Origin: Bolinopsis microptera
Lineage: Eukaryota > Ctenophora > Tentaculata > Lobata > Bolinopsidae
DNA: 64,000 nucleotides
Direction of reading: 5' to 3'
Assembly (NCBI RefSeq): GCF_026151205.1
Contig: NC_087078.1
Coordinates: forward strand, 6,773,675 to 6,837,674
Of the stretch, positions 1 through 64,000 are shown one piece after another (the stretch's first letter is position 1; each line of letters opens with the position of its first letter). A model generated the notes under the pieces. It ran no database searches and was not told the origin of the DNA. It worked only from the letters and a program-made list of their open reading frames with translations. A program made the translations under genes and the position numbers.

Positions 1-112
1 TGGAAATTGATAGATAGGATCGATGAGATATTCATAAATAGAATCTTTGTTTAGCTAGTAATGGTAAACTCTTGGATTTATTTTTAACTAATTTTATACA
101 ACTTCAAACATG

Positions 113-1097
113 TCAGCGTCCAATAATGTAAATAACGCACTGTATAGCGATGGCATAAGGATAGTCTCCGATCTTTATTGAGAAGTACTCTCCTTTTCTT
201 GGGTCTAGAGCTAAGATGATTATACTAACTTCGTACAAACAGCTCAGTATCGCAGCATCTATGTACCCTGTAATTAAATTCCAATTTAAGTGATTAATCC
301 GTATTAATAAACTTAATAATGAGACTAAAGGTTCCACGAAATGAATTGCTAAGGAAGAGCCCGGAGCATATGAAAGTAGCGTCATTTGATGTATTGTATG
401 TAACACCCCCATACCATTATAATAGGGTTAAACCGCTTTCCTGATGTGTTGAGTTATGATTAAAAAAACTGCTTTGGTCACGTGCGACAGTCTGATATTA
501 ATAAAATACTGATTTGATTTTTTTACTGTTTAGGGCTCGGATTAAAGGGTTATAAAGGTCGCAGTTAGGGTTATGGCTAGCTTCATGGGTATGGTTATGG
601 TTGGGGTTAGGGTTTCGGGGGACCTTTTCTTTCGGTTACGAAACGGTAAAACCTAACTCACGTGACAGTGTGCTGGTGAGTGAACTATCAAAAGCCTTTT
701 ATTAAACAAATAATTTGTTACAATAAAAGTACAAGGTACAAACCTCCCCACATTAACGACCTTTTGATGATGTCAGCGTATTTTTCAGGGCTGCAACCAA
801 CCTCTTCTTTCAAATGTAATCTGTATTTATCAGGATTTTCTAAAACCTGATGTAAATTAAAATAAGATTTCACCACAATATGACCCAATAAAAATATAAA
901 CCAAACGACTGAATATTCCGGGGAAACGTTTTACCTTAAGAAAATTAGATCAACAAACCTCATTTGCTACTTCCTCCCTTAACGTCCTACTAAAAGTTTT
1001 CATTTCCTTGGCAGACAGGTCGGTTTCGAAGCCAGAAGAAAGGCGAAGGAGACTTCCGATCGCTGTGAAGAAGCAAGACCCATCGGCTGGCACATCT
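113..1097 (-). CDS. OTU-family cysteine protease (deubiquitinase-like), 3' three exons
   Basis: I assembled this from three minus-strand exons with matching phases: 1097-959, 846-744 and 267-113, each with GT-AG borders (donors gtttgt; acceptors ending ccag, catcag, ttacag). Exon one carries the OTU nucleophile block VPADGSCFFTAIG, with catalytic Asp and Cys. Exon two runs into exon three through KRSLMWGGYIDAAILSCLYE, the conserved W-G-G region of OTU proteases, followed by a beta-strand-like ILAL. By family, the enzyme would cleave ubiquitin isopeptide bonds in the cytosol. Upstream exons and the start codon were not found between 1100 and 1900. The frame stops (TGA, 113-115) after IYIIGR, and the next codon is CAT, so the usual catalytic His lies outside the predicted protein. 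This may be a premature stop, an unseen further splice toward the window edge, or an inactive copy. OTU assignment is strong; activity is uncertain. Confidence 0.72.
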
Positions 1098-1908
1098 CTG
1101 GTATATTACTAATTTTAGTTGTCTCCACTTTCCGATATTTCCTAAGCGAGAACAAATACCAAACAACATCGATTACTACAACAAGAAAGGGTTGATTATA
1201 TGGAAAATGACCAACCTGCTTAGTAGGGATCTTGTTGAAACAGTAGTCGGAAAAGCTAGCATGAACCAAATTACGATGTGAAAATACAAAGTCTCCTGTT
1301 GAGACAAATAACGGAGGCGATATTTTAAACTAAGACAAGTGTTAAGTGTTTTTTTATGTGCTTGATTGAGGTTATGAGTACGGCCGATGTCTAAAATTGA
1401 TAATTATCGTTTTATCTGCGAGTGTGGCGACTAGCATGAAATGGCTGAAGTAATGTTGTTTTTGACCAGGTACTACACTGATTAACTGATTGTTTATTTA
1501 AGATGTAACATTATAATGGGCGTTGATTATTAATCATTTTTGATGAATTTAATGGCAAAAATTGGCAACATTAAAAATAAAACCACTAAAGTTCTATACA
1601 CAAATTTTTAAGTTTATTCAATCATATTCAATTTAATCCGACAAAATGCAGATGTAATTTAAGATTGGCGTTCTTGAACACATCAATTGCTTTCTATTTC
1701 TATTTTCAATTACAAATTTCAAACTTTCACATATAATGCAGATATTGCCATTCAATACAACTACAATACCGCAAACTCTTCATTCGTGAATGTCGGATGT
1801 CCTCATCAGCGACAAAAAATCAACGCCACAGCAATTCCGCCACAGAAACATGGCGACTAATTCTGTCAGGCGGATTAAGGTGACATACAGTTCACGCCAG
1901 GATCAAGT

Positions 1909-3297
1909 TTAGTTTCGGACAACTCCGTGAGCAGCAGCCATGGGATCACAATCCAGCTGCTGAGCTTCTTGGACCAAAGCACAGAGACCACAACATAAGA
2001 TGTGCATTAAATCTGACAGAAATCCGCCCTGGGGGAATAGGATTTTAGAATTTTAAACTGTCTGGTTATATCGACGGAATCGTGGAATGTTTAATTTTGG
2101 AGAAGCCACAGCTCGCCTTGGTCTAACTCTAACTTTTAGAAAAATGTGATTCTAGAGACAACAATCGACCTTTCTCGAATGTGAGAGAAAGCTGTTTGAT
2201 ATATTTGATAAATACAAACCTCTATGTGGTATTTTTCCCGAATGTTTCCTCTGATTTTCAGCCAACAGAAGATGTTAACGAAGGGCACGAAGAAGAGAAC
2301 GGCGGCTACACAGCAGTTGGTAGTATCTGATTTCTGGGCGTTTCTGGCGTAGGTGTAACATGGCACGAAGTAGGTAATCGCGCCTGAAAAAGTGAATAGA
2401 AACACGTTATTACTTTATTAGGTACGTTATTACGTTATGACGTTATTACTTTATTACGTTATTACGTTATTACGTTATTACGTTATTACGTTATTACGTT
2501 ATTACGTTATTACGTTATTACGTTATTACGTTATTACGTTATTACGTTATTACGTTATTACGTTATTACGTTATTACGTTATTACGTTATTAAGTTATTA
2601 CGTTATTACGTTATTACGTTATTACGTTATTACGTTATTACGTTATTACGTTATTACGTTATTACGTTATTACGTTATTACGTTATTACGTTATTACGTT
2701 ATTACGTTATTACGTTATTACGTTATTACGTTATTACGTTATTACGTTATTACGTTATTACGTTATTACGTTATTACGTTATTACGTTATTACGTTATAA
2801 CGTTATTACGTTATTACTTTATTACGTTATTACGTTATTACGTTATTACGTTATTACGTTATTACGTTATTACGTTATTACGTTATTACGTTATTACGTT
2901 ATTACGTTATTACGTTATTACGTTATTACGTTATTACGTTATTACGTTATTACGTTATTACGTTATTACGTTATTACGTTATTACGTTATTACGTTATTA
3001 CGTTATTACGTTATTACGTTATTACGTTATTACGTTATTACGTTATTACTTTATTACGTTATTATTTTATTATGAAATTGCTTTATTACGTTATTACTTT
3101 ATTATTAAATTGAAGAATGGGCCCTTTAAAGTTAAAAACATTTTTAATTATTAAATCTTTGCTTCGAAATGATACACGGCATTGCTGAAAACGTGAATCT
3201 GGTGAAACTGACACAATAGTTATTTTAACTTATAGTTAAACTTACATGTGCCGATGTCATCGAAACAACCAAAGATACTGTGACTCCAATCACCCAT
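1909..3297 (-). CDS. PLAC8 / cornifelin-like small Cys-rich membrane protein
   Basis: Three minus-strand exons join in frame: 3297-3246 (donor gtaagt), 2383-2220 (acceptor cactttttcag, donor gtttgt) and 2028-1909 (acceptor attcccccag, stop TAA at 1909-1911). Together they give 336 nt, or 111 residues, the normal size for this family. The protein starts MGDWSHSIFGCFDDIGTC and has the PLAC8 signatures PCYTYARNAQ, a hydrophobic Cys-rich segment, RGNIREKYHIE, and the C-terminal block ILCCGLCALVQEAQQL. The ATG chosen is the one just before the conserved W of the domain; an upstream 5' UTR exon is possible because an acceptor-like AG lies at 3313-3314. Family members are membrane-associated and linked to cell size, metal tolerance or lysosomal functions, so the role here is open. 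The first intron is filled largely by an 8-bp satellite that ends a few bases before the exon 2 acceptor. Confidence 0.85.
2401..3105. repeat. 8-bp satellite (ACGTTATT)n, about 80 units
   Basis: A nearly pure tandem array of ACGTTATT with a few single-base variants (aag, ataa, actttatt) fills the PLAC8-like gene's first intron up to the exon 2 acceptor. Because 8 is not a multiple of 3, all three plus-strand frames read the same cyclic octapeptide and stay open. The resulting 212-residue ORF is therefore an artefact. Confidence 0.97.
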
Positions 3298-3339
3298 TGC
3301 GCAGTACAGTCTCTAAATGGAATAAAACAGTTAAGTTTC

Positions 3340-4052
3340 TCAATTGGTTAAATCAATAAATTAATCAACTAATTAAAATGATTTCAGCACTCCTTGTATT
3401 TTTGCTAATAAAATTTCCTTTGCACATTGAGGTATCGCTCACACATAACACATGCCATTCTAAACCCCTCTTCCCTACGTCCTCTCACCTCTATTAGTCT
3501 TATATTGCACATAGTTATTGTTATTGAGTTATTGAATTACATCAGGTAACTTTTCCGAATCCTCTGATCTGCAGCTTCCCCCTGTTTTATGTTATATGTG
3601 ACCAATCACAAACAGATAACAGTACGTACATAGTTTTCCCAGCATTTGAATATTTTCCAATACGTCTTAACCCATTAGGGACGATAGGGTCGTTTTTATG
3701 ACCCACCTTTTCTCAAAATCTATTGGGCTACATATAATGAAGCCCAATAAATTTTGAGCATATATGCTATAGATTCGTTATAGCGTTTAGTGATTTGGTT
3801 TTTCGTCTAGAAAAGGTGGGTCATAAAAACGACCCTATCGTCCCTATAATGTCTGTCACTATTTACATTTTAACAAATTTTTACAATATAAGTCGTTCGA
3901 TTAATAGTTTGATAAATTAATCAATTTAAATGATTTCAGCACAACTTAATCTTATAACGACGCGGTATAATTTTCTATTTGCATATGTATTTCACAACAT
4001 ACCAGTACGTACATAGTTTTCCCAGCATTTGAATATTTTCCGGTACGTCTTA
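3340..4052. repeat. Diverged duplicated segment flanking a foldback element
   Basis: About 50 bp at 3622-3671 (cagtacgtacatagttttcc onward) recurs at 4003-4052 with two changes. Text around 3345-3390 (aattaatcaa, aaatgatttcagcac) recurs near 3905-3945. The two halves flank the inverted-repeat element at 3667-3850, so a local duplication is associated with it. Confidence 0.7.
3667..3850. mobile_element. piggyBac-like foldback MITE
   Basis: Perfect 36-bp inverted arms lie at 3676-3711 and 3811-3846, around a centre of about 100 bp. The left end reads TTAACCCATTAGGGACGA; a TTAA target followed by CCC is typical of piggyBac-type ends. The right end lacks a clean GGGTTAA, so the class call is tentative. 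A related left end (TTAACCCATTAGTGATGA) occurs near 14893. Confidence 0.6.
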
Positions 4053-4059
4053 AGCTTCA

Positions 4060-6850
4060 TATCTGCCTTTATTTAACAATGGAAGGTTACTGAATTTTAC
4101 CGGTGTTACTGAATTTTACCGGTGTTTTACTAAGCTGGTAGTGCGAATATCATTACTATTTAAAGTTAATAGCAATAGATAAGACTATTAATTAACAATA
4201 ACACACTTCTGTACAATGGACTAGTAAAACACATGATTCGATATCGGTGCAAACATCTACTGTCAATGAAAAAATAAAAGAGGAGAAAGAGGCCGAAATT
4301 TACGAAATTAATATAAAATGTTAATTGGTTAATGATAACGTTATATAAGAAAGTGAAAATTTCATTATCACACGAATGTTCATTGCACAAATTCATGACC
4401 AGTAGTTGAAGTTTTAAAAAAATAAAGACACGCCTATCTGTGAGCTGATACAACAGAACCCACTCTACAGCAGCTTTGAGCTGGGGTGCTCTGTGTAAAC
4501 ACTATGTAAACAGCTTCCTGGGCGTTGTTTGTTTAGGACGCAGTGCTTTGCTCGACTTACTTCCTTGTGCTTACTTCGCACTAGCTCGGCTGTTTATAGG
4601 TGGGAATATGACGACATTTTGTGGCTTGTAACAGTCAAGATTTAGGTTAGGTGATATTTTAGTTCTCGAGAGCACTTGCAGTTGGCATTGCAGTGGTCTC
4701 TAGTGTATGATCCTATATAATTATATAGACGAGGGCCAGGGCTGGTTAGCCGGTCTATATCGGCTGGCTACGAAAAAAATCGGCTGGTCATAAATGTTAT
4801 ATGAGACGTAAGATTCGGCTGACGAATATTGCATGATTATGAGATTGCATAAATATGATGAACACTAATAATAATATATTATATTTATATATTTATATAT
4901 CAACGTTACTTCTTCAAAATTTAAGTCTTTTTGAGTTGATTTACTTTTAGATTTTCACATTTTGATCATTCAGGTTTGAAAATCTTATCAACTAGTATAT
5001 CTTATCGGCTGGCTTAACCGATTGAAATTATCGGCTAGTTAAGTCGTCTAGCTCACGCCTTAATCAAATCGTAGTTCGATCATTTTCAGCCTAAAGCTCG
5101 ATATAGACGCGGATTTATAAGATCAAAAAACTCCATAAGAATTTTAACCTTAAAAAGACCAGAGAGTATACATTAAGTCTGCACTCATTCTCCACAGATC
5201 AGTAATCACTCATTGCGAATCATTCTGTAGATACAAAAATGTAAAAGAAGTAAAATGTAAGGACAACGAATTAGCAAAGTATAAATTGTTGCCTTGAACT
5301 GCAAAAAATACGAAATAATTAAAGGAAAATACCCGAAAAATTTATTAACCAACCTGACATTCATGCTAACTAAAAATAAAAGTAACTATACTCTCAAAAT
5401 AATTGTAACCCTATACATAATACAAATGCAACAATAACGTGACTAAAACTTGACTCGAGAACATAAAATTTCTAGTTCTACTATTTCGAGGGAGTTTAAA
5501 GTTTAAGGACTAATGCTCGGGATAGGATGGAAGTGGTGAAGTAGAGTGTGATGTTGGGTGGTATTCTTTTAAGGGTTCTGTGGAATAAAACAGCGGCATA
5601 TTTTCCGAATTCTGATACGAGATAGAAGATAATTACTACTTTATTACCCTGAATTCCTTGCCAATGAGTAGGTTTTTAAAAGTTTTCTGATACATTTACT
5701 GAGAGTTGGCGATAGCCTGGGCATTCGGTGGCTCTATTTAAAGTGGTGTTTCTACTTATCCAGATTCCTGGAGTGCCGCCTGAACCAGGAGTACAGACAC
5801 GTTCAATACTTTAACGGCATCTCATTACCACCGTACGGGGACAGATATAATGCTTAAAAGTGCAGTCGTTAACAGACAGTGTACTGATAATACACTAATA
5901 CACATAATCATATGTCAAGTAGTAAGATGATGAGTAAGAAACCTTTTAAATTCTGTTTACTCAGCTTCTTCCTGGACCATTCATCCAGGCATAATCTCGA
6001 AGGGAGACCTTTATCAGCCCTCGTTTGAACGGACCAAAGTACGACCTTTATAATTATGGGCAGAGTAAATTAAAAAGGGCCGGTCACGAATTTAATTTTG
6101 GCAATTTTAACAGAATAACAAGTCTTCGTATATTGATTCTAGTACCCATGATAAAAGGTCGAAATAACTCAAACCTATTCTCAAGGTTTTTGGATGAATT
6201 AAGCTCAACTACACACCGATTACAACTAATAAATTCGAAGTTTCGACTGTTCAAATAAAACTACACGTACCACACTGATAAATGTAACGGCAAACCCAAC
6301 CGGTTAGTATAAGAATCACTATACAAGTGCTCACCAATCATTACACAGAACGTACTGCTGTGTTAACCGCATATGATATCTGTACAATCCTACTTTCAAG
6401 AAATATGTCACTTCTGCAGTAGAACTAGAACCCTAATCTGGAGCTAGTCCTTTGTTGCTGAAAGATTGAATGTAGTTGATAAGCATACTCCATTAACCTA
6501 CCTAAATTATCCGTTGTAGTAGGCTCCATATTTATCATCAGCTCCAACGCATTTATATCACATCCCGGAAGAGTAGTTTATTTTACCCGCTCCTTCTATT
6601 CACCGGCTCCCGCACAAAATGGAACAAGCTGAAATAAACATAAAGTATAGCATATTCGCGAGATTTTAACTCAATTTTATCTTAATTTATATAGAAAATT
6701 TTTGAGATGGCGTGTAGTTCGTGATGGACTCGCATGGTTGCTGCAACCAGACTATCTACCCCTACGCGAATGATCGCTGTAGAACTGGTCACCGTAATCC
6801 TTGTTACCAATTGCTCTTCTCGGCTTTGCTACTTGGAATGTTCGAGGTTT
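4060..6850. other. Intergenic, no gene recognised
   Basis: I see only short repeats here: a doubled tactgaattttaccggtgt near 4090, and scattered TCGGCTGG/TCGGCTAG motifs at 4760-5050 that suggest an old element. Short ORFs (4166-4453 minus, 6025-6258 plus) have no recognisable domain or splice context. Confidence 0.6.
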
Positions 6851-6853
6851 GAC

Positions 6854-7434
6854 CAGGGGTGTAGGAATGATTTTCTTCATGGGGGGGCCAAATTCTAAAT
6901 ATTTTTTGGCGCTTCGCGCCACAGCCTAAATTTTTTGGCGCTTCGCGCCAAAGCCAGAATCTAGGTAAGGACTTCAAAAAACCGAACAAAATATTTTTGG
7001 CTCATAATGATCAGGGTAGCATGAAACATGAACAAAAGTAGTTTCCAAGAAAACTTTGAAAATTTTTGACTTAGAAAATTTTCGGTCCGAGTCATTCTCG
7101 ATACATACCTCTGAAAGCAGAGCTCCCGCTTCCGAGCTCGTATTGCAAAGGGGAAGTCTGCCTCCCCTTTGAAAAACGAAAAAATATTTTTGGCTCATAA
7201 TGATCGGGGTAGCATGAAACATGAACAAAAGTAGTTTCCAAGAAAACTTTGAAAATTTTTGACTTAAAAAATTTTTGACTTAAAAAAGTTTTGACTTGTA
7301 AAATTTTCGGGAAAAAATTTTTTCCCAAAACTTTTTAGAAACCTAAATAAAAAAGTTGGCCCTTTTTGGCCCCTTGCCCAGATTTCATGGGGGGCGATGG
7401 CCCCCCCTGCCCCCCCCCGCTTCCTACACCCCTG
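6854..7434. mobile_element. hAT-like MITE with 14-bp TIR
   Basis: The ends are CAGGGGTGTAGGAA (6854-6867) and its exact reverse complement (7421-7434). CAGGGGTG ends are typical of hAT elements. Inside are two diverged tandem copies of about 105 bp (6980-7085 and 7172-7275), hairpins ggcgcttcgcgcc, and long G and C runs near both ends. No 8-bp target duplication is visible. It abuts the reverse transcriptase fragment that follows. Confidence 0.75.
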
Positions 7435-8577
7435 CTGATTTCTGTTGTTAAAGAGAAGAGATGGGAGTTCCACAAGATGGGAATCGACATGAGCTCGGCC
7501 TTTGATACCATCAAGAGATCAGTTATCCTGGAACTTTTGGCTGATGCTGGTTGTTGTGAGGATGACATTCGTTTGGCGAGATACTTGCTCTCCAACACCA
7601 AATTGAGGATAAAAATCAACAACACCATTTCCTTAGAGTTTGAAACATCCAAGGGTTCGTTTCAAGGTGATGCTGCATCTGGTGCATTCTTCACACTGTA
7701 CTTTGCTGGAGCTTTGTACCATTTCCGTGCAGTAGTGATTACCATTCGGCCTAACCCACCGTTCAACCCCGAGACCCTCATGCCTATTGAATGGGAATAC
7801 GCCGACGATGGCGATTTTGCAGACGAGGATGAGGAAACTCTTAAAGAAATGCTGCCCATATGTAAGGAGATCCTTGAAGAATGGAACCTGTTTGTGAACG
7901 AGGACAAAACAGAACATGTCCACTTCTACATTGCAAATAAGGACGAGGTAGACGCCAAGGGTGAACCCGTGAAGAACAGAGAGCCCTGGCGCAACACTAT
8001 TTCTCTTGGATCCAAGCTCTGCAGTAAGGCTGATATCTCTCGCCGATGCATCCTTGCTTACGTTGCCTTTGAGAAATACAGCAAGGTATGGGCAGAGAAA
8101 TCCCGCATTTCTCTTCCTGTAAAAATCAAGCTGTATGAAGCATTTGTTACCCCTGTTTTATTGTACAACTGTAACAGCTGGGCAGCTCCACAGAACATTA
8201 TCAATAAAGTTGATGTGTGTCAACGCAAACATCTAAGACGTATCATCAACATGACCTATCCCCGTATCATCAGCAACAAGGACTTGTATGCTCGTTGCAA
8301 TGTAACTCCACTTTCAGAGAGAGTTCATAAATCCCGCTGGAAAATGTTTGGGCACATTCTTCGTAGCGACTGCAACTCACCACCACAACTAGCTCTAAAT
8401 TTTGCTGTTGATAGTATGTCAAATATGAGGGGAAGGATTGTTAGACATCAATGTAATATTCTTAAAACTATTTTAGACGATTTGAATAAAAGAAATATTA
8501 ATTTGAATAATAGTGACGACTTGACAGACTTAAGGTATTTAGCCTCGAACCGCCAATTGTGGAGAAATTTATTTTAA
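7435..8577 (+). pseudogene. Non-LTR retrotransposon reverse transcriptase, 5'-truncated
   Basis: This is an open frame of about 375 residues with RT palm motifs: MGIDMSSAFDT (first catalytic Asp), SFQGDAASGAFFTLYFAGAL, and EYADDGDFADE (YADD box). A C-terminal region rich in LYEAFVTPVLLYNCNSWA and SRWKMFGHILR is the type seen after the RT in many cnidarian non-LTR elements. The endonuclease and fingers regions are missing: the frame starts directly at the right terminus of the hAT-like MITE, and residues upstream of VVKEKRWEFHK are only MITE-encoded low-complexity sequence. The frame closes with TAA at 8575-8577. It could be a typical 5'-truncated insertion or an element cut by the MITE. RT identity is certain; activity is very unlikely. 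Confidence 0.85.
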
Positions 8578-8900
8578 ATTTGATTAGTTCGATAATTTCA
8601 GTTTTAAGTTCAATTTTTTGCATAATTTTTGATTTTGATAAGTTCAGTTTTAAGTTCCATTTTTTGTATTTATAGTAAGTTTTCAGTTCTACAAGTCTTT
8701 TAAGTAGACTTATCAGGTCTTTAGGATGTTCTTAGTAACTACTTTGGATTTGTGTAAAGTTTGATAATATATAGAAATTGCGGTCGGCAAATTTATTTAA
8801 GAACATTATGACATATGATCGACTAAGTCCCTGCAAATCTTATGGGGCGCTCAAACGTACTGTCTTAGTCGTATACACCAATTTTAAGCAGTTAGATAAT
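8578..8900. other. 3' tail of the RT element / spacer
   Basis: This is AT-rich sequence after the RT stop, with a repeated phrase (agttttaagttc[ac]attttttg at about 8600 and 8645). It is probably the retroelement's 3' UTR. No poly(A) tail is visible. Confidence 0.45.
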
Positions 8901-8947
8901 ATACACTACATTTACGGACTGCACTAACTGGAGGAGCCCAAAATAAA

Positions 8948-10330
<1,383 letters not shown>

Positions 10331-10900
10331 GCTGAAGAGTCAGCAAAAAGAACAATAGTTGGACAGTTTGAATTTTTGGGTGAATATTTCATTCCTTAGC
10401 TTTGATGATATGGTTGTATTGTGTTTTATAAATTTGTACTTTCAATGAATAATAATTAGCATTTTCAAAAGATATTTTGATTGTCAAATTCTGTCTCCTT
10501 TAATGTTGCCACACATAACAAATAATCCACGAGCTGAAATTACTGGCAAAATGGCAGTTGAACTTGACTAGTTGACTGTAAGTGTATAAGACGTGTACAT
10601 TAAATGATATGTATTCAAATTCAAACAATATAGTGTTGAAATTTTACAAATGCTATCATATTTTCATCATTCACTGCAACTCTCCAGCTACTCTTGTAAC
10701 TTTGATGTGGGAATCTACAAAGGTAGATTTAAAAATATAAAACCTACTTACTCTTCGTTATATCCAGTTAGAAACTTCTTGTGTGCTACTTCTATCTTTC
10801 TATGATGCCATACAAATTCTGATTCCCCAAATTAGGGAACTGAGCACTTTATCTGTCTTCAGGGTGAGTCTGAGGATAAAAAATCCCCACAGAACCAGCA
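10331..10900. other. Actin 3' region
   Basis: AT-rich sequence follows the actin stop. No canonical AATAAA is seen close by; a weaker AATAAT cluster at about 10448-10455 could serve for 3' processing. Nothing else is recognised up to the retroelement relic. Confidence 0.4.
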
Positions 10901-10948
10901 CTAACAACCCTTCCTCCCAAACAGGCCACACTCAAAGGAAAATCCCAC

Positions 10949-11150
10949 TTGAGATGTTCCTTCATGGCTAACATAGCCTCTGTCAGGCTAGGTCACAGCC
11001 CACAAGCTTACTTTCAGAACGTGGCGAATGAAGTCAACTTCAAGACGCACGATTTTGAACACTGTCCAGGAGAAGCAGAAACATCCCAGCACTTCCTCTG
11101 CGAGTGCATCCAGCTCATGACACTCACAATGAGGATACTTGGTGAACCCC
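10949..11150 (+). pseudogene. Relic of a non-LTR retrotransposon C-terminus (zinc-knuckle-like)
   Basis: The translated fragment has LGHSPQAYFQNVANE, then HCPGEAETSQHFLCEC. This is the tail pattern found after many non-LTR RTs, where Cys/Cys/His/Cys residues sit in (C-x-C)-x-E-T-x-x-H-F-L-x-x-C. The rest of the RT is absent, and the frame is broken upstream near 10965. A small decayed copy. Confidence 0.6.
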
Positions 11151-11183
11151 TACGGAGGGTATTACCAACAGTAAACTCAACCA

Positions 11184-11235
11184 CAGTGGCGTAACGAAGG
11201 GCCCCACTGACCTCGCTTTGAGGGGGGGGGGGGAT
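11184..11235. mobile_element. hAT-like element terminus (CAGTGGCGTAACGAAGG)
   Basis: CAGTGGCGTAACGAAGG at 11184-11200 is followed by a GC-rich patch with a 13-base G run. The exact inverse occurs at 15005-15021. The inward orientation would bracket 3.8 kb including the lipoxygenase exon, but each end may instead be a separate solo MITE end. Confidence 0.55.
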
Positions 11236-11306
11236 TAAATCGTCGTTTGAATGTGGTTACACTTACAATTATAAAAAACTTAACTGAGGTACTAGCAAAA
11301 TGCGCG

Positions 11307-11735
11307 TTTGTTGTTAACTCGGTGATCAGAGAAGTATTATTAGAATTTAAAATATTCAAAATCTTTCCGTTAACTTTCTATCAAGATTCAGTCATGAATA
11401 GACGGATCAGTGATATTTGGTCTTATACATAAAAGAACAAGAATCGGCCGTTTGGCCATAGGCGAAAAAAATATTTGTTTACGTTTTAGAACTTGAAGAA
11501 GAAATAATCTTTACACTTTAGTAAGAGGTTTTGAAAAAGAAAAATAGCATTTGAATCGATCAAACCATGCAAAAGATCCAAGCTTAACTTACACCGTGAG
11601 TTAAGCTTGCGTGTAACTTTGCAGAATACTTGGTAATAATAACTAATAAGGCAACTCATAAGCTCATTACGTATCATAAGTTTGTTTATTGTTAACTCGG
11701 TGATCAGAGGAGTATTATTAGAATTTAAAATATCA
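11307..11735. repeat. Short direct repeat pair and 10-bp hairpin
   Basis: A segment of about 50 bp (gttaactcggtgatcagaga onward) at 11313-11360 recurs at 11691-11735. Between them, AAGCTTAACT and its exact complement form a hairpin (11579-11607). Probably an old small element. No coding content. Confidence 0.6.
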
Positions 11736-11962
11736 AATGTTGCCAAAAACAAAGGCAAAACAGATCATATCAAAAACTTTTGAAAGTTAAACACATTTAG
11801 AATTTATAAAACCATGCATATCGCCAATTTTCATTATATATTGCATTTAAGTTTCCTGAAATATCTGAGATCAACTAATAATATATAATCAACTAATAAT
11901 ATAGCACAAAAGAAAAACGTCGCAATAATAAAGCAGTTTGTCATACCTTAATCTGTTCGTTA

Positions 11963-13897
11963 TTAAGTCTGGGTGGTTAGAGGAGTGTTGACTGGACTCA
12001 AAACATCATACTTAATATATCGTCCAACGTTTCTATCGTCAATTTTCGCCTTCAACCCCCTCATTTTCTCCGTCATCCGTTGCATACACGCCTCCTGCTC
12101 AGGAGCAACAGCCATGTTCTCTCCAAAGATGCCAAGTTTATTCTCTCCAGGGGAGTTGAGGTAGAATCTCTCAATAGGAGAGTACTGTCCCAGGTTATTT
12201 GATATGTTCATGGTAATGAAGTGGATCTCCAACACAGGAAGAGTGTCCAGTATCATATCCATGGTGACATTTGTATCTTGTTTAGGAGGAGGGAGGGTCA
12301 TGCACGAGGGGACATTCGGCGGGAAGGTGTAAGTGGTGAATGACTGGAAGTTGACCGCGCAGTGGAACACAGAGATGTTGACGATGACGCATGTTAGATA
12401 CTCAACTAGCTGTTCTCTATTGGCCATTGATCGTGGAAAACCAGCACCGTTTTCGTAGCCATGGAAGCCAGAGTCAACCAAGTCTTTGAAGACGTTCTGA
12501 AGCTCAAGATCTTTGACGACGTCTTCATCGGAGGGGTATGTCAAATTTACCATCTCAGAGACGTATTCACCGATGATTTTCCAGTGGTCAAGAGTGTCGT
12601 CTCTGTATAAATACTCAGGGATGTCTTCGACACCACGTTTTTCAAAGTTCTTTTCTAGATTCAGGTCCGCGTAATCAAAGGTTTGGTAGTGGTTGTGTAA
12701 AAGTATTTCTAAGCTATCACCTGCTGAGAGGAATAAGGCCAAGGCATTCTGAGCAGGATTTATCAGCACAGCTCTTGCTTGAACATTGACCGCGATTACT
12801 CCTTGAATGTGGGGCTGCAATAACCTAAAGATGGGATGGGCATTTGGCAGGTTTCGGTAAGCTGCTACTGCAAAGATTTCGTTGGTGGCGTGACCTCTAG
12901 CGTAGTGGGTGCAAACAGTATATACGCTCAGGTCAGCACACCTGAACCACATTTTGGCATATAGCCAGGCTAAATGTTCTGGGTCATTCAAATCCGTTAT
13001 ATCAGAACTAGGAGGGGACCACCAAGTTTCGGGCTCCCCATCAGCTCTGTTTTCTAATCGAATAAGAACAGGAACCAACTTTCCATCGTCTCTCTGATAC
13101 AAAAGACAATCGGCGAGACACACATACCAAGTTTGTGCTGTTCCGGTCAGCTTTTTGCTGAATGCCCCACCATGAGGGATACCAATTAATTCGTCGAAGC
13201 AAACCTCAAACAAATGTCCTTGTCCTATCACGTCCTGTACGGATTTACCTTCCAATGCGTGGTCGGGAACTGTTCCTCCAGCCCAGCGTCCCTCCAGGGA
13301 TGTTACCCTACTGATAAGCATAGCGTTGGGGCCACACAGCATCTGTCTTCCGAACTCCTCATCCTGACGGAATACTTTGGAAATTTTCAATGCATCAAGG
13401 ACAAGTTCTTTGGGCCATTCCATTTCATCTGATTGCTCTTTCATATAATCTCTGTAATGCTGAAAAGAGTCGGCCTTTTCCTCTTTGTACGTTCCCAAGA
13501 TTTTTTCCTTTATATTTGACAAAACTTTACTTTTAATCTTTGCCAGTCCTTCAGCCCTCAAATCGTTAAAAGCGTCTAATTTTGCTTCCCTAAACTTCAG
13601 AAACCTCGGAAGATTGTCATACTCCATGATGTTCAAATAACCGGGATAAAAATATTCACTTGATTCATTTTTGAAATCATTCCACTGAACCAAGGAGTGA
13701 ATGGTTTGCAAATCTTCTTCTCTTGCTTTGATGATGAAGTCCTCAGTTTCTTGGTGTTTCAGAGTTCCAGCTCCTTCTCGAACGAGAAAATGTGGCGGGC
13801 ATCCCAATTCGGCAACAGTAGGGTTTCCTCGCATCGGGTTATGAGGGTACACAAAGTTCTTGATGGGAAAACGGTAAGGGTCCCGGTTATACGGCAA
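11963..13897 (-). CDS. Animal lipoxygenase, large 3' exon (catalytic domain)
   Basis: A single open stretch of 645 codons encodes the lipoxygenase catalytic domain, which oxygenates polyunsaturated fatty acids to hydroperoxides. Counting from the first codon, iron ligands His331 and His336 lie in THYARGHATNE, and His512 and Asn516 in VFHCAVNF. The flanking AYRNLPNAHPIFRLLQPHI and CMTLPPP are typical of animal enzymes. There is no ATG at the 5' end: the frame opens with TTG immediately after a splice acceptor (gttcgttctag), so this is a downstream exon and the PLAT lipid-binding domain must be encoded upstream (not found). The last residues, YDVLSPVNTPLTTQT, align in length with the usual ending at the iron-binding C-terminal Ile, but here the final residue is Thr. 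A donor-like AAGgtatga follows the stop, so alternative splicing of the last residues is not excluded. Family certain; activity unknown. Confidence 0.9.
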   Translation of the reverse strand: MPYNRDPYRFPIKNFVYPHNPMRGNPTVAELGCPPHFLVREGAGTLKHQETEDFIIKAREEDLQTIHSLVQWNDFKNESSEYFYPGYLNIMEYDNLPRFLKFREAKLDAFNDLRAEGLAKIKSKVLSNIKEKILGTYKEEKADSFQHYRDYMKEQSDEMEWPKELVLDALKISKVFRQDEEFGRQMLCGPNAMLISRVTSLEGRWAGGTVPDHALEGKSVQDVIGQGHLFEVCFDELIGIPHGGAFSKKLTGTAQTWYVCLADCLLYQRDDGKLVPVLIRLENRADGEPETWWSPPSSDITDLNDPEHLAWLYAKMWFRCADLSVYTVCTHYARGHATNEIFAVAAYRNLPNAHPIFRLLQPHIQGVIAVNVQARAVLINPAQNALALFLSAGDSLEILLHNHYQTFDYADLNLEKNFEKRGVEDIPEYLYRDDTLDHWKIIGEYVSEMVNLTYPSDEDVVKDLELQNVFKDLVDSGFHGYENGAGFPRSMANREQLVEYLTCVIVNISVFHCAVNFQSFTTYTFPPNVPSCMTLPPPKQDTNVTMDMILDTLPVLEIHFITMNISNNLGQYSPIERFYLNSPGENKLGIFGENMAVAPEQEACMQRMTEKMRGLKAKIDDRNVGRYIKYDVLSPVNTPLTTQT

Positions 13898-13920
13898 CTA
13901 GAACGAACACCGATGGGACA

Positions 13921-14135
13921 TTAAGACAACATTAAGACACATTAAGACAACAATAAGACAACAATAAGACAACATTAAGACACATTAAGACAAAAATAAG
14001 ACAACATTAAGACACCAATAAGACAACATTAAGACAACATTAACGCAACAAACATCAATAAGACAACAAACGATAAGACAACATTAAGACAACATTAAGG
14101 CATCATGAAGGCAACATTAAAGCAACAAATTCGTT
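13921..14135. repeat. Minisatellite in the lipoxygenase intron (AACATTAAGAC type)
   Basis: Irregular tandem units of the form aagacaacattaagacaaca begin about 20 bp upstream of the lipoxygenase exon acceptor. The array, the intron end and the first few exon bases reappear in inverse orientation at 21720-22112. Confidence 0.85.
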
Positions 14136-14270
14136 TAAGACAACAAATTATGTATAACAGTATAACACTATTTCTTCGAATATATTTTACTTTGTCAAAT
14201 TATATTTTACTTCATCAACTGAGTTAGAGTAATACGAAATTGTGTGACTTTTATGTTTTACTTCATCAAC

Positions 14271-14611
14271 TGTTCTTAAAAAGTATGATAGAATATAGAA
14301 AGCAAAATAGTTTACTGCTCGAAAGTTTAACTGTGAAAGAATGGTCACCGTATAAAAAACGTAAATAAAACAATGTGAATATAGCCATAGGAGGCCGAGT
14401 TGCAGAAAGACTTGCGACCCAAGACTCTTAGTCTTACTGAACCTCCAGGGATCATTATTTCAATAAAAGAATAAAGCGCCGCTATCATCTATAATTCGAT
14501 TGGAGCAGCAATAAATAGACAAACAAACTCGGTCTTATCCATAACCCTAGTTTGTGCAAGGATTAAAATAATAATAATAATTAACTTGCAATAGAGTGGA
14601 AAATGAACATA
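14271..14611 (+). repeat. 341-bp direct duplication, copy 1
   Basis: This block from tgttcttaaaaagtatgata to aatgaacata is repeated at 15284-15624 with only a few substitutions. Both copies include the same AT-rich tail (ataataataataattaac). The spacing is 1013 bp. Confidence 0.95.
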
Positions 14612-15004
14612 TATGCAACAATAAAAATGCAAATTCAATAAACGAATTATTCGTTATAATTGTTAGGCTGCAAGCTTGGCTACCCCGTACTCATAAAATA
14701 ATCCACAACCTTCTAGAATATTCTGAGCGGCTTACTATCGGGTGGCACCGTCTCTCTGCCGAATCTCAGTAATTGTAAACAACGAAGCCTCTATTTCACA
14801 GCCAATGAGCGGGCCTATGAAGGAAAGATCTCAAGTTGAGAAGGTGAAAGACATTTTTCCAAATACAGGGTGTACCACTACCACAGACAGATTAACCCAT
14901 TAGTGATGATAGGGTTGTTTACGGCCTTTCTTTTTTAGAGGCTATAGATGACAAACAAAAATATTTGATTACACAAATTTTATGCACAGTAGGGTCGGCG
15001 GGGG

Positions 15005-15021
15005 CCTTCGTTACGCCACTG
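15005..15021. mobile_element. hAT-like element terminus, inverse of 11184-11200
   Basis: CCTTCGTTACGCCACTG is preceded by a GC-rich patch (gggtcggcgggggc). It is the exact reverse complement of the end at 11184. Confidence 0.55.
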
Positions 15022-15283
15022 GACTCTCACAGTCACGGTGATCTGCCTTTCAAACATTGATTAGGTTAACAATAACGAGGTGTCGTACGTCACCTCAAGA
15101 TCAGGTAACAGGGAGCTGACCAGGCCAGAACCCAATTGACTGGGTCTGCAGATGTCACGTGATTATGAGCCTTAGGTCACGTGACTTTGACGACATCAGA
15201 GCTTGTTCTCCGTTTTCCACTCATTGAACCAGGACCCAGGTGAGCTCACATGCTTGTGAATGTGGAATGTGATTGAATGTATG

Positions 15284-15624
15284 TGTTCTTAAAAAGTATG
15301 ATAGAATATAGAAAGCAAAATAGTTTACTGCTCGAAAGTTTAATTGTGAAAGAATGGTCACCGTATAAAAAACGTAAATAAAACAATGTGAATATAGCCA
15401 TAGGAGGCCGAGTTGCAGAAAGACTTGCGACCCAAGACTCTTAGTCTTACTGAACCTCCAGGGATCATTATTTCAATAAAAGAATAAAGCGCCGCTGTCA
15501 TCTATAATTCGATTGGAGCAGCAATAAATAGAGAAACAAACTCGGTCTTATCCATAACCCTTGTTTGTGCAAGGATTAAAATAATAATAATAATTAACTT
15601 GCAATAGAGTGGAAAATGAACATA
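15284..15624 (+). repeat. 341-bp direct duplication, copy 2
   Basis: This is the second copy of the block at 14271-14611. It ends exactly where the palindromic CCTTATCGGAC element begins (15622), so the element's insertion and the duplication edge coincide. Confidence 0.95.
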
Positions 15625-15717
15625 CCTTATCGGACCTTATTTGGACGGATATTACTTGAACGCTGGAGGCCCTAGCGTTCATTTTAATGTCCGTCCAAAT
15701 AAGGTCCGATAAGGTAT
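15622..15717. mobile_element. Palindromic MITE, CCTTATCGGAC family (complete short copy)
   Basis: This 96-bp near-perfect palindrome opens ATACCTTATCGGACCTTATT and ends with the inverse. Its arms each contain a CC(A/T)6GG box (CCTTATTTGG). The centre carries attacttgaacgctggaggc. Related ends occur at 34060, 42882, 48415 (inverse), 51136 and 52660 (inverse). Confidence 0.85.
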
Positions 15718-15764
15718 GCGAAATTGAAGAAATAAAACTATAGCGGGAAAATGGGCGATTAGGT

Positions 15765-15880
15765 TTGGCCTCTATACGGCCACTATACGGCCTCTATATA
15801 GATTTTATACAGCCACTATACGGCCTTTATCTGGCCTTTATACGGCCACTATACGGCCACTTAAAAGATATTTTACATGG
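15765..15880. repeat. Short tandem repeat, CACTATACGGCC type
   Basis: Six or seven irregular copies of (c)actatacggcc and ctttatacggcc are present. No coding sense. Confidence 0.75.
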
Positions 15881-16196
15881 CCTTTATAGTTCGGAATATG
15901 GGCCTAATGAGTAACTAACAATTAAATAATTAAGTTAATTAGTCGTGATAATTGGAAATTATTCCGATTAACTTGTGGTCTTTACAATTATTGGGCAATT
16001 AAAACTTCATGAAGGTCACGGGTGCTAAGCGACAAAAGTTGCGGGCAACGATTTCCTGAAGGCTAGTGAAAAACCCGTGACAATCAGATGTTTGCAAGCA
16101 GAGCTAGACGTTAGACATTATAGACACACGCTACACATGATCTCAGCTATACTATTATGAGTATTTATGATTTAATTTGAAGATCAAAATGCTTAC

Positions 16197-16946
16197 CAGG
16201 GCATGTAGGTATATCACAGTCATCGTAATTATTGTTAGGATCGTCCGGATCAATAACATAACACCAGGGGTCTGGTGAACTGAGGAAAATTACGACTTAT
16301 GAATTATAATGAAGAATTTCTAAAAGTAAAATAAAGAAATTTCTCAGATCATTTATATTCCAAAGCCCCTTCATTGCAGTTTTATTGTAGATTTAACTTA
16401 AATCTACAATAAATGTTTGTGCCCTTACCTTGTGCTCGACTTGATAGCAATGATTATGGACCACTACCAGATATCAGATATTGAAGACTTACCCGGCTGG
16501 ATTTCTGCAATAGTTCTCTAGCAGTCCTGCATCAGGGTAACTGAAAATGTTTTTGTAATGAGATATTTTTCTAAAGTAGGTAGTGTTGTGGATCGTAACT
16601 AACAATTTGGCTTCTGTCGAGAGCCCTTTCAGAAACATTTCGAAGTTTGGGTGTAAAATTATTTAGGACGCTCGATTAAATAAAGTACATGTCTCATCTT
16701 CCAAAATCCGAATAATCTAGATAAGAATAAATCTAAATCTGGATTATGCCGTATTGTGGCCGCCTGTGGGTGAGACTAGCTTATACCTGTTGTGCCTTAG
16801 AAGCACAAAAAAAACTTACTATGAAAACTCATAATCAGCTATTTCAGAGTCCCATCTCCTGCAGACCAATCCTGTTGCTGAGTTAGATACAGTTCCCCTG
16901 TAGTCTATTCCTTTCACATCCGCTTTATCAACACACTCGTCTGGAG
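16197..16946 (-). CDS. Kringle-domain gene, three internal exons
   Basis: Minus-strand exons about 16946-16820, 16540-16493 and 16279-16197 join in phase into one complete kringle. They carry gtaagt, gtaagt and gtaagc donors, and acceptors ttttcag and cctcag for the second and third exons. The translation contains ECVDKADVKGIDYRGTVSNS, then GLVCRRWD, GLLENYCRNPAG, PDPWCYVIDPDD and YDDCDIPTC. That is the six-cysteine kringle pattern with its hallmark NYCRNP and PWCY blocks. Kringles are extracellular disulfide-bonded modules that bind proteins or lysine and occur in secreted proteases and receptors. The first exon may start at 16946 or 16940, since two AGs are close together. The third exon ends in phase 1, so the gene continues toward lower coordinates, and the 5' end lies beyond 17 kb; neither was located. 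Confidence 0.8.
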
Positions 16947-16976
16947 CTGGAGTTAATCCATTTGTATTCTTTTTAG

Positions 16977-17583
16977 AAACGTTGATAATGCTCCAGCAAC
17001 CCCTCCTCCAGCAGCTCCAGTGACCCCTCCTCCAGCAGCTCCAGCAACCCCTCCTCCAGCAGCTCCAGCAACCCCTCCTCCAGCAGCTCCAGCAACCCCT
17101 CCTCCAGCAGCTCCGGCGACCCCTCCTCCCGCAGCTCCGGCGACCCCTCCTCCAGCAGCTCCAGCAACCCCTCCTCCAGCAGCTCCAGCGACCCCTCCTC
17201 CAGCAGCTCCAGCGACCCCTCCTCCCGCAGCCCCAAATACACCACCTCCTCCAGCAGCTCGTCGGACACGAGTGAGGAACATCAGCATTGACGGAGCTTT
17301 GGTTGAATACAGGACAGTACTCAACTTGACCATCAACGGGAAATCTCTTTCAACAGTCCTAGAAGAAACAGGCATCTGTCGATCGCACTTCTACAGAAAA
17401 AGGTGCATTGCAGAAGCAGCACTCGTGGACAGACAATCCCTTGAGAGCTCGTTCCTGCAGCTACGTAAAGTAACGCTCCAAACCGTATACCCAGCGGCAA
17501 AAGATATCTGCAACAGAAAACATAGAGACCTAACACGCCTTTATGCTCAAGGAAACGCCCTGAAGCCTGAAACTCGTTATTAA
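16977..17583 (+). CDS. Terminal exon: Pro/Ala octapeptide repeat plus basic HTH-like tail
   Basis: A strong plus-strand acceptor (tttgtattctttttag) precedes this exon, which stays open from 16957 to TAA at 17581-17583. It begins with about nine copies of a 24-bp unit encoding TPPPAAPA, then continues as about 105 ordinary residues. These include TRVRNISIDGALVEYRTVLN, then GKSLSTVLEETGICRSHFYR, KRCIAEAALVDRQSLESSF and many Arg/Lys. The segment around LSTVLEETGICRSHFYRKR has the spacing of a helix-turn-helix, but I do not recognise the family. The exon overlaps the kringle gene's locus in the opposite orientation, so it may be a nested gene or part of a transposon. 5' exons were not found. The antisense Gly-rich ORFs over the repeat are shadows. 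Confidence 0.5.
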
Positions 17584-17589
17584 GATATA

Positions 17590-17670
17590 TGTTTTATTCT
17601 ATATTGTAAACCAGTTATTTCAGTATCAATTTATCATCGTTATATTGTAAACCAGTTATTTTATTATCAA
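17590..17670. repeat. Two 35-bp direct repeats
   Basis: The phrase atattgtaaaccagttattt with a following tatcaattt occurs twice (about 17600 and 17642), between the previous exon and the foldback element. Confidence 0.7.
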
Positions 17671-20600
17671 TTTTACCAAAACCCATATTCATGGGTAGAG
17701 TGGACCGCTGCCAGTGTCTCTCTTTCCCAAACAAAATGATATTAATTTGATTGACCGTTCTCAAATGCAAAATGATACCGAGAATGAAATCGGTCGCTCG
17801 CTTTTTCCATTCATTCACGGCTTACGAATTGTAATAAATTTCGATTGATTACATCAGTCAGATGCTGTAAAAATCTCTTTGGGTTGCGTTCGGATCGATA
17901 CCTAGTATTTCGGGGTAACTGTAAGGGTAGTAGTTATTGCTTATTGAATTAGCTGAAGTTTATTGAATCTTTATTGCCGAGTACAGCTGCCTTTGGGTAG
18001 ATCTTCTTAATCTATTACAATTGTAAATGAATGGGAAAAGCGAGCGACCGATTTCATTCTCGGTATCATTTTGCATTTGAGAACGGTCAATCAAATTAAT
18101 ATCATTTTGTTTGGGAAAGAGAGACACTGGCAGCGGTCCACTCTACCCATGAATATGGGTTTTGGTAAAATATCATCTCTTTTTGATTATAATGTCAGGG
18201 TACTTTATAAAGTCGAAATATAAACTGATATCTTCATTAATTAATAAGGAGGAAGTTTCAACGATTTCGAAATTTTCCTTTAAAAACATTTCCTTGTGTT
18301 TAGGTAAGCATATCGGTCGATCACTGACTGAATATGCCACCTAATACTCATTCAAGTTGGCATTAAATTCATATATAATGACATTAAACTGTCGTGGCAA
18401 AGCAGAATTTGTTGGAAATCACGAATGAGCAAAATTCTCACCTTTCGCACGTGCAAACTTTGAGCGGACGTTGCGTGCGCATCCAATATTGAATCGCCGT
18501 AAATTTTTTCATGTAATTGTTTTATATATAGCTTGATAAGCATGCAAAGTTTCAAAGTATTTCAAGAAGAACTGTAATCACAACGGCACTCTAAAGTTGA
18601 CAGAAAATGACGAAAACAGCAATTTTCAGTGATTTTAGCAATTTTCTATCAATTTGGGCGTGTCCCCACGTGTGCAAATTTTCGATTTTCAACTTCAAAA
18701 CTAGCCTAATGCACAATTTATACCTATAGGAAGCAGAACTGAGCTCCTCAACTCAAGGCATGGCCCAACACCAGAGAATACTAAATCGCAAAATTGACGT
18801 TTTTATAAAATAATTCTTCAAAAAAGCACAAACTTCAATGACGAATATCTTTATGAAGGAGCAAGCTAGAAAAACTTTCCGGTAGATTTTCAGAATGCTT
18901 GAACAATTATCTAAGATGAAAATTTCCTCAGATTTTGAATAAAATTACTCCTTAATGGTTTAAAATTAATTTTAAAAGTTATTACTTTGTCAAAAATCAA
19001 GTTTTAAAAACGGTTAACTTGATGACGTCATCAAGGGGTGTTTATGACGTCAAATAATTTTTTTATACAATGTAAACTAAAGTGTAAACAATTTTTTGCA
19101 AAACCTGTGGTCGGAAATGGCTTTATCTTTTATACTTTTGAATCTATGGACAATTAAATACAGGCTACAATTGACTGGCAAAGCGTCTATCCCTGAATAT
19201 GTATGTATATCACAATGCTGGCAAGCATAACCGTTGCCCTTATATTCACAACACTATGTACCCCCTATACTATTGTATCCCCTTTATTGTTTTCCAGGCA
19301 TTAAGACTCATCGAAAGTAGTTCAGCAGGTATATTTAAGTTCAAAACATTCTAATTCAATGTTAAAGATGACAGGAATAAGAAATAGTTATGTGGAGGTT
19401 TTTAAGAAATTTGCGCAAAATACGCGCCAGCATGTTATACGTAATTAGGTAAAAAACCCAAAATCGCCATATTCAGGTGCCTTAAAAACCATGTTAAAAT
19501 CGAGTTAGAGATCTGAAACTTTGCAGAGCGTCTAGACCTTGTCCAAATCGACTGTAAAAAAAATTTCATGTTGCAGGAGTATCGGGAAGTGGGTTTTCTG
19601 GAACCCCTGTTTTACAACAGATTGTCGTGAAGTATAGTATATAATATGTATATATGTATAGACGCTTTGGCAGTCAATTATAGCCTACATTTAAGTGTCC
19701 ATAGATTCAAAAGTATAAAAGATACAGTCATTTCGAACCACAGGTTTTAAAGATAATTGTTTATACTTTAGTTTACACTATATTGAAAAATAATTTATCG
19801 TCATAATCATCACTTGATGACGTCATCAATTTAAGTGTTTTTAAAACTTGATTTTTGACAAAGTAACAACTTTTCAAATCGATATTACACCATTAAAAAG
19901 TAATTTTATTCAAAATCTGAGGACATTTTTATCTTAGATAATTGTTCAAGCATTCTGAAAATCTACCGGAAAAGTTTCCTACCTTACTCCTTCATAAAGA
20001 TATTCGCTATTGAAGTTAGTGCTTTTTTGAAGAATAATTTTATAAAAACACAAAAGTTGTGAATTAGTATTCTCTGGTGTTGGACCATCCCTTGGGTTGT
20101 GGAGCTCAATTTTGCTTCCTAAAGGTCTAAATTGTGTTATAGACTAGTTTTAAAGTTAAAAATCGAAAAGTTGCACACGTGGGGACACGCCCAAATTGAT
20201 TTAAAATAGCTTATATCACTGAAAATTGTTATTTTCACGATTTTTATCAACTTTGGAGTCCCGTTGTGATTCAAGTTCTTGTTGAAATCTTCTGAAACTT
20301 TGCATGCTTATTAAACTATATATTAAATACCACTATGCAAAATTTTGCGGCGATTCAATATTGTATGCGCACGCAACGTCCGCTCAAAGTTTGTACGTGC
20401 GAAAGGTGAGAATTTTGCTCATTCGTGATATCGAATATATTCTGCTTTCCCACGATATTTAAATGGCATTATATATGAATTAAATGCCAACTTGAATGAA
20501 TAAAAAGTGCCATATTCAGTCTGTTATCGACAGATATACCTACCTAAACACAAGGAAACGTTTTCAAAGGTAAAATTTCGAAATCGTTGAAATTACCTCC

Positions 20601-21551
20601 TTATTAATGAAGTTTCGACTTTGTAAATTATCCTGACATTATAATCAAAAAGAGATGATATTTGACCAAAACCCATAATCATGGGTAGAGTGAACCGCTG
20701 CCAGTGTCTCTGATCTTTTCCAAACAAAAGGAAATGATATTAATTTGAGGAACCGTCCGCAAATGCAAATTGATACCGAGAATGAAATCGGTCGCTCGCT
20801 TTTCCCATTCATTCACGGCTTACGAATTGTAATAAAGCTTATTGAATGGGAAAAGCGAGCGACCGATTTCATTCTCGGTATCAATTTGCATTTGCGGACG
20901 GTTCCTCAAATTAATATCATTTCCTTTTGTTTGGAAAAGATCAGAGACACTGGCAGCGGTTCACTCTACCCATGATTATGGGTTTTGGTCAAATATATAT
21001 ATATATATATATCACGACAATCTGTCGTAAAACAGGGGTTCTAGAAAACCCATTTCCCGATACTCCTGAAACCTGAAACTTTTTTTGCAGTCGATTTGAT
21101 CAACGTCTAGACGCCCTGAAAAATTTCAGATCTCTAACTCAATTTTAACATGGTTTTTAAGGCACCTGAATATGGCGATTTTGTGTTTTTTACCGAATTT
21201 CGTATAACAGTGCTGGCGAGTATTTTATGCAAATTTCTTAAAAATCTCAACATAACTATTTTTTATTCCTGTCATCTTTGACATCAAATTAGAATGTTTT
21301 GAACTAAAAATAATTCTGCTTAACGACTTCCGATGAGTCTTAATGCCTGGAAAACTCCTGCCGGAGGCGGCGGCCTTCGGCCGCCGCCACCGGCCGGAGT
21401 GCACGCTTCGCGTGCACAAAAGAGGCTTGTAACGTGTACCAAAGGGGGTATAATAGTAAAGGGGGTATAATAGTAAAGGGGGTATAATAGTAAATGGGGA
21501 ACATAGTATACCCACAATAAATGCAACGGTCGTGCTTGCCAGCACTGTGAT
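17671..21551. mobile_element. Large nested foldback element, 3.9 kb
   Basis: The element is built from three modules. Module A is a 150-bp block ending in aaaacccat and its inverse, forming MITE-like pairs at 17671-18171 and 20667-20995. Module B, about 1.03 kb, is at 18171-19200 and inverted at 19640-20667. Module C, about 430-550 bp, is at 19210-19630 (inverted) and 21005-21551. The unit A-A'-B-C also stands alone at 46127-48090. B carries TGACGTCA-type motifs and a conserved gggcgtgtccccacgtgtg. No transposase is seen, so the element is non-autonomous. The two B arms form an imperfect palindrome of about 2.5 kb around the inverted C. Confidence 0.85.
21353..21425. other. GC-rich double hairpin inside module C
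   Basis: Two perfect stems sit in very AT-rich sequence: GGCGGCGGCC-TTCG-GCCGCCGCC, with a C(UUCG)G-type loop, and GTGCACGC-TTC-GCGTGCAC. The block is absent from the matching positions of the other C copies (19300 and 47980), so it is an insertion into this copy. Confidence 0.8.
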
Positions 21552-21719
21552 TTAACATCAATTTAAATTTCCGACTTTTAACTAGCAGTCCAAAGTATCC
21601 AAAGGTAAATTCAAAAATCTGTGTTTGTGTAATGATCCTACCCTTTTTAACTGCGGCAATGAAATCCCGGCCGTATATTACATATTCTAAACATTTTGTT
21701 GCATTAATGTAGTCTTAAA

Positions 21720-22112
21720 AGAGTTTGTTGTCTTAATGTTGTTTTAAAGAATTTGTTGTTTTAATGTTGTCTTAAATGAGTTTGTTGTCTTAATGTTGTC
21801 TTAATGGTGTCTTAATGTTGTCTTAATTGAGTTTGTTGTCTTAATGTTGTCTTAATGTTGTCTTAATGTTGTCTTAATGTTGTCTTAATATTTTATCATA
21901 TTTTGTTGTCTTATCGGTGTTCGTTGTCTTATTGTTGTCTTATTGTTGTCTTATTGTTGTCTTAATGTTGTCTTATCGTTTGTTGTCTTATTGGTGTTTG
22001 TTGCGTTAACGTTGTCTTATTGTTGTCTTAATGTTGTCTTAATGTTGTCTTATTGTTGTCTTATTGTTGTCTTAATGTTGTCTTAATGTCCCATCGGTGT
22101 TCGTTCAAGTTG
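21720..22112 (+). repeat. Inverted copy of the lipoxygenase intron end plus minisatellite
   Basis: Units such as gttgtcttaatgttgtctta fill this stretch, followed by gtcccatcggtgttcgttcaa and agttgcc. The same order occurs on the minus strand at 14135-13893, across the lipoxygenase acceptor, where the acceptor reads tctag rather than tcaag. Homology stops within the first codons of the exon. Confidence 0.8.
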
Positions 22113-22113
22113 C

Positions 22114-22235
22114 CCAAAACCCATAATTAGGTAGAGTGTACCGTTGCAGTGTCTCCCTTTCCCAAACAAATGGAAATGATATCAATTGGAATAACCGTTC
22201 TCAAATGCACAATTATACCGAGAATGAAACTAATT
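22114..22235. mobile_element. Diverged solo copy of module A
   Basis: caaaacccataattaggtag followed by gtgtctccctttcccaaac and accgagaatgaaac matches module A of the foldback element, with several indels. Confidence 0.75.
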
Positions 22236-22532
22236 CTATAGGAAGCAAGTGTAAATTGTACTGCATACCGCTTCATTTGCTATGCAAGATACCTCGAATC
22301 TAACTAAAATCAGGGGGTAAGATACCCGGGCAAGGGTAAGATTTAGATACGAGGACGTGTGGGTTATGAAGAGAGAGATGGTTGATCGTCTAGGTTTGAG
22401 ATAGGGTTGATTATAGGTTCAGGACTTGAGTTCCAACAGACTATCTGTCTGTTCCCACAATGGAACTTGTAGGTTGCGTTGTGTTTTAGTTAGAGTGAGT
22501 TGACCAAATAATACGACTTGAAATCGGGTTGG

Positions 22533-22905
22533 TTGTATCAATGTATAAATGTATCAATGTATCAATGTATCAATGTATAAATGTATCAATGTATCAATGT
22601 ATCAATGTATCAATGTATCAATGTATCAATGTATCAATGTATCAATGTATCAATGTATCAATGTATCAATGTATCAATGTATCAATGTATCAATGTATCA
22701 ATGTATCAATGTATCAATGTATCAATGTATCAATGTATCAATGTATCAATGTATCAATGTATCAATGTATCAATGTATCAATGTATCAATGTATCAATGT
22801 ATCAATGTATCAATGTATCAATGTATCAATGTATCAATGTATCAATGTATCAATGTATCAATGTATCAATGTATCAATGTATCAATATATCAATGTATTA
22901 ACAAT
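22533..22905. repeat. 8-bp satellite (ATGTATCA)n, about 45 units
   Basis: This is an almost pure tandem of ATGTATCA. As with the 2.4-kb array, all three plus-strand frames encode one cyclic octapeptide (MYQCINVS) without stops, so three overlapping spurious ORFs appear. Confidence 0.97.
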
Positions 22906-23156
22906 TAGGAACGATGATAGGTTTTACTATGTCTTTGGGATGCAGTCAGGAAGTCAAGAAGTGAGGAATTATGGGTGTGCCCAGGGGTTTTATAGGTTGT
23001 ATCACATGTCTATCATGGGACTGCTACGTGTGACCCATACGGTGAGTTTCGAGGTCCTGATTGGTTGGGACCATTGACGTAGGATTTACACACACGGAAA
23101 CGATTATATTCATCATCGTTTCCGCTAGCAGCATGAGCTGGACCATTACCCCATTG

Positions 23157-23230
23157 TTCTCATTACCCCATTGTTCTCATTGTTCTCATTGTTCTCATTG
23201 TTCTCATTGTTCTCATTGTTCTCATTACTG
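23157..23230. repeat. 9-bp minisatellite (TTCTCATTG)n
   Basis: About seven copies follow two longer variants containing accccattg. The array adjoins the left arm of the next inverted-repeat element. Confidence 0.9.
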
Positions 23231-23685
23231 GGCGGCGCTCAGCCTGTCATTCCGCCGAATCTTTATTCGTTATTATGTTTATGAAAATGATAGCCTGGGG
23301 TCCCCACTTATAGGTAATGTTATTACTTTGTAATAAATGGCATAAAATTGAAATTTTTGTTTAACTGTATTAAGGGTGTTGATTTGTAGCGCAATGCACT
23401 ACTGGGTCGCGCCGCGCATCAAATAATTCTTCTCGCAACCACACGTATGCAAATCGGCGAGATGCGAAGGATTGACATCGTGAATCAAGTGTTGATTTGG
23501 AATCCGGATTGCTCTAACCAGAGCCCTCTCGCTTGCAGTAGCGCGCGACCGCCGTAGGCACATGGCTATGTGAAGAATCCGGATGTTGTGAAGTAAAAAG
23601 ACAGGTTCTTGCTTACCTGGGGACCTCAGGCTATCATGTTCATTAACACAATAGAGATTCGGCGGAATGACAGGCTAAGCGCGGC
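23231..23685. mobile_element. MITE with about 70-bp imperfect inverted arms
   Basis: The left arm, 23231-23308, contains agcctgtcattccgccgaat and ends gatagcctggggtcccc. The right arm, 23618-23685, is its inverse (ggggacctcaggctatcatg, then attcggcggaatgacaggct). The centre is GC-rich, with repeated agtagcgcgcg. A related arm lies at 40911-40990. Confidence 0.75.
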
Positions 23686-23824
23686 TTTGACGGATGCAAA
23701 TGTTACTCGTCTAAATTTCTTCGCAGTAGCGCGCGCCGCTTTCCTCTCGAAATGTTATGGCAAGTGCTACGAAGTAGCGCGCGCCGGGCCAGATCATTAA
23801 CAATGGTCAAGTAAGTTCTTGCCG

Positions 23825-23945
23825 CTTTAGGAATTAGCACAATTGACGGTACAGAGAAGTTTTATTTATTACAAATGTGATTATCTTAACCCCACTGATA
23901 CATCATTGAAATCAATAAAATGATAGTACTGCAGGCTATCGGTTT
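23825..23945 (+). repeat. Fragment of the 35-38 kb palindromic element
   Basis: attagcacaattgacggtac followed by gaagttttatttattacaaa and ccactgatacatcattgaaa matches 37425-37510 and, inverted, 35990-36080. Confidence 0.8.
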
Positions 23946-24272
23946 ATGGGGTGGCCCATAAGTGACTACCCACACGCAACCTTTTAATAACTCACGTAAT
24001 TCGTCTCCAAATTGCACCAAAATTTCAGAGATTATAGATATGGGTCAAACTTAGATTTCCTGAAAGTTTCGTAAGCCACGCCCAATTACAGTGGGCGTGG
24101 CGTGACACTCCCTCTTTTTCACTATTGTCTTCATAAAATGAGAACGCTTTAAGCTAAGAACTCAAATTTTTTTGCACACATTTGGCTTGATAATTGAAAA
24201 CTTTTCCAAAAGTTTCAAGTTCATTAGTTTAAATATGGCTGAGTTATGACCATTTTAAAATCCATCGGATAT

Positions 24273-25237
24273 GTGATCCGAGCACTCAGTCAGTGATATT
24301 TGCACTCAATTAGTGATCTCGTCACCCAATCTGATCAAGAGTAAGGCGTTAGCGTGTATTAATGAGGTTCATTAAGCTTTGATTGGATACCGATGATGAC
24401 TTTGCTAGAAAGGGAAACACAAATTTTTAGGATAAAAACCAGATCGTGACCTTTTCAGGAAAAGCCGTTCTCTCCACCACTTCATCCGATATAGTAGAGC
24501 CCCAGTGAATTGCATTCTGGGAATTGACATATCCGTTTATATGGCCTTGTCGCTGTACCAGATTTCGTCCTCAAAGTAGGGATCCACATTGTGCTTGGAC
24601 AGGAATGTGTTGGCGAAATCTATCCTCGATTGGAAATCACGGTCCAAAAGTTTGTGTTTCTTTGTGATTCGGTAGGCCCGGTTAGAAAGGTCTTGCTTTA
24701 GGATTCGCTGAAGGGTTCTGCTGATGTCTAAGGCAGGAGCTCGTTTCCGGGTGCCAATCTTAGGTGTGTCCATTACGTCACCAACAACCATCGTGATGTT
24801 TTCTACAGTCCTCGCAGTTCGTCTTCTGCCGATCGTGTGCAGAAAACGTAAACTTGATCTTGTGATGAATGTCAAAGCAGCTTTTCCGGCAAGGGGGTGG
24901 TCGGTTGAATTTCATCTGAAATTGTCGTTTAATCTGAGGGTAGAACTCCCCATTTTCTTTCTTCAGGTAGACGAACAATCGTTGTTCTGCAGTAAAGGGA
25001 GGATAGTGAACCATTTTCGATGATTCAATGGATGGTTCATTCCTTTTTATTGATTGTAAGGAACCTGTGACTAGCAGGGCTAACAAGCCCTGAAATGGTG
25101 ACACCACCATAAATTCGTGTGATAGCGTTTTAGGTGCAGTCAGCTGTATAGGCCGGCCCATAAGCAGGCTGCAACCAATCAAGCGGTGCATGTGAGCCAA
25201 ACAGGCCATTAACCAAGTGACGAGATCACTGACTGAG
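24273..25237. mobile_element. Mariner/Tc1-like element, right end split by a LINE
   Basis: The left arm runs 24273-24325: GTGATCCGAGCACTCA, then GTCAGTGAT, a 20-bp insertion, and CTCGTCAC. The right arm is split: GTGACGAGATCACTGACTGAG at 25217-25237, and TGAGTGCTCGGATCAC at 32390-32405 on the far side of the LINE. Joined with one TGAG removed, the right arm is the inverse of the left. The interior carries a decayed transposase. No clear TA target duplication flanks the ends. A GGGTGGCCCATAAG sequence at about 23951 could be an alternative left end. Confidence 0.65.
24430..25014 (-). pseudogene. Mariner/Tc1-like transposase remnant
   Basis: Minus-strand translation in three shifting frames gives consecutive pieces of one transposase. 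From the ATG at 25014 there is an N-terminal HTH-like region (FTAEQRLFVYLKKENGEFYP). After a frameshift near 24835 come GRRRTARTVENI, SRTLQRILKQDLSNRAYRI and the first catalytic-Asp block YFEDEIWYSDKA. After another break come GHINGYVNSQNAIHWG and EKVTIW. The C-terminal half with the second and third acidic residues is missing, so it cannot catalyse transposition. Confidence 0.75.
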
Positions 25238-25385
25238 GATTACACAGGATTAGGATTACACAGGATTTTACACAGGATTAAAATTAAATTATAGATCCAT
25301 TATCATGGACCGTCATAATTGTTTACAGAAGTTAATGAAAACAATCATCTTTGCTTGAAGTCAGGGCCAGGGTTATCCTTGAGTC

Positions 25386-28300
25386 TTAATTATGACTAAT
25401 TCGCGAGGTTCTCACCAAATTGATAGTAAAATTGTTTAAGTTTCGTGCATTTGAATTACGCTGACGCGTATCTTCGGTGAGGCTATTTCGCTCTTCGGAG
25501 CAGCGAAGGAAAAAAGTGCACACACAGTTGACAGCATAGGAGCGCCTTTCTTGAAATTGAGTATACTGTGGGGTGTTTGGTTGAATATCAAGTGAGCGGT
25601 GGCAGTGAATATGGAGGCTCTGGTGATTTTGAGGAATTACAGTTGAGTAAGGAGACAAAATTTCCATGAGATGATCTTTGAGATTTGTTTCATTGATATT
25701 GCTGGAGTCGGTGATTTCATTGCTTATTTCAATGATTGGCATTTGAGAAAGATTTTTGACTAATTTCGACCTCTGTTTTGAATACAAGTCACATATGTAA
25801 AGAACATGCGACTCGTCTTCGATGGTCTCAACGCCCATACTTGATTGGCACCAACCACATAGTCTTTGCTCACGGGGTGTGTTGGAGTATCTGCCTCTTT
25901 CAATATGGAGATCATGTGCGCTGATTCTAAGTTTTGTGGTACTGTAACGACGAGAAAAGCCTTTGCATAAGTATAAGTAGGGCTCTCGGTTGAAGGTGTG
26001 TTTGATTGAGTGATAGAATGAGAGTTTAGAAGAAGTAGATTTTTGATATTGCCAACATTTTTTGAATTGATTGGTTAGAGCTTCGATGATTTTAGGAATT
26101 CTATACTTTTTGCTGCATAGTGGTTTGATGGATTGACTAAAATTTGACTGATTTATGAGGGAGTCTTTTAATAATTTGTGATCACTTACAGGGTTGGGCG
26201 CGGCTTTGTTAGCTGCATTTGTATTGAGAATTCGGTGCGCAGTTACGTGATCTAGTTTGTAAATTTCATCTAGTTCAAGGAGTGGTTTTATGTATCGATA
26301 CCAAGGTAAGTTTAGTGATTTTTGTTCTTTTACGGCTGCAGTGACAAACGAATTCGACTTTGATTTTGTATTTAGCCTTTTGAAGTAATTTAACGTTAAG
26401 CGAATTGATTGATAAATCAAAGGAATTCTTCCTGTTTCTCCCCAAACACCTACATTTGATGCTTTACGATGGACTCCCAATGCCCATTTTAGGAATGAAA
26501 TATGCACTCTTTCTTGCAGAGAGGCGCTGATTTTTTTAAGTAAGTTAGTAGCGGTTGCTTCTGTCGAGTTAATCGTTTTGCAAAGAGATTTATTGATCGT
26601 ACTAGTGGGTGTCCATATCGGAGCACCATATAATAGAATGGGCTTGATGAGAGAGTCGAACAGTGTAAGGAGTGCTTTAAAAGATAACTTTGAACGCATG
26701 ACAACCCTTTTCAGGCCAAAAAATGCACGCATTGCTTTGGTTTTAAGGTTTTGTTGAGCGATCTGTACTTGACCCGATTGATGAAGTTCAAATCCAAGGT
26801 AACAATAACTGTCAACAATTTCAAGATTAGATCCGTTGAGTGTAAATTTGATGTTTTGTATGTCCTGTTTTAACGTTTTCTTACCAAAGATGACTGCTTG
26901 AGTTTTGAGTTCATTGATTTCAATGCCCCACTCCTTACAAAAATTACCGAGAATATTAAGTTGCTTTTGAGTGGTTTCCTGGTCGAGTGAAAGGAGTATA
27001 AGGTCATCCGCCCACAGTAGGTGGCTAACAGTCAAATTTGAAAGTACGGGGCAATTTGGAAAATCTAGGAGGCAGGACATATCACTGAGAAAAACTTTAA
27101 AAAGATCAGGTGAGAGTGGGTGACCTTGTTCTGTACCTTTACGTATCTGGAAGCGTTTACTGAGGTGACCAGATAATTTTATGTAAGCGTACGAGTTTGA
27201 GTACATATTTTTGAGGACATTGTAGAAGTTTCCAGTTATGCCATTTTTTGCGAGTTTGAGGAAAAGGGCTTGACGGCAGACTGAGTCGAATGCTTTTTTA
27301 AAATCAACAAATACTGCATATACAGGTTTCCCCAAAAGTTTATATTTTGAAGCTATAGTTTTCATGGTTAGTATGTGATCGTATGTTTGAGCTTTCTTTG
27401 TGAAGCCTAGTTGGTTAGGTGGATCAGGGCAGTTTTCAGAGCGGAAGCGAATGAGTCGTTCTAAGAGAATAGTTGAAAATAGTTTTCCTATGACACTGCT
27501 GACAGCAACTGCACGGTAGTTGTCAGGATCTGATTTATTACCCTTTTTATGAAGTGGAGATATAATGCTGACGTTCCAGGGATAAATTCCTTGTGAGAAG
27601 CAGGCGTTGAAGAGGTTCAACATAATCAATTTATGATTGGTGTCCAGAGATTTTATAATTTCGTTATTAATCATGTCGAGTGAGGAAGCTTTACCATTTT
27701 TTAGGGATTTTATACTAGAGTCAAGTTCTGTTTTGGTGATTAAGGAGTTGAGTGACTCAGGATGAGTTGCACCTTGATTTATCAAGTCAGCTTGATCAAT
27801 CATAGAAACTTTTTTATTTTCATTTATTGTTTTGTGGTTATCGGAATATAGGTTACCAAAAAAAGTCTCGAATCTATTCATATCATGACTGTCAAAATTT
27901 AAAGTTTCCTTTTTCTGATTTTTTAGTTTTTTGAAAGATTGCCAGTTGAGAATTTTCCCCCCCTCTATGTCCTCATTCATACGTGCGAAGAATTCGTTTT
28001 TGGCAGAGTTCTTCAAACGCTTATAGCTACCCTTGACAAGATAATAGTTTTCACGTATAAGGTTGTTTGACGGGAATTTTGAGGTTGCATCTGTAGCTTT
28101 ACGAAATTCTCTTTTACCTAATCTCGTTTTCCAGTTAAACCAAGGTTTGTTTGAGGTGTGAGATTTTTTGGGTGGTTTGGTTTGTTTGAAACACTTCGAG
28201 GCCATGTCGCGAAGGTGTTCTGAAAGTCGTTTGTTAATGTCTTTGAGTTCAGTTTCATAATTACGGTCATTGTCTGCTAAAATATTTTGATTGGTGAGTA

Positions 28301-29312
28301 AGTCGATGTTCGATTGAAGTTCATGGATTAAGGTCAATGATAGATTTTCTGACTGAGCTTCGAAAAAGTCGTCTTTGTTCTCTTCGTTGATAATGTATCT
28401 GGTTGGCGCTGTCTGATAAGTGTCCTGTAATGGGGCGCATTTGTTGATCGCGAATCTATTGCATTGTAATTCAGTACTGAGGGGCTTATGATCAGAATGC
28501 TCGGTGAATGTCAAGATTTTGAAGTAGTTGATTCTGATCTTTGTGGAGTTGGTCACTGCAATGTAATCAATAACGCTGCACCCATTTTTTTGGATACTTG
28601 TGAAGTTTCCTACAAGATCTCCTAGGGTACGGCCATTCAGAATAGTGAGTTGGTTATGTTTGACTAGGTTAAGAAAGTGTGTACCGTAAGTATTTGTGAT
28701 AGAGTCTAGTGAGTTTCGGGGGAGAAAGTTGTCAGGCTCATAATCGTCTGGTAAGGGAACAACGTTGGTTGAGTCTTCTCTTATCATACCCGTTTTTTGT
28801 CCTATACGAGAGTTAAAGTCCCCACACAATATGACTTCGCCCTCCTCCCGAAGTTCGTTCACAACGTCTTCAATGTTTTTTAGAGCATCTTTGCCATTGT
28901 CAGTCGGGTTTGAGGCTGATGAATTAAATGGTCTAATGTAAACGTTAACTATAAATGTATCTTCTGATAGGTTAAAGAAATCCTTGTCTAGTCGACAAAC
29001 TAGGTAGTCTGAACACTCTGTATTCTTGATAAACTCAATCCCTTCAATAAGCTCATTTTTAATGAGGATACCGACACCTCCTGATTTACCGTCTTTCCTT
29101 ATGTTGCAGATTGATCGATATCCTACCAAGTGAACCTCTCTCCTAATTTCCTGAAGACAGGCTATGTCATGATCTTTGATAACATTTTGAAATGATTCTA
29201 TTTCAAATTTGCTCCCATCTACTGATGAAGGCGATTGGATATTCCAAGAAAGTATTTTTATGCTATTTTTATTAATTGAAACCTGTGTATTTTTTTGTGT
29301 GTTTCTAGTCAT
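25386..29312 (-). CDS. LINE ORF2: APE endonuclease - reverse transcriptase (1308 aa)
   Basis: It starts at ATG 29312 and ends at TAA 25386. The N-terminal endonuclease domain (about residues 15-290) shows LSWNIQSP, CLQEIRRE, ILCGDFNSRIG, CSVIDYIAVT and EHSDHKPLST, all catalytic or metal-binding signatures. The RT follows, about residues 545-830: DPDNYRAVAVSSVIGKLFS, QLGFTKKAQTYDHI, VFVDFKKAFDSV (first Asp), GTEQGHPLSPDLFK, and LLWADDLILLSLD (a WADD box instead of YADD). Near the C-terminus a CGWCQ...H...C pattern suggests a zinc-binding knuckle. The protein nicks target DNA and primes reverse transcription from the nick. No stop or frameshift is seen across 1308 codons. Confidence 0.95.
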   Translation of the reverse strand: MTRNTQKNTQVSINKNSIKILSWNIQSPSSVDGSKFEIESFQNVIKDHDIACLQEIRREVHLVGYRSICNIRKDGKSGGVGILIKNELIEGIEFIKNTECSDYLVCRLDKDFFNLSEDTFIVNVYIRPFNSSASNPTDNGKDALKNIEDVVNELREEGEVILCGDFNSRIGQKTGMIREDSTNVVPLPDDYEPDNFLPRNSLDSITNTYGTHFLNLVKHNQLTILNGRTLGDLVGNFTSIQKNGCSVIDYIAVTNSTKIRINYFKILTFTEHSDHKPLSTELQCNRFAINKCAPLQDTYQTAPTRYIINEENKDDFFEAQSENLSLTLIHELQSNIDLLTNQNILADNDRNYETELKDINKRLSEHLRDMASKCFKQTKPPKKSHTSNKPWFNWKTRLGKREFRKATDATSKFPSNNLIRENYYLVKGSYKRLKNSAKNEFFARMNEDIEGGKILNWQSFKKLKNQKKETLNFDSHDMNRFETFFGNLYSDNHKTINENKKVSMIDQADLINQGATHPESLNSLITKTELDSSIKSLKNGKASSLDMINNEIIKSLDTNHKLIMLNLFNACFSQGIYPWNVSIISPLHKKGNKSDPDNYRAVAVSSVIGKLFSTILLERLIRFRSENCPDPPNQLGFTKKAQTYDHILTMKTIASKYKLLGKPVYAVFVDFKKAFDSVCRQALFLKLAKNGITGNFYNVLKNMYSNSYAYIKLSGHLSKRFQIRKGTEQGHPLSPDLFKVFLSDMSCLLDFPNCPVLSNLTVSHLLWADDLILLSLDQETTQKQLNILGNFCKEWGIEINELKTQAVIFGKKTLKQDIQNIKFTLNGSNLEIVDSYCYLGFELHQSGQVQIAQQNLKTKAMRAFFGLKRVVMRSKLSFKALLTLFDSLIKPILLYGAPIWTPTSTINKSLCKTINSTEATATNLLKKISASLQERVHISFLKWALGVHRKASNVGVWGETGRIPLIYQSIRLTLNYFKRLNTKSKSNSFVTAAVKEQKSLNLPWYRYIKPLLELDEIYKLDHVTAHRILNTNAANKAAPNPVSDHKLLKDSLINQSNFSQSIKPLCSKKYRIPKIIEALTNQFKKCWQYQKSTSSKLSFYHSIKHTFNREPYLYLCKGFSRRYSTTKLRISAHDLHIERGRYSNTPREQRLCGWCQSSMGVETIEDESHVLYICDLYSKQRSKLVKNLSQMPIIEISNEITDSSNINETNLKDHLMEILSPYSTVIPQNHQSLHIHCHRSLDIQPNTPQYTQFQERRSYAVNCVCTFFLRCSEERNSLTEDTRQRNSNARNLNNFTINLVRTSRISHN

Positions 29313-29350
29313 GGTATAATGTGTATAAATGAGAATCTATGTCAGTGTAA

Positions 29351-32275
29351 TCACATTCGACTAAGAGGAGAAGGTTCCAATCCCCCTGTAGAACGGACTT
29401 TCTTTGGCTTGTTGAGAAGCAGTCTTGTCATTTCATGGATGCTGTGACGGAAGTTTCCTAGAATGACCTCTTTGCCTCTTGTTGAAAGGTGGACTCCATC
29501 GTTCGTGTGATATTCTCCTATCAGATGATCATCATGCATGAAGTTTGCGTTGGGGTTATAATACAAAGACCGCTCTTTGAAGGGTTTGCGTTCGTTTTTA
29601 TTAGTTACGGTCACAAATTCCCAAATTGCATCCCTTATCTCCCCAATCCTTGCGTTCGCTTCATTGTCAGATGTCATTAGCGGCATTGAGAAGAATAACT
29701 TTGTACCTATCAGGGATTCCTCTACGAATAGTGAAAATTGAAATATGTTGTCGAGACTTACCCTTAAGTCGAAGTTTTGGTTGGCATCATTGACTCCTAG
29801 GTGAACATAGATGAAATCAGGTTGTGTTCTTAATAATTCGTCTTTGACATGTTGGTCTTTAAGTCCACCTGTGTCCCGCTTGTTGATTAGGGTCAATTCA
29901 TGGTTCTTTCCGAGAGCATTCTTGGTGTCCATACCCTGGACATGTCTCAGGATTGAGTCTGAGATGAGGGTCGTCTTGAACACTTTTGAGGGTGTGGTGG
30001 ATCCTGAAGTTTGACGAGTGGTGAAGTCGGAGTTCTGAGTCCTGGTGAAATTGAGGTTCTGAGTTCTGGTAAAGTTGGAGTTCAGAGCTTGAGTAGAGAT
30101 CTGAGCTCGAGAGGCCGAGGAAGTCATGCTGAATCCATTGTTTCTTCGGGACAGCAGGTTGTTTTCTCTACTGTGAGTTCTTTGATCTCGAAAGGGTGAG
30201 GGAGGTTGGTAGGGTGGAGTGTGTGATAAATCATCGTCATTAGGGGAATAGTCAGGTGGGACATCGGTACTCGCGCCATTCCATCCTTCTGACTGAGTGA
30301 CTATTTTGTGAATTTCTTTAATCAGCTGTCCGTCTTCCCGAAAGAATGCACTGTTGTAGTAGTTTTTGAGGTCAAACTTTAGTTTTTGAACACTTTTGTC
30401 TACTTCGTCCGTTTTCGTTTCCGCTATAGAAATCTCCGTGAAAACTTCGTCTACTCTGGTTTTGATCCGTGTGGTAGCTGACAAGTTTTTCTCCCAGAGG
30501 TCTTTGACCTTTTGCATTTCCTTCTTGCCAACCTCTAGTAGTTTTTCGATTTGCTGGATGCTAGTATCGGAGCACTTAAGGCTGTTAACCTCAGATGTAA
30601 GTTTCTCCAACTCCTGCTTAACGTCAATAACTTGGTTTTCGATAACAGTCTGGACCCATGCGAGAGAGGGGAGTTTCGAATCTAAGTCCCTATTCAGAGA
30701 TTTCCTTGCTGGTTCTTCGGGTCTAGACATCACATTCATCATTCTTGCTCTCCTTTCTGTAACAGATCCCTCTGTGGAGCACCCATTCCTCGTTAGTTCC
30801 TCGTTGAGGATGGGTTCAGGAAGATGAGCAACACAAGTAATAAGTGTCTCGGGAGCGACCGTGTGGTTCTCCATAAGAATAACTGTCCTTTCGGTGTCTT
30901 CGGGAGTTGCAGGGCCAACGTTGATATCATCTTTGTTAACATCCAGATGAAGTGACGCAGAGGGCGACCTGATGATTGGATTACTATCCAACAAACTAGA
31001 TCTGCCTTGCTCGGTTAAGTAAGAGGTCTGCGCTTCGGTCAGTTTGATATCAGGACCGCTGGTTGAGGTGATAATAATGTCAGGGATATCCGTCGTCTTG
31101 TTAAAGGTCATTTGTAGTCCATTATCTTTTTCTAAGTTAAAGTCAGGTCTGAAGGGATCATCTACACTAGATCCTTGAAGTTGCTGATGTGTAATAATGT
31201 CAGGTATCTCCGTCGTCTTGTTAAGGGTCATTTGTAGTCCATTATCTATTTCTAAGTTAATAAAGTCAGGTCTGAAAGGGTCATCTACACTAAATCCACC
31301 ATCTGTAGAAGATTGAGAGGGAGCCGTTTCTGACAGAGATGAGACTGAGGTCTGGTCACTTACACAATTTTCCTCGATCGCAGTTGAAGGAGATCCAATG
31401 AAAAAAAGAAGAAGTTGTTCGTTTTGAATATCACTCTTTCCTCTAGGTATGGAATGCATGTACTCAAGAGTGGAATTTCCTGAGAGAACACACAGAGATC
31501 CTGAGTGCATGGGCACCAAATGGGTTACTTTAGTTCCCCGTTTCAGTTTGAGTGATCTTGGGGCCCCAAGGGAAAGAATGGCAACTGTGGGTTTCGCCCC
31601 ATGTTTTCCAGCTAGTGTTTCGTAGGGGATATGATCGTTATAACTTGGGAGTCGCCTGATTACTATGTTGGTGATAGTTGTATTAAGTTCAAATATTGAG
31701 CTCGCTGATTTCTCGATTTTCTTGGTGAGGTAGCTGATCTGATTTCTAAGGTTACTCTCCGGGGTCGAGTCATCTGGATGACCCTCAGACTCTACGCAAT
31801 CATCTTCAATCTCCAGATTTATCTCTTGACGGCTACTCGTTTGGTTAGGGTAATTCGATATATCAACATTCAGCTCACTAAGCAGCCGTTCAGCGGCGTC
31901 GAAGTCAATAAAATCCTCGATGTAGTGTAAAGTACATTTCTTTTTCCTTTGATCCAGGATGTATACCCCGTTCTCCGTGATGGCCTTTGGTTTATTTGAC
32001 TGTTTCTTTTTCCTCTTGTCTTGACTCGAACTACACTCACTAACACTCCTCTCACCTGCACTCATCTCATTTACACTCCCAGATGCACTGCTCTGCTCGG
32101 AGTAACTCCTCATTCTGCGCGAGATCTTCTCTCCGGGATTCCAGTACGGACTTAAGGTTTTTGGTAAGCGAGATGGTTGACTGCTTGAAAGAGTTTCCGT
32201 GGGGTGTGCTTTCTTAGGAGTGCTGTTTGAGTTCTGTGATCTGGAGTCATCGGAGAGATCTTCTTTTCGGACCAT
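29351..32275 (-). CDS. LINE ORF1 with coiled-coil region and SGNH esterase domain
   Basis: I take the first ATG (32275) as the start; the frame stays open about 40 codons further upstream without ATG. The protein has about 974 residues. The N-terminal half is Ser/Thr-rich and includes a tandem duplication of about 45 residues, seen twice as SVDDPFRPDF followed by NGLQMT[LF]NKTT. A central charged segment (VIDVKQELEKLTSEVNSLK, then VGKKEMQKVKDLWEKN) is likely coiled coil. The C-terminal domain is an SGNH/GDSL-type hydrolase: LISDSILRHV (block I), HLGVNDANQ (block III, G-x-N-D) and NDGVHLSTRGKE (D-x-x-H). ORF1 proteins bind element RNA; the esterase is thought to help membrane or RNP interactions in several LINE groups. 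ORF2 starts 38 bp downstream. Confidence 0.9.
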   Translation of the reverse strand: MVRKEDLSDDSRSQNSNSTPKKAHPTETLSSSQPSRLPKTLSPYWNPGEKISRRMRSYSEQSSASGSVNEMSAGERSVSECSSSQDKRKKKQSNKPKAITENGVYILDQRKKKCTLHYIEDFIDFDAAERLLSELNVDISNYPNQTSSRQEINLEIEDDCVESEGHPDDSTPESNLRNQISYLTKKIEKSASSIFELNTTITNIVIRRLPSYNDHIPYETLAGKHGAKPTVAILSLGAPRSLKLKRGTKVTHLVPMHSGSLCVLSGNSTLEYMHSIPRGKSDIQNEQLLLFFIGSPSTAIEENCVSDQTSVSSLSETAPSQSSTDGGFSVDDPFRPDFINLEIDNGLQMTLNKTTEIPDIITHQQLQGSSVDDPFRPDFNLEKDNGLQMTFNKTTDIPDIIITSTSGPDIKLTEAQTSYLTEQGRSSLLDSNPIIRSPSASLHLDVNKDDINVGPATPEDTERTVILMENHTVAPETLITCVAHLPEPILNEELTRNGCSTEGSVTERRARMMNVMSRPEEPARKSLNRDLDSKLPSLAWVQTVIENQVIDVKQELEKLTSEVNSLKCSDTSIQQIEKLLEVGKKEMQKVKDLWEKNLSATTRIKTRVDEVFTEISIAETKTDEVDKSVQKLKFDLKNYYNSAFFREDGQLIKEIHKIVTQSEGWNGASTDVPPDYSPNDDDLSHTPPYQPPSPFRDQRTHSRENNLLSRRNNGFSMTSSASRAQISTQALNSNFTRTQNLNFTRTQNSDFTTRQTSGSTTPSKVFKTTLISDSILRHVQGMDTKNALGKNHELTLINKRDTGGLKDQHVKDELLRTQPDFIYVHLGVNDANQNFDLRVSLDNIFQFSLFVEESLIGTKLFFSMPLMTSDNEANARIGEIRDAIWEFVTVTNKNERKPFKERSLYYNPNANFMHDDHLIGEYHTNDGVHLSTRGKEVILGNFRHSIHEMTRLLLNKPKKVRSTGGLEPSPLSRM

Positions 32276-32405
32276 AAAAACTTGAAGTTGCTGATTGAGG
32301 AATGGAGTAGGTAGATATCTTTTTTTCTCCGTAAAAAGCGTTGAACTGTAGGCATCCAAAGGTTTCAAATGAAATTTAGAGAATTCAAATGAGTGCTCGG
32401 ATCAC

Positions 32406-32953
32406 GTTTCCATCAGCATCGTTGTCTTTCATGCTATATATAGTCGTGTAATCCCCGTCATGGGCATTTTGAGGAGCTCGTAATGTAGCTTGATTAGATG
32501 AGTCGTCTTTGTACCAGCTTTTTGCTTCAGATCGTACTATCGGCAAATATTCTGAATAATTAAATAATATTAAGATAATTCCATCGCGACTAAAATGTAC
32601 GATTTTATATTTGATTATTTAACGAAAATTTAGAAAGTTTAGTTTTTAAAAACACAAATTATCATGAGCTGTTGAAAATACCTTATAAGTAAGGATTTTA
32701 ATATTTACACTATGTTTAATCATTCCAATATTCCATGGTACATCACCGATATCATTTGTCATGATAGCACCTACCTGACCCTAATATCTCGATTTCAACA
32801 ATGTTTTGTCCTCTGTCAGCATCATAATCCAGATCAGTCATGTAGACCATGTCCCCCACTACACCGTCACAGTTCAGAGAGTAGGTCCGACCTTCTATAG
32901 TATATGTGTTCCCGGGATTCACCTCTGTAATTTGTGTAGTGTCATATGAAACT
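32406..32953 (-). pseudogene. Galactose-binding (F5/8 type C-like) gene exons, truncated
   Basis: Two exons join in phase 1: about 32953-32775 (donor gtaggt) and 32551 downward (acceptor aattattcag). The first encodes VNPGNTYTIEGRTYSLNCDG, then GDMVYMTDLDYDADRGQN and IVEIEILGS. A C-x-G-x-x-V-Y...N-I-V-E-I-E-I-x-G end is typical of fucolectin/F5-8C-like lectin modules. The second starts a new module: SEAKSWYKDDSSNQATLRAP, then QNAHDGDYTTIYSMKDNDAD. It stops making sense exactly at the 16-bp inverted repeat (32405), where the mariner-like element and LINE begin. The reading frame then runs VIRALI and stops in element sequence. Other exons were not found. The gene was probably broken by the insertion, unless the exon is skipped. 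Confidence 0.6.
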
Positions 32954-33024
32954 CTAATATTGTGAGGTTAACTTTTTCGGTTCAGCCTTTCCGCTAAGTA
33001 TTTAATTACTAATATATCCGAGAT

Positions 33025-33330
33025 TTACTGAACTCCAACTTCAATATTGATGATTTTCGTATTCCCCATTCTAAAATCTTCGAAGTTGTTCTGCAAAGCA
33101 TTTTTATCACGTTCCATGCATTCGATCACTTTGGCGGCAAGTTTTGTCTCGAAAAAAATGTTAAGTGCAAGATTTTTGAACGTTTTTCTAAAAAAACTAA
33201 ATTCTCCGTGTTGCAAACGATTTAATCATTTAGAGCCAATAAAAATGTTTTCCTTTTATTTTTGGTTAATTAAACTAATTGGTAATTATCCAATTAGCTG
33301 ATTGTCTAATGTAAAAAATTTTTCATAACA
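33025..33330 (-). repeat. Solo fragment of the 35-38 kb palindromic family
   Basis: Minus-strand phrases such as aaaaacatttttattggctc and the Phe/Lys-rich reading seen at 35540-35900 and 37600-37930 recur here at lower identity. The small ORFs in both directions are repeat-derived. Confidence 0.65.
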
Positions 33331-35100
33331 AAAGTTTTATTCTTGATAAGATACCACATTCTAGGTTAATTTTCAGCCTTTACGCCACGTTCAAAACTAA
33401 GATATTGGAAACCAGAAAGGTGGTACAAAGGTGTAAAAGTGGTAAAAAGTGGGTGTTTCTGTTGAGATTAAAAATTGGCACCAAGTTAATTATGTTCGTT
33501 AGGGGTCCTAACTACCATATTTCTGTTTGAGAACTCTTGTTGAACATTCACATCCAACGGAACCTTAAATCGACCACTTTTCCCCTTACTAAAAAAAATG
33601 AAGGTAAAATTAGCAGTAGCATGTGCACCACGTATATTGTCAGACACACAGTATATAGCTTGAGAGCTAAAGTAAATCGTGAGAACATGGGCTACTTCGG
33701 AGACAAATACAATTCTAATTCCTAAAAAAATTTACTTCCTACGACTTTTAGTAACAAATTATTGCATAGATGACTGACGAATTAACAAATATAGCAACAG
33801 TTATAGAATGTTGTCTTAACTCAAACAGTTACTCGTAGAGTATTTTATTTCAAGGAATATGGGGATTTGAGACATCCACTACCACTCACCAGTAAAAAAG
33901 TACTTAGTACTAATCTGATTCTACCAGGTCTAGTAACCTGAAACCGTAATCCCTGTGGTCGGAAATTGCTGTATCTTTTATAGGTATAAAGCTACAGACA
34001 CGCATGTAGCCTATATTGACTGCCAAAGCGTTTATCCCTTGAATAATGTATGTAGGTATACCTTATCGGACCTAATTTGGTCGGACATTACTTGAACGCT
34101 GGAAGGCCTAGGTTCATCCTTAATGTCCGTTTGAATAAAAGTCCGTTCAATTAATGTCCGTCAAAGTTAAAGTCCGTTTTGATTTTTTTTCAAACATTTT
34201 TCATTTCGAACTTTTTTGTCCAGAATATGACAAATTTTTAATTTCGAGTCATTCTAATAGTATCATTAGGGACTAAACTATATCGTTGAATTAATAATAA
34301 CAAGGTATTTATAAAATTTTACAATCTGAATTGTAAGATTACAAATTGCCTGTTCACTATCTTGAAGTTGATATTCGGCTTCTTCTTACTCCCACATTTT
34401 ATCTTTCATTTCCACGTTCATTTGGAGTTTGAGGATATGGTAAAAAAAATATAATGCGTTTTCGACGATAGTGGCTTAATTTTGACATAATTAACCCTAG
34501 CACGTTCAGTAGTCTGAAACATTAGCCACGTAAACCATACTCCCATATGCACTGCTCCAGAAAGAAAATCTATTGTTGTTAGGTACTATTATAATGTTTC
34601 AAATGTTCACATTTTGTGTGGAATTGTTAACTGCAGTTGTCTAATATCATCCTTGGTCTGGAAATATACGTAGATTAGGTCAACTAACAATATGAATACA
34701 ACATTAGTTTAAAGGGCACGGATCGAACGGTTACAGGTAATATTTGGGTAACTTTTGTCACTCTCCGAAATAACATAGCTTTTATTCTACTGTTGAGGTG
34801 TCTTAAAAACCCTTTCAACTCATTATACTGTGTTGATCTACCAATCATAGCCCTAAATATGTTGTTTTGATTTTTGAATAGTTAGCTAATACAGGCACTT
34901 GGTTTTGGGAAATGAGGTTAATTCTGTCACAATATATGGAATTTCTAAATTTTTGGAGAATTATTTATATCTGATTTTGGATAACTTTATATGATGACAA
35001 TGTAGTTGATGCCAAGTTAAGATCAGTTGATGTTGACATGTCACAAAATCGTAATAGGTTGAAAACAATGATTATAGTATGAAAACTGTCTCTTTTATAA
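33330..35100. other. Repeat remnants, no gene
   Basis: 33940-34045 is a fragment of module B's distal end (cctgtggtcggaaattgctg, then gccaaagcgtttatccct). 34060-34165 is a left end of the CCTTATCGGAC family, followed by repeated taatgtccgt motifs. Nothing else is recognisable up to 35.1 kb. Confidence 0.6.
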
Positions 35101-38100
35101 CTCTTATAATAAACTGGATGTGACAACAGTAAACATGTATTGCCCCTTTTTGAAGAATCTATATTCTATAACTCTATTAGAATTCAACAATTCTTTCAGA
35201 AAAAATTGGTAGTATAGATCGTACAGACAGATCAGTCTGAAAAATCGTTTTTGTCGACCACACAAAGCTTACAAAGGATTTTTGACGTTTTTGAGTCCTA
35301 TAGATGTCCGTTATGGCTGACAACTTTGCCAATTTTTCAGTGTACTTAAGGCACTTTTTGCAACTTTGCCACTTTTTACCCTTCTTTGTTTGTCGAATAT
35401 CTTTAGTTGTGAACATCGTAAAAGGGGTGCGGATTCAAACGAGTGGTTCATATTTACCATGAAGAAAACTTTTGTGCTAACAATTTTTACGTCAGATAAT
35501 CATTTTTTATTGGATTAATTATCAATTAGCTATTAGCAAAATTCTAAAATTTTTTATTGGCTCAAAATGATTGGAATAAATAGCTTAAGAAACACGGAGA
35601 AAAAGTAGTTTTTAGAAAAACTTTAAAAATTTTTCACTTACATTTTTTTTCGAGGACTTGGAAAAATTTCGAAATTCAAAAAAAATTTCCGCAAAAGTGA
35701 ATCAAATCGCATGGAAAAATGCTTTTCAAAAAAACTTAGTGAAAGTTCGTTACAAGAAATACTTTAATCACAATATTTGTAGTTGGAGTTCAGTAAATCG
35801 CGGAGATTTTAGTAATCTGGAATTTACTAAGTGGAAAGGTATGAAACTGAAAAAAAACGTTAACCATTACGATTTAAAAGAGTTTCATAACTATTTACAA
35901 TAAGCCTTATCGATTTTCACAGAAACTGCACCAGGGCACAGTTCAAGAACAGAAAGACGCGAAACGATTAGCCTGCAGTTCTATCATTTTAATGATTTCA
36001 ATGAGGAATCAGTGGGGTTAAGATAATCACATTGTAATAAATAAACCACTCTGTACGTCAATTGAGCTAATCTAAACGGCCTACCTGGATTACCAGACCT
36101 CTTCATTTCCTCTACAATAATCCAAGTTGTTATATAGTATTGGTGGGCGATGTGAGTACTTATCGAGCTGTATTCAATCACAATACGACACATACGGGTA
36201 TATTTATGGCTCTTTATGAGGTTTATGAACGCTTAATACCGTGAGAAACCCGGTATAGAGACGTTTTACAGTTTATCACGAAAACGTATTACTTGGCTCA
36301 TGGCTCATTTACAGTTCGAAGAAGGACAAGAACAGACCAGGGAAACTATGGAATAGCCATATCCAGGAAGCAAGTGTAAATACCCTTTTCAACATCTACT
36401 GGACTTGTTTTATATTACCAGACCTCTTCTTTGCCTCTACAATTCAAGCCAAGTTGTTCATTATCGCATTTGGTGGGCGATGTAGTACTATCGAGCTGTA
36501 TTCAATCACAATACAGACACAATGCACTAAGTGTATATTATATTATGCCTTAATGAGGTATATGAAACGTTTCTATACCGTAACTTATCGGTTTCTCCGT
36601 GAGAGCCTGTATGGAGAGGGTTTTTACAGTTTAACCGAAAACGTCTACTTGCCTCATGACTCTTTGGACAGCTCAAAGGAAGGCAAGGAAAAGACCAGAA
36701 AGCTTAAAATGTCAACTCGCTTTTTCAATGCTCTTCGATCTGTCCCACATTAATCCGAGCTGATTTCATATGGCCCGAAGATCCTGCGGGGAAAAACCGT
36801 ATTTTACTTCACGACGTCCGGATTTCAATCAACATCCTCAAATATCATTAACAATCTTCCTGATCAGGGATCTGTCTTTTTAGCAATTTCCAAAAATATC
36901 CTGACTCTCGTGGAAACATTTTACTGAAGAATTATTACCGGTCTTTACTACCCTTGCCGACGCCATATCTAAATCTTACCTTGCCGTATGTTACCTTGTT
37001 GATTCTTACTTTTAACCGACCTGACATATGGTGATTTATACCGCATAGCAAATGAAGCGCGTATTGCAGGTACAATACAAACAAGTCACAGTATATGTTG
37101 GAAGGTGTATTTACATTGCTTCTGGATTTGGTGTTCCTTGTTGTCCCTGGGATGTTCTTGCCTTCTTCGAACTGTAAATGAGCATGAGGCCTATATACGT
37201 TTTCGTGATAACTGTATAACGTTCTATACGGGTTTTCTCACGGTTTATTAAGCGTTTCATAAACCTCATTAAGAGCATATAAATATACACGTATTGGTCG
37301 TATTTGTGATGAATACAGCTCGTAAATACATAATCGCCACAAATACTATATGAACAACTTGTTAGCTTGTTGAGGAAAAGAAGAGGGTCTGGTTAATACA
37401 GGTAGGCCGGTTTAGATTAGCACAATTGACGGTACAGAGAGGTTTTATTTATTACAAAATGTGATTTATCTTATCCCACTGATTCATCATTGAAATCTTT
37501 AAAATGTTAGTACAGCAGCTATCGTTTCGTCTTTCGTTCTTGGACTGTGACATTGGTGCAGTTTCTGTGAAAAATCGATAAGGCAGTAGTGTTAATTAGT
37601 TATGAAAACTTTTTTATAGTATGGTTAACGTTTTTCAGTTTCATACCATTCCACTTGTAATTTCTGATTACTAAAATTCTGCCGCGATTTAATGAACTCC
37701 AACTCAAATATTGGTGATTTAAGTATTCTTGAAACGATAAATTCACTAAGTTTTTTGAAAGCTTTGTTCTCCCCGTTTTCATGCGATTTGATACTTTTGG
37801 CGGAAATTTTTTTTTTGAAATTTCGAAATTTTTCCAAGTCTCGAAAAAATATGTAAGTGAAAATTTTAAAGTTTTTCTAAAAACTACTTTTCTCCGTGTT
37901 GTAAAGCTATTCCGATCATTTTGAGCCATAAAAAATTTTTTAGAATTTTGCTAATTAGCTAATTGATATTATCCAATTAAATGATTATCTGACGGTACAA
38001 AATTGTTAGAAACAAAAGTTTTTCTTCATGGTAATTATGAACACTCTCGATTTAGTCCGCAACTTCTTACCGATGTTCACAACTAAAGAATTCGACAACA

Positions 38101-38330
38101 AGAAAGTGGTATAAAGTGTTAAAGTGGCAAAAAGTGGCCTTAAGACACGTGGAAAAGTTTGGAAAGTTGGGGTTTCAGGCCATAAGGACATCTATAGGAC
38201 TCAAAAACGTCAAAAATCCTTTGTAAGCTTTGAGTGTCGGCAGATCGATTTTTTTCAGACGGGATCTGTGGTACTAAGAATATTGTCCAGAATATCGAGC
38301 TTAAGTTTGACATTTTTAGGTTAATTCGTC
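35100..38330. mobile_element. Palindromic element, arms about 1.1-1.2 kb
   Basis: The left arm (about 35180-36330) is matched in inverse by the right arm (about 37150-38310). Shared landmarks include ggacatctataggactcaaa (38186 and, inverted, at about 35300), the Phe/Lys-rich stretch around ttattggctc, caattgacg/cgtcaattg, and tgaggtttatgaa. The centre (36350-37100) holds a diverged extra copy of part of the left arm (gacctcttctttgcctctac, then gtgggcgatg). No transposase was found. Arm identity looks like roughly 75-85% by eye, so this is an older foldback than that at 17.7 kb. Confidence 0.75.
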
Positions 38331-38449
38331 AAAGTCACGATAATGTTGTCAAATTTACTTTTCTGCCCTAACAATTTCAAGATAGTGTAAAAAATTAGCA
38401 TAGGTGCTTTATTACTATTTATAGATCAATCCAAATACTACAAGTATCT

Positions 38450-38850
38450 GTTAATGTGATGGACGATTACCTAACTCTTATAAATAATGATGTGACAAAC
38501 TGACAAAGTGATACATGTCTTGCCCCTATTTTGAATATTTATAAATCTTTAGAATTCAACATTCTTTCAAAAACGTTTTCGGAAGAATATTGTCAGAAAC
38601 ACGAGCTCAATTTTAACAATTTTAGATTAAATTGTCAAGAAATGAAAATGTGACAAAATTACTTTCCTGCCCCAAAAATATCAAGAATGTGTTGTAAAAT
38701 TGGCATAGGATGCTTTATTGACGATATTATCGATACAAACTACGAAATAGATTATGTTATTGATGACGATTAACCTAACTCTTTATAATAATTAATGTGA
38801 CAAGTAACATGTCTTGACCCATTTTGAAGATCTATACCTCTTTAGAATAC
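38450..38850. repeat. Diverged tandem units adjoining the palindrome
   Basis: The phrase set cctaactctt, aatgtgaca, catgtcttg, cc[ca]attttgaa and tttagaat appears at about 38470-38560 and 38770-38850. It also appears at 35095-35200, outside the left arm in the same orientation. Confidence 0.6.
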
Positions 38851-38859
38851 TATGGTAAG

Positions 38860-41370
38860 TTTATTCATAAACAAATTTCGTAAACTAGTTATTTTGCCCA
38901 GCAAGGAGCTAACAGAGTTATAATAATTTTTGTTGTGACGGAAATTACCCTATTTTTGACCATGTAGGGTAGTTTATTTTGATGACACAGTTAACATATT
39001 ACCACATGTAATGATTTATGTGACTGGTGCATGCGTATAGCAGTGTTGTTTGATCATAGTACGCATTATAAGGGGTTTAAGCTAGGGTAATATCATTATT
39101 TGTTTCAATTTCACACAGGTTCAGATATCATCAAGTTATGAGGACAAAGTTAAACTTATTTTGTGCCTTCTGTGTTTTTAATTCCTTACGACTATATGAT
39201 TAAATAACAATTCCAGCACTTCCCGGCCATCAAATAAACCTACAATACTCGCATTGTTATCAAGGCGCCCTAAACATTCATCGCATATTTTCTTTAATGT
39301 GTGGACAGAGTAAACCTGAGTGCACATCTAGCGAAAAAAATTCGTCAAATATGTAGGTATGGTAATATGTTACCCATCCAATCACTGGACACCCACAAAT
39401 TTGGACCATAAACGGCGGCAAGGGGTCCTATTAATAGACCCTGGCCCAGTCGTCAAGCTCCAATTCGTCTCACTGGGTTGAGGCTCTGATGTCGATTGCG
39501 ACAGCGCTTTCATTGGCAAAACTCTGTAGTTAGGGTACCTCGCACCGAAGTTGCTTCACCAAGAGGACTGGATCGTCAGAATCTTGGCTAAAAACTTGAG
39601 GCAGCGTCAGTGAGAATAAGCCTCTTTTCTCTCGGTAGAAGTTGGACTGCGAACTTATTTCTTCTATGTTTCGCCGTCACACACGTGTCTGCATACAGAA
39701 ACTCCTTCCGACATCATGATTCGTGTGCCTGATCATATCCTGATAAGCCGGAGTGAACACAAAACCCTACTGATTTGTAGGGGGTAATGGAGCTCGAGCC
39801 CCTTTTGGTTGGTTTTAAGCTTAAACCATATCACTTTTATGGTTTCTATTGCGGAAAGCAAAATGTGCTAACATTAGGTTAACAGAAATATTTGTAATAA
39901 AAATTACACCGATGAAACCAACAGGAATCTTAAGATATTGTCTGAACCTAAGCAAGACTATTATCGGCTGAGAATTGAGCATAATAGTCGACTCCTATCA
40001 GAAATGGGGGTCAAACACTAAATCTTTAGCGCACTCAAACAAGTTTCTTGTATCGCTTTAATTTTATTGCTAACAGAACTCAGTAAGTGTTGGATCAATA
40101 GAAGTCTTAAATCAAAGTTTCCTTGGACCATTCGGTTCTCTAACATAATAAACTGGGTGGCAAACTAGTTTCCCCTGGTTTTAGCAAATTGACATGAGAA
40201 TGGGTTCTAAACGTTTTTAGAATCATGTCGTGATTCTTCACATTTGATAATAGCAATTAACGTTCCTTATGTTCCGAACGTTAAAATCTTTTAGCGAACG
40301 CGTTTACAAAACTGTTTTAGTGAACGTTCGTACGTTCATACAACTAAGCCATTATTTACTCCGTCACAGTTTATAGTGTGACAATGTAAACATTTCCGTG
40401 ACGGCCGTATTTAAGCGATATCTTATCGCCTGATTAAGATTATCGTTTCTGTGGACAAGTTAGCCTAGGGATGAGACGATTTTAAACCATCATGGGTTTA
40501 TGTAAATTCATAGTGGTGACAAAGTCAACTACACTGTGCATTTTAATAGGGGTCACTTAATTTACCCAATATCTCAAAACTCAAATGAATCGTGTACTTA
40601 TATACGTTACTGTATGTCATTATGATTATTATTTGAAGTACATAATTTCATTTAATTATATGTATATATTATATTTTTAGATTCATTTTTCAGCTTCAGC
40701 TCGCAAATGCAGAGTTTCTTGACAGAGTTGAAAACCACGCGATTTTTAGAAGGTTGTAGACAAAGATAGGAGACAAGCTTTCTTAGAATTATAATTTAGG
40801 CCTTTAGATTTTGTATAATTAACGTTGGAAGTGAGGTTAAAATTAACGTTAAAATAATGGCGTTATTTTAGCAAAAGGTAACTGCGTCGTTAGCCTAGCA
40901 AAGTTTAACTGGGGACCCAAGCTATTATGTTCATCTACTAATAACCGATTAAAGGAGGCAGCGGAAATCGACAGGCTGGCGCCGCCCCTGCATTAATTTA
41001 GGGTATGTGTCGAAATTTAGTTAATTGCGCGGGTTAGATTTGAAACTGAACAGTGTTGTCTTTTTGAACCTAATTTGTAATTATTATAAAACATATAAAA
41101 CTGATTATAAGGTGATGGTCACGATTTTCGGATTCAGATCCATTGTGTGTCTTTTCAGATTAACTCTACAAAAAAGCATTAATGCAGCAAAAGTAGTTAA
41201 TTATGTATCTATTATTGCATCATTGAGCCAGATCAAAATTGTGACTCTGCAAAATTCAGTGCAGTTTAAAATAATAAATCAACTAAAAACTTGATCGAAA
41301 TTAGAGAATAAAAATTTCCACATTCCAGGGTAGACCAGGAGGAAAGCGAATGGCAAACACGTAATGTTAA
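38860..41370. other. Intergenic, no gene recognised
   Basis: No domain-bearing ORF or convincing exon was seen. 40911-40990 is a diverged arm of the MITE at 23231-23685 (tggggacccaagctattatg, then gacaggctggcgccg). The 89-residue ORF at 41025-41294 has no recognisable motif. Confidence 0.55.
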
Positions 41371-41375
41371 AAATA

Positions 41376-41475
41376 GCTTGGAAGGCTTGGGTATAGTGGT
41401 AACCTCGTGCCTTGATGCTAACTCATACAAGGTATCCGTTGAAAAATGATCATGTCCGGATCAAAGATCGAAATG
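41376..41475 (+). repeat. Possible tRNA-derived SINE head
   Basis: gggtatagtggtaacctcgt resembles a pol III A box, and ggatcaaagatcg about 60 bp later a degenerate B box. The cloverleaf is poor and there is no clear tail, so this is a weak call. Confidence 0.3.
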
Positions 41476-42221
41476 GCTCTGTCATTATCATTATCAAACT
41501 AAAAATTTCGTCGCGGGTTACACCACAAAAAAAACTCAAATATTTTATGTGTGATATTTTCTTGCAGTTTCTTTTTTAGTTTTTATATTGGCAACTCAAG
41601 AAAGAAATTATACTTCAAGAAATGAAAAATTACTAATTAGTAAATTTGAAAACTTGTTACAATTTTGAAATTGTTGCCACCATTGAATTGCGCTAATCCT
41701 GCAACATCGTTTTTGCACCTAAGGGGACCATTTGAAATTTAACCTGTACCAAGCTAACGTGATATAAGAATTGAAAATTATTTTGTCAATTCAATGACCT
41801 TAGATGTGGAAAGTTTTGAAAATTTGGTCAGTCACCAAAGGACACCTAATGACGATAGGACGTTGGCCAGGTCGGATCCCTTCCAAGAAACTTTCAGTTA
41901 TGAGTGCAAAATACAATATCGTGACGGTCTCGGAAAAGATGTGATGGTTGGAAAAGAAGTTTCGTGACTGTAGAGATGGAAAATTGACATAGGAGAAAAA
42001 AATGCAAATTCAATAATTGGGTTTTGATCTAAAAATGTAAAATAAAGTTGCGGCGAATTAACTTCAGTATGACGAGGAGTGAATATTAATCGTCGATAAC
42101 TTACTATTAGCTTTAGGTAGGGTAAAATTGATAAGGAACCCGTTCTAGTGTAGTTATTTTATATTTATACTGGATCAGTGCCCGTGTCACGTTATCGATG
42201 CGTTAACCGTAACGTGTCACG

Positions 42222-44499
42222 TCACGTCCTGGTATAAGCCACAAACCTTGGTCGGTCTACCTTCTGGGCCTCATAATGTCGACTGAAGACAAACTCATAG
42301 AGCAGGCCTCCAAGGAGAGACGCGAGCATAGGACCGAATATGTAGACCTGAAATAAAGAGGTTAGCGTTTGTCTCTAATAAGGAAGACAATAATAACACT
42401 CTAATAACTTAATAATGGGGCACAAATCACGTCATTATTTAAGCCAATTTCATATCCCCTGGCCCCTCTTCATCATCGTTTTGACACAATATCATGATTG
42501 ATAATTTAACATATGAAAGATTATTGTCTAAAGATTAAATTTATCAGATAATGACTCACTGCGTCAAACTTCCCGGTCAAGATATATCTACTCATTACTG
42601 ACTAAAGTAAAACTATTTTATCTTTGTAGTCTGTGTTCGGCTCATTTAGTGAGACCTCCCGGAAATCAGTTTTAACTTACGAGGAACTGTGCTGGAAGCT
42701 GGTTCTCTATCAAGTTGGTAACGAGACTTCTAACTGGATTTAAACCGCACCCCGTCGTCGGTACCTACAACAACAACAATTAAAAACTCGTTAAGCAGTT
42801 ATAATTATATAATGGAAAAGCAACTTGCCGATTAGTCTTAGTTTAGTCCTCATACATCTCTAAATTCGATCACAAATTTACCTTATTGGACTTAATTTGA
42901 ACGGAAATTAATTGGACGCTGGAGGGCCTAGCCAATATGATAGCCAAAGTAGCCAATGTAGCATATCATATCCGATTTAATCGCACAACTTCTCTAAAGT
43001 TGAGCATATTCCATATTGACAGAAATAATAATATTTAGCACGTGCACAATAATTGTAATCCAGGTCGGTGTAAGTGTAACAACTCACCAAGAACATATGG
43101 AGTACGAATATAGCGATACCAATAGATAAGGGCTGCAGATAAGAAGGTGCATGTTTCCTGTCACCGTTAGTAGTGGACAGCACAGTAAGAACCAAGAACA
43201 GAGTACCAAACATCTCTATAAAGAAGCCTGTAGCTGTGGTGAGATGCACGTTTACGCCAACTGCTCCGGGACAGTAGCCTAGCATTCCTTTCAGTATTCC
43301 TGCAATTGTCACTTGTTTAAGCGGTTAATGTGCTTGAAACATTTTTTTCACTTTCTTTGGGGGCTTAATTTTATAGGAATGCAGAATTTGGCTGATTTAA
43401 TTGTTAGTTCTTATTCGTATGTTATTCCGAGCTGTCGGCAGTCTAGGCTGTCAAAACGTGTAAAGTTAGTCACGTGATAACGAGCGTAGAGTCCATGAAA
43501 AGCACTGATATACTAATAAATTGATGCACTATTATAGACTATAGTTTATAATATCAGTATCAATGATATTCACTTAATTGACACATCTTGGGTTTGACTC
43601 ACCTCCGGCGACCAGGCCGCCACACAGCTGAAATATGGAGTAAATAACTGCCTTGAGGAGAGACATCTTTCTAGCGAAGAATAAACCAAAGGACACCGCA
43701 GGGTTGAATTGTCCACCGCTGATGTCAGAAAAGAGATGAACAGCGCCAGCAATGCCTTGAAATTGTGGAATTTAAATATCTATTGCTTTTATCAATGTTA
43801 TAAACACAATTTATGATTATCCGAATAAGATTCCAATCAAGAACTTTGGTAACTTTATTGACTATAAGTGATCGAACATCGTAACAAAAATTACAGCTAT
43901 AGCATTAGCAACATATAACTTAAAGTACTACTAGTACTAACCAAGTCCGAAAGAGAAAGCAATTTGTAGAAGCGCTGCAGAGGACATTTTAAATGAGTCT
44001 ACTAACTTTGAACTTTCAAACACTCCCTGAACTTGAAGCTGTTGTGCACCTCCTACACCTGACGTGGGGAGATTTTTTAAACTTTCAACTCAATTTTACA
44101 CAATCATACCTTTCTCTGTGAGCACAACTGCTGACTATCGATAAAACTACGCTGTTTAAATACTCGGACTATATTTAATTATTAAATATATTACTCTCAC
44201 TAAAATGATCGAACTGATAATTCTGGCTTTGAGCCTGAGGGGAACATCTTTTACAACACTCAACACTCAACAGGCATATTATAAAATTCTTTATTCTATG
44301 ATCAAGATTGTACTAGTTAACTTAAAGTTAATCATTAATAATAAGAATAACACTCATAATCAAGCATTTCCTTACCTCCACATCCAATAAAAATCAGATA
44401 AAAAGTTCCCATAAATTCAGCCAATAATTCACGAATAATTGCTTGCGTCTTGAAATCTCCATCGTCTGTTATCTTAAACCCACATGTAGACACGCCCAT
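42222..44499 (-). CDS. Aquaporin (MIP family), six exons, 271 aa
   Basis: The exons are 44499-44376, 44058-43942, 43755-43603, 43299-43088, 42764-42681 and 42347-42222. All have GT-AG borders and phases that join to 816 nt. The protein starts MGVSTCGFKITDDGD and has TM1 ELLAEFMGTFYLIFIGCGG, first pore motif SGGQFNPAVSF (Asn98-Pro99-Ala100), then H5 IAIFVLHMFL and loop E TTGCGLNPVRSL. Filter positions match water-selective aquaporins: Phe in AFSFGL, His199, Cys208 (the mercury-sensitive position in AQP1) and Arg214. The second motif is NPV rather than NPA (Val213). The last exon ends FVAYTRT. Family role: water flux across the plasma membrane. The ATG is the one nearest TM1; the frame upstream is open into a palindromic repeat and probably noncoding. 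A CCTTATCGGAC-family end sits in intron 4 at 42882-42935. Confidence 0.93.
42882..42935 (+). mobile_element. CCTTATCGGAC-family end in aquaporin intron 4
   Basis: taccttattggacttaattt, then gacgctggagggcctagcc, is a diverged left half of the palindrome at 15622. The right half is not apparent. Confidence 0.65.
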
Positions 44500-44579
44500 C
44501 TTATCCTTCAAATAAAACACGACGTTAGGCTTTAAAATATAGTTATATTTATAATTCAAACTACTAAAGCTAGTTATCG

Positions 44580-44865
44580 AACTGTTTTCTGCGATGGCCA
44601 GTTGCGCTGGCCATCGCAAACTATCGGGTGCGACAGTGTCGCATAGCCAGCGACAACTAGCGCTGGATAGCGACAACTAGCGCTGGATGGCGACAACTAG
44701 CGCTGAATAGCGACAACTAGCGCTGGATAGCGACAATAATTATCGAACATTTATATTTTGCGCTGGATAGCGACAACTACAAACTAGCGCTGGATGGCGA
44801 CAACTAGCGCTGGATAGCGCTAGTTGTCGCCATCCAGCGCTAGTTGTCGCGTGTTCACTATCGCA
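44580..44865. repeat. Palindromic tandem array upstream of aquaporin
   Basis: About nine units of gatagcgacaactagcgctg (20 bp, each containing AGCGCT) include two inverted units near 44815-44850. A perfect hairpin gcgatggccag-ttgcg-ctggccatcgc is at 44591-44617. The array lies 80-370 bp before the aquaporin start codon, in its likely promoter or 5' UTR. Confidence 0.85.
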
Positions 44866-44899
44866 AAAGAACCGTTAATAGTTACTGTTAGCTCAGTTA

Positions 44900-46120
44900 A
44901 TTGTTAATTTAACAGCTATTTACTTGTATATCATATATGCTTAAAATGAGATGGGCTATACACGTTTCATGATCAAACTCCTGTGATCTTGGGCTCAATT
45001 TCTAACGGTATAAGATTATCAGGCCCAATGAATCCACTATACATTATACAATATGAATATACAAGGGAAGCCCCACAACCTCAGTGTAGTAATTTACAGT
45101 TCTCTGAGCTCGGACCAAATGAAACAAGATTTAAAGAAGGAGCAAAAAAGAAGCCACCGAGAAATCTTCCTTCTTCTCTTCAGATTCAAATTTGTACTTA
45201 TCATGTGTGTCAATAAAACCCATAATCAATCCCCCCCCCCCCCCCCCCCCCCCCCCCCACTTCCCCCAAGTCAATAAGAAGTAACCGTACAAATATAATG
45301 GAGATCCTCCATTCCGACCCTTTTAAGAGATCTTCTGAATAATCAAGTTGACGTGTTTATTCAGGAGATTCTTTAGAACAACAAAAGACAACAATCATTT
45401 AAACGATACAGATCTTTTGCCAAAATTAGGGCTCTAATATTTAAAAAGGTTACATTCTGCATCATAATGAGGTATGATCAATATAATTAAAGGTTAAATT
45501 TTACTAATCGGAATGCAATCATGCAATATACTCAATACTGGGACACAGCACTCAGCCCCAAAGCAACCTCACACAAATGGTGTTCCTGTACCAGACGTAC
45601 CTCTCATCCACAATAATCTAAAACGATAACAATTGTTGGAATAAGTATCTGGAGACACACAGATCGAAAGCATGGCAAGGGATCCTGGGGCTCACAGAGG
45701 TGATACAGATTAAAAGATGTTGTCTAAACGGAAACCATAAATCGAGATACTCGTGACAACATCTTAAATTCTTAAAGGTGAGTGTGGCCTGCACAGAGAG
45801 ACAAAAATATAAAAGTGATACAAAGGGGAAGAAATCGGAAGGGAGAAACATTTGCATTGACATGAAAGGATTTATTGAGTGTTGTACAAACCACCCAATT
45901 AGATCATAAAACCATCTTGCACGTAAATTGCAGTAGTTAAGATAAAACCATTTTGCAGGTATAATTTGCAGTAGTTAAGGGGGCCATCGTTTACCAATAC
46001 TACACCAGAACTTTATGATATGCAGCACAGGTAATAATCAAATTAAGCGGTGCTGTGTGAGAATCGGAGAATGTTTAGCAAATTTTACAGTTCCCGCTGG
46101 AGGCAAAATACCAATGCTTA
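44900..46120. other. Intergenic apart from the C tract
   Basis: Short ORFs at 44983-45277 (plus) and 45618-45863 (minus) show no domain. A short direct repeat (ataaaaccat[ct]ttgca, then attgcagtagttaag) lies at 45907-45980. Confidence 0.5.
45231..45258. repeat. Homopolymer of 28 C
   Basis: An uninterrupted C28 run in AT-rich sequence. The length is likely unstable between individuals or assemblies. Confidence 0.95.
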
Positions 46121-46126
46121 ATTTGA

Positions 46127-48090
46127 CCAAAACCCATAATCATGGGTAGAGTGGACCGCTGCCAGTGTCTCTCTTTCCCAAACAAAAGGAAATGATATTA
46201 ATTTGATTGACCGTTTTCAAATGCAAAATGATACCGAGAATGAAATCGGTCGCTCGCTTTTCCCATTCATTCACGGCTTATACGAATTGCAATAGGTTTC
46301 GATAAATTACATCGATCACATGCTGTAATAATCTCTTTGGTGTTTGGGTTGCGTTCGGGTCGATACCTAGTATTTCGGGATAAGGGTGGTAGTTAGTGAA
46401 TTAGCTGAAGTTTATTGAATCTTTATTGCCGAGTACAGCTGTCTTCGGGTATTACATTTGTAAATGAATGGGAAAGCGAGCGACCGATTTCATTCTCGGT
46501 ATCATTTTGCATTTGAAAACGGTCAATCAAATTAATATCATTTCCTTTTGTTTGGGAAAGAGAGACACTGGCAGCGGTCCACTCTACCCATGATTATGGG
46601 TTTTGGTCAAATATCATCGCTTTTTGATTAATGTCAGGGTACTTTATAAAGTCGAAATATAAACTGATATCTTCATTAATAAGGAGGAAGTTTCAACGAT
46701 TTCGAAATTTTTCCTTTGAAAACATTTCCTTGTGTTTGGGTAAGCATATCGGTCGATCGCTGACTGAATTTGCCACTTTATACTCATTCAAGTTGGCATT
46801 AAATTTATATATAATGACATTGAACTGTCGTGGTAAAGCAGAATTTGTTCGAAATCACGAATGAGCAAAATTATCACCTTTCGCACGTGCAAACTATGAG
46901 CGGACGTTGCGTGCGCATCCAATATTGAATCGCCGTAAATTTTTGCGTGTTGGTGTTTTATATATAGTTTGATAAGCATGCAAAGTTTCAAAGTATTTCA
47001 AGAAGAACTGCAATCACAACGGCACACCAACGTTTACAGAAAATGGTAAAAACAGCAATTTTCAGTGATTTTAGCAATTTTCTATCAATTTGGGCGTGTC
47101 CCCACGTGTGCAACTTTTAGATTTTTAACTTTAAAACTAGCCTAATACACAATTTATACCTATAGGAAGCAGAACTGAGCTCCACAACCCAAGGGATAGC
47201 CCAGCACCAGAGAATACTAAATCGCAAAATTGACGTTTTTATAAAATAATTCTTCAAAAAAGCACTAACTTCAATGGCAAATATCTTTATGAAGGAGCAA
47301 GGTAGGGAAACTTTCCGGTAGATTTTCAGAATGCTTGAACAATTATCTAATATAAAAATGTCCTCAGATTTCGAATAAAATTACTCCTTAATGGTGTAAA
47401 ATCAGTTTGAAAAGTTGTTATTTTGTCAAAAATAAAGTTTTAAAAACACTTAATTTGATGACGTCATCAAGTGGTGATGATGACGTTAAATTATTTTTTG
47501 ATATAATTGAAACTGAAGTGTAAACAATTATCTTTAAGACCTGTGGTCGGAAATTGCTGTATCTTTTATACTTTTGAATCTCCGGACACTTAAATTCAGG
47601 CTACAATTGACTACATTTGACTGGCAAAGCGTCTATCCCTGAATATATGTATCACGACAATCTATCGTAAAACAGGGGTTCCAGAAAACCCATTTCCCGA
47701 TACTCCTGAAACACGAAATTTTTTTTACAGTCGATTTGGTCAACGTCTAGACGCCCTGCAAAGTTTCAGATCTTTAACTTAATTCTAACATGGTTTTTAA
47801 GGCACCTGAATATGGCAATTTTGGGTTTTTTACCGAATTTCGTATAACATGCTGGCGCGTATTTTGCGTAAATTTCTTAAAAACCTCCACATAACTATTT
47901 CTTGTTCCTGTCATCTTTAACATTGAATTAGAATGATTTGAACTTAAATATACCTGCTGAACTACTTTCGATGAGTCTTAATGCCCGAAAAACAATAAAG
48001 GGTTATATTTATAAAAGTAAAGGGGGTAAATAGTAAAGGGGGTAAATAGTATTGTGAATATAAGAAGCACGGTCATGCTTGCCAGTATTG
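46127..48090 (+). mobile_element. Solo unit of the A-A'-B-C element
   Basis: A lies at 46127-46280 and A' at 46464-46612, with a spacer of about 180 bp. B runs about 46612-47640, and C about 47650-48090, ending gcttgccagtattgtgatgg. It matches the modules at 17.7-21.6 kb in one orientation and without internal inversion, so it defines the unit. The small ORFs inside (46631-46864, 46788-46991) coincide with ORFs at the same place in the other copy and are not convincing genes. Confidence 0.85.
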
Positions 48091-48099
48091 TGATGGCTC

Positions 48100-51000
48100 G
48101 GAGGAACAAATTTAGCTATCCTGTCACAAAGTAAGTTTTATAACTGTTAAGTTTGTAATATATATTTGAATAAACTAGATAAATAAATAAATCAAAAGAT
48201 TACACAGTTAACACAGTACACACTGTGCACTTGGAGAGGAGGCATATCGTGAACTCGCAGTACATTCAAATACGATATAGCCCACACTAGCTCTCCAACC
48301 AAACTGTATAAATGAGAGCATTTTAATATTAAATTGGAAATCTATTCAACATTTTGACGCGGACGACTGTCGCAGGTCGCTCATTGATCATTTCAAGGTC
48401 TCTAGGGTCCAATTAATGTCCGTTCAAATAAAGTAAGATAAGGAATGTGTTCAACTGAATAAAGAGTCGTGTATCAATTGCGTTATGTGTTAATATATTT
48501 CATACTTGTATGACCCGCCCCCGCACAAGTGCACGGCTCCCCCTGTATCGTCACCATAGTGAAACACCGAGGGGGATCGCAACGTGAACAAGTTAATATA
48601 GCGTACGAGTTACTGAATAATTGTGACGTCCAACGAAACCTCTTGTTCTCCACATAGTACGAATTGTGTTACAACTTACAATGGAGTCGAGGGGAGGTGA
48701 CACCAACTTTTAGAGATCATTCATCTCAATCAGCTCTACTTCCATTTAAGAATACATATACACATAGCCGAACAACTTGTGATAAGTGGAATACCAACGA
48801 ACGAACGAAAATAGACTTCAATTCGTTAAGGATCGTTCGCTTGATCTACCAAATTATAACACTACATTTTTTGAATGATAGAATTAGGGGCTCCCTGTAC
48901 AAGCAGAAAAATGGTTTATTATATAATATTACTTGTTAAATTATGAGTACAATGCAGGAATACACTAACGTGTATTATATTAAAGTATGAGGGGACCTTA
49001 GAAAAAGTTTTTTTCTCGAGCAAATCATATTATTACAATAATCGTAAAAACCACTTTTGTGAAATCCCGCAAAGTTGTATTTCAATCCGCGCGCCGAGAT
49101 ATCCGCCAAAACAATTGAACCTGTGCGTGACGTCAATTATGTGAGTTTCTCTGATCGCGCGCATATAGAAAAGACAGGTAAAATGACGTGCGGGCTGACT
49201 AATTTACTAATTAAGAATACATAAACAATTACATACTAACAATCCTATAACCAATGGAGAGGAGACTTTTTTATGACCGTTTTGAAAAAAGAATTATCAC
49301 CACTACGAAAACCTTGAGCCGAGATAACACCGAATAAGATTGAAAGTCACACAGACAGGCATGTAAATTATGTATTTTTATACTCCCAACGTAACACCTA
49401 GCAACTCCCTGTATCGTAGCCACAGTATATATCAACATGTCATATCAACATCAAACACGGTCCTAATAAAAACGGATCGGGTAGGTAATGAATGCATTCT
49501 CATTCCAGTTGGACCAGCACCACGCACCAAGGGCATTTAAGTTCTCACTCACTATGTGACACTATATTTAAAACGTAAGCAAGATTTGCAACTATTACAA
49601 CCAAGCAATATAATACCAGCATAGCAACGAACACTTCACATTCGTTACGCTTTACACTCAAGTCCACAGCAAACACAAAACGGTAAATTATAAATGGATG
49701 TACAACTAAAGTCCGGTACACACGCGCAAGTGCCAAACCGCACGTGCGCACTCAGATAGGACTAGAGTCGGCGCCAAGGGCCATCTAAAGAAAAAAAAGT
49801 ATTCTACTAAATCATACCATTCAATCGATTTTTAGATCTTCAGTTGCAGGTGCTTTGCTGTCATAAAAGTTTGATCATTTGAAAGCTTTTTCACTATAAA
49901 TATAAAGAAGTGTCTTTATACCTCCAATTAATAAGCCACCCATATTTTAAACTGTACAATCCAACTGGCATTTATATTTTGGTTTTTGATCAATTATCAT
50001 ATTTCAATGTACAAATAAGAAATACTATAATTTCATTGTGATAATAATGTTAGGTAATGTTGATACAGTTACAATACATTGCATATAAGTACCAATTAAA
50101 ACTAATCGACAATCGGTGTTGCGAAGGAACCAGACCAAAGAGAGTCAGTCAACTGCATTACAGACTTTTCATAGATCAAAGCGTCAATTGCGACGAGTCG
50201 TTATTTTAGAACTCATCGCATATTCAGTGAATCGGAAGGATTTCCCGGAAAGATGATGATTTGAGAAAGGAAAGCAATCCGTTTCGCTGCTTACAGAACA
50301 TTCTTGGGATACTGGAGCTGAACGGGACTGGTAAAAGGACGGCGCTTCAGACTACCACAGTGTGATTGGAGAGAGTTATCCGCAAATGACCCAGCAATCA
50401 GGCAAATATGTCGGATTTAAATCACTAAACGAACAAGTTTCGGAAAAGCTAAACATATATTAAAGTGGGTCGGTCAACATATCTTCTATTCCATGTATTG
50501 TGCTCAGCCAAGCAACACTTGATTTGATTGTGCTCTGCCGATTGCAAACACTTGATTTTCTATTGTTCTTCCACATTATCCATATGAAAATACATTTCCG
50601 ATTATTCATGTATCAAGATATTTGCCGATTTTAATTGTGTCCATATCGGTTTCAAACACGTCAAAACAAAATGGGCAGATTTTGGTTTAGTTAGCGGCTG
50701 CTACTTATCTTAGCTATTTATAAATAGAAATACCTACTACACTAACAAGAAAGCCTTCTGATACATTTAACTATAAAGAGAATTATTTCGTAACTTTGAC
50801 TATTCAGTGCAACCAAAGAACCGCACTCGCAAACGCCAAAGGTAACACGACGTAAGAAAAACAGAACAGGACAAAATGTTGACACGAGCGAAGGGAGGCG
50901 CGCACGCACGTAGGTCTTACACTAATAGACGTCACAGCCCAAAATTGCTATCACCAAAAGGACGCGGCGTGAAATTGCACGAATTATCGATTTCAAGTCC

Positions 51001-51130
51001 GGCGTATTTTTAGATTCAACAAAATAAACAATCACAGGACTTAAACGCGAATATTTGAAAGTAAATCAAAGTTCCCCTCATCCTTTAACACCTCTTAAAG
51101 TCCGAATAATATTTAACTCATAAAACAATG
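48100..51130. other. Repeat-derived intergenic sequence
   Basis: 48410-48447 is a right end of the CCTTATCGGAC family (attaatgtccgttcaaataa). 49070-49170 is a short GC-rich patch with CGCGCGC motifs. No splice-bounded coding exon was recognised. Short ORFs (48664-48939, 49545-49751) lack motifs. Confidence 0.5.
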
Positions 51131-51133
51131 AAA

Positions 51134-52697
51134 TACCTTATCGGACAGGACATAATTGACGGACATTACATGAACGGACAATAATTGTGAACGGACATTA
51201 ATATGAACGCTCGAAGGCATTCAAAACCATCAAAAATGCTATCCGAATTTTTATTCAATATTGACGATTTTTTAAATGATCAGAGGGGTGCACCATAATT
51301 ATAAAATAAACTGCACGGATTTAAAAAATATTAGTTACCAATGTATTTTCTATATACAGTGAGAATTTTTAAAATACCAAATTTTGTCATAACCTTTTTG
51401 GAAAGATCAGTGAGTTTCGCCTAGGAGCCATATTTGATGTGCGCGGCTTTGGAGCAAAAATTAAGCTGTAAAAGTCGCGTAATTTGACCTACATTTGACC
51501 AAAATCCGTTGATTTTTGTCGATTATTTGGGATAGATCTTCAGTTCCTTGGAATGCAGATGGGGGCATTCAGAAAATTGGCGACGACCTTCCAATAGGGC
51601 TTCACAACTGTCCGAAAATTTGGTGTAGGATATCGAGTTGACATAGTGATCAAAATGGGCAAAATCCTTCGCATTTAGCTGTAACATAATGTCTTATTGG
51701 TTGGAATATGCTTCAAACTAATTCGGGACACTTTTTCTTGTAAGGGCTTCAGTGAGCTTACCAATTTTGTTGAAACGGAGGTCGGGAAGGATACTAATAT
51801 CTATTTGTTTGAAGAAAATTGTGCTGGCCGAAATTAGCGCTAAAAACCCATCCACAGACGGCACGCGCGCTCAACTGTCGATGGCGCACTACCTAATTTC
51901 AGCAAATAATTTTAATAATCCATTTTTATACAGTAAGTAAGAATAGCCAGTCATTAAGCAGTAAAAATATTAAAATATGTGTACATGATCAGTGTCTAAT
52001 ATCACATACATCTTAAAACATAAATTGATTTTCGTGCATGAAAATAGACCATGCCCATAAAACAATTAAAGCATCAGTTGATTTCTAGCTTTGTTGAAAA
52101 ACCTTTTTTTATCAAACTAACCCCGGCCTGCATTTACATCGTTAACTTATTACAAGCCATTCGGCGTGAAGTTGTTTTAAATCTTAGAACAATTATAAGG
52201 TTACTTAACATCACGTGAGCTCTTTCCTACAACTGTTTCATTACCTCCCCCTCAAGTAATATGAACTAAAAAAACGTTCGACAATGTCCTTGGCAACACG
52301 ATTTAACCGTAATATCCAGAGCTGGAACAAGGATTTGTCATGTTGGCGGGGACTAGCTCATGAACTATTGTTGTTGAGTGCCATATTATTGAATTCGTTG
52401 ACTTTTTACCCGCCAGTGGCCCTAGAAAACATTTTATACTAGTAGAGATTTTTCTGTGCCTCCGGCAGACCAAGGAGAACCTATCGTTCTTAACTTACGA
52501 CACAATAAAGTTCTCATAGATTGGCGTATACTGTGTAACAAGTTTCCGAAATTGGAAAAAATATTTGAAAAAATTTCAACGGACTTTAACTAGGACGGAC
52601 ATTAATTGAAAAGGACATTATTTGAACGGACATTAAGATGGAACCAAGGGCCTCCAGCATCAAGTAATGTCCCGCCAAATTAGTCCAATAAGGTATT
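51134..52697. mobile_element. CCTTATCGGAC-family element, long form (1.56 kb)
   Basis: The left end (51134) reads ATACCTTATCGGAC, followed by repeated (a)cggacatta units. The right end (52565-52697) carries the same units in a run (cggacattaattgaaaagga, then gaacggacattaagatgg) and closes gtccaataaggtat. The interior has no transposase motif. Subterminal taatgtccgt/acggacatta repeats at both ends resemble transposase-binding arrays. Confidence 0.65.
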
Positions 52698-52829
52698 TCC
52701 AAATTGTTGGTAATGCTTTATTAAATTTAAACTTCATATTAACTCATTTTGATGACTGTGTCTGCCCTAAAATTGCTCAGAAAAAAAAAAAAATAGAAAA
52801 AATAATGCGTCCGACATGGCTCGACCAGG

Positions 52830-53600
52830 AATACCGCGCAGCCGGGAATAACTGGCAGTAATTGCAATTTTGTACCGGTGTTCGGTCCCGGCCGGGAATT
52901 TGGTTTAGCCGGATTGTAGTCGGGAATTTTCCAAAATAAAATCAGTTTTTTCAAACGTAAATTTGAGCAAATTTCGCAAATCTGTAAACATTTTCCTTAA
53001 AAAACTTTTTGATGAACTCATTGAACAATGGAGAACATGGAATCAATCTAGATTTGAAATAATCATGGTATCAACATGACGTCGAATTTATATTTTCGTT
53101 TACGAGTAATTGACTTCTTTCTGACTTTAATGCTAGCAATAGACCATGACTTAATTATTATGTGACCAAGTGTCCCACGGCTCACGGTCTTGGGATACCG
53201 AGGGACAAGTAAAACAGAGTTCTCCGGGTAAATAAAAGCATTAATAAATCAAAATGCAATTATAGTAGTCACCCCAATTCAATTATTCAGGTAGGTAATG
53301 AACAGTAACGTGTAAAGCTCCAACGACCAAACCCCAATGTTTCAATTTAAATTAATTTAAGTACCTAACCAAAACCAAACACAAATAGAGTTCTGGTGTC
53401 AGTTTGACTTTATAAACATAATTCAGTTCGTCATTCCTAAAGAGTAAACGGAGAAATATTGGAAAAATCCCGGACCGCCCCGGTACCGCACCCGGTCCGG
53501 CCGGTATGACGCTGATCCCGGCCGGTTTTCGTTTTCCCATCCCGGTCCCCAGCCGTATGGAGGTAATTCCGGCCCGGATACCGGGATTACCCCTTCTCAC
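52830..53600. mobile_element. Possible element with GC-rich CCGGGAT-type ends
   Basis: Two GC-rich blocks (52830-52925: ccgggaataactggc, gtcccggccgggaatttgg; and 53465-53600: cccggtccggccggtatgac, ggcccggataccgggattac) flank 540 bp of AT-rich DNA. Inverse similarity between the blocks is partial. The ORFs over these blocks are compositional. Confidence 0.45.
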
Positions 53601-53934
53601 CAAAATTAATGTTTCACATTATATGACGAGCAACAAACAGCAATATATTTTAATCCTTCGGTTTCAAGGCATCCCTAAGGTTATTGTAAGCTTACGTTCA
53701 GAAAATAATCGGTACAACTTTCCTTCAAATGGGGGAAATCAGAAGTAGTTACAACGTTTGGCAAGTGTTTCATTAATACAAAAATCTTTCTCCTACTGAC
53801 CAGAACCTTCCCTTAAACAAATCTGCACACGCCTCCCAACGAAAATCCATAACGATTAAGAAGACAATCATTTAAGGAACTTCATTCAATCAGGAACATG
53901 ATTATTATATACTGCCGTAGATTTAGTGGTTAAC

Positions 53935-54230
53935 ACTGGTGGTGTAGTGGTAACACGAATCGCCGTCCAATCAGAATACCCTGTTCAAATCCGGTCGGAT
54001 CAATTCGGGGCCATTTACAGCTGTGATTTGGTACAGCTTCGGCTGGTGATACACACTCCTCTCTGGCTCGTAGGACTAACCCCCCTACAGCTAGTATAGT
54101 GCCCGTCCAAGGAGTGGCTTAGGGATACTGAAAAGAGATATGCACCTCAGCCATCCCAACGTTCGGGAGTGACCCCCTGGTATCTGTAACTTGTAATGGC
54201 GTGAGAACTAAAGCACTACGGGATGCAACA
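53935..54230 (+). mobile_element. tRNA-derived SINE
   Basis: The head has an A-box-like ggtggtgtagtggtaacacg and a good B box gttcaaatcc about 45 bp later, the spacing of a tRNA gene without a tight cloverleaf. A non-tRNA body of about 220 bp follows (tctggctcgtaggactaac, then gtgcccgtccaaggagtggc) to about 54225. Confidence 0.65.
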
Positions 54231-54800
54231 CATAATATTGGTATTACTCGATTTATTCATATTTTAGAAGACATAAGTCCGTGTATATAATTATCTTTAT
54301 AGAATAATTGGATAAAATATTTATTGCAAGTTGTGTCTGCGAAAATATACGTGTGAACTGCTCATACCGCAAATACAGAAAAATAGATGTTATAATACCT
54401 ATCATAAAATCACCGCCCGCACCCGCACACGACAGAGGTTAATGACTGCTTTATACAAATATTATATCATAAAGATGTTTTGCCAAGAGCAACCGAAACC
54501 TCCCATCGGGAGAACGGCTAGTAACGCATTTAATTACAGTAAATCAAAACATTGCCATATCATAGCAACCATTCCAGGAGATAAGAATTGTGTGAGTGTA
54601 AGAAAAATTAATTATATAGTCTGCTAGAAATTCCGTTACACATATGGTAAAATAATAAATATGGTGGCCGATAATAACTGCCCCCTTGCTTAGCAACTTG
54701 TTCAAATTTCTCCTCCGAATTACTTCAATTACACACAAATTTCAAAATAGATAGATCTGTCCGAACAAGATTTCTGAAAGTTTCTAGACTTAAATCAAGG
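54230..54800. other. Intergenic, no gene recognised
   Basis: AT-rich sequence between the SINE and the first receptor-family remnant. The 98-residue ORF at 54331-54627 has no recognisable domain or splice context. Confidence 0.45.
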
Positions 54801-54804
54801 TCAT

Positions 54805-54903
54805 CTCTACAATGATGTCGTGCTACAAACTGAACCTGCTCTAGATGAATCAGCATACGATTACGTACGAATCGAGGATGTGGTGAGGCACAACATTAGA
54901 TGA
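54805..54903 (+). pseudogene. 3' remnant of an MNNL/DSL-like receptor gene
   Basis: The last 33 codons of the intact gene at 58442-59959, through QTEPALDESAYDYVRIEDV to the TGA, recur here almost without change, followed by the same 3' UTR (54904-55660 matches 59960-60760). Nothing coding precedes it. It marks the left boundary of the duplicated block, offset by about 5.06 kb. Confidence 0.85.
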
Positions 54904-55664
54904 ACCAAGGTTTGGCAGAGTCTTGAGTAGAAATTATTCCATATGAACTGTTCAAGTAATCCGACTGTTGTCAAATTCTATAGTATTATATTTGTATTAC
55001 TCGTTTGAGTTATTGTTTGCTGCAATTTGTTTTCTTTTTCAATGTATGTTACTAATTAGTGTTTTGATCTTTTTTTAGAATTTACTCGATAATTATCAGA
55101 ATTTTTTTACTAATACATAGTAAGTAAATATTTGAGCATGTTTAAGACTATTCCATGTTTAGTGCTTTCATTTGATAATTCCGTTTATAATATTGGATAA
55201 CTGACCCCTTTTTTGTATGTTTTATCCAATGCATGTTATTACTATTGAACATAGATTAGTTGTGGTTTGTTTAGTGATTAAAAATTATTGATTAAATTCT
55301 CCAGCGTATTATTTTGTACAGTCGAACTTAATCTAATATCGGCGACAGAACTAAAAAAACAGTGTCAGAACTAGGAAACTAAATTGTGACTTATGAAATC
55401 CCTATGATTAAAAAGGTGATTCCAATAGGTTTTAACTCTTGAACTCTCAAGGAGAGACGTTCATAGAATTATAAGTCGCTCACCTTGCCTGGTAAAAGGT
55501 ATAAGCAGCAAACAAATATATGTTAGGTTTCCTTGAAAATTCGATAAATCACAATTTGAGCTAATCAAAAACCTATTAGCTTCCTGATCAATCTAAAATA
55601 AGGTTCCAGACACAAATGACCAAAATAAACCGTCCCTCCTCCTCTCGCCTGATCGATGTAAAAC

Positions 55665-57144
55665 TTAATTTGTGGGAGCCGACTGTGATGAATATGCTCC
55701 GAACTACTATCCTAAAGGAACATGTGATGTGTTCTGTGAGCCTGAAGTAGGACATTACAATTGCACTGATCAAGGAACCAAAGTGTGTCAATGTAAAACT
55801 AAGATTACATTGTTACAACCTCAAGTAACAAAGTAACAATTACCTTATTCCTTGCGTACTGTATGTGTTAACATGTCCGTTTTCTCTGTGGTGGGTAAGA
55901 TGTATGGACATGTCTAGTAGAGGAGCTCTGTTGCAGTGATGCTTCTACTTTTCTTGCTCTTGCAACTCTTTCAAGTGATATTTGACTGTTCTAATCGTGC
56001 CACCTGGGTAACAACTCGTGGCTCTATATCTATCCAACAATAATATTTTATCATCACACGAGTAAACTTATATCGTCCGTAGTCCGTAATCCTTACACTT
56101 TACTTTATTAACTACCAGGAACAGCTACAATGCAGTGGGTGAAATAAAGTTTCTGAGTTACGAGGATTTGTATGAGAGACCTTTGGTGGATGCTTGTGAT
56201 TTCTACTTCAGACCACTAATAATTGAGGATGAAAATGGTAATGTTTTACACAAAATAACAAAGACTACAGTTACCAAAGACACAGCGATTGCTGATTTAA
56301 CAAAAGTAGCGGAGCTCAAAAATGCAATTCAGATCAGTGTAGCGACAAATAAGACAGTAAGGATCTTTACCACAATATGGGACAGTGAGACTGGAGCTTA
56401 TAAAAGGGTCAGGACTCAGGGAGAGAAACAACTTCAGGGTTCCTTTCGATAATGTGTCAGTTGGTGATGATTGGAAACAAGCGGTAAACAACATGTTGTT
56501 GTTTCCTATGTATAGGAACAACTGTTAGATTATAAACTTACACAGTGTGATACTAATGTGACCGGACTTGGATGCAATTTTCGTAAAACGGGGCATTTCA
56601 CAGATCTCTGTGATGAGTGGATAGAATACTACACTACGGAGAGAATTGTACAGTCTATTGTAAGCCTGATGAGTACTTTGTGTGCTCAGAAATATGTGAG
56701 GTTGTGAATTTAAGGTCTTCTGGTAACTTTAAAGTAATAGTTTAGTTAACAAAGTTTCTTTTACTTTTCCTACGCTGTGTTATACTTGTGAGATAATGCC
56801 CAGCAAGCAACAGTCAAATAGGTAACTATTTGAAAGCTAACAACAGTAAAGATAATTATTTGGAAGCTATTCCCACTATTTTGGATCATTCCAATGAGGA
56901 TATTGGAAATTACAACTACAATTACTATTTTTCAGCCGACGAAGCCCACTATACCGGAGTGTGGATAGCAGCAGTTGTCTTTCTAACAACGGTTCTGGCT
57001 GCATTTTGTATTCTACACTCACGTAGAAAACAGGGAAACTTCTCTACCCGGAATTTGATCTACGTTGTCGTTACTGTTAGTACTGCAGTGTGGATAGCAG
57101 CAGTACACCCAGATCGAGGGCATTACTTCCATCGGGCACTATAG
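55665..57144 (+). pseudogene. Broken MNNL/DSL-like receptor gene, copy 1
   Basis: The pieces of one gene are visible. A Cys-rich fragment (ADCDEYAPNYYPKGTCDVFC) lies at about 55678-55790. A signal-peptide exon (MLLLFLLLQLFQ, 55939-55974) follows. An MNNL-like exon from 56119 reads GEIKFLSYEDLYE, then ACDFYFRPLIIEDENGNVL, and ends in a frameshift after ETGAY at about 56400. Downstream are a Cys fragment (ENCTVYCKPDEYFVC at about 56640) and a TM plus juxtamembrane piece (VWIAAVVFLTTVLAAFCILH, about 56960). The start of the MNNL exon is also out of frame with its acceptor, a defect shared with copy 2. Compared with the intact gene, the central Cys repeats are shortened. Confidence 0.75.
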
Positions 57145-57689
57145 ATGATGTCACCCGGTATACCGTACAGTTACCAAAAGATACTTGGTTACCTTAAACG
57201 CTTAAATATAGTATTGGAATTTTAGCATTCCACTGTGCAAAAAGTATGGCGTCGGATATTCTACACAAACTTGAAGTTGATCTATAGGGTCCCTATTAAC
57301 ACCGTCCAAAATTTTCCAACAAAATTCCCATGGGAAATTGGAAAAGTCTTTACAGCGATTCAAAGTAATAGAAAGTATTGAAATCATGGCAACCGAACTT
57401 ATCTCAGTTCAATTTTAGAGAACTGTAATACCGTAAATAGAAATATATCTTGACTAACGCGTGAGTTTGATAAATTTTGATAAACGTTTCTACTACCTAG
57501 GCCCAGTAAATTAAAAAGCACGTTAAGTGGGTTATAGGCTATAGGGGTACAGTAAATCTATATTTTACTTCATTTAACCCCGTATTATTCTCCTTCTTGA
57601 TTTTTTAGTATAATAATAGTCTGTTTTTTGTTCCAGTAACTTATAGTAGGTACCAGCACTCCCACAAAGTCACATATTTTTAAACTTTT

Positions 57690-58080
57690 TAATACTTTCA
57701 ACACTTGGATCATGGTTTTAGACAAAGGGAAGATTTTAACAAAATTTTTAATGTGTCAATTATTGATAATTCTAGTCCTAAAACTTTGGATGTACGTGAA
57801 CATAAATATATTCAACTACTCAAGACTTTAAAACCTTTGGGAATTAACACTATAAATCCTTTTGGCCTTCCATTACTCCTAACATCTTAATTTTAACTTT
57901 ATAACCGTTTTAAGAGTGTTCAGATTTTTAAATGAATTTTGGGTTTTACTAACTTTTTACAATTTCTAGGGCTTATGTCACTGAAGATGACGCCTTGCAA
58001 CATGTTTGACGATAGCCTGTAGATTGATAGTTTGATCTCAGTATTTACAACAATTCATCTAGTTTGATTGATTCAAAGGG
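57690..58080 (+). mobile_element. 3' end of a Penelope-like element (GIY-YIG end) relic
   Basis: A short open stretch ends LDVREHKYIQLLKTLKPLGI, then NTINPFGLPLLLTS. R-E-x-K-Y-I-x-L-L-x-T-L-x-P-x-G-I-N is the closing motif of GIY-YIG endonuclease domains in Penelope-like elements. A tail with cactgaagatgacgccttgc follows, similar in kind to the 3' segments of such elements. The rest is missing. It sits between receptor copy 1 and the intact gene, about where copy 1's tail would be. Confidence 0.5.
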
Positions 58081-58441
58081 AAACAAATTCCTTTGTTACT
58101 TTCAACACAACTATATGACAAATAATACGAGGAGATCTCTGCAGATGATTTATTTGATGAGTTCAAGAACCTTATAAACTGTGTATGATTCGCCTCTCCA
58201 GACAAACCTAGAGAAAGTCACACATAGTATTAGTATGTTCTAACTTGGGGTGAGATGATATATCAAGAAAACTTGATACGATAACAGCTCGTTGAGTAGA
58301 GAACTCAAGAAACTTGATATGTAAAACCCAGAAATCAGAATTGCGCCGTTAAATGTATATTAAGTAGGAATATGATGTTGCATTGTTAAGATACGAGGCG
58401 ACATTCGTTAACTTTTGTGTGGACTGATACGTTTTTTTAAA

Positions 58442-59959
58442 ATGGGGCTGTTATTTTTAGTATTTATACTTCTGCTGGTAAGTGCTGATTGAATATAAAG
58501 TTTAATTAACTTATAAGAGTCATGAATATCAGTTTTATTTACTAGCTCAAAGTAAACCCGAATGTTCCCACAGTTCACAAATCACAAGCATTTCCTTGCT
58601 AACACAAGCCTTTCCTTATTACGCTTAACTGAAATCAACTCTTTTTAGCAGGACCAGATTTACAGCAGTGGAATTGGTCAGATTAAATTCATCAAGTATG
58701 TGGACTACTCTAGTTGTGGTGAACCATGTGATTTTTACTTTAAACCGCTAACAATCCGAGATGAAGACGGCAACACTCTAAAAAACATACCGAAGACTGC
58801 TAGTACAAGTAACACGAAGACAGTTAATTTAACATTGGTGGAAGAGCTGAAAAATCCTATTGAGATCACCGTTCCGACGAACAAAACGGTGAACATTTTT
58901 ACCTCAGTTTGGGATGAAGACACAGGTGCATACGGTGCTGATGATTGGATAAGAAATATTACCAACTTTAAGATTCTTTTCGACACAAGGTCGGGTAATC
59001 AAGACTGGGAAATAGCAATTCAGACCAAAAGGAACCCGAGCATGCAATTTATGGTCAGCTACAGATTGTTAAGTTGTACTGTTAATTTCACCGGAGTAGG
59101 ATGCAATGTCTGTGTGAATGATCAATACACAAACCAGTGTAACGTGTACTGTAAACAGGACCTTAACTATTACACGTGTGACCCGACAACAGGAGGGAAG
59201 ATCTGCGTAGTAGGCAAACAGGGAGACAACTGTGATGAGTGTGAAAACGGAAAGATTGGACAAGACTGTGACCAATGTAAAAGTAACTTTGCAGGAGATG
59301 ATTGTGATATATGTGCTGAAGGGTTCTACCCTAAAGGAACATGTGGTGTGTACTGTATTCCAGACGGAGAGAATTACACTTGTAATGATGAAGGAGAGAA
59401 GCAGTGTCGTGGTAATAGAGATGGTGAGGAATGTGATGAATGTAAACCTAACTTTTACAAAGAGGACTGCTCGATCATCTGCAAAGAAAATGAGTTCTAC
59501 AATTGTACTGAAGATGGAGAGAAGGTCTGTCACAACTCCACTGCCAAATTGGAGGACAACTGTGGGCGCCCAGGTGAAGAAGAGAAAAAAGACAAAGAAG
59601 ATGAAGAAATCGGAGCATCTAATAACACTTTACTTATTGGGATAAGAGGAGGAGGTGGACTGCTTCTCTTCTTCGTGATACTTGTGATAACACTGTTAAT
59701 CAGAAAACAAAGAAGAGATAGGGAGGAGAATCTCAGCACCGGAAATGTTATATACGTTAATAATAATACTGCAGTTCCGAACCCCGCTGAAACAATCCCT
59801 ACGACTGAACACAACTATGAAAATTATGTTCCCCCAGTTACCTCGCCCACCAATGGTCATTTCTACAATGATGTCGTGCTACAAACTGAACCTGCTCTAG
59901 ATGAATCAGCATACGATTACGTACGAATCGAGGATGTGGTGAGGCACAACATTAGATGA
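58442..59959 (+). CDS. MNNL/DSL-like type-I membrane receptor, intact (about 447 aa)
   Basis: Exon 1 (58442-58477) encodes the signal peptide MGLLFLVFILLL with donor gtaagt. Exon 2 (58652-59959; acceptor tttttagcag, or a CAG earlier) encodes the rest. Residues about 13-150 resemble the Notch-ligand MNNL region: SGIGQIKFIKYVDYSSCGEP, then CDFYFKPLTI, NPIEITVPTN and MVSYRLLSC. Residues about 160-310 hold DSL/laminin-EGF-like repeats of the form C-x3-C-...-Y-x-C-...-C-x-G-x-x-G-x-x-C, for example QCNVYC and KQGDNCDEC. There are several N-glycosylation sequons. An acidic/Lys linker leads to one membrane span (about 344-364, LLLFFVILVITLLI), then RKQRR and an 80-residue tail with tyrosines in NYENYVPP, FYNDVV and SAYDYVRI (the S-x-Y-x-x-V form of an ITIM). 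Probably a cell-surface recognition or signalling protein. No true EGF array follows, unlike Delta/Jagged. Confidence 0.82.
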
Positions 59960-60760
59960 ACCAAGATTTGGCAGAGTTGTGAGTCGAAATTATTCCGTAT
60001 GAACTGATTAAGAAATATGACTGTTGTCAAATTCAAAGTATTATATTTTTATTACTGGTTTGAGTTATTGTTTGCTGCAAACCTAACGAACTAAAGAACT
60101 TGACGTGTTAAATATGACAGTTTTTTCTTCAATGTATGTTATTAATTAGTGTTTTGATCTTATTCTAGAATTTACTCGATGATCATGAAGAATTTGTTTA
60201 CTAATACTTGTGAATATTTGAACATGTTTAAGACTAGATCCCATGTTTAGTACTTTCATTTGATAATTCCGTTTATGAAATCGGATAACTGACACGTTTT
60301 TTGTATGTTTTATCTATGATCTAATGCATGTTATTACTATCGACAATAGATTAGAAGTGGTTTGTTTAGTGATTACAAAATTATTTATTAAATTCTCCAG
60401 CGTATTATTTTGTACAGTTGAACTTAATTTAATTTCGGCGACAGAACTGAAAACAGTGTCAGAACTAGGACACTAAATTGTGACTTATGAAATCCCTATG
60501 ATTAAAAAGGTGACTCCAATAGGTTCTGACTCTTGAACTCTTGAGGAGAGACGTTCATAGAATTATTAGTCGCTCACCTTGCCTGGTAAAAGGTATAAGC
60601 AGCAAACAAATATATGTTAGGTTTCCTTGAAAATTCGATAAATCACAATTTGAGCTAATCAAAAACCTGTTAGCTTCCTTATCAATCTAAAATGAGGTTC
60701 CAGACACAAATGACCAAAATACACCGTCCCTCCTCCTCCCTCCTGATCGATGTAAAATTG
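59960..60760 (+). repeat. Duplicated 3' flank of the receptor gene
   Basis: The 3' UTR and flank match 54904-55660 closely, with small indels such as an extra gcaaacctaacgaactaaag near 60080. It includes AT-rich 3' UTR sequence and the block ctcaccttgcctggtaaaag. Confidence 0.9.
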
Positions 60761-62200
60761 GTTTTGTGGGAGCAGACTGTGATGACTATGCTCCGAACAT
60801 CTATCCTAATGGAACATGTAATGTGTTCTGTGAGCCTGAAGTAGGACATTACAATTGCACTGCAATCAAGGAACCACAGTGTGTCAATGTAAAACTACGA
60901 TTACATCGTTACAACATCAAGTAACAAGGTAACAATTACTTTATTCCTTGTGTACTTTGTGTTAACATTTGCGTTTTCTCTGTGATGGGTAAGATGTATG
61001 GACACGTCTAGTCGAGGAGCTCTGTTGCAGTGATGCTTCTACTTTTCCTGCACTTGCAACTCCTTCAAGTGGTTATTTGACTGTTTTAATCGTGCCACCT
61101 GGGTAACAACTAGTGGCTCTATCTCTATCCAACAATAATCTTTTATCATCGCATGAGTTAACTCATATCGTCCGTTGTCCGTACACTTTACTTTCTCAAC
61201 CACCAGGAACAGCTACAATGCAGTGGGTGAAATAAAGTTTCTGAGTTACGAGGATTTGTATGACTGCAGCAATGAGGTACCTTTGGTGGATGCTTGCGAT
61301 TTCTACTTCAGACCACTTATTATAATTGAGGATGAAAATTGTAATGTTCTACTTCTACACAAAATAACAAAGACTACAGTTACCAAAGACACAGCAATTG
61401 CTGATTTAACAAAAGTAGCGGAGCTCAAAAATGCAATTCAGATCAGTGTACCGACAAACAAAACATTAAGGATTTATATCCTTACGGCTACCGGACAACT
61501 GAACCCAATTTAGACAATTTAGACTAACCCTAACCATAAAATTTTTACCACAATATGGGACAGTGAGACTGGAGCTGATAAAAGGGTCAGGGAGATAAAA
61601 CGTCAGGGTTCCTTTTGATGTTGTATCAGTCGGTGATTATTGGAAACAAGCGGTAAACAACATAGGAACAACTGTTAGCTTTACCGTTAAATATAAACTT
61701 ACACAGTGTGATAATAATTTTACCGGACTTGGATGCGGTTTTTGTAAAACGAGGCATTTCACAGATCTCTGTGATGAGTGCATAGAATACCACTTTATAC
61801 AGTAAAGATACTTATTTGGAAGCTATTCCCACTGTTTTGGATCATTCCTGTGAGGATATTGGAAATTACAACTACAATAACTATTTTTCATCCGACGAAG
61901 CCCACTATACCGAAGTGTGGATAGCAGCAGTTGTCTTTCTAACACTGGTTCTGGCTGCATTTTGTATTCTATAACCACGTAGAAAACACTCACGTAGAAA
62001 ACTTCTCTACTCGGAATTTGATCTACGTTACTGTAATTAGTACTGCAGTATCCAACCAGACTGAAGAAATGGTGGCTACTCCTGAACACAAGTACAGTGT
62101 TGTAACTTCCGAAGATGCTCCTTACATCGACAACACTATTGATGGAACCTCACCCATTACCCAACTATGATCATCGCTACAATAATGGCGTGCCCCCAAC
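60760..62200 (+). pseudogene. Broken MNNL/DSL-like receptor gene, copy 2
   Basis: This is a near-duplicate of copy 1: a Cys fragment (ADCDDYAPNIYPNGTCNVFC, about 60768-60880), a signal-peptide exon (MLLLFLHLQLLQ, about 61033-61068), and an MNNL-like exon from about 61207. That exon retains the extra DCSNEVPLVDACDFYFRPLI segment lost in copy 1 but stops early at about 61513 after an insertion (cctaaccctaacc-like). Cys, TM (VWIAAVVFLTLVLAAFCIL) and tail fragments continue to about 62200 with stops and frameshifts. The shared out-of-frame start of the MNNL exon shows the defect predates the duplication. Confidence 0.75.
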
Positions 62201-62209
62201 TGATAAGCT

Positions 62210-64000
62210 ACTCAAAATGAAACATCATATAGATTTGTAACACATCGTCAAGATAATAATGTGTCAGATCCTCTCACAGGCGCTCTCCTGCTCGCTCTAG
62301 ATCTCCTTTCAAACACTCCCTTTCTTATGACTCTCCAAGATACTCGTTCACTTTGTGACAGCTAAACATGAGACTCTACTGGTCACGTATCAGTATTGGT
62401 ACCTCGTGACTGTGTTATGTTAAAGTTAGAACGTGTATTTTGTTAAGCGCTACAATTCAATAGTCTTATTTGATGGACATTGTGATAACAATTTCATTTA
62501 TTAATTCAACTTATCGCATAATGCCAGATTGTTCACAACTAAAATACTGATATGAAGTATAATATTAAAAAAAGAGGTAAAATACAACAAATTGTATGAT
62601 ATTTAGATAATATAGTTTATTCGTTATACTACATCATAGAACTATTTAGAACATATAACTCTGCCAAAAAACACGTGATACCAGCAGTTAATACTTAATC
62701 CTTAGGGTTTTAAATATTAGTCAATAGGTATAATCCATCAACTAGAAAACTTTACCAACTTTATTATTACGTTTATACGACTAAATATAATATCGCAACA
62801 AATTCTACTTTTCGACGTGCAAGATCACTGGAATCTCTTATCATACCAATTGAATATTTTATTGGTGTCACTGATTGAAAAACGAAAAGTCGAATTTGCC
62901 GAGAAAACTAGTCCTGGTTTGATACAATTCAAGGACATTTTAAATGTTAAATAAAATACTCAAAACTAACATCTTAGCAGAAACCATATGTACAGAAATC
63001 TGTTCGTACATTTTTCAGACGACTCGTACAAATACATTGAACACTAAATTCTCCTTCATCATAGAATAATAAATACAAATAAAACAAATCATAAATTTTG
63101 CGTTTTACCGTTTTTTTTCTAACAGAAATAAAAGAATAATATCTCCTCCGTTTAAAGCTGACTAAAGTTATTTCATCTTTCGTTGCTAAGACCAAAACTT
63201 CTAGCATCTTACACTGCATAGTTACAGATGTAAACGTGAATGGTATTCCAATTTCCAATCCTAAATCTGACATTCTTGATATTTATTTTGGGACTTCTTA
63301 TTTCAAATTTTGTAGTACACATACTGCTAACAAAGCATACTATGACCATAACTGGATTATGTATCATCCTTTAAATATTTGCAGTTAGATATGATTCTCC
63401 AATTAACTGTTGACTTGAAGTCCTCGTTAATGGTTATATGTTTGTATATATATACAGACAGGTTTGATAAAGATACGTTGCTCTGGTAACCTCCAACAAC
63501 AGGAAATAACTCTTCCTGCACAAGGTCGATGAGAACTGCGGATAATCTTGTGCTGTGTTCAACGCATGTTCTGAGAGCAGATATCACATGACAGTGGGTC
63601 TCGGATCACCATATTTGGTTGTGTTACCACGGCAACACTACCATATTTGGTAATGTTACCACAGCAACACTACCTTACATGGTCACATCACACGACAGCT
63701 CTCGGATCACCGTTAGGTTCTGACAGATCGTGCTCTACTAACAACTTAACGTTATCACACGACCCACCGTTACTTTGAGGAGAGTTCAGTGGTTTAAGGG
63801 CGAGAGGGACGTTAGTTCTGGAGGGTTGGGTAGGAGCCCTACCAGTTACCCAGTAGGTGAATATCTCCCCTTTACCCTTGATGTCGGTTATACCGCGAGG
63901 TTCCAGGGTGTGTGTACCATTGAGAGAGAGAGCTTCGTATGTTTCTGGACTACAGTGTATCTTTAGAGCTGCGGGTGGTGTTGGTTAGGTGTCAGCTTTA
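62210..64000. other. Intergenic, no gene recognised
   Basis: AT-rich up to 63.3 kb. 63600-63680 holds a doubled unit of about 33 bp (accatatttggt, gttaccac[ag]gcaacact). Short ORFs at 62974-63273, 63357-63587 and 63775-63966 carry no recognisable domain. Confidence 0.5.

Follow-up and report, generated by a model that had tools for sequence, protein, structure and literature searches.

The intact gene at positions 58442-59959 of the 64,000-nucleotide stretch of Bolinopsis microptera DNA analysed here (the window) is, judged by sequence comparison, a mosaic that arose by recombination between paralogues and combines a B-class head, stalk and membrane span in frame with an A-class tail. We think it rather likely that the gene family to which it belongs consists of phosphotyrosine-tailed recognition receptors that have been reassorted by recombination, a function that we infer.

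Locus layout and origin of the intact gene

As originally predicted, one intact gene, two broken relatives and a 3' remnant are all present at 54805-62200 (Table 1). The intact gene has one intron and encodes 448 amino acids; its second exon is an open frame of 436 codons with the stop codon at 59957-59959, and its first exon (MGLLLLVFILLL) and GTAAGT donor are shared with the paralogue L012a. Tandem duplication with broken copies was borne out by repeats of about 90% identity and by stops in the broken relatives: two TGA, one TAG and one TAA in the head match region of the first, and in the second a head frame that closes after 118 amino acids and a TAA in a later piece. The 3' remnant (protein match 54793-54900) is 92% identical to the last 36 codons of the intact gene. 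The similarity between the two blocks includes noncoding DNA and lies far beyond chance, but their description as nearly identical was an overstatement because most of the repeat is only about 90% identical. Identities amount to 90.0% for 55029-56364 versus 60120-61473 (1371 bp, DNA repeat comparison), 93.1% for 54796-55025 versus 59851-60080, 89.0% for 56843-57089 versus 61799-62049 and 82.4% for 56363-56629 versus 61541-61790, with offsets between paired repeats of 4.96-5.18 kb.

Table 1 Features of the receptor locus in window coordinates
Feature	Position	Strand	Basis or remark
Exon 1 of the intact gene: start codon, signal-peptide-like MGLLFLVFILLL, donor GTAAGT	58442..58477	+	12 codons, from sequence
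Exon 2 of the intact gene: head, DSL/laminin-EGF-like repeats, transmembrane span, tail, stop	58649..59959	+	open frame, Pfam
Head domain, probably C2-like, C-terminal limit YRLLSC	58649..59077	+	alignment of 23 family heads
Mosaic 5' part, source B-tail gene L012a (C7:6,470,841-6,472,318)	58269..59747	+	95.1%, 1479 aligned bp
Mosaic junction, coding, just past the membrane span, frame kept	59747..59764	+	
Mosaic 3' part and flank: A-class tail, 3' flank, broken gene	59764..63990	+	
Duplicated block, copy 1	54799..57089	+	DNA repeats
Duplicated block, copy 2	59855..62049	+	DNA repeats
3' remnant of A-class tail, last 36 codons and stop	54793..54903	+	protein match, DNA repeat D4 from 54799
Broken relative 1: pieces of repeat, head and TM/tail, interrupted by stops	55669..57144	+	
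Broken relative 2: pieces of repeat, head and tail	60706..62170	+	

L012a, the relative of the 5' part, sits 360 kb away, and its own tail is of the other class. Identity of the intact gene to L012a begins to drop from about 59705. The 3' part is colinear with C7:6,587,672-6,595,489, the L013-L014 region of the window's own chromosome C7, with 89.9% identity over 971 bp from 59764 rightward and 91.6% over 2483 bp further right. The junction is spanned by none of the other seven genome matches. In the 36 codons preceding the joint, dN/dS between the intact gene and L012a is 3.94, probably because the joint begins slightly earlier. L015 was examined as a possible further sharp mosaic and rejected; its homology to L014 continues on both sides of the joint, and it is therefore only a partly converted copy.

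We regard it as highly improbable that the mosaic is an assembly artefact, in which reads from two paralogues were joined near 59750. The animal is diploid with many close paralogues and the junction is present in a single copy in the assembly, as such an artefact would have it. However, both sides diverge from their nearest relatives (by 5% and 10%), so that neither is a known locus copied into the wrong place. The frame is open across the junction, the right-hand homology extends over more than 4 kb, and the published assembly was, according to an excerpt of its description, built from long reads and Hi-C. In addition, the scattering of tail classes described below does not depend on the intact gene alone.

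Domain plan of the family and its relation to Notch ligands

Marker searches of the genome gave 14 innexin matches, none for a typed Antp-class homeodomain at 1e-8 and none for GFP (the last two run without a positive control); the best cathepsin L match, the one read, has cysteine in its active site. A sponge or cnidarian host was rejected in favour of the ctenophore. The genome contains 132 family matches. At least 32 places bear a head, 19 of them on C7, which carries clusters at 6.23-6.84 Mb, a count that is a lower bound as 96 of 126 candidates were scored. Twenty-three of these heads were aligned; the rest were incomplete or broken, were near-copies, or had not been retrieved. All family frames read follow one domain plan of head, DSL/laminin-EGF-like repeats, membrane span and tyrosine tail, and no description of this family was found among the literature matches listed. 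In the intact product, which has a single membrane span, both predicted repeat types were recovered by Pfam, DSL with 24.9 bits, just over the cut-off of 24.2, and laminin-EGF-like repeats through a match to EGF_laminin. Eight of nine full paralogue frames exceed the DSL cut-off, L012a falling below it (21.9), and 21 of 23 head-plus-first-repeat pieces match DSL at E values up to 10 (best 3.1e-7); the whole genome yields 146 DSL matches with E values no higher than 0.1. DSL and EGF_laminin are the only domains above the Pfam curated cut-offs in ten scanned proteins. The lack of a long array, also predicted, is true for the intact gene but not a family trait, as one paralogue has 14 DSL stretches.

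The intact protein itself gave no phmmer match in the PDB at E 10, and PDB matches were obtained only once a family profile replaced the single window protein as query. This profile matches the DSL domains of Jagged, Serrate and Delta with E values of 3e-6 to 3e-4. The head of the family is probably of the C2 type, the fold of Notch-ligand N-termini. This assignment is consistent with a low-confidence structure model of the head (pLDDT 50.6), for which the best Foldseek matches were C2 domains (E 6e-3, none reaching 0.001) and which aligned to Drosophila Delta C2-DSL-EGF1 with Z 5.1 in VIA (15% identity over 114 aligned positions), where no chain reached Z 8. The predicted MNNL-like head finds an echo in weak C2 fold matches including Delta, but Pfam MNNL matched neither the window protein nor any of the 23 family heads; a genome-wide MNNL search was run without a positive control. 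A [WY]DxD motif resembling the C2 calcium loop occurs in 20 of the 23 heads by pattern and in 19 in alignment register. Profile matches to protein kinase C C2 domains are very weak (E 0.17-1.1). The same search returned unrelated odorant-binding proteins at E 0.79-2.9.

In Notch ligands, an 11-residue DSL loop carries receptor contacts. The loop has 11 residues in Jagged-1 and in all three DSL copies of canonical appearance in this genome, versus 7-8 residues in 136 of 138 pattern-fitting family repeats (one with 9, one with 11), counted over 34 frames including two unrelated window frames that gave 0 repeats. Given this loop length and the absence of a Pfam MNNL match in all 23 heads, the family is judged a relative of the Notch ligands, and membership among them is not supported. 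The members would, as lineage-specific Notch ligands, be Delta-like proteins acting in trans on a Notch receptor, with the tail serving endocytosis, which we judge very unlikely. Such a role is favoured by a DSL score over the Pfam cut-off, by the similarity of the family profile to the DSL domains of Jagged, Serrate and Delta, by the probable C2 fold of the head, and by the presence of LNR domains in the genome (four matches in two places; a search for NOD, run without a positive control, gave no match there). The LNR locus at C9:10.3 Mb encodes the Notch-like protein of this ctenophore. Like Delta and Jagged, the family combines a probable C2-type N-terminal head with DSL-type repeats and a single membrane span. 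Unlike them, it forms a large reassorting family without Pfam MNNL, has the short DSL loop and tyrosine-centred, motif-bearing tails, and carries a stalk of repeated DSL/laminin-EGF-like units in place of one DSL domain followed by an EGF array; no array of one DSL and then classical EGF repeats was found above the Pfam curated cut-offs in the ten scanned proteins.

Related arrangements have been reported elsewhere. Cnidarian DSL-only genes are described in part of Gazave 2009 (PMC2770060) as carrying 1 to 11 DSL repeats, in one case MNNL plus three DSL; the authors left undecided there whether these are true genes or misassemblies. They resemble the ctenophore family in their DSL arrays, one of them headed by MNNL, and differ in that the same part of the paper mentions no tail, tyrosine motifs or tail exchange. 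A Delta-like receptor tyrosine kinase of Monosiga, according to an extract of PMC4810162, has two DSL domains and likewise couples DSL domains to tyrosine signalling, but with a kinase of its own, whereas no kinase match was found in nine scanned ctenophore paralogues. The same extract reports Mnemiopsis to be without diagnostic Delta domains.

Tail classes, head phylogeny and evolutionary rates

At least two classes of tail can be told apart: A tails are short and rich in YxN, B tails are longer and rich in YxxV/I/L. The intact gene does have the predicted tyrosine tail, but its three YxxV/I/L motifs alone are not significant (1.2 expected, sd 1.0), and the signal lies at the family level, with 119 motifs in 21 tails versus 36.2 after shuffling (sd 5.5, maximum 53, 1000 shuffles), a test that overstates independence because the rows are related. 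With the same proviso, B tails contain 65 YxxV/I/L motifs (12.3 expected), and YxN occurs 18 times in seven A tails (4.7 expected) and five times in nine B tails (7.1 expected). L009 was excluded from the B-tail end alignment as its frame ends early. ITIM is not enriched in A tails (2 versus 2.2 expected) or B tails (1 versus 2.3), ITSM is not enriched in either class, strict ITAM is absent from both, and NPxY occurs in none of the 16 A or B tails; these are therefore not textbook immune-receptor tails. ITIM and strict ITAM readings were dropped. Both A tails (4 versus 0.8 expected) and B tails (12 versus 0.5) do show an excess of a looser double motif, YxxL/I/V-(5-12 residues)-YxxL/I/V. B-tail frames, which would be a sign of alternative splicing, were not found at the A-class loci L013, L014, L015 and L019.

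On the tree of heads, tail class is not associated with head phylogeny. It changes five times over 16 rows, the other 7 of the 23 heads having tails of other or unknown class; at least four of the changes are forced by well-supported branches, and the shuffled mean is 5.5. Ten rows are securely paired, with head and tail in the same frame or in neighbouring exons, and require three changes, all forced; for L009, L016, L021b, L022a, L022b and L012b, whose heads and tails are in separate frames, the pairing relies on adjacency. Of the seven tails labelled A, those of L012b and L022a carry lesions, and three changes over 14 rows are needed without them. The intact gene and L012a (95% over 1479 bp) have nearly the same ectodomain but tails that differ in class, as do the adjacent genes L022a and L022b (92% over 1011 bp), where the A tail of L022a contains a stop. 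That the ectodomain and tail of the intact gene come from two different family genes suggests an early-animal system that mixes sensors with outputs. The original prediction contained neither the genome-wide family nor the mosaic origin or the scattering of tail classes.

dN/dS is higher in heads than in the repeats of the stalk in all ten hand-chosen close pairs, including all six that have no gene in common; tail comparisons were excluded there for tails of different class or in another frame. Note that gene conversion distorts these pairwise values and that head dN/dS stays below 1 in seven of the ten pairs, which is also compatible with relaxed constraint. Pairs of A tails with moderate dS range from 0.35 to 0.59, and the value of 2.28 for L013/L009 stems from just one synonymous change. 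A recognition role, itself inferred, draws some support from the faster evolution of the heads. Were the family adhesive or structural, changes in heads and tails would reflect drift and gene conversion, in line with dN/dS values mostly below 1. We consider this quite unlikely, as the tail tyrosine motifs are conserved within classes and the heads outpace the stalks in all ten pairs.

A possible receptor mechanism

The recognition receptors that we favour would be single-pass surface proteins with a DSL/laminin-EGF-like stalk and a rapidly changing head, probably of the C2 type. The head may bind a membrane-borne or microbial ligand, whereupon a tyrosine kinase would phosphorylate the tail and SH2 proteins would dock, Grb2-like ones on A tails and others on B tails. 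Exchange of the tail could then alter the output of a given recognition event, as in paired receptors. More tentatively, ctenophores may have evolved an independent combinatorial recognition system, in which recombination repeatedly joins diversifying C2 heads on DSL stalks to one or the other of two exchangeable phosphotyrosine tails that differ in SH2 grammar. If so, one of the earliest animal branches would possess a paired-receptor system built on neither immunoglobulin nor lectin folds, and the separation of sensing from output that is a hallmark of immune receptors in vertebrates would have arisen from other parts near the base of the animals; the family supplies a concrete gene list for testing. 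The paired immune receptors KIR, SIRP and CEACAM likewise have near-identical ectodomains on different tails, clustered genes and pseudogenes. They differ in their ectodomain folds, and the YxN/YxxPhi grammar of the ctenophore family comes without ITIM enrichment.

Engulfment receptors such as Draper/CED-1/MEGF10 offer another comparison; here a C2 head would bind an exposed lipid and the phosphotyrosine tail would drive uptake. The [WY]DxD motif and the protein kinase C matches reported above would suit such a head. Nevertheless, engulfment seems to us unlikely, since a receptor for a constant lipid needs neither fast head change nor tail swaps. Unlike Draper/CED-1/MEGF10, the ctenophore family has DSL-type repeats and a probable C2-type head, no EMI domain was found in Pfam scans of the window protein and paralogues, and NPxY is missing from the 16 A and B tails. 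What the family does have in common with these proteins and with SCARF/Tie-type receptors is the pairing of laminin-EGF-like repeats with a phosphotyrosine-type tail, and the family profile gave weak matches to Tie2 (E 0.015) and SCARF1 (E 0.13).

Receptor-like genes in the window and across the genome

The intact gene consists of two exons and encodes a product of 448 residues. Behind a leader comes the head, about 143 residues long with YRLLSC at its end, then the cysteine-rich stalk, the membrane span and a tail of some 84 residues. The original prediction placed it in a cluster with two broken relatives and a 3' remnant, and this arrangement stands. Comparison of the window DNA confirmed two duplicated blocks about 5.1 kb apart, flanks included; with identities of 82-93%, mostly about 90%, the earlier description as nearly identical is an overstatement. 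The DSL/laminin-EGF-like repeats were recovered by a Pfam scan of the product (EGF_laminin, 32.6 bits; DSL, 24.9 bits with a cut-off of 24.2).

Coordinates of the receptor-like cluster (window positions) and of related places in the genome
Feature	Position	Remark
Exon 1 of intact gene	58442-58477	ATG, hydrophobic leader, GTAAGT donor
Exon 2 of intact gene	58649-59959	
Broken relative	55669-57144	
Broken relative	60706-62170	
3' remnant	54793-54903	last 36 codons of a tail similar to that of the intact gene
Head-bearing groups on C7	1.65-1.72, 6.23-6.24, 6.46-6.47, 6.58-6.60, 6.83-6.84 Mb	single one at 17.74 Mb
Canonical-looking DSL copies (three)	C3: 8.85 and 3.45 Mb	three top-scoring of 146 DSL matches in the genome

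Elsewhere in the window, two long open frames of 1316 and 1016 aa (25386-32401, minus strand) resemble a non-LTR retrotransposon by eye, and a long open frame at 11963-13897 (minus strand) is similar to lipoxygenases (top match 11R-lipoxygenase 3vf1, E 6.5e-60). An intronless actin gene with one open frame was recognized by eye at 9113-10330 (plus strand). At 17669-21355 and 46120-48002, elements as long as 1.5 kb occur in repeated and inverted form with identities of about 86-99%; they are likely a mobile repeat.

The assembly comprises 264.65 Mb in 232 contigs (C1, 26.2 Mb; C11, 20.8 Mb). Published descriptions of Bolinopsis microptera give 265 Mb, 13 chromosomes, the largest of 26.2 Mb, an N50 of 20.8 Mb and 38.5% GC (PMC11797021), and 13 chromosome-scale scaffolds (PMC10232365). 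With the intact product as protein query, at least 132 genome matches were obtained (96 of 126 candidates scored). By our own count among these, at least 32 places include the head domain in whole or in part; 19 lie on C7, the contig of the window, and 13 are spread over seven other chromosomes, and at least three of the 32 are broken (C7:6829803, 6592940 and 6834891). Long open frames in the fetched paralogue loci share a common plan of head, repeats, membrane span and tyrosine-motif tail. Stalks range from three repeats up to 14 DSL stretches, and the predicted lack of a long EGF array thus describes the intact gene and not the family.

Four receptor-fragment copies with equal scores and a spacing of exactly 2425 bp (C7:1726509, 1728934, 1731359 and 1733784) form a fresh tandem array. 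Some DSL loci pair up across chromosomes, with scores that are equal or almost so (C3:7471k/C11:12854k, 99.1% DNA identity over 2.7 kb; C1:23359k/C13:11776k; C1:1411k/C8:2036k); these pairs are either recent copies or assembly duplicates. Downstream of the gene at paralogue locus L014 lies a minisatellite with a period of about 64 bp (L014:7136-7977), part of which recurs in L015. Two of the 14 innexin matches in the genome, C7:6754013 and C7:6935049, have identical scores and flank the window 181 kb apart, a sign of more segmental duplication in the region. An Antp-class homeodomain query, run without a positive control, gave no genome match at 1e-8.

Tail classes and the mosaic gene

Two tail classes, labelled by us, are short and YxN-rich (A) or longer and YxxV/I/L-rich (B). 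In alignments, NVxYxN, NY[DE]N and YxY[AV]R are common to seven A tails, and YAD[VI] and a terminal Y[IA]T[VI] to eight B tails. YxN was observed 18 times in A tails (4.7 expected; reached by 0 of 500 shuffles) and was not enriched in B tails (5 observed, 7.1 expected). YxxV/I/L occurred 119 times over 21 tails (36.2 expected). In the comparison by class, it occurred 65 times in B tails (12.3 expected; 0 of 500 shuffles) and, with a milder excess, 17 times in A tails (9.1 expected; 3 of 500). The predicted YxxV/YxxI motifs of the window tail are present as three YxxV/I/L, a number not significant for this tail by itself. A looser double motif, its two halves 5-12 residues apart, was found 12 times in B tails (0.5 expected) and four times in A tails (0.8 expected); ITIM, ITSM, NPxY and strict ITAM were enriched in neither class. 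Acidic residues, a feature of many tyrosine-kinase sites when placed before the tyrosine, are frequent three (42%) and four places (37%) upstream of the tail tyrosines.

In the B tail of the second gene of the pair at C2:7.70 Mb (L022:1-2110, minus strand), a 36-residue unit with one YSRI or YNRI motif is present about five times, and the motif number seems to grow here by internal tandem repeats. At C4:11.37 Mb, the tail of the second of two paired genes (L020:4990-5950) contains about five units of about 22 residues, each with YSNL or similar.

The intact gene proved to be a mosaic at the DNA level. Its 5' part (58269-59747) matches L012 (C7:6,470,841-6,472,318) with 95.1% over 1479 bp, and its 3' part, from 59764, matches L013 (C7:6,587,672 on) with 89.9% over 971 bp; the L013 ectodomain shares only 42% protein identity with that of the intact gene. 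Between 59690 and 59750, 30-base identity in register drops from 0.9 to 0.33 for L012a, whose tail is of class B, unlike the A tail of the intact gene, and climbs from 0.2 to 0.8-0.9 for the A-tail gene L013. The right-hand homology extends as far as 63990, taking in 3' flank and broken gene in colinearity with L013-L014, which makes the joint the border of a duplicated segment. The joint sits directly on the inner side of the membrane, and the open frame continues through it. A genome search with 59600-59900 returned eight matches, and none besides the window itself spans the joint: outside the window, the left half matches a single place, C7:6470841-6470988, and the right half four (86-90%); the right half also matches the remnant within the window over 46 bp and gives one weak match on C8. 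Misassembly as the source of the mosaic is a small risk, and none to the family-wide pattern. In L013, L014 and L019, membrane span and tail of class A are encoded by a separate predicted exon that follows a phase-1 donor, whereas in the intact gene a glycine-rich, B-gene-like span runs directly into the A tail; the intact gene is thus likelier the derived form.

A maximum-likelihood head tree of 23 rows, 16 of them labelled by tail class (7 A, 9 B), required five changes of tail class over these 16, at least four forced by well-supported branches; for six of the 16, head and tail are in separate frames and their pairing relies on adjacency, and two A tails are damaged. Shuffled labels gave a mean of 5.5 changes, and in 220-232 of 500 shuffles no more than the observed five were needed. 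Tail class is therefore no more clustered on the head tree than by chance. The ten rows with head and tail in one frame or neighbouring exons gave three changes, all forced (shuffled mean 3.6-3.7), and exclusion of the damaged A tails left three over 14 rows. The mismatch is plainest between the window gene and L012a and between L022a and L022b; the ectodomains of the latter two are 92% identical over 1011 bp, and their tails are of class A (damaged) and B, respectively.

The head domain and its relation to Notch ligands

A Notch-ligand-like protein with an MNNL-like head had been predicted. Pfam MNNL (PF07657) matched neither the intact product nor any of 23 family heads. A profile of these 23 aligned heads, each with its first repeat, retrieved the DSL domains of Jagged, Serrate and Delta from the PDB (E 3e-6 to 3e-4); the head-alone profile gave weak matches only, to protein kinase C C2 domains (E 0.17-1.1) and unrelated odorant-binding proteins (E 0.79-2.9). 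Three window sequences went into the head model, whose confidence is low (mean pLDDT 50.6), with averages of 63-76 per ten-residue block over residues 11-80. With this low-confidence model, Foldseek placed C2 domains in the first five ranks, with E values of 6e-3 to 4e-2 and no match reaching 0.001, and a second structural comparison returned mostly C2 domains (Z 5.0-6.1, none at 8), including Drosophila Delta C2-DSL-EGF1 (Z 5.1; 114 residues aligned; identity 15%, the top value among the best 50 structural matches listed). Pattern matching finds a [WY]DxD motif resembling a C2 calcium loop in 20 of 23 heads, or 19 once the out-of-register L021a is excluded. The N-terminus of Notch ligands has a C2 fold, and the title of 7alk is consistent with this. 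Z values of 5.0-6.1 are common, so a C2-type head is no more than likely.

By membership, the family does not count among the Notch ligands. The inner-cysteine DSL loop comprises 7-8 residues in 136 of the 138 family repeats fitting the pattern (one 9, one 11), whereas it comprises 11 in Jagged-1 and in the three canonical-looking DSL copies of the same genome. The absence of MNNL counts less than loop and stalk because domain software, according to reports on sponges, also misses it in most sponge Deltas (PMC3482393, PMC5684314).

A putative receptor and selection on its parts

The anatomy suggests a surface receptor. We infer that the head would bind a ligand, held clear of the membrane by the stalk, and that tail tyrosines would become phosphorylated and then recruit SH2 proteins, Grb2-like ones at YxN and different ones at YxxV/I/L. 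By recombination between paralogues, the same head comes to sit on another tail. Rival readings are Draper-like engulfment receptors and Notch ligands. Cnidarian DSL-only genes and one gene with MNNL and three DSL domains have been reported (Gazave 2009), as has a Delta-like receptor tyrosine kinase in Monosiga (PMC4810162); the latter source describes Mnemiopsis without diagnostic Delta domains and Pleurobrachia with a Delta. No description of this family was found among the open-licence papers searched. The word 'ctenophore' is absent from a 2024 review of invertebrate Notch (PMC10970066), and DSL, Notch, tyrosine and laminin are absent from the main text of a 2025 ctenophore immune-gene survey.

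In simple pairwise counts, which lack confidence limits and may be distorted by gene conversion, head dN/dS (0.68-2.04) exceeded stalk dN/dS (0.24-0.85) in all ten hand-chosen close pairs, among them all six that share no gene; head values were below 1 in seven of the ten. This fits a head either free or driven to change. B- and C-class tails gave 0.36-0.50 in four pairs. Against L013, L019 and L009, the A tail of the window gene gave 0.35-0.59; the A tails of L013 and L009 gave 2.28 against each other, resting on one synonymous change. For the 36 codons directly before the joint, dN/dS between the window gene and L012a was 3.94.
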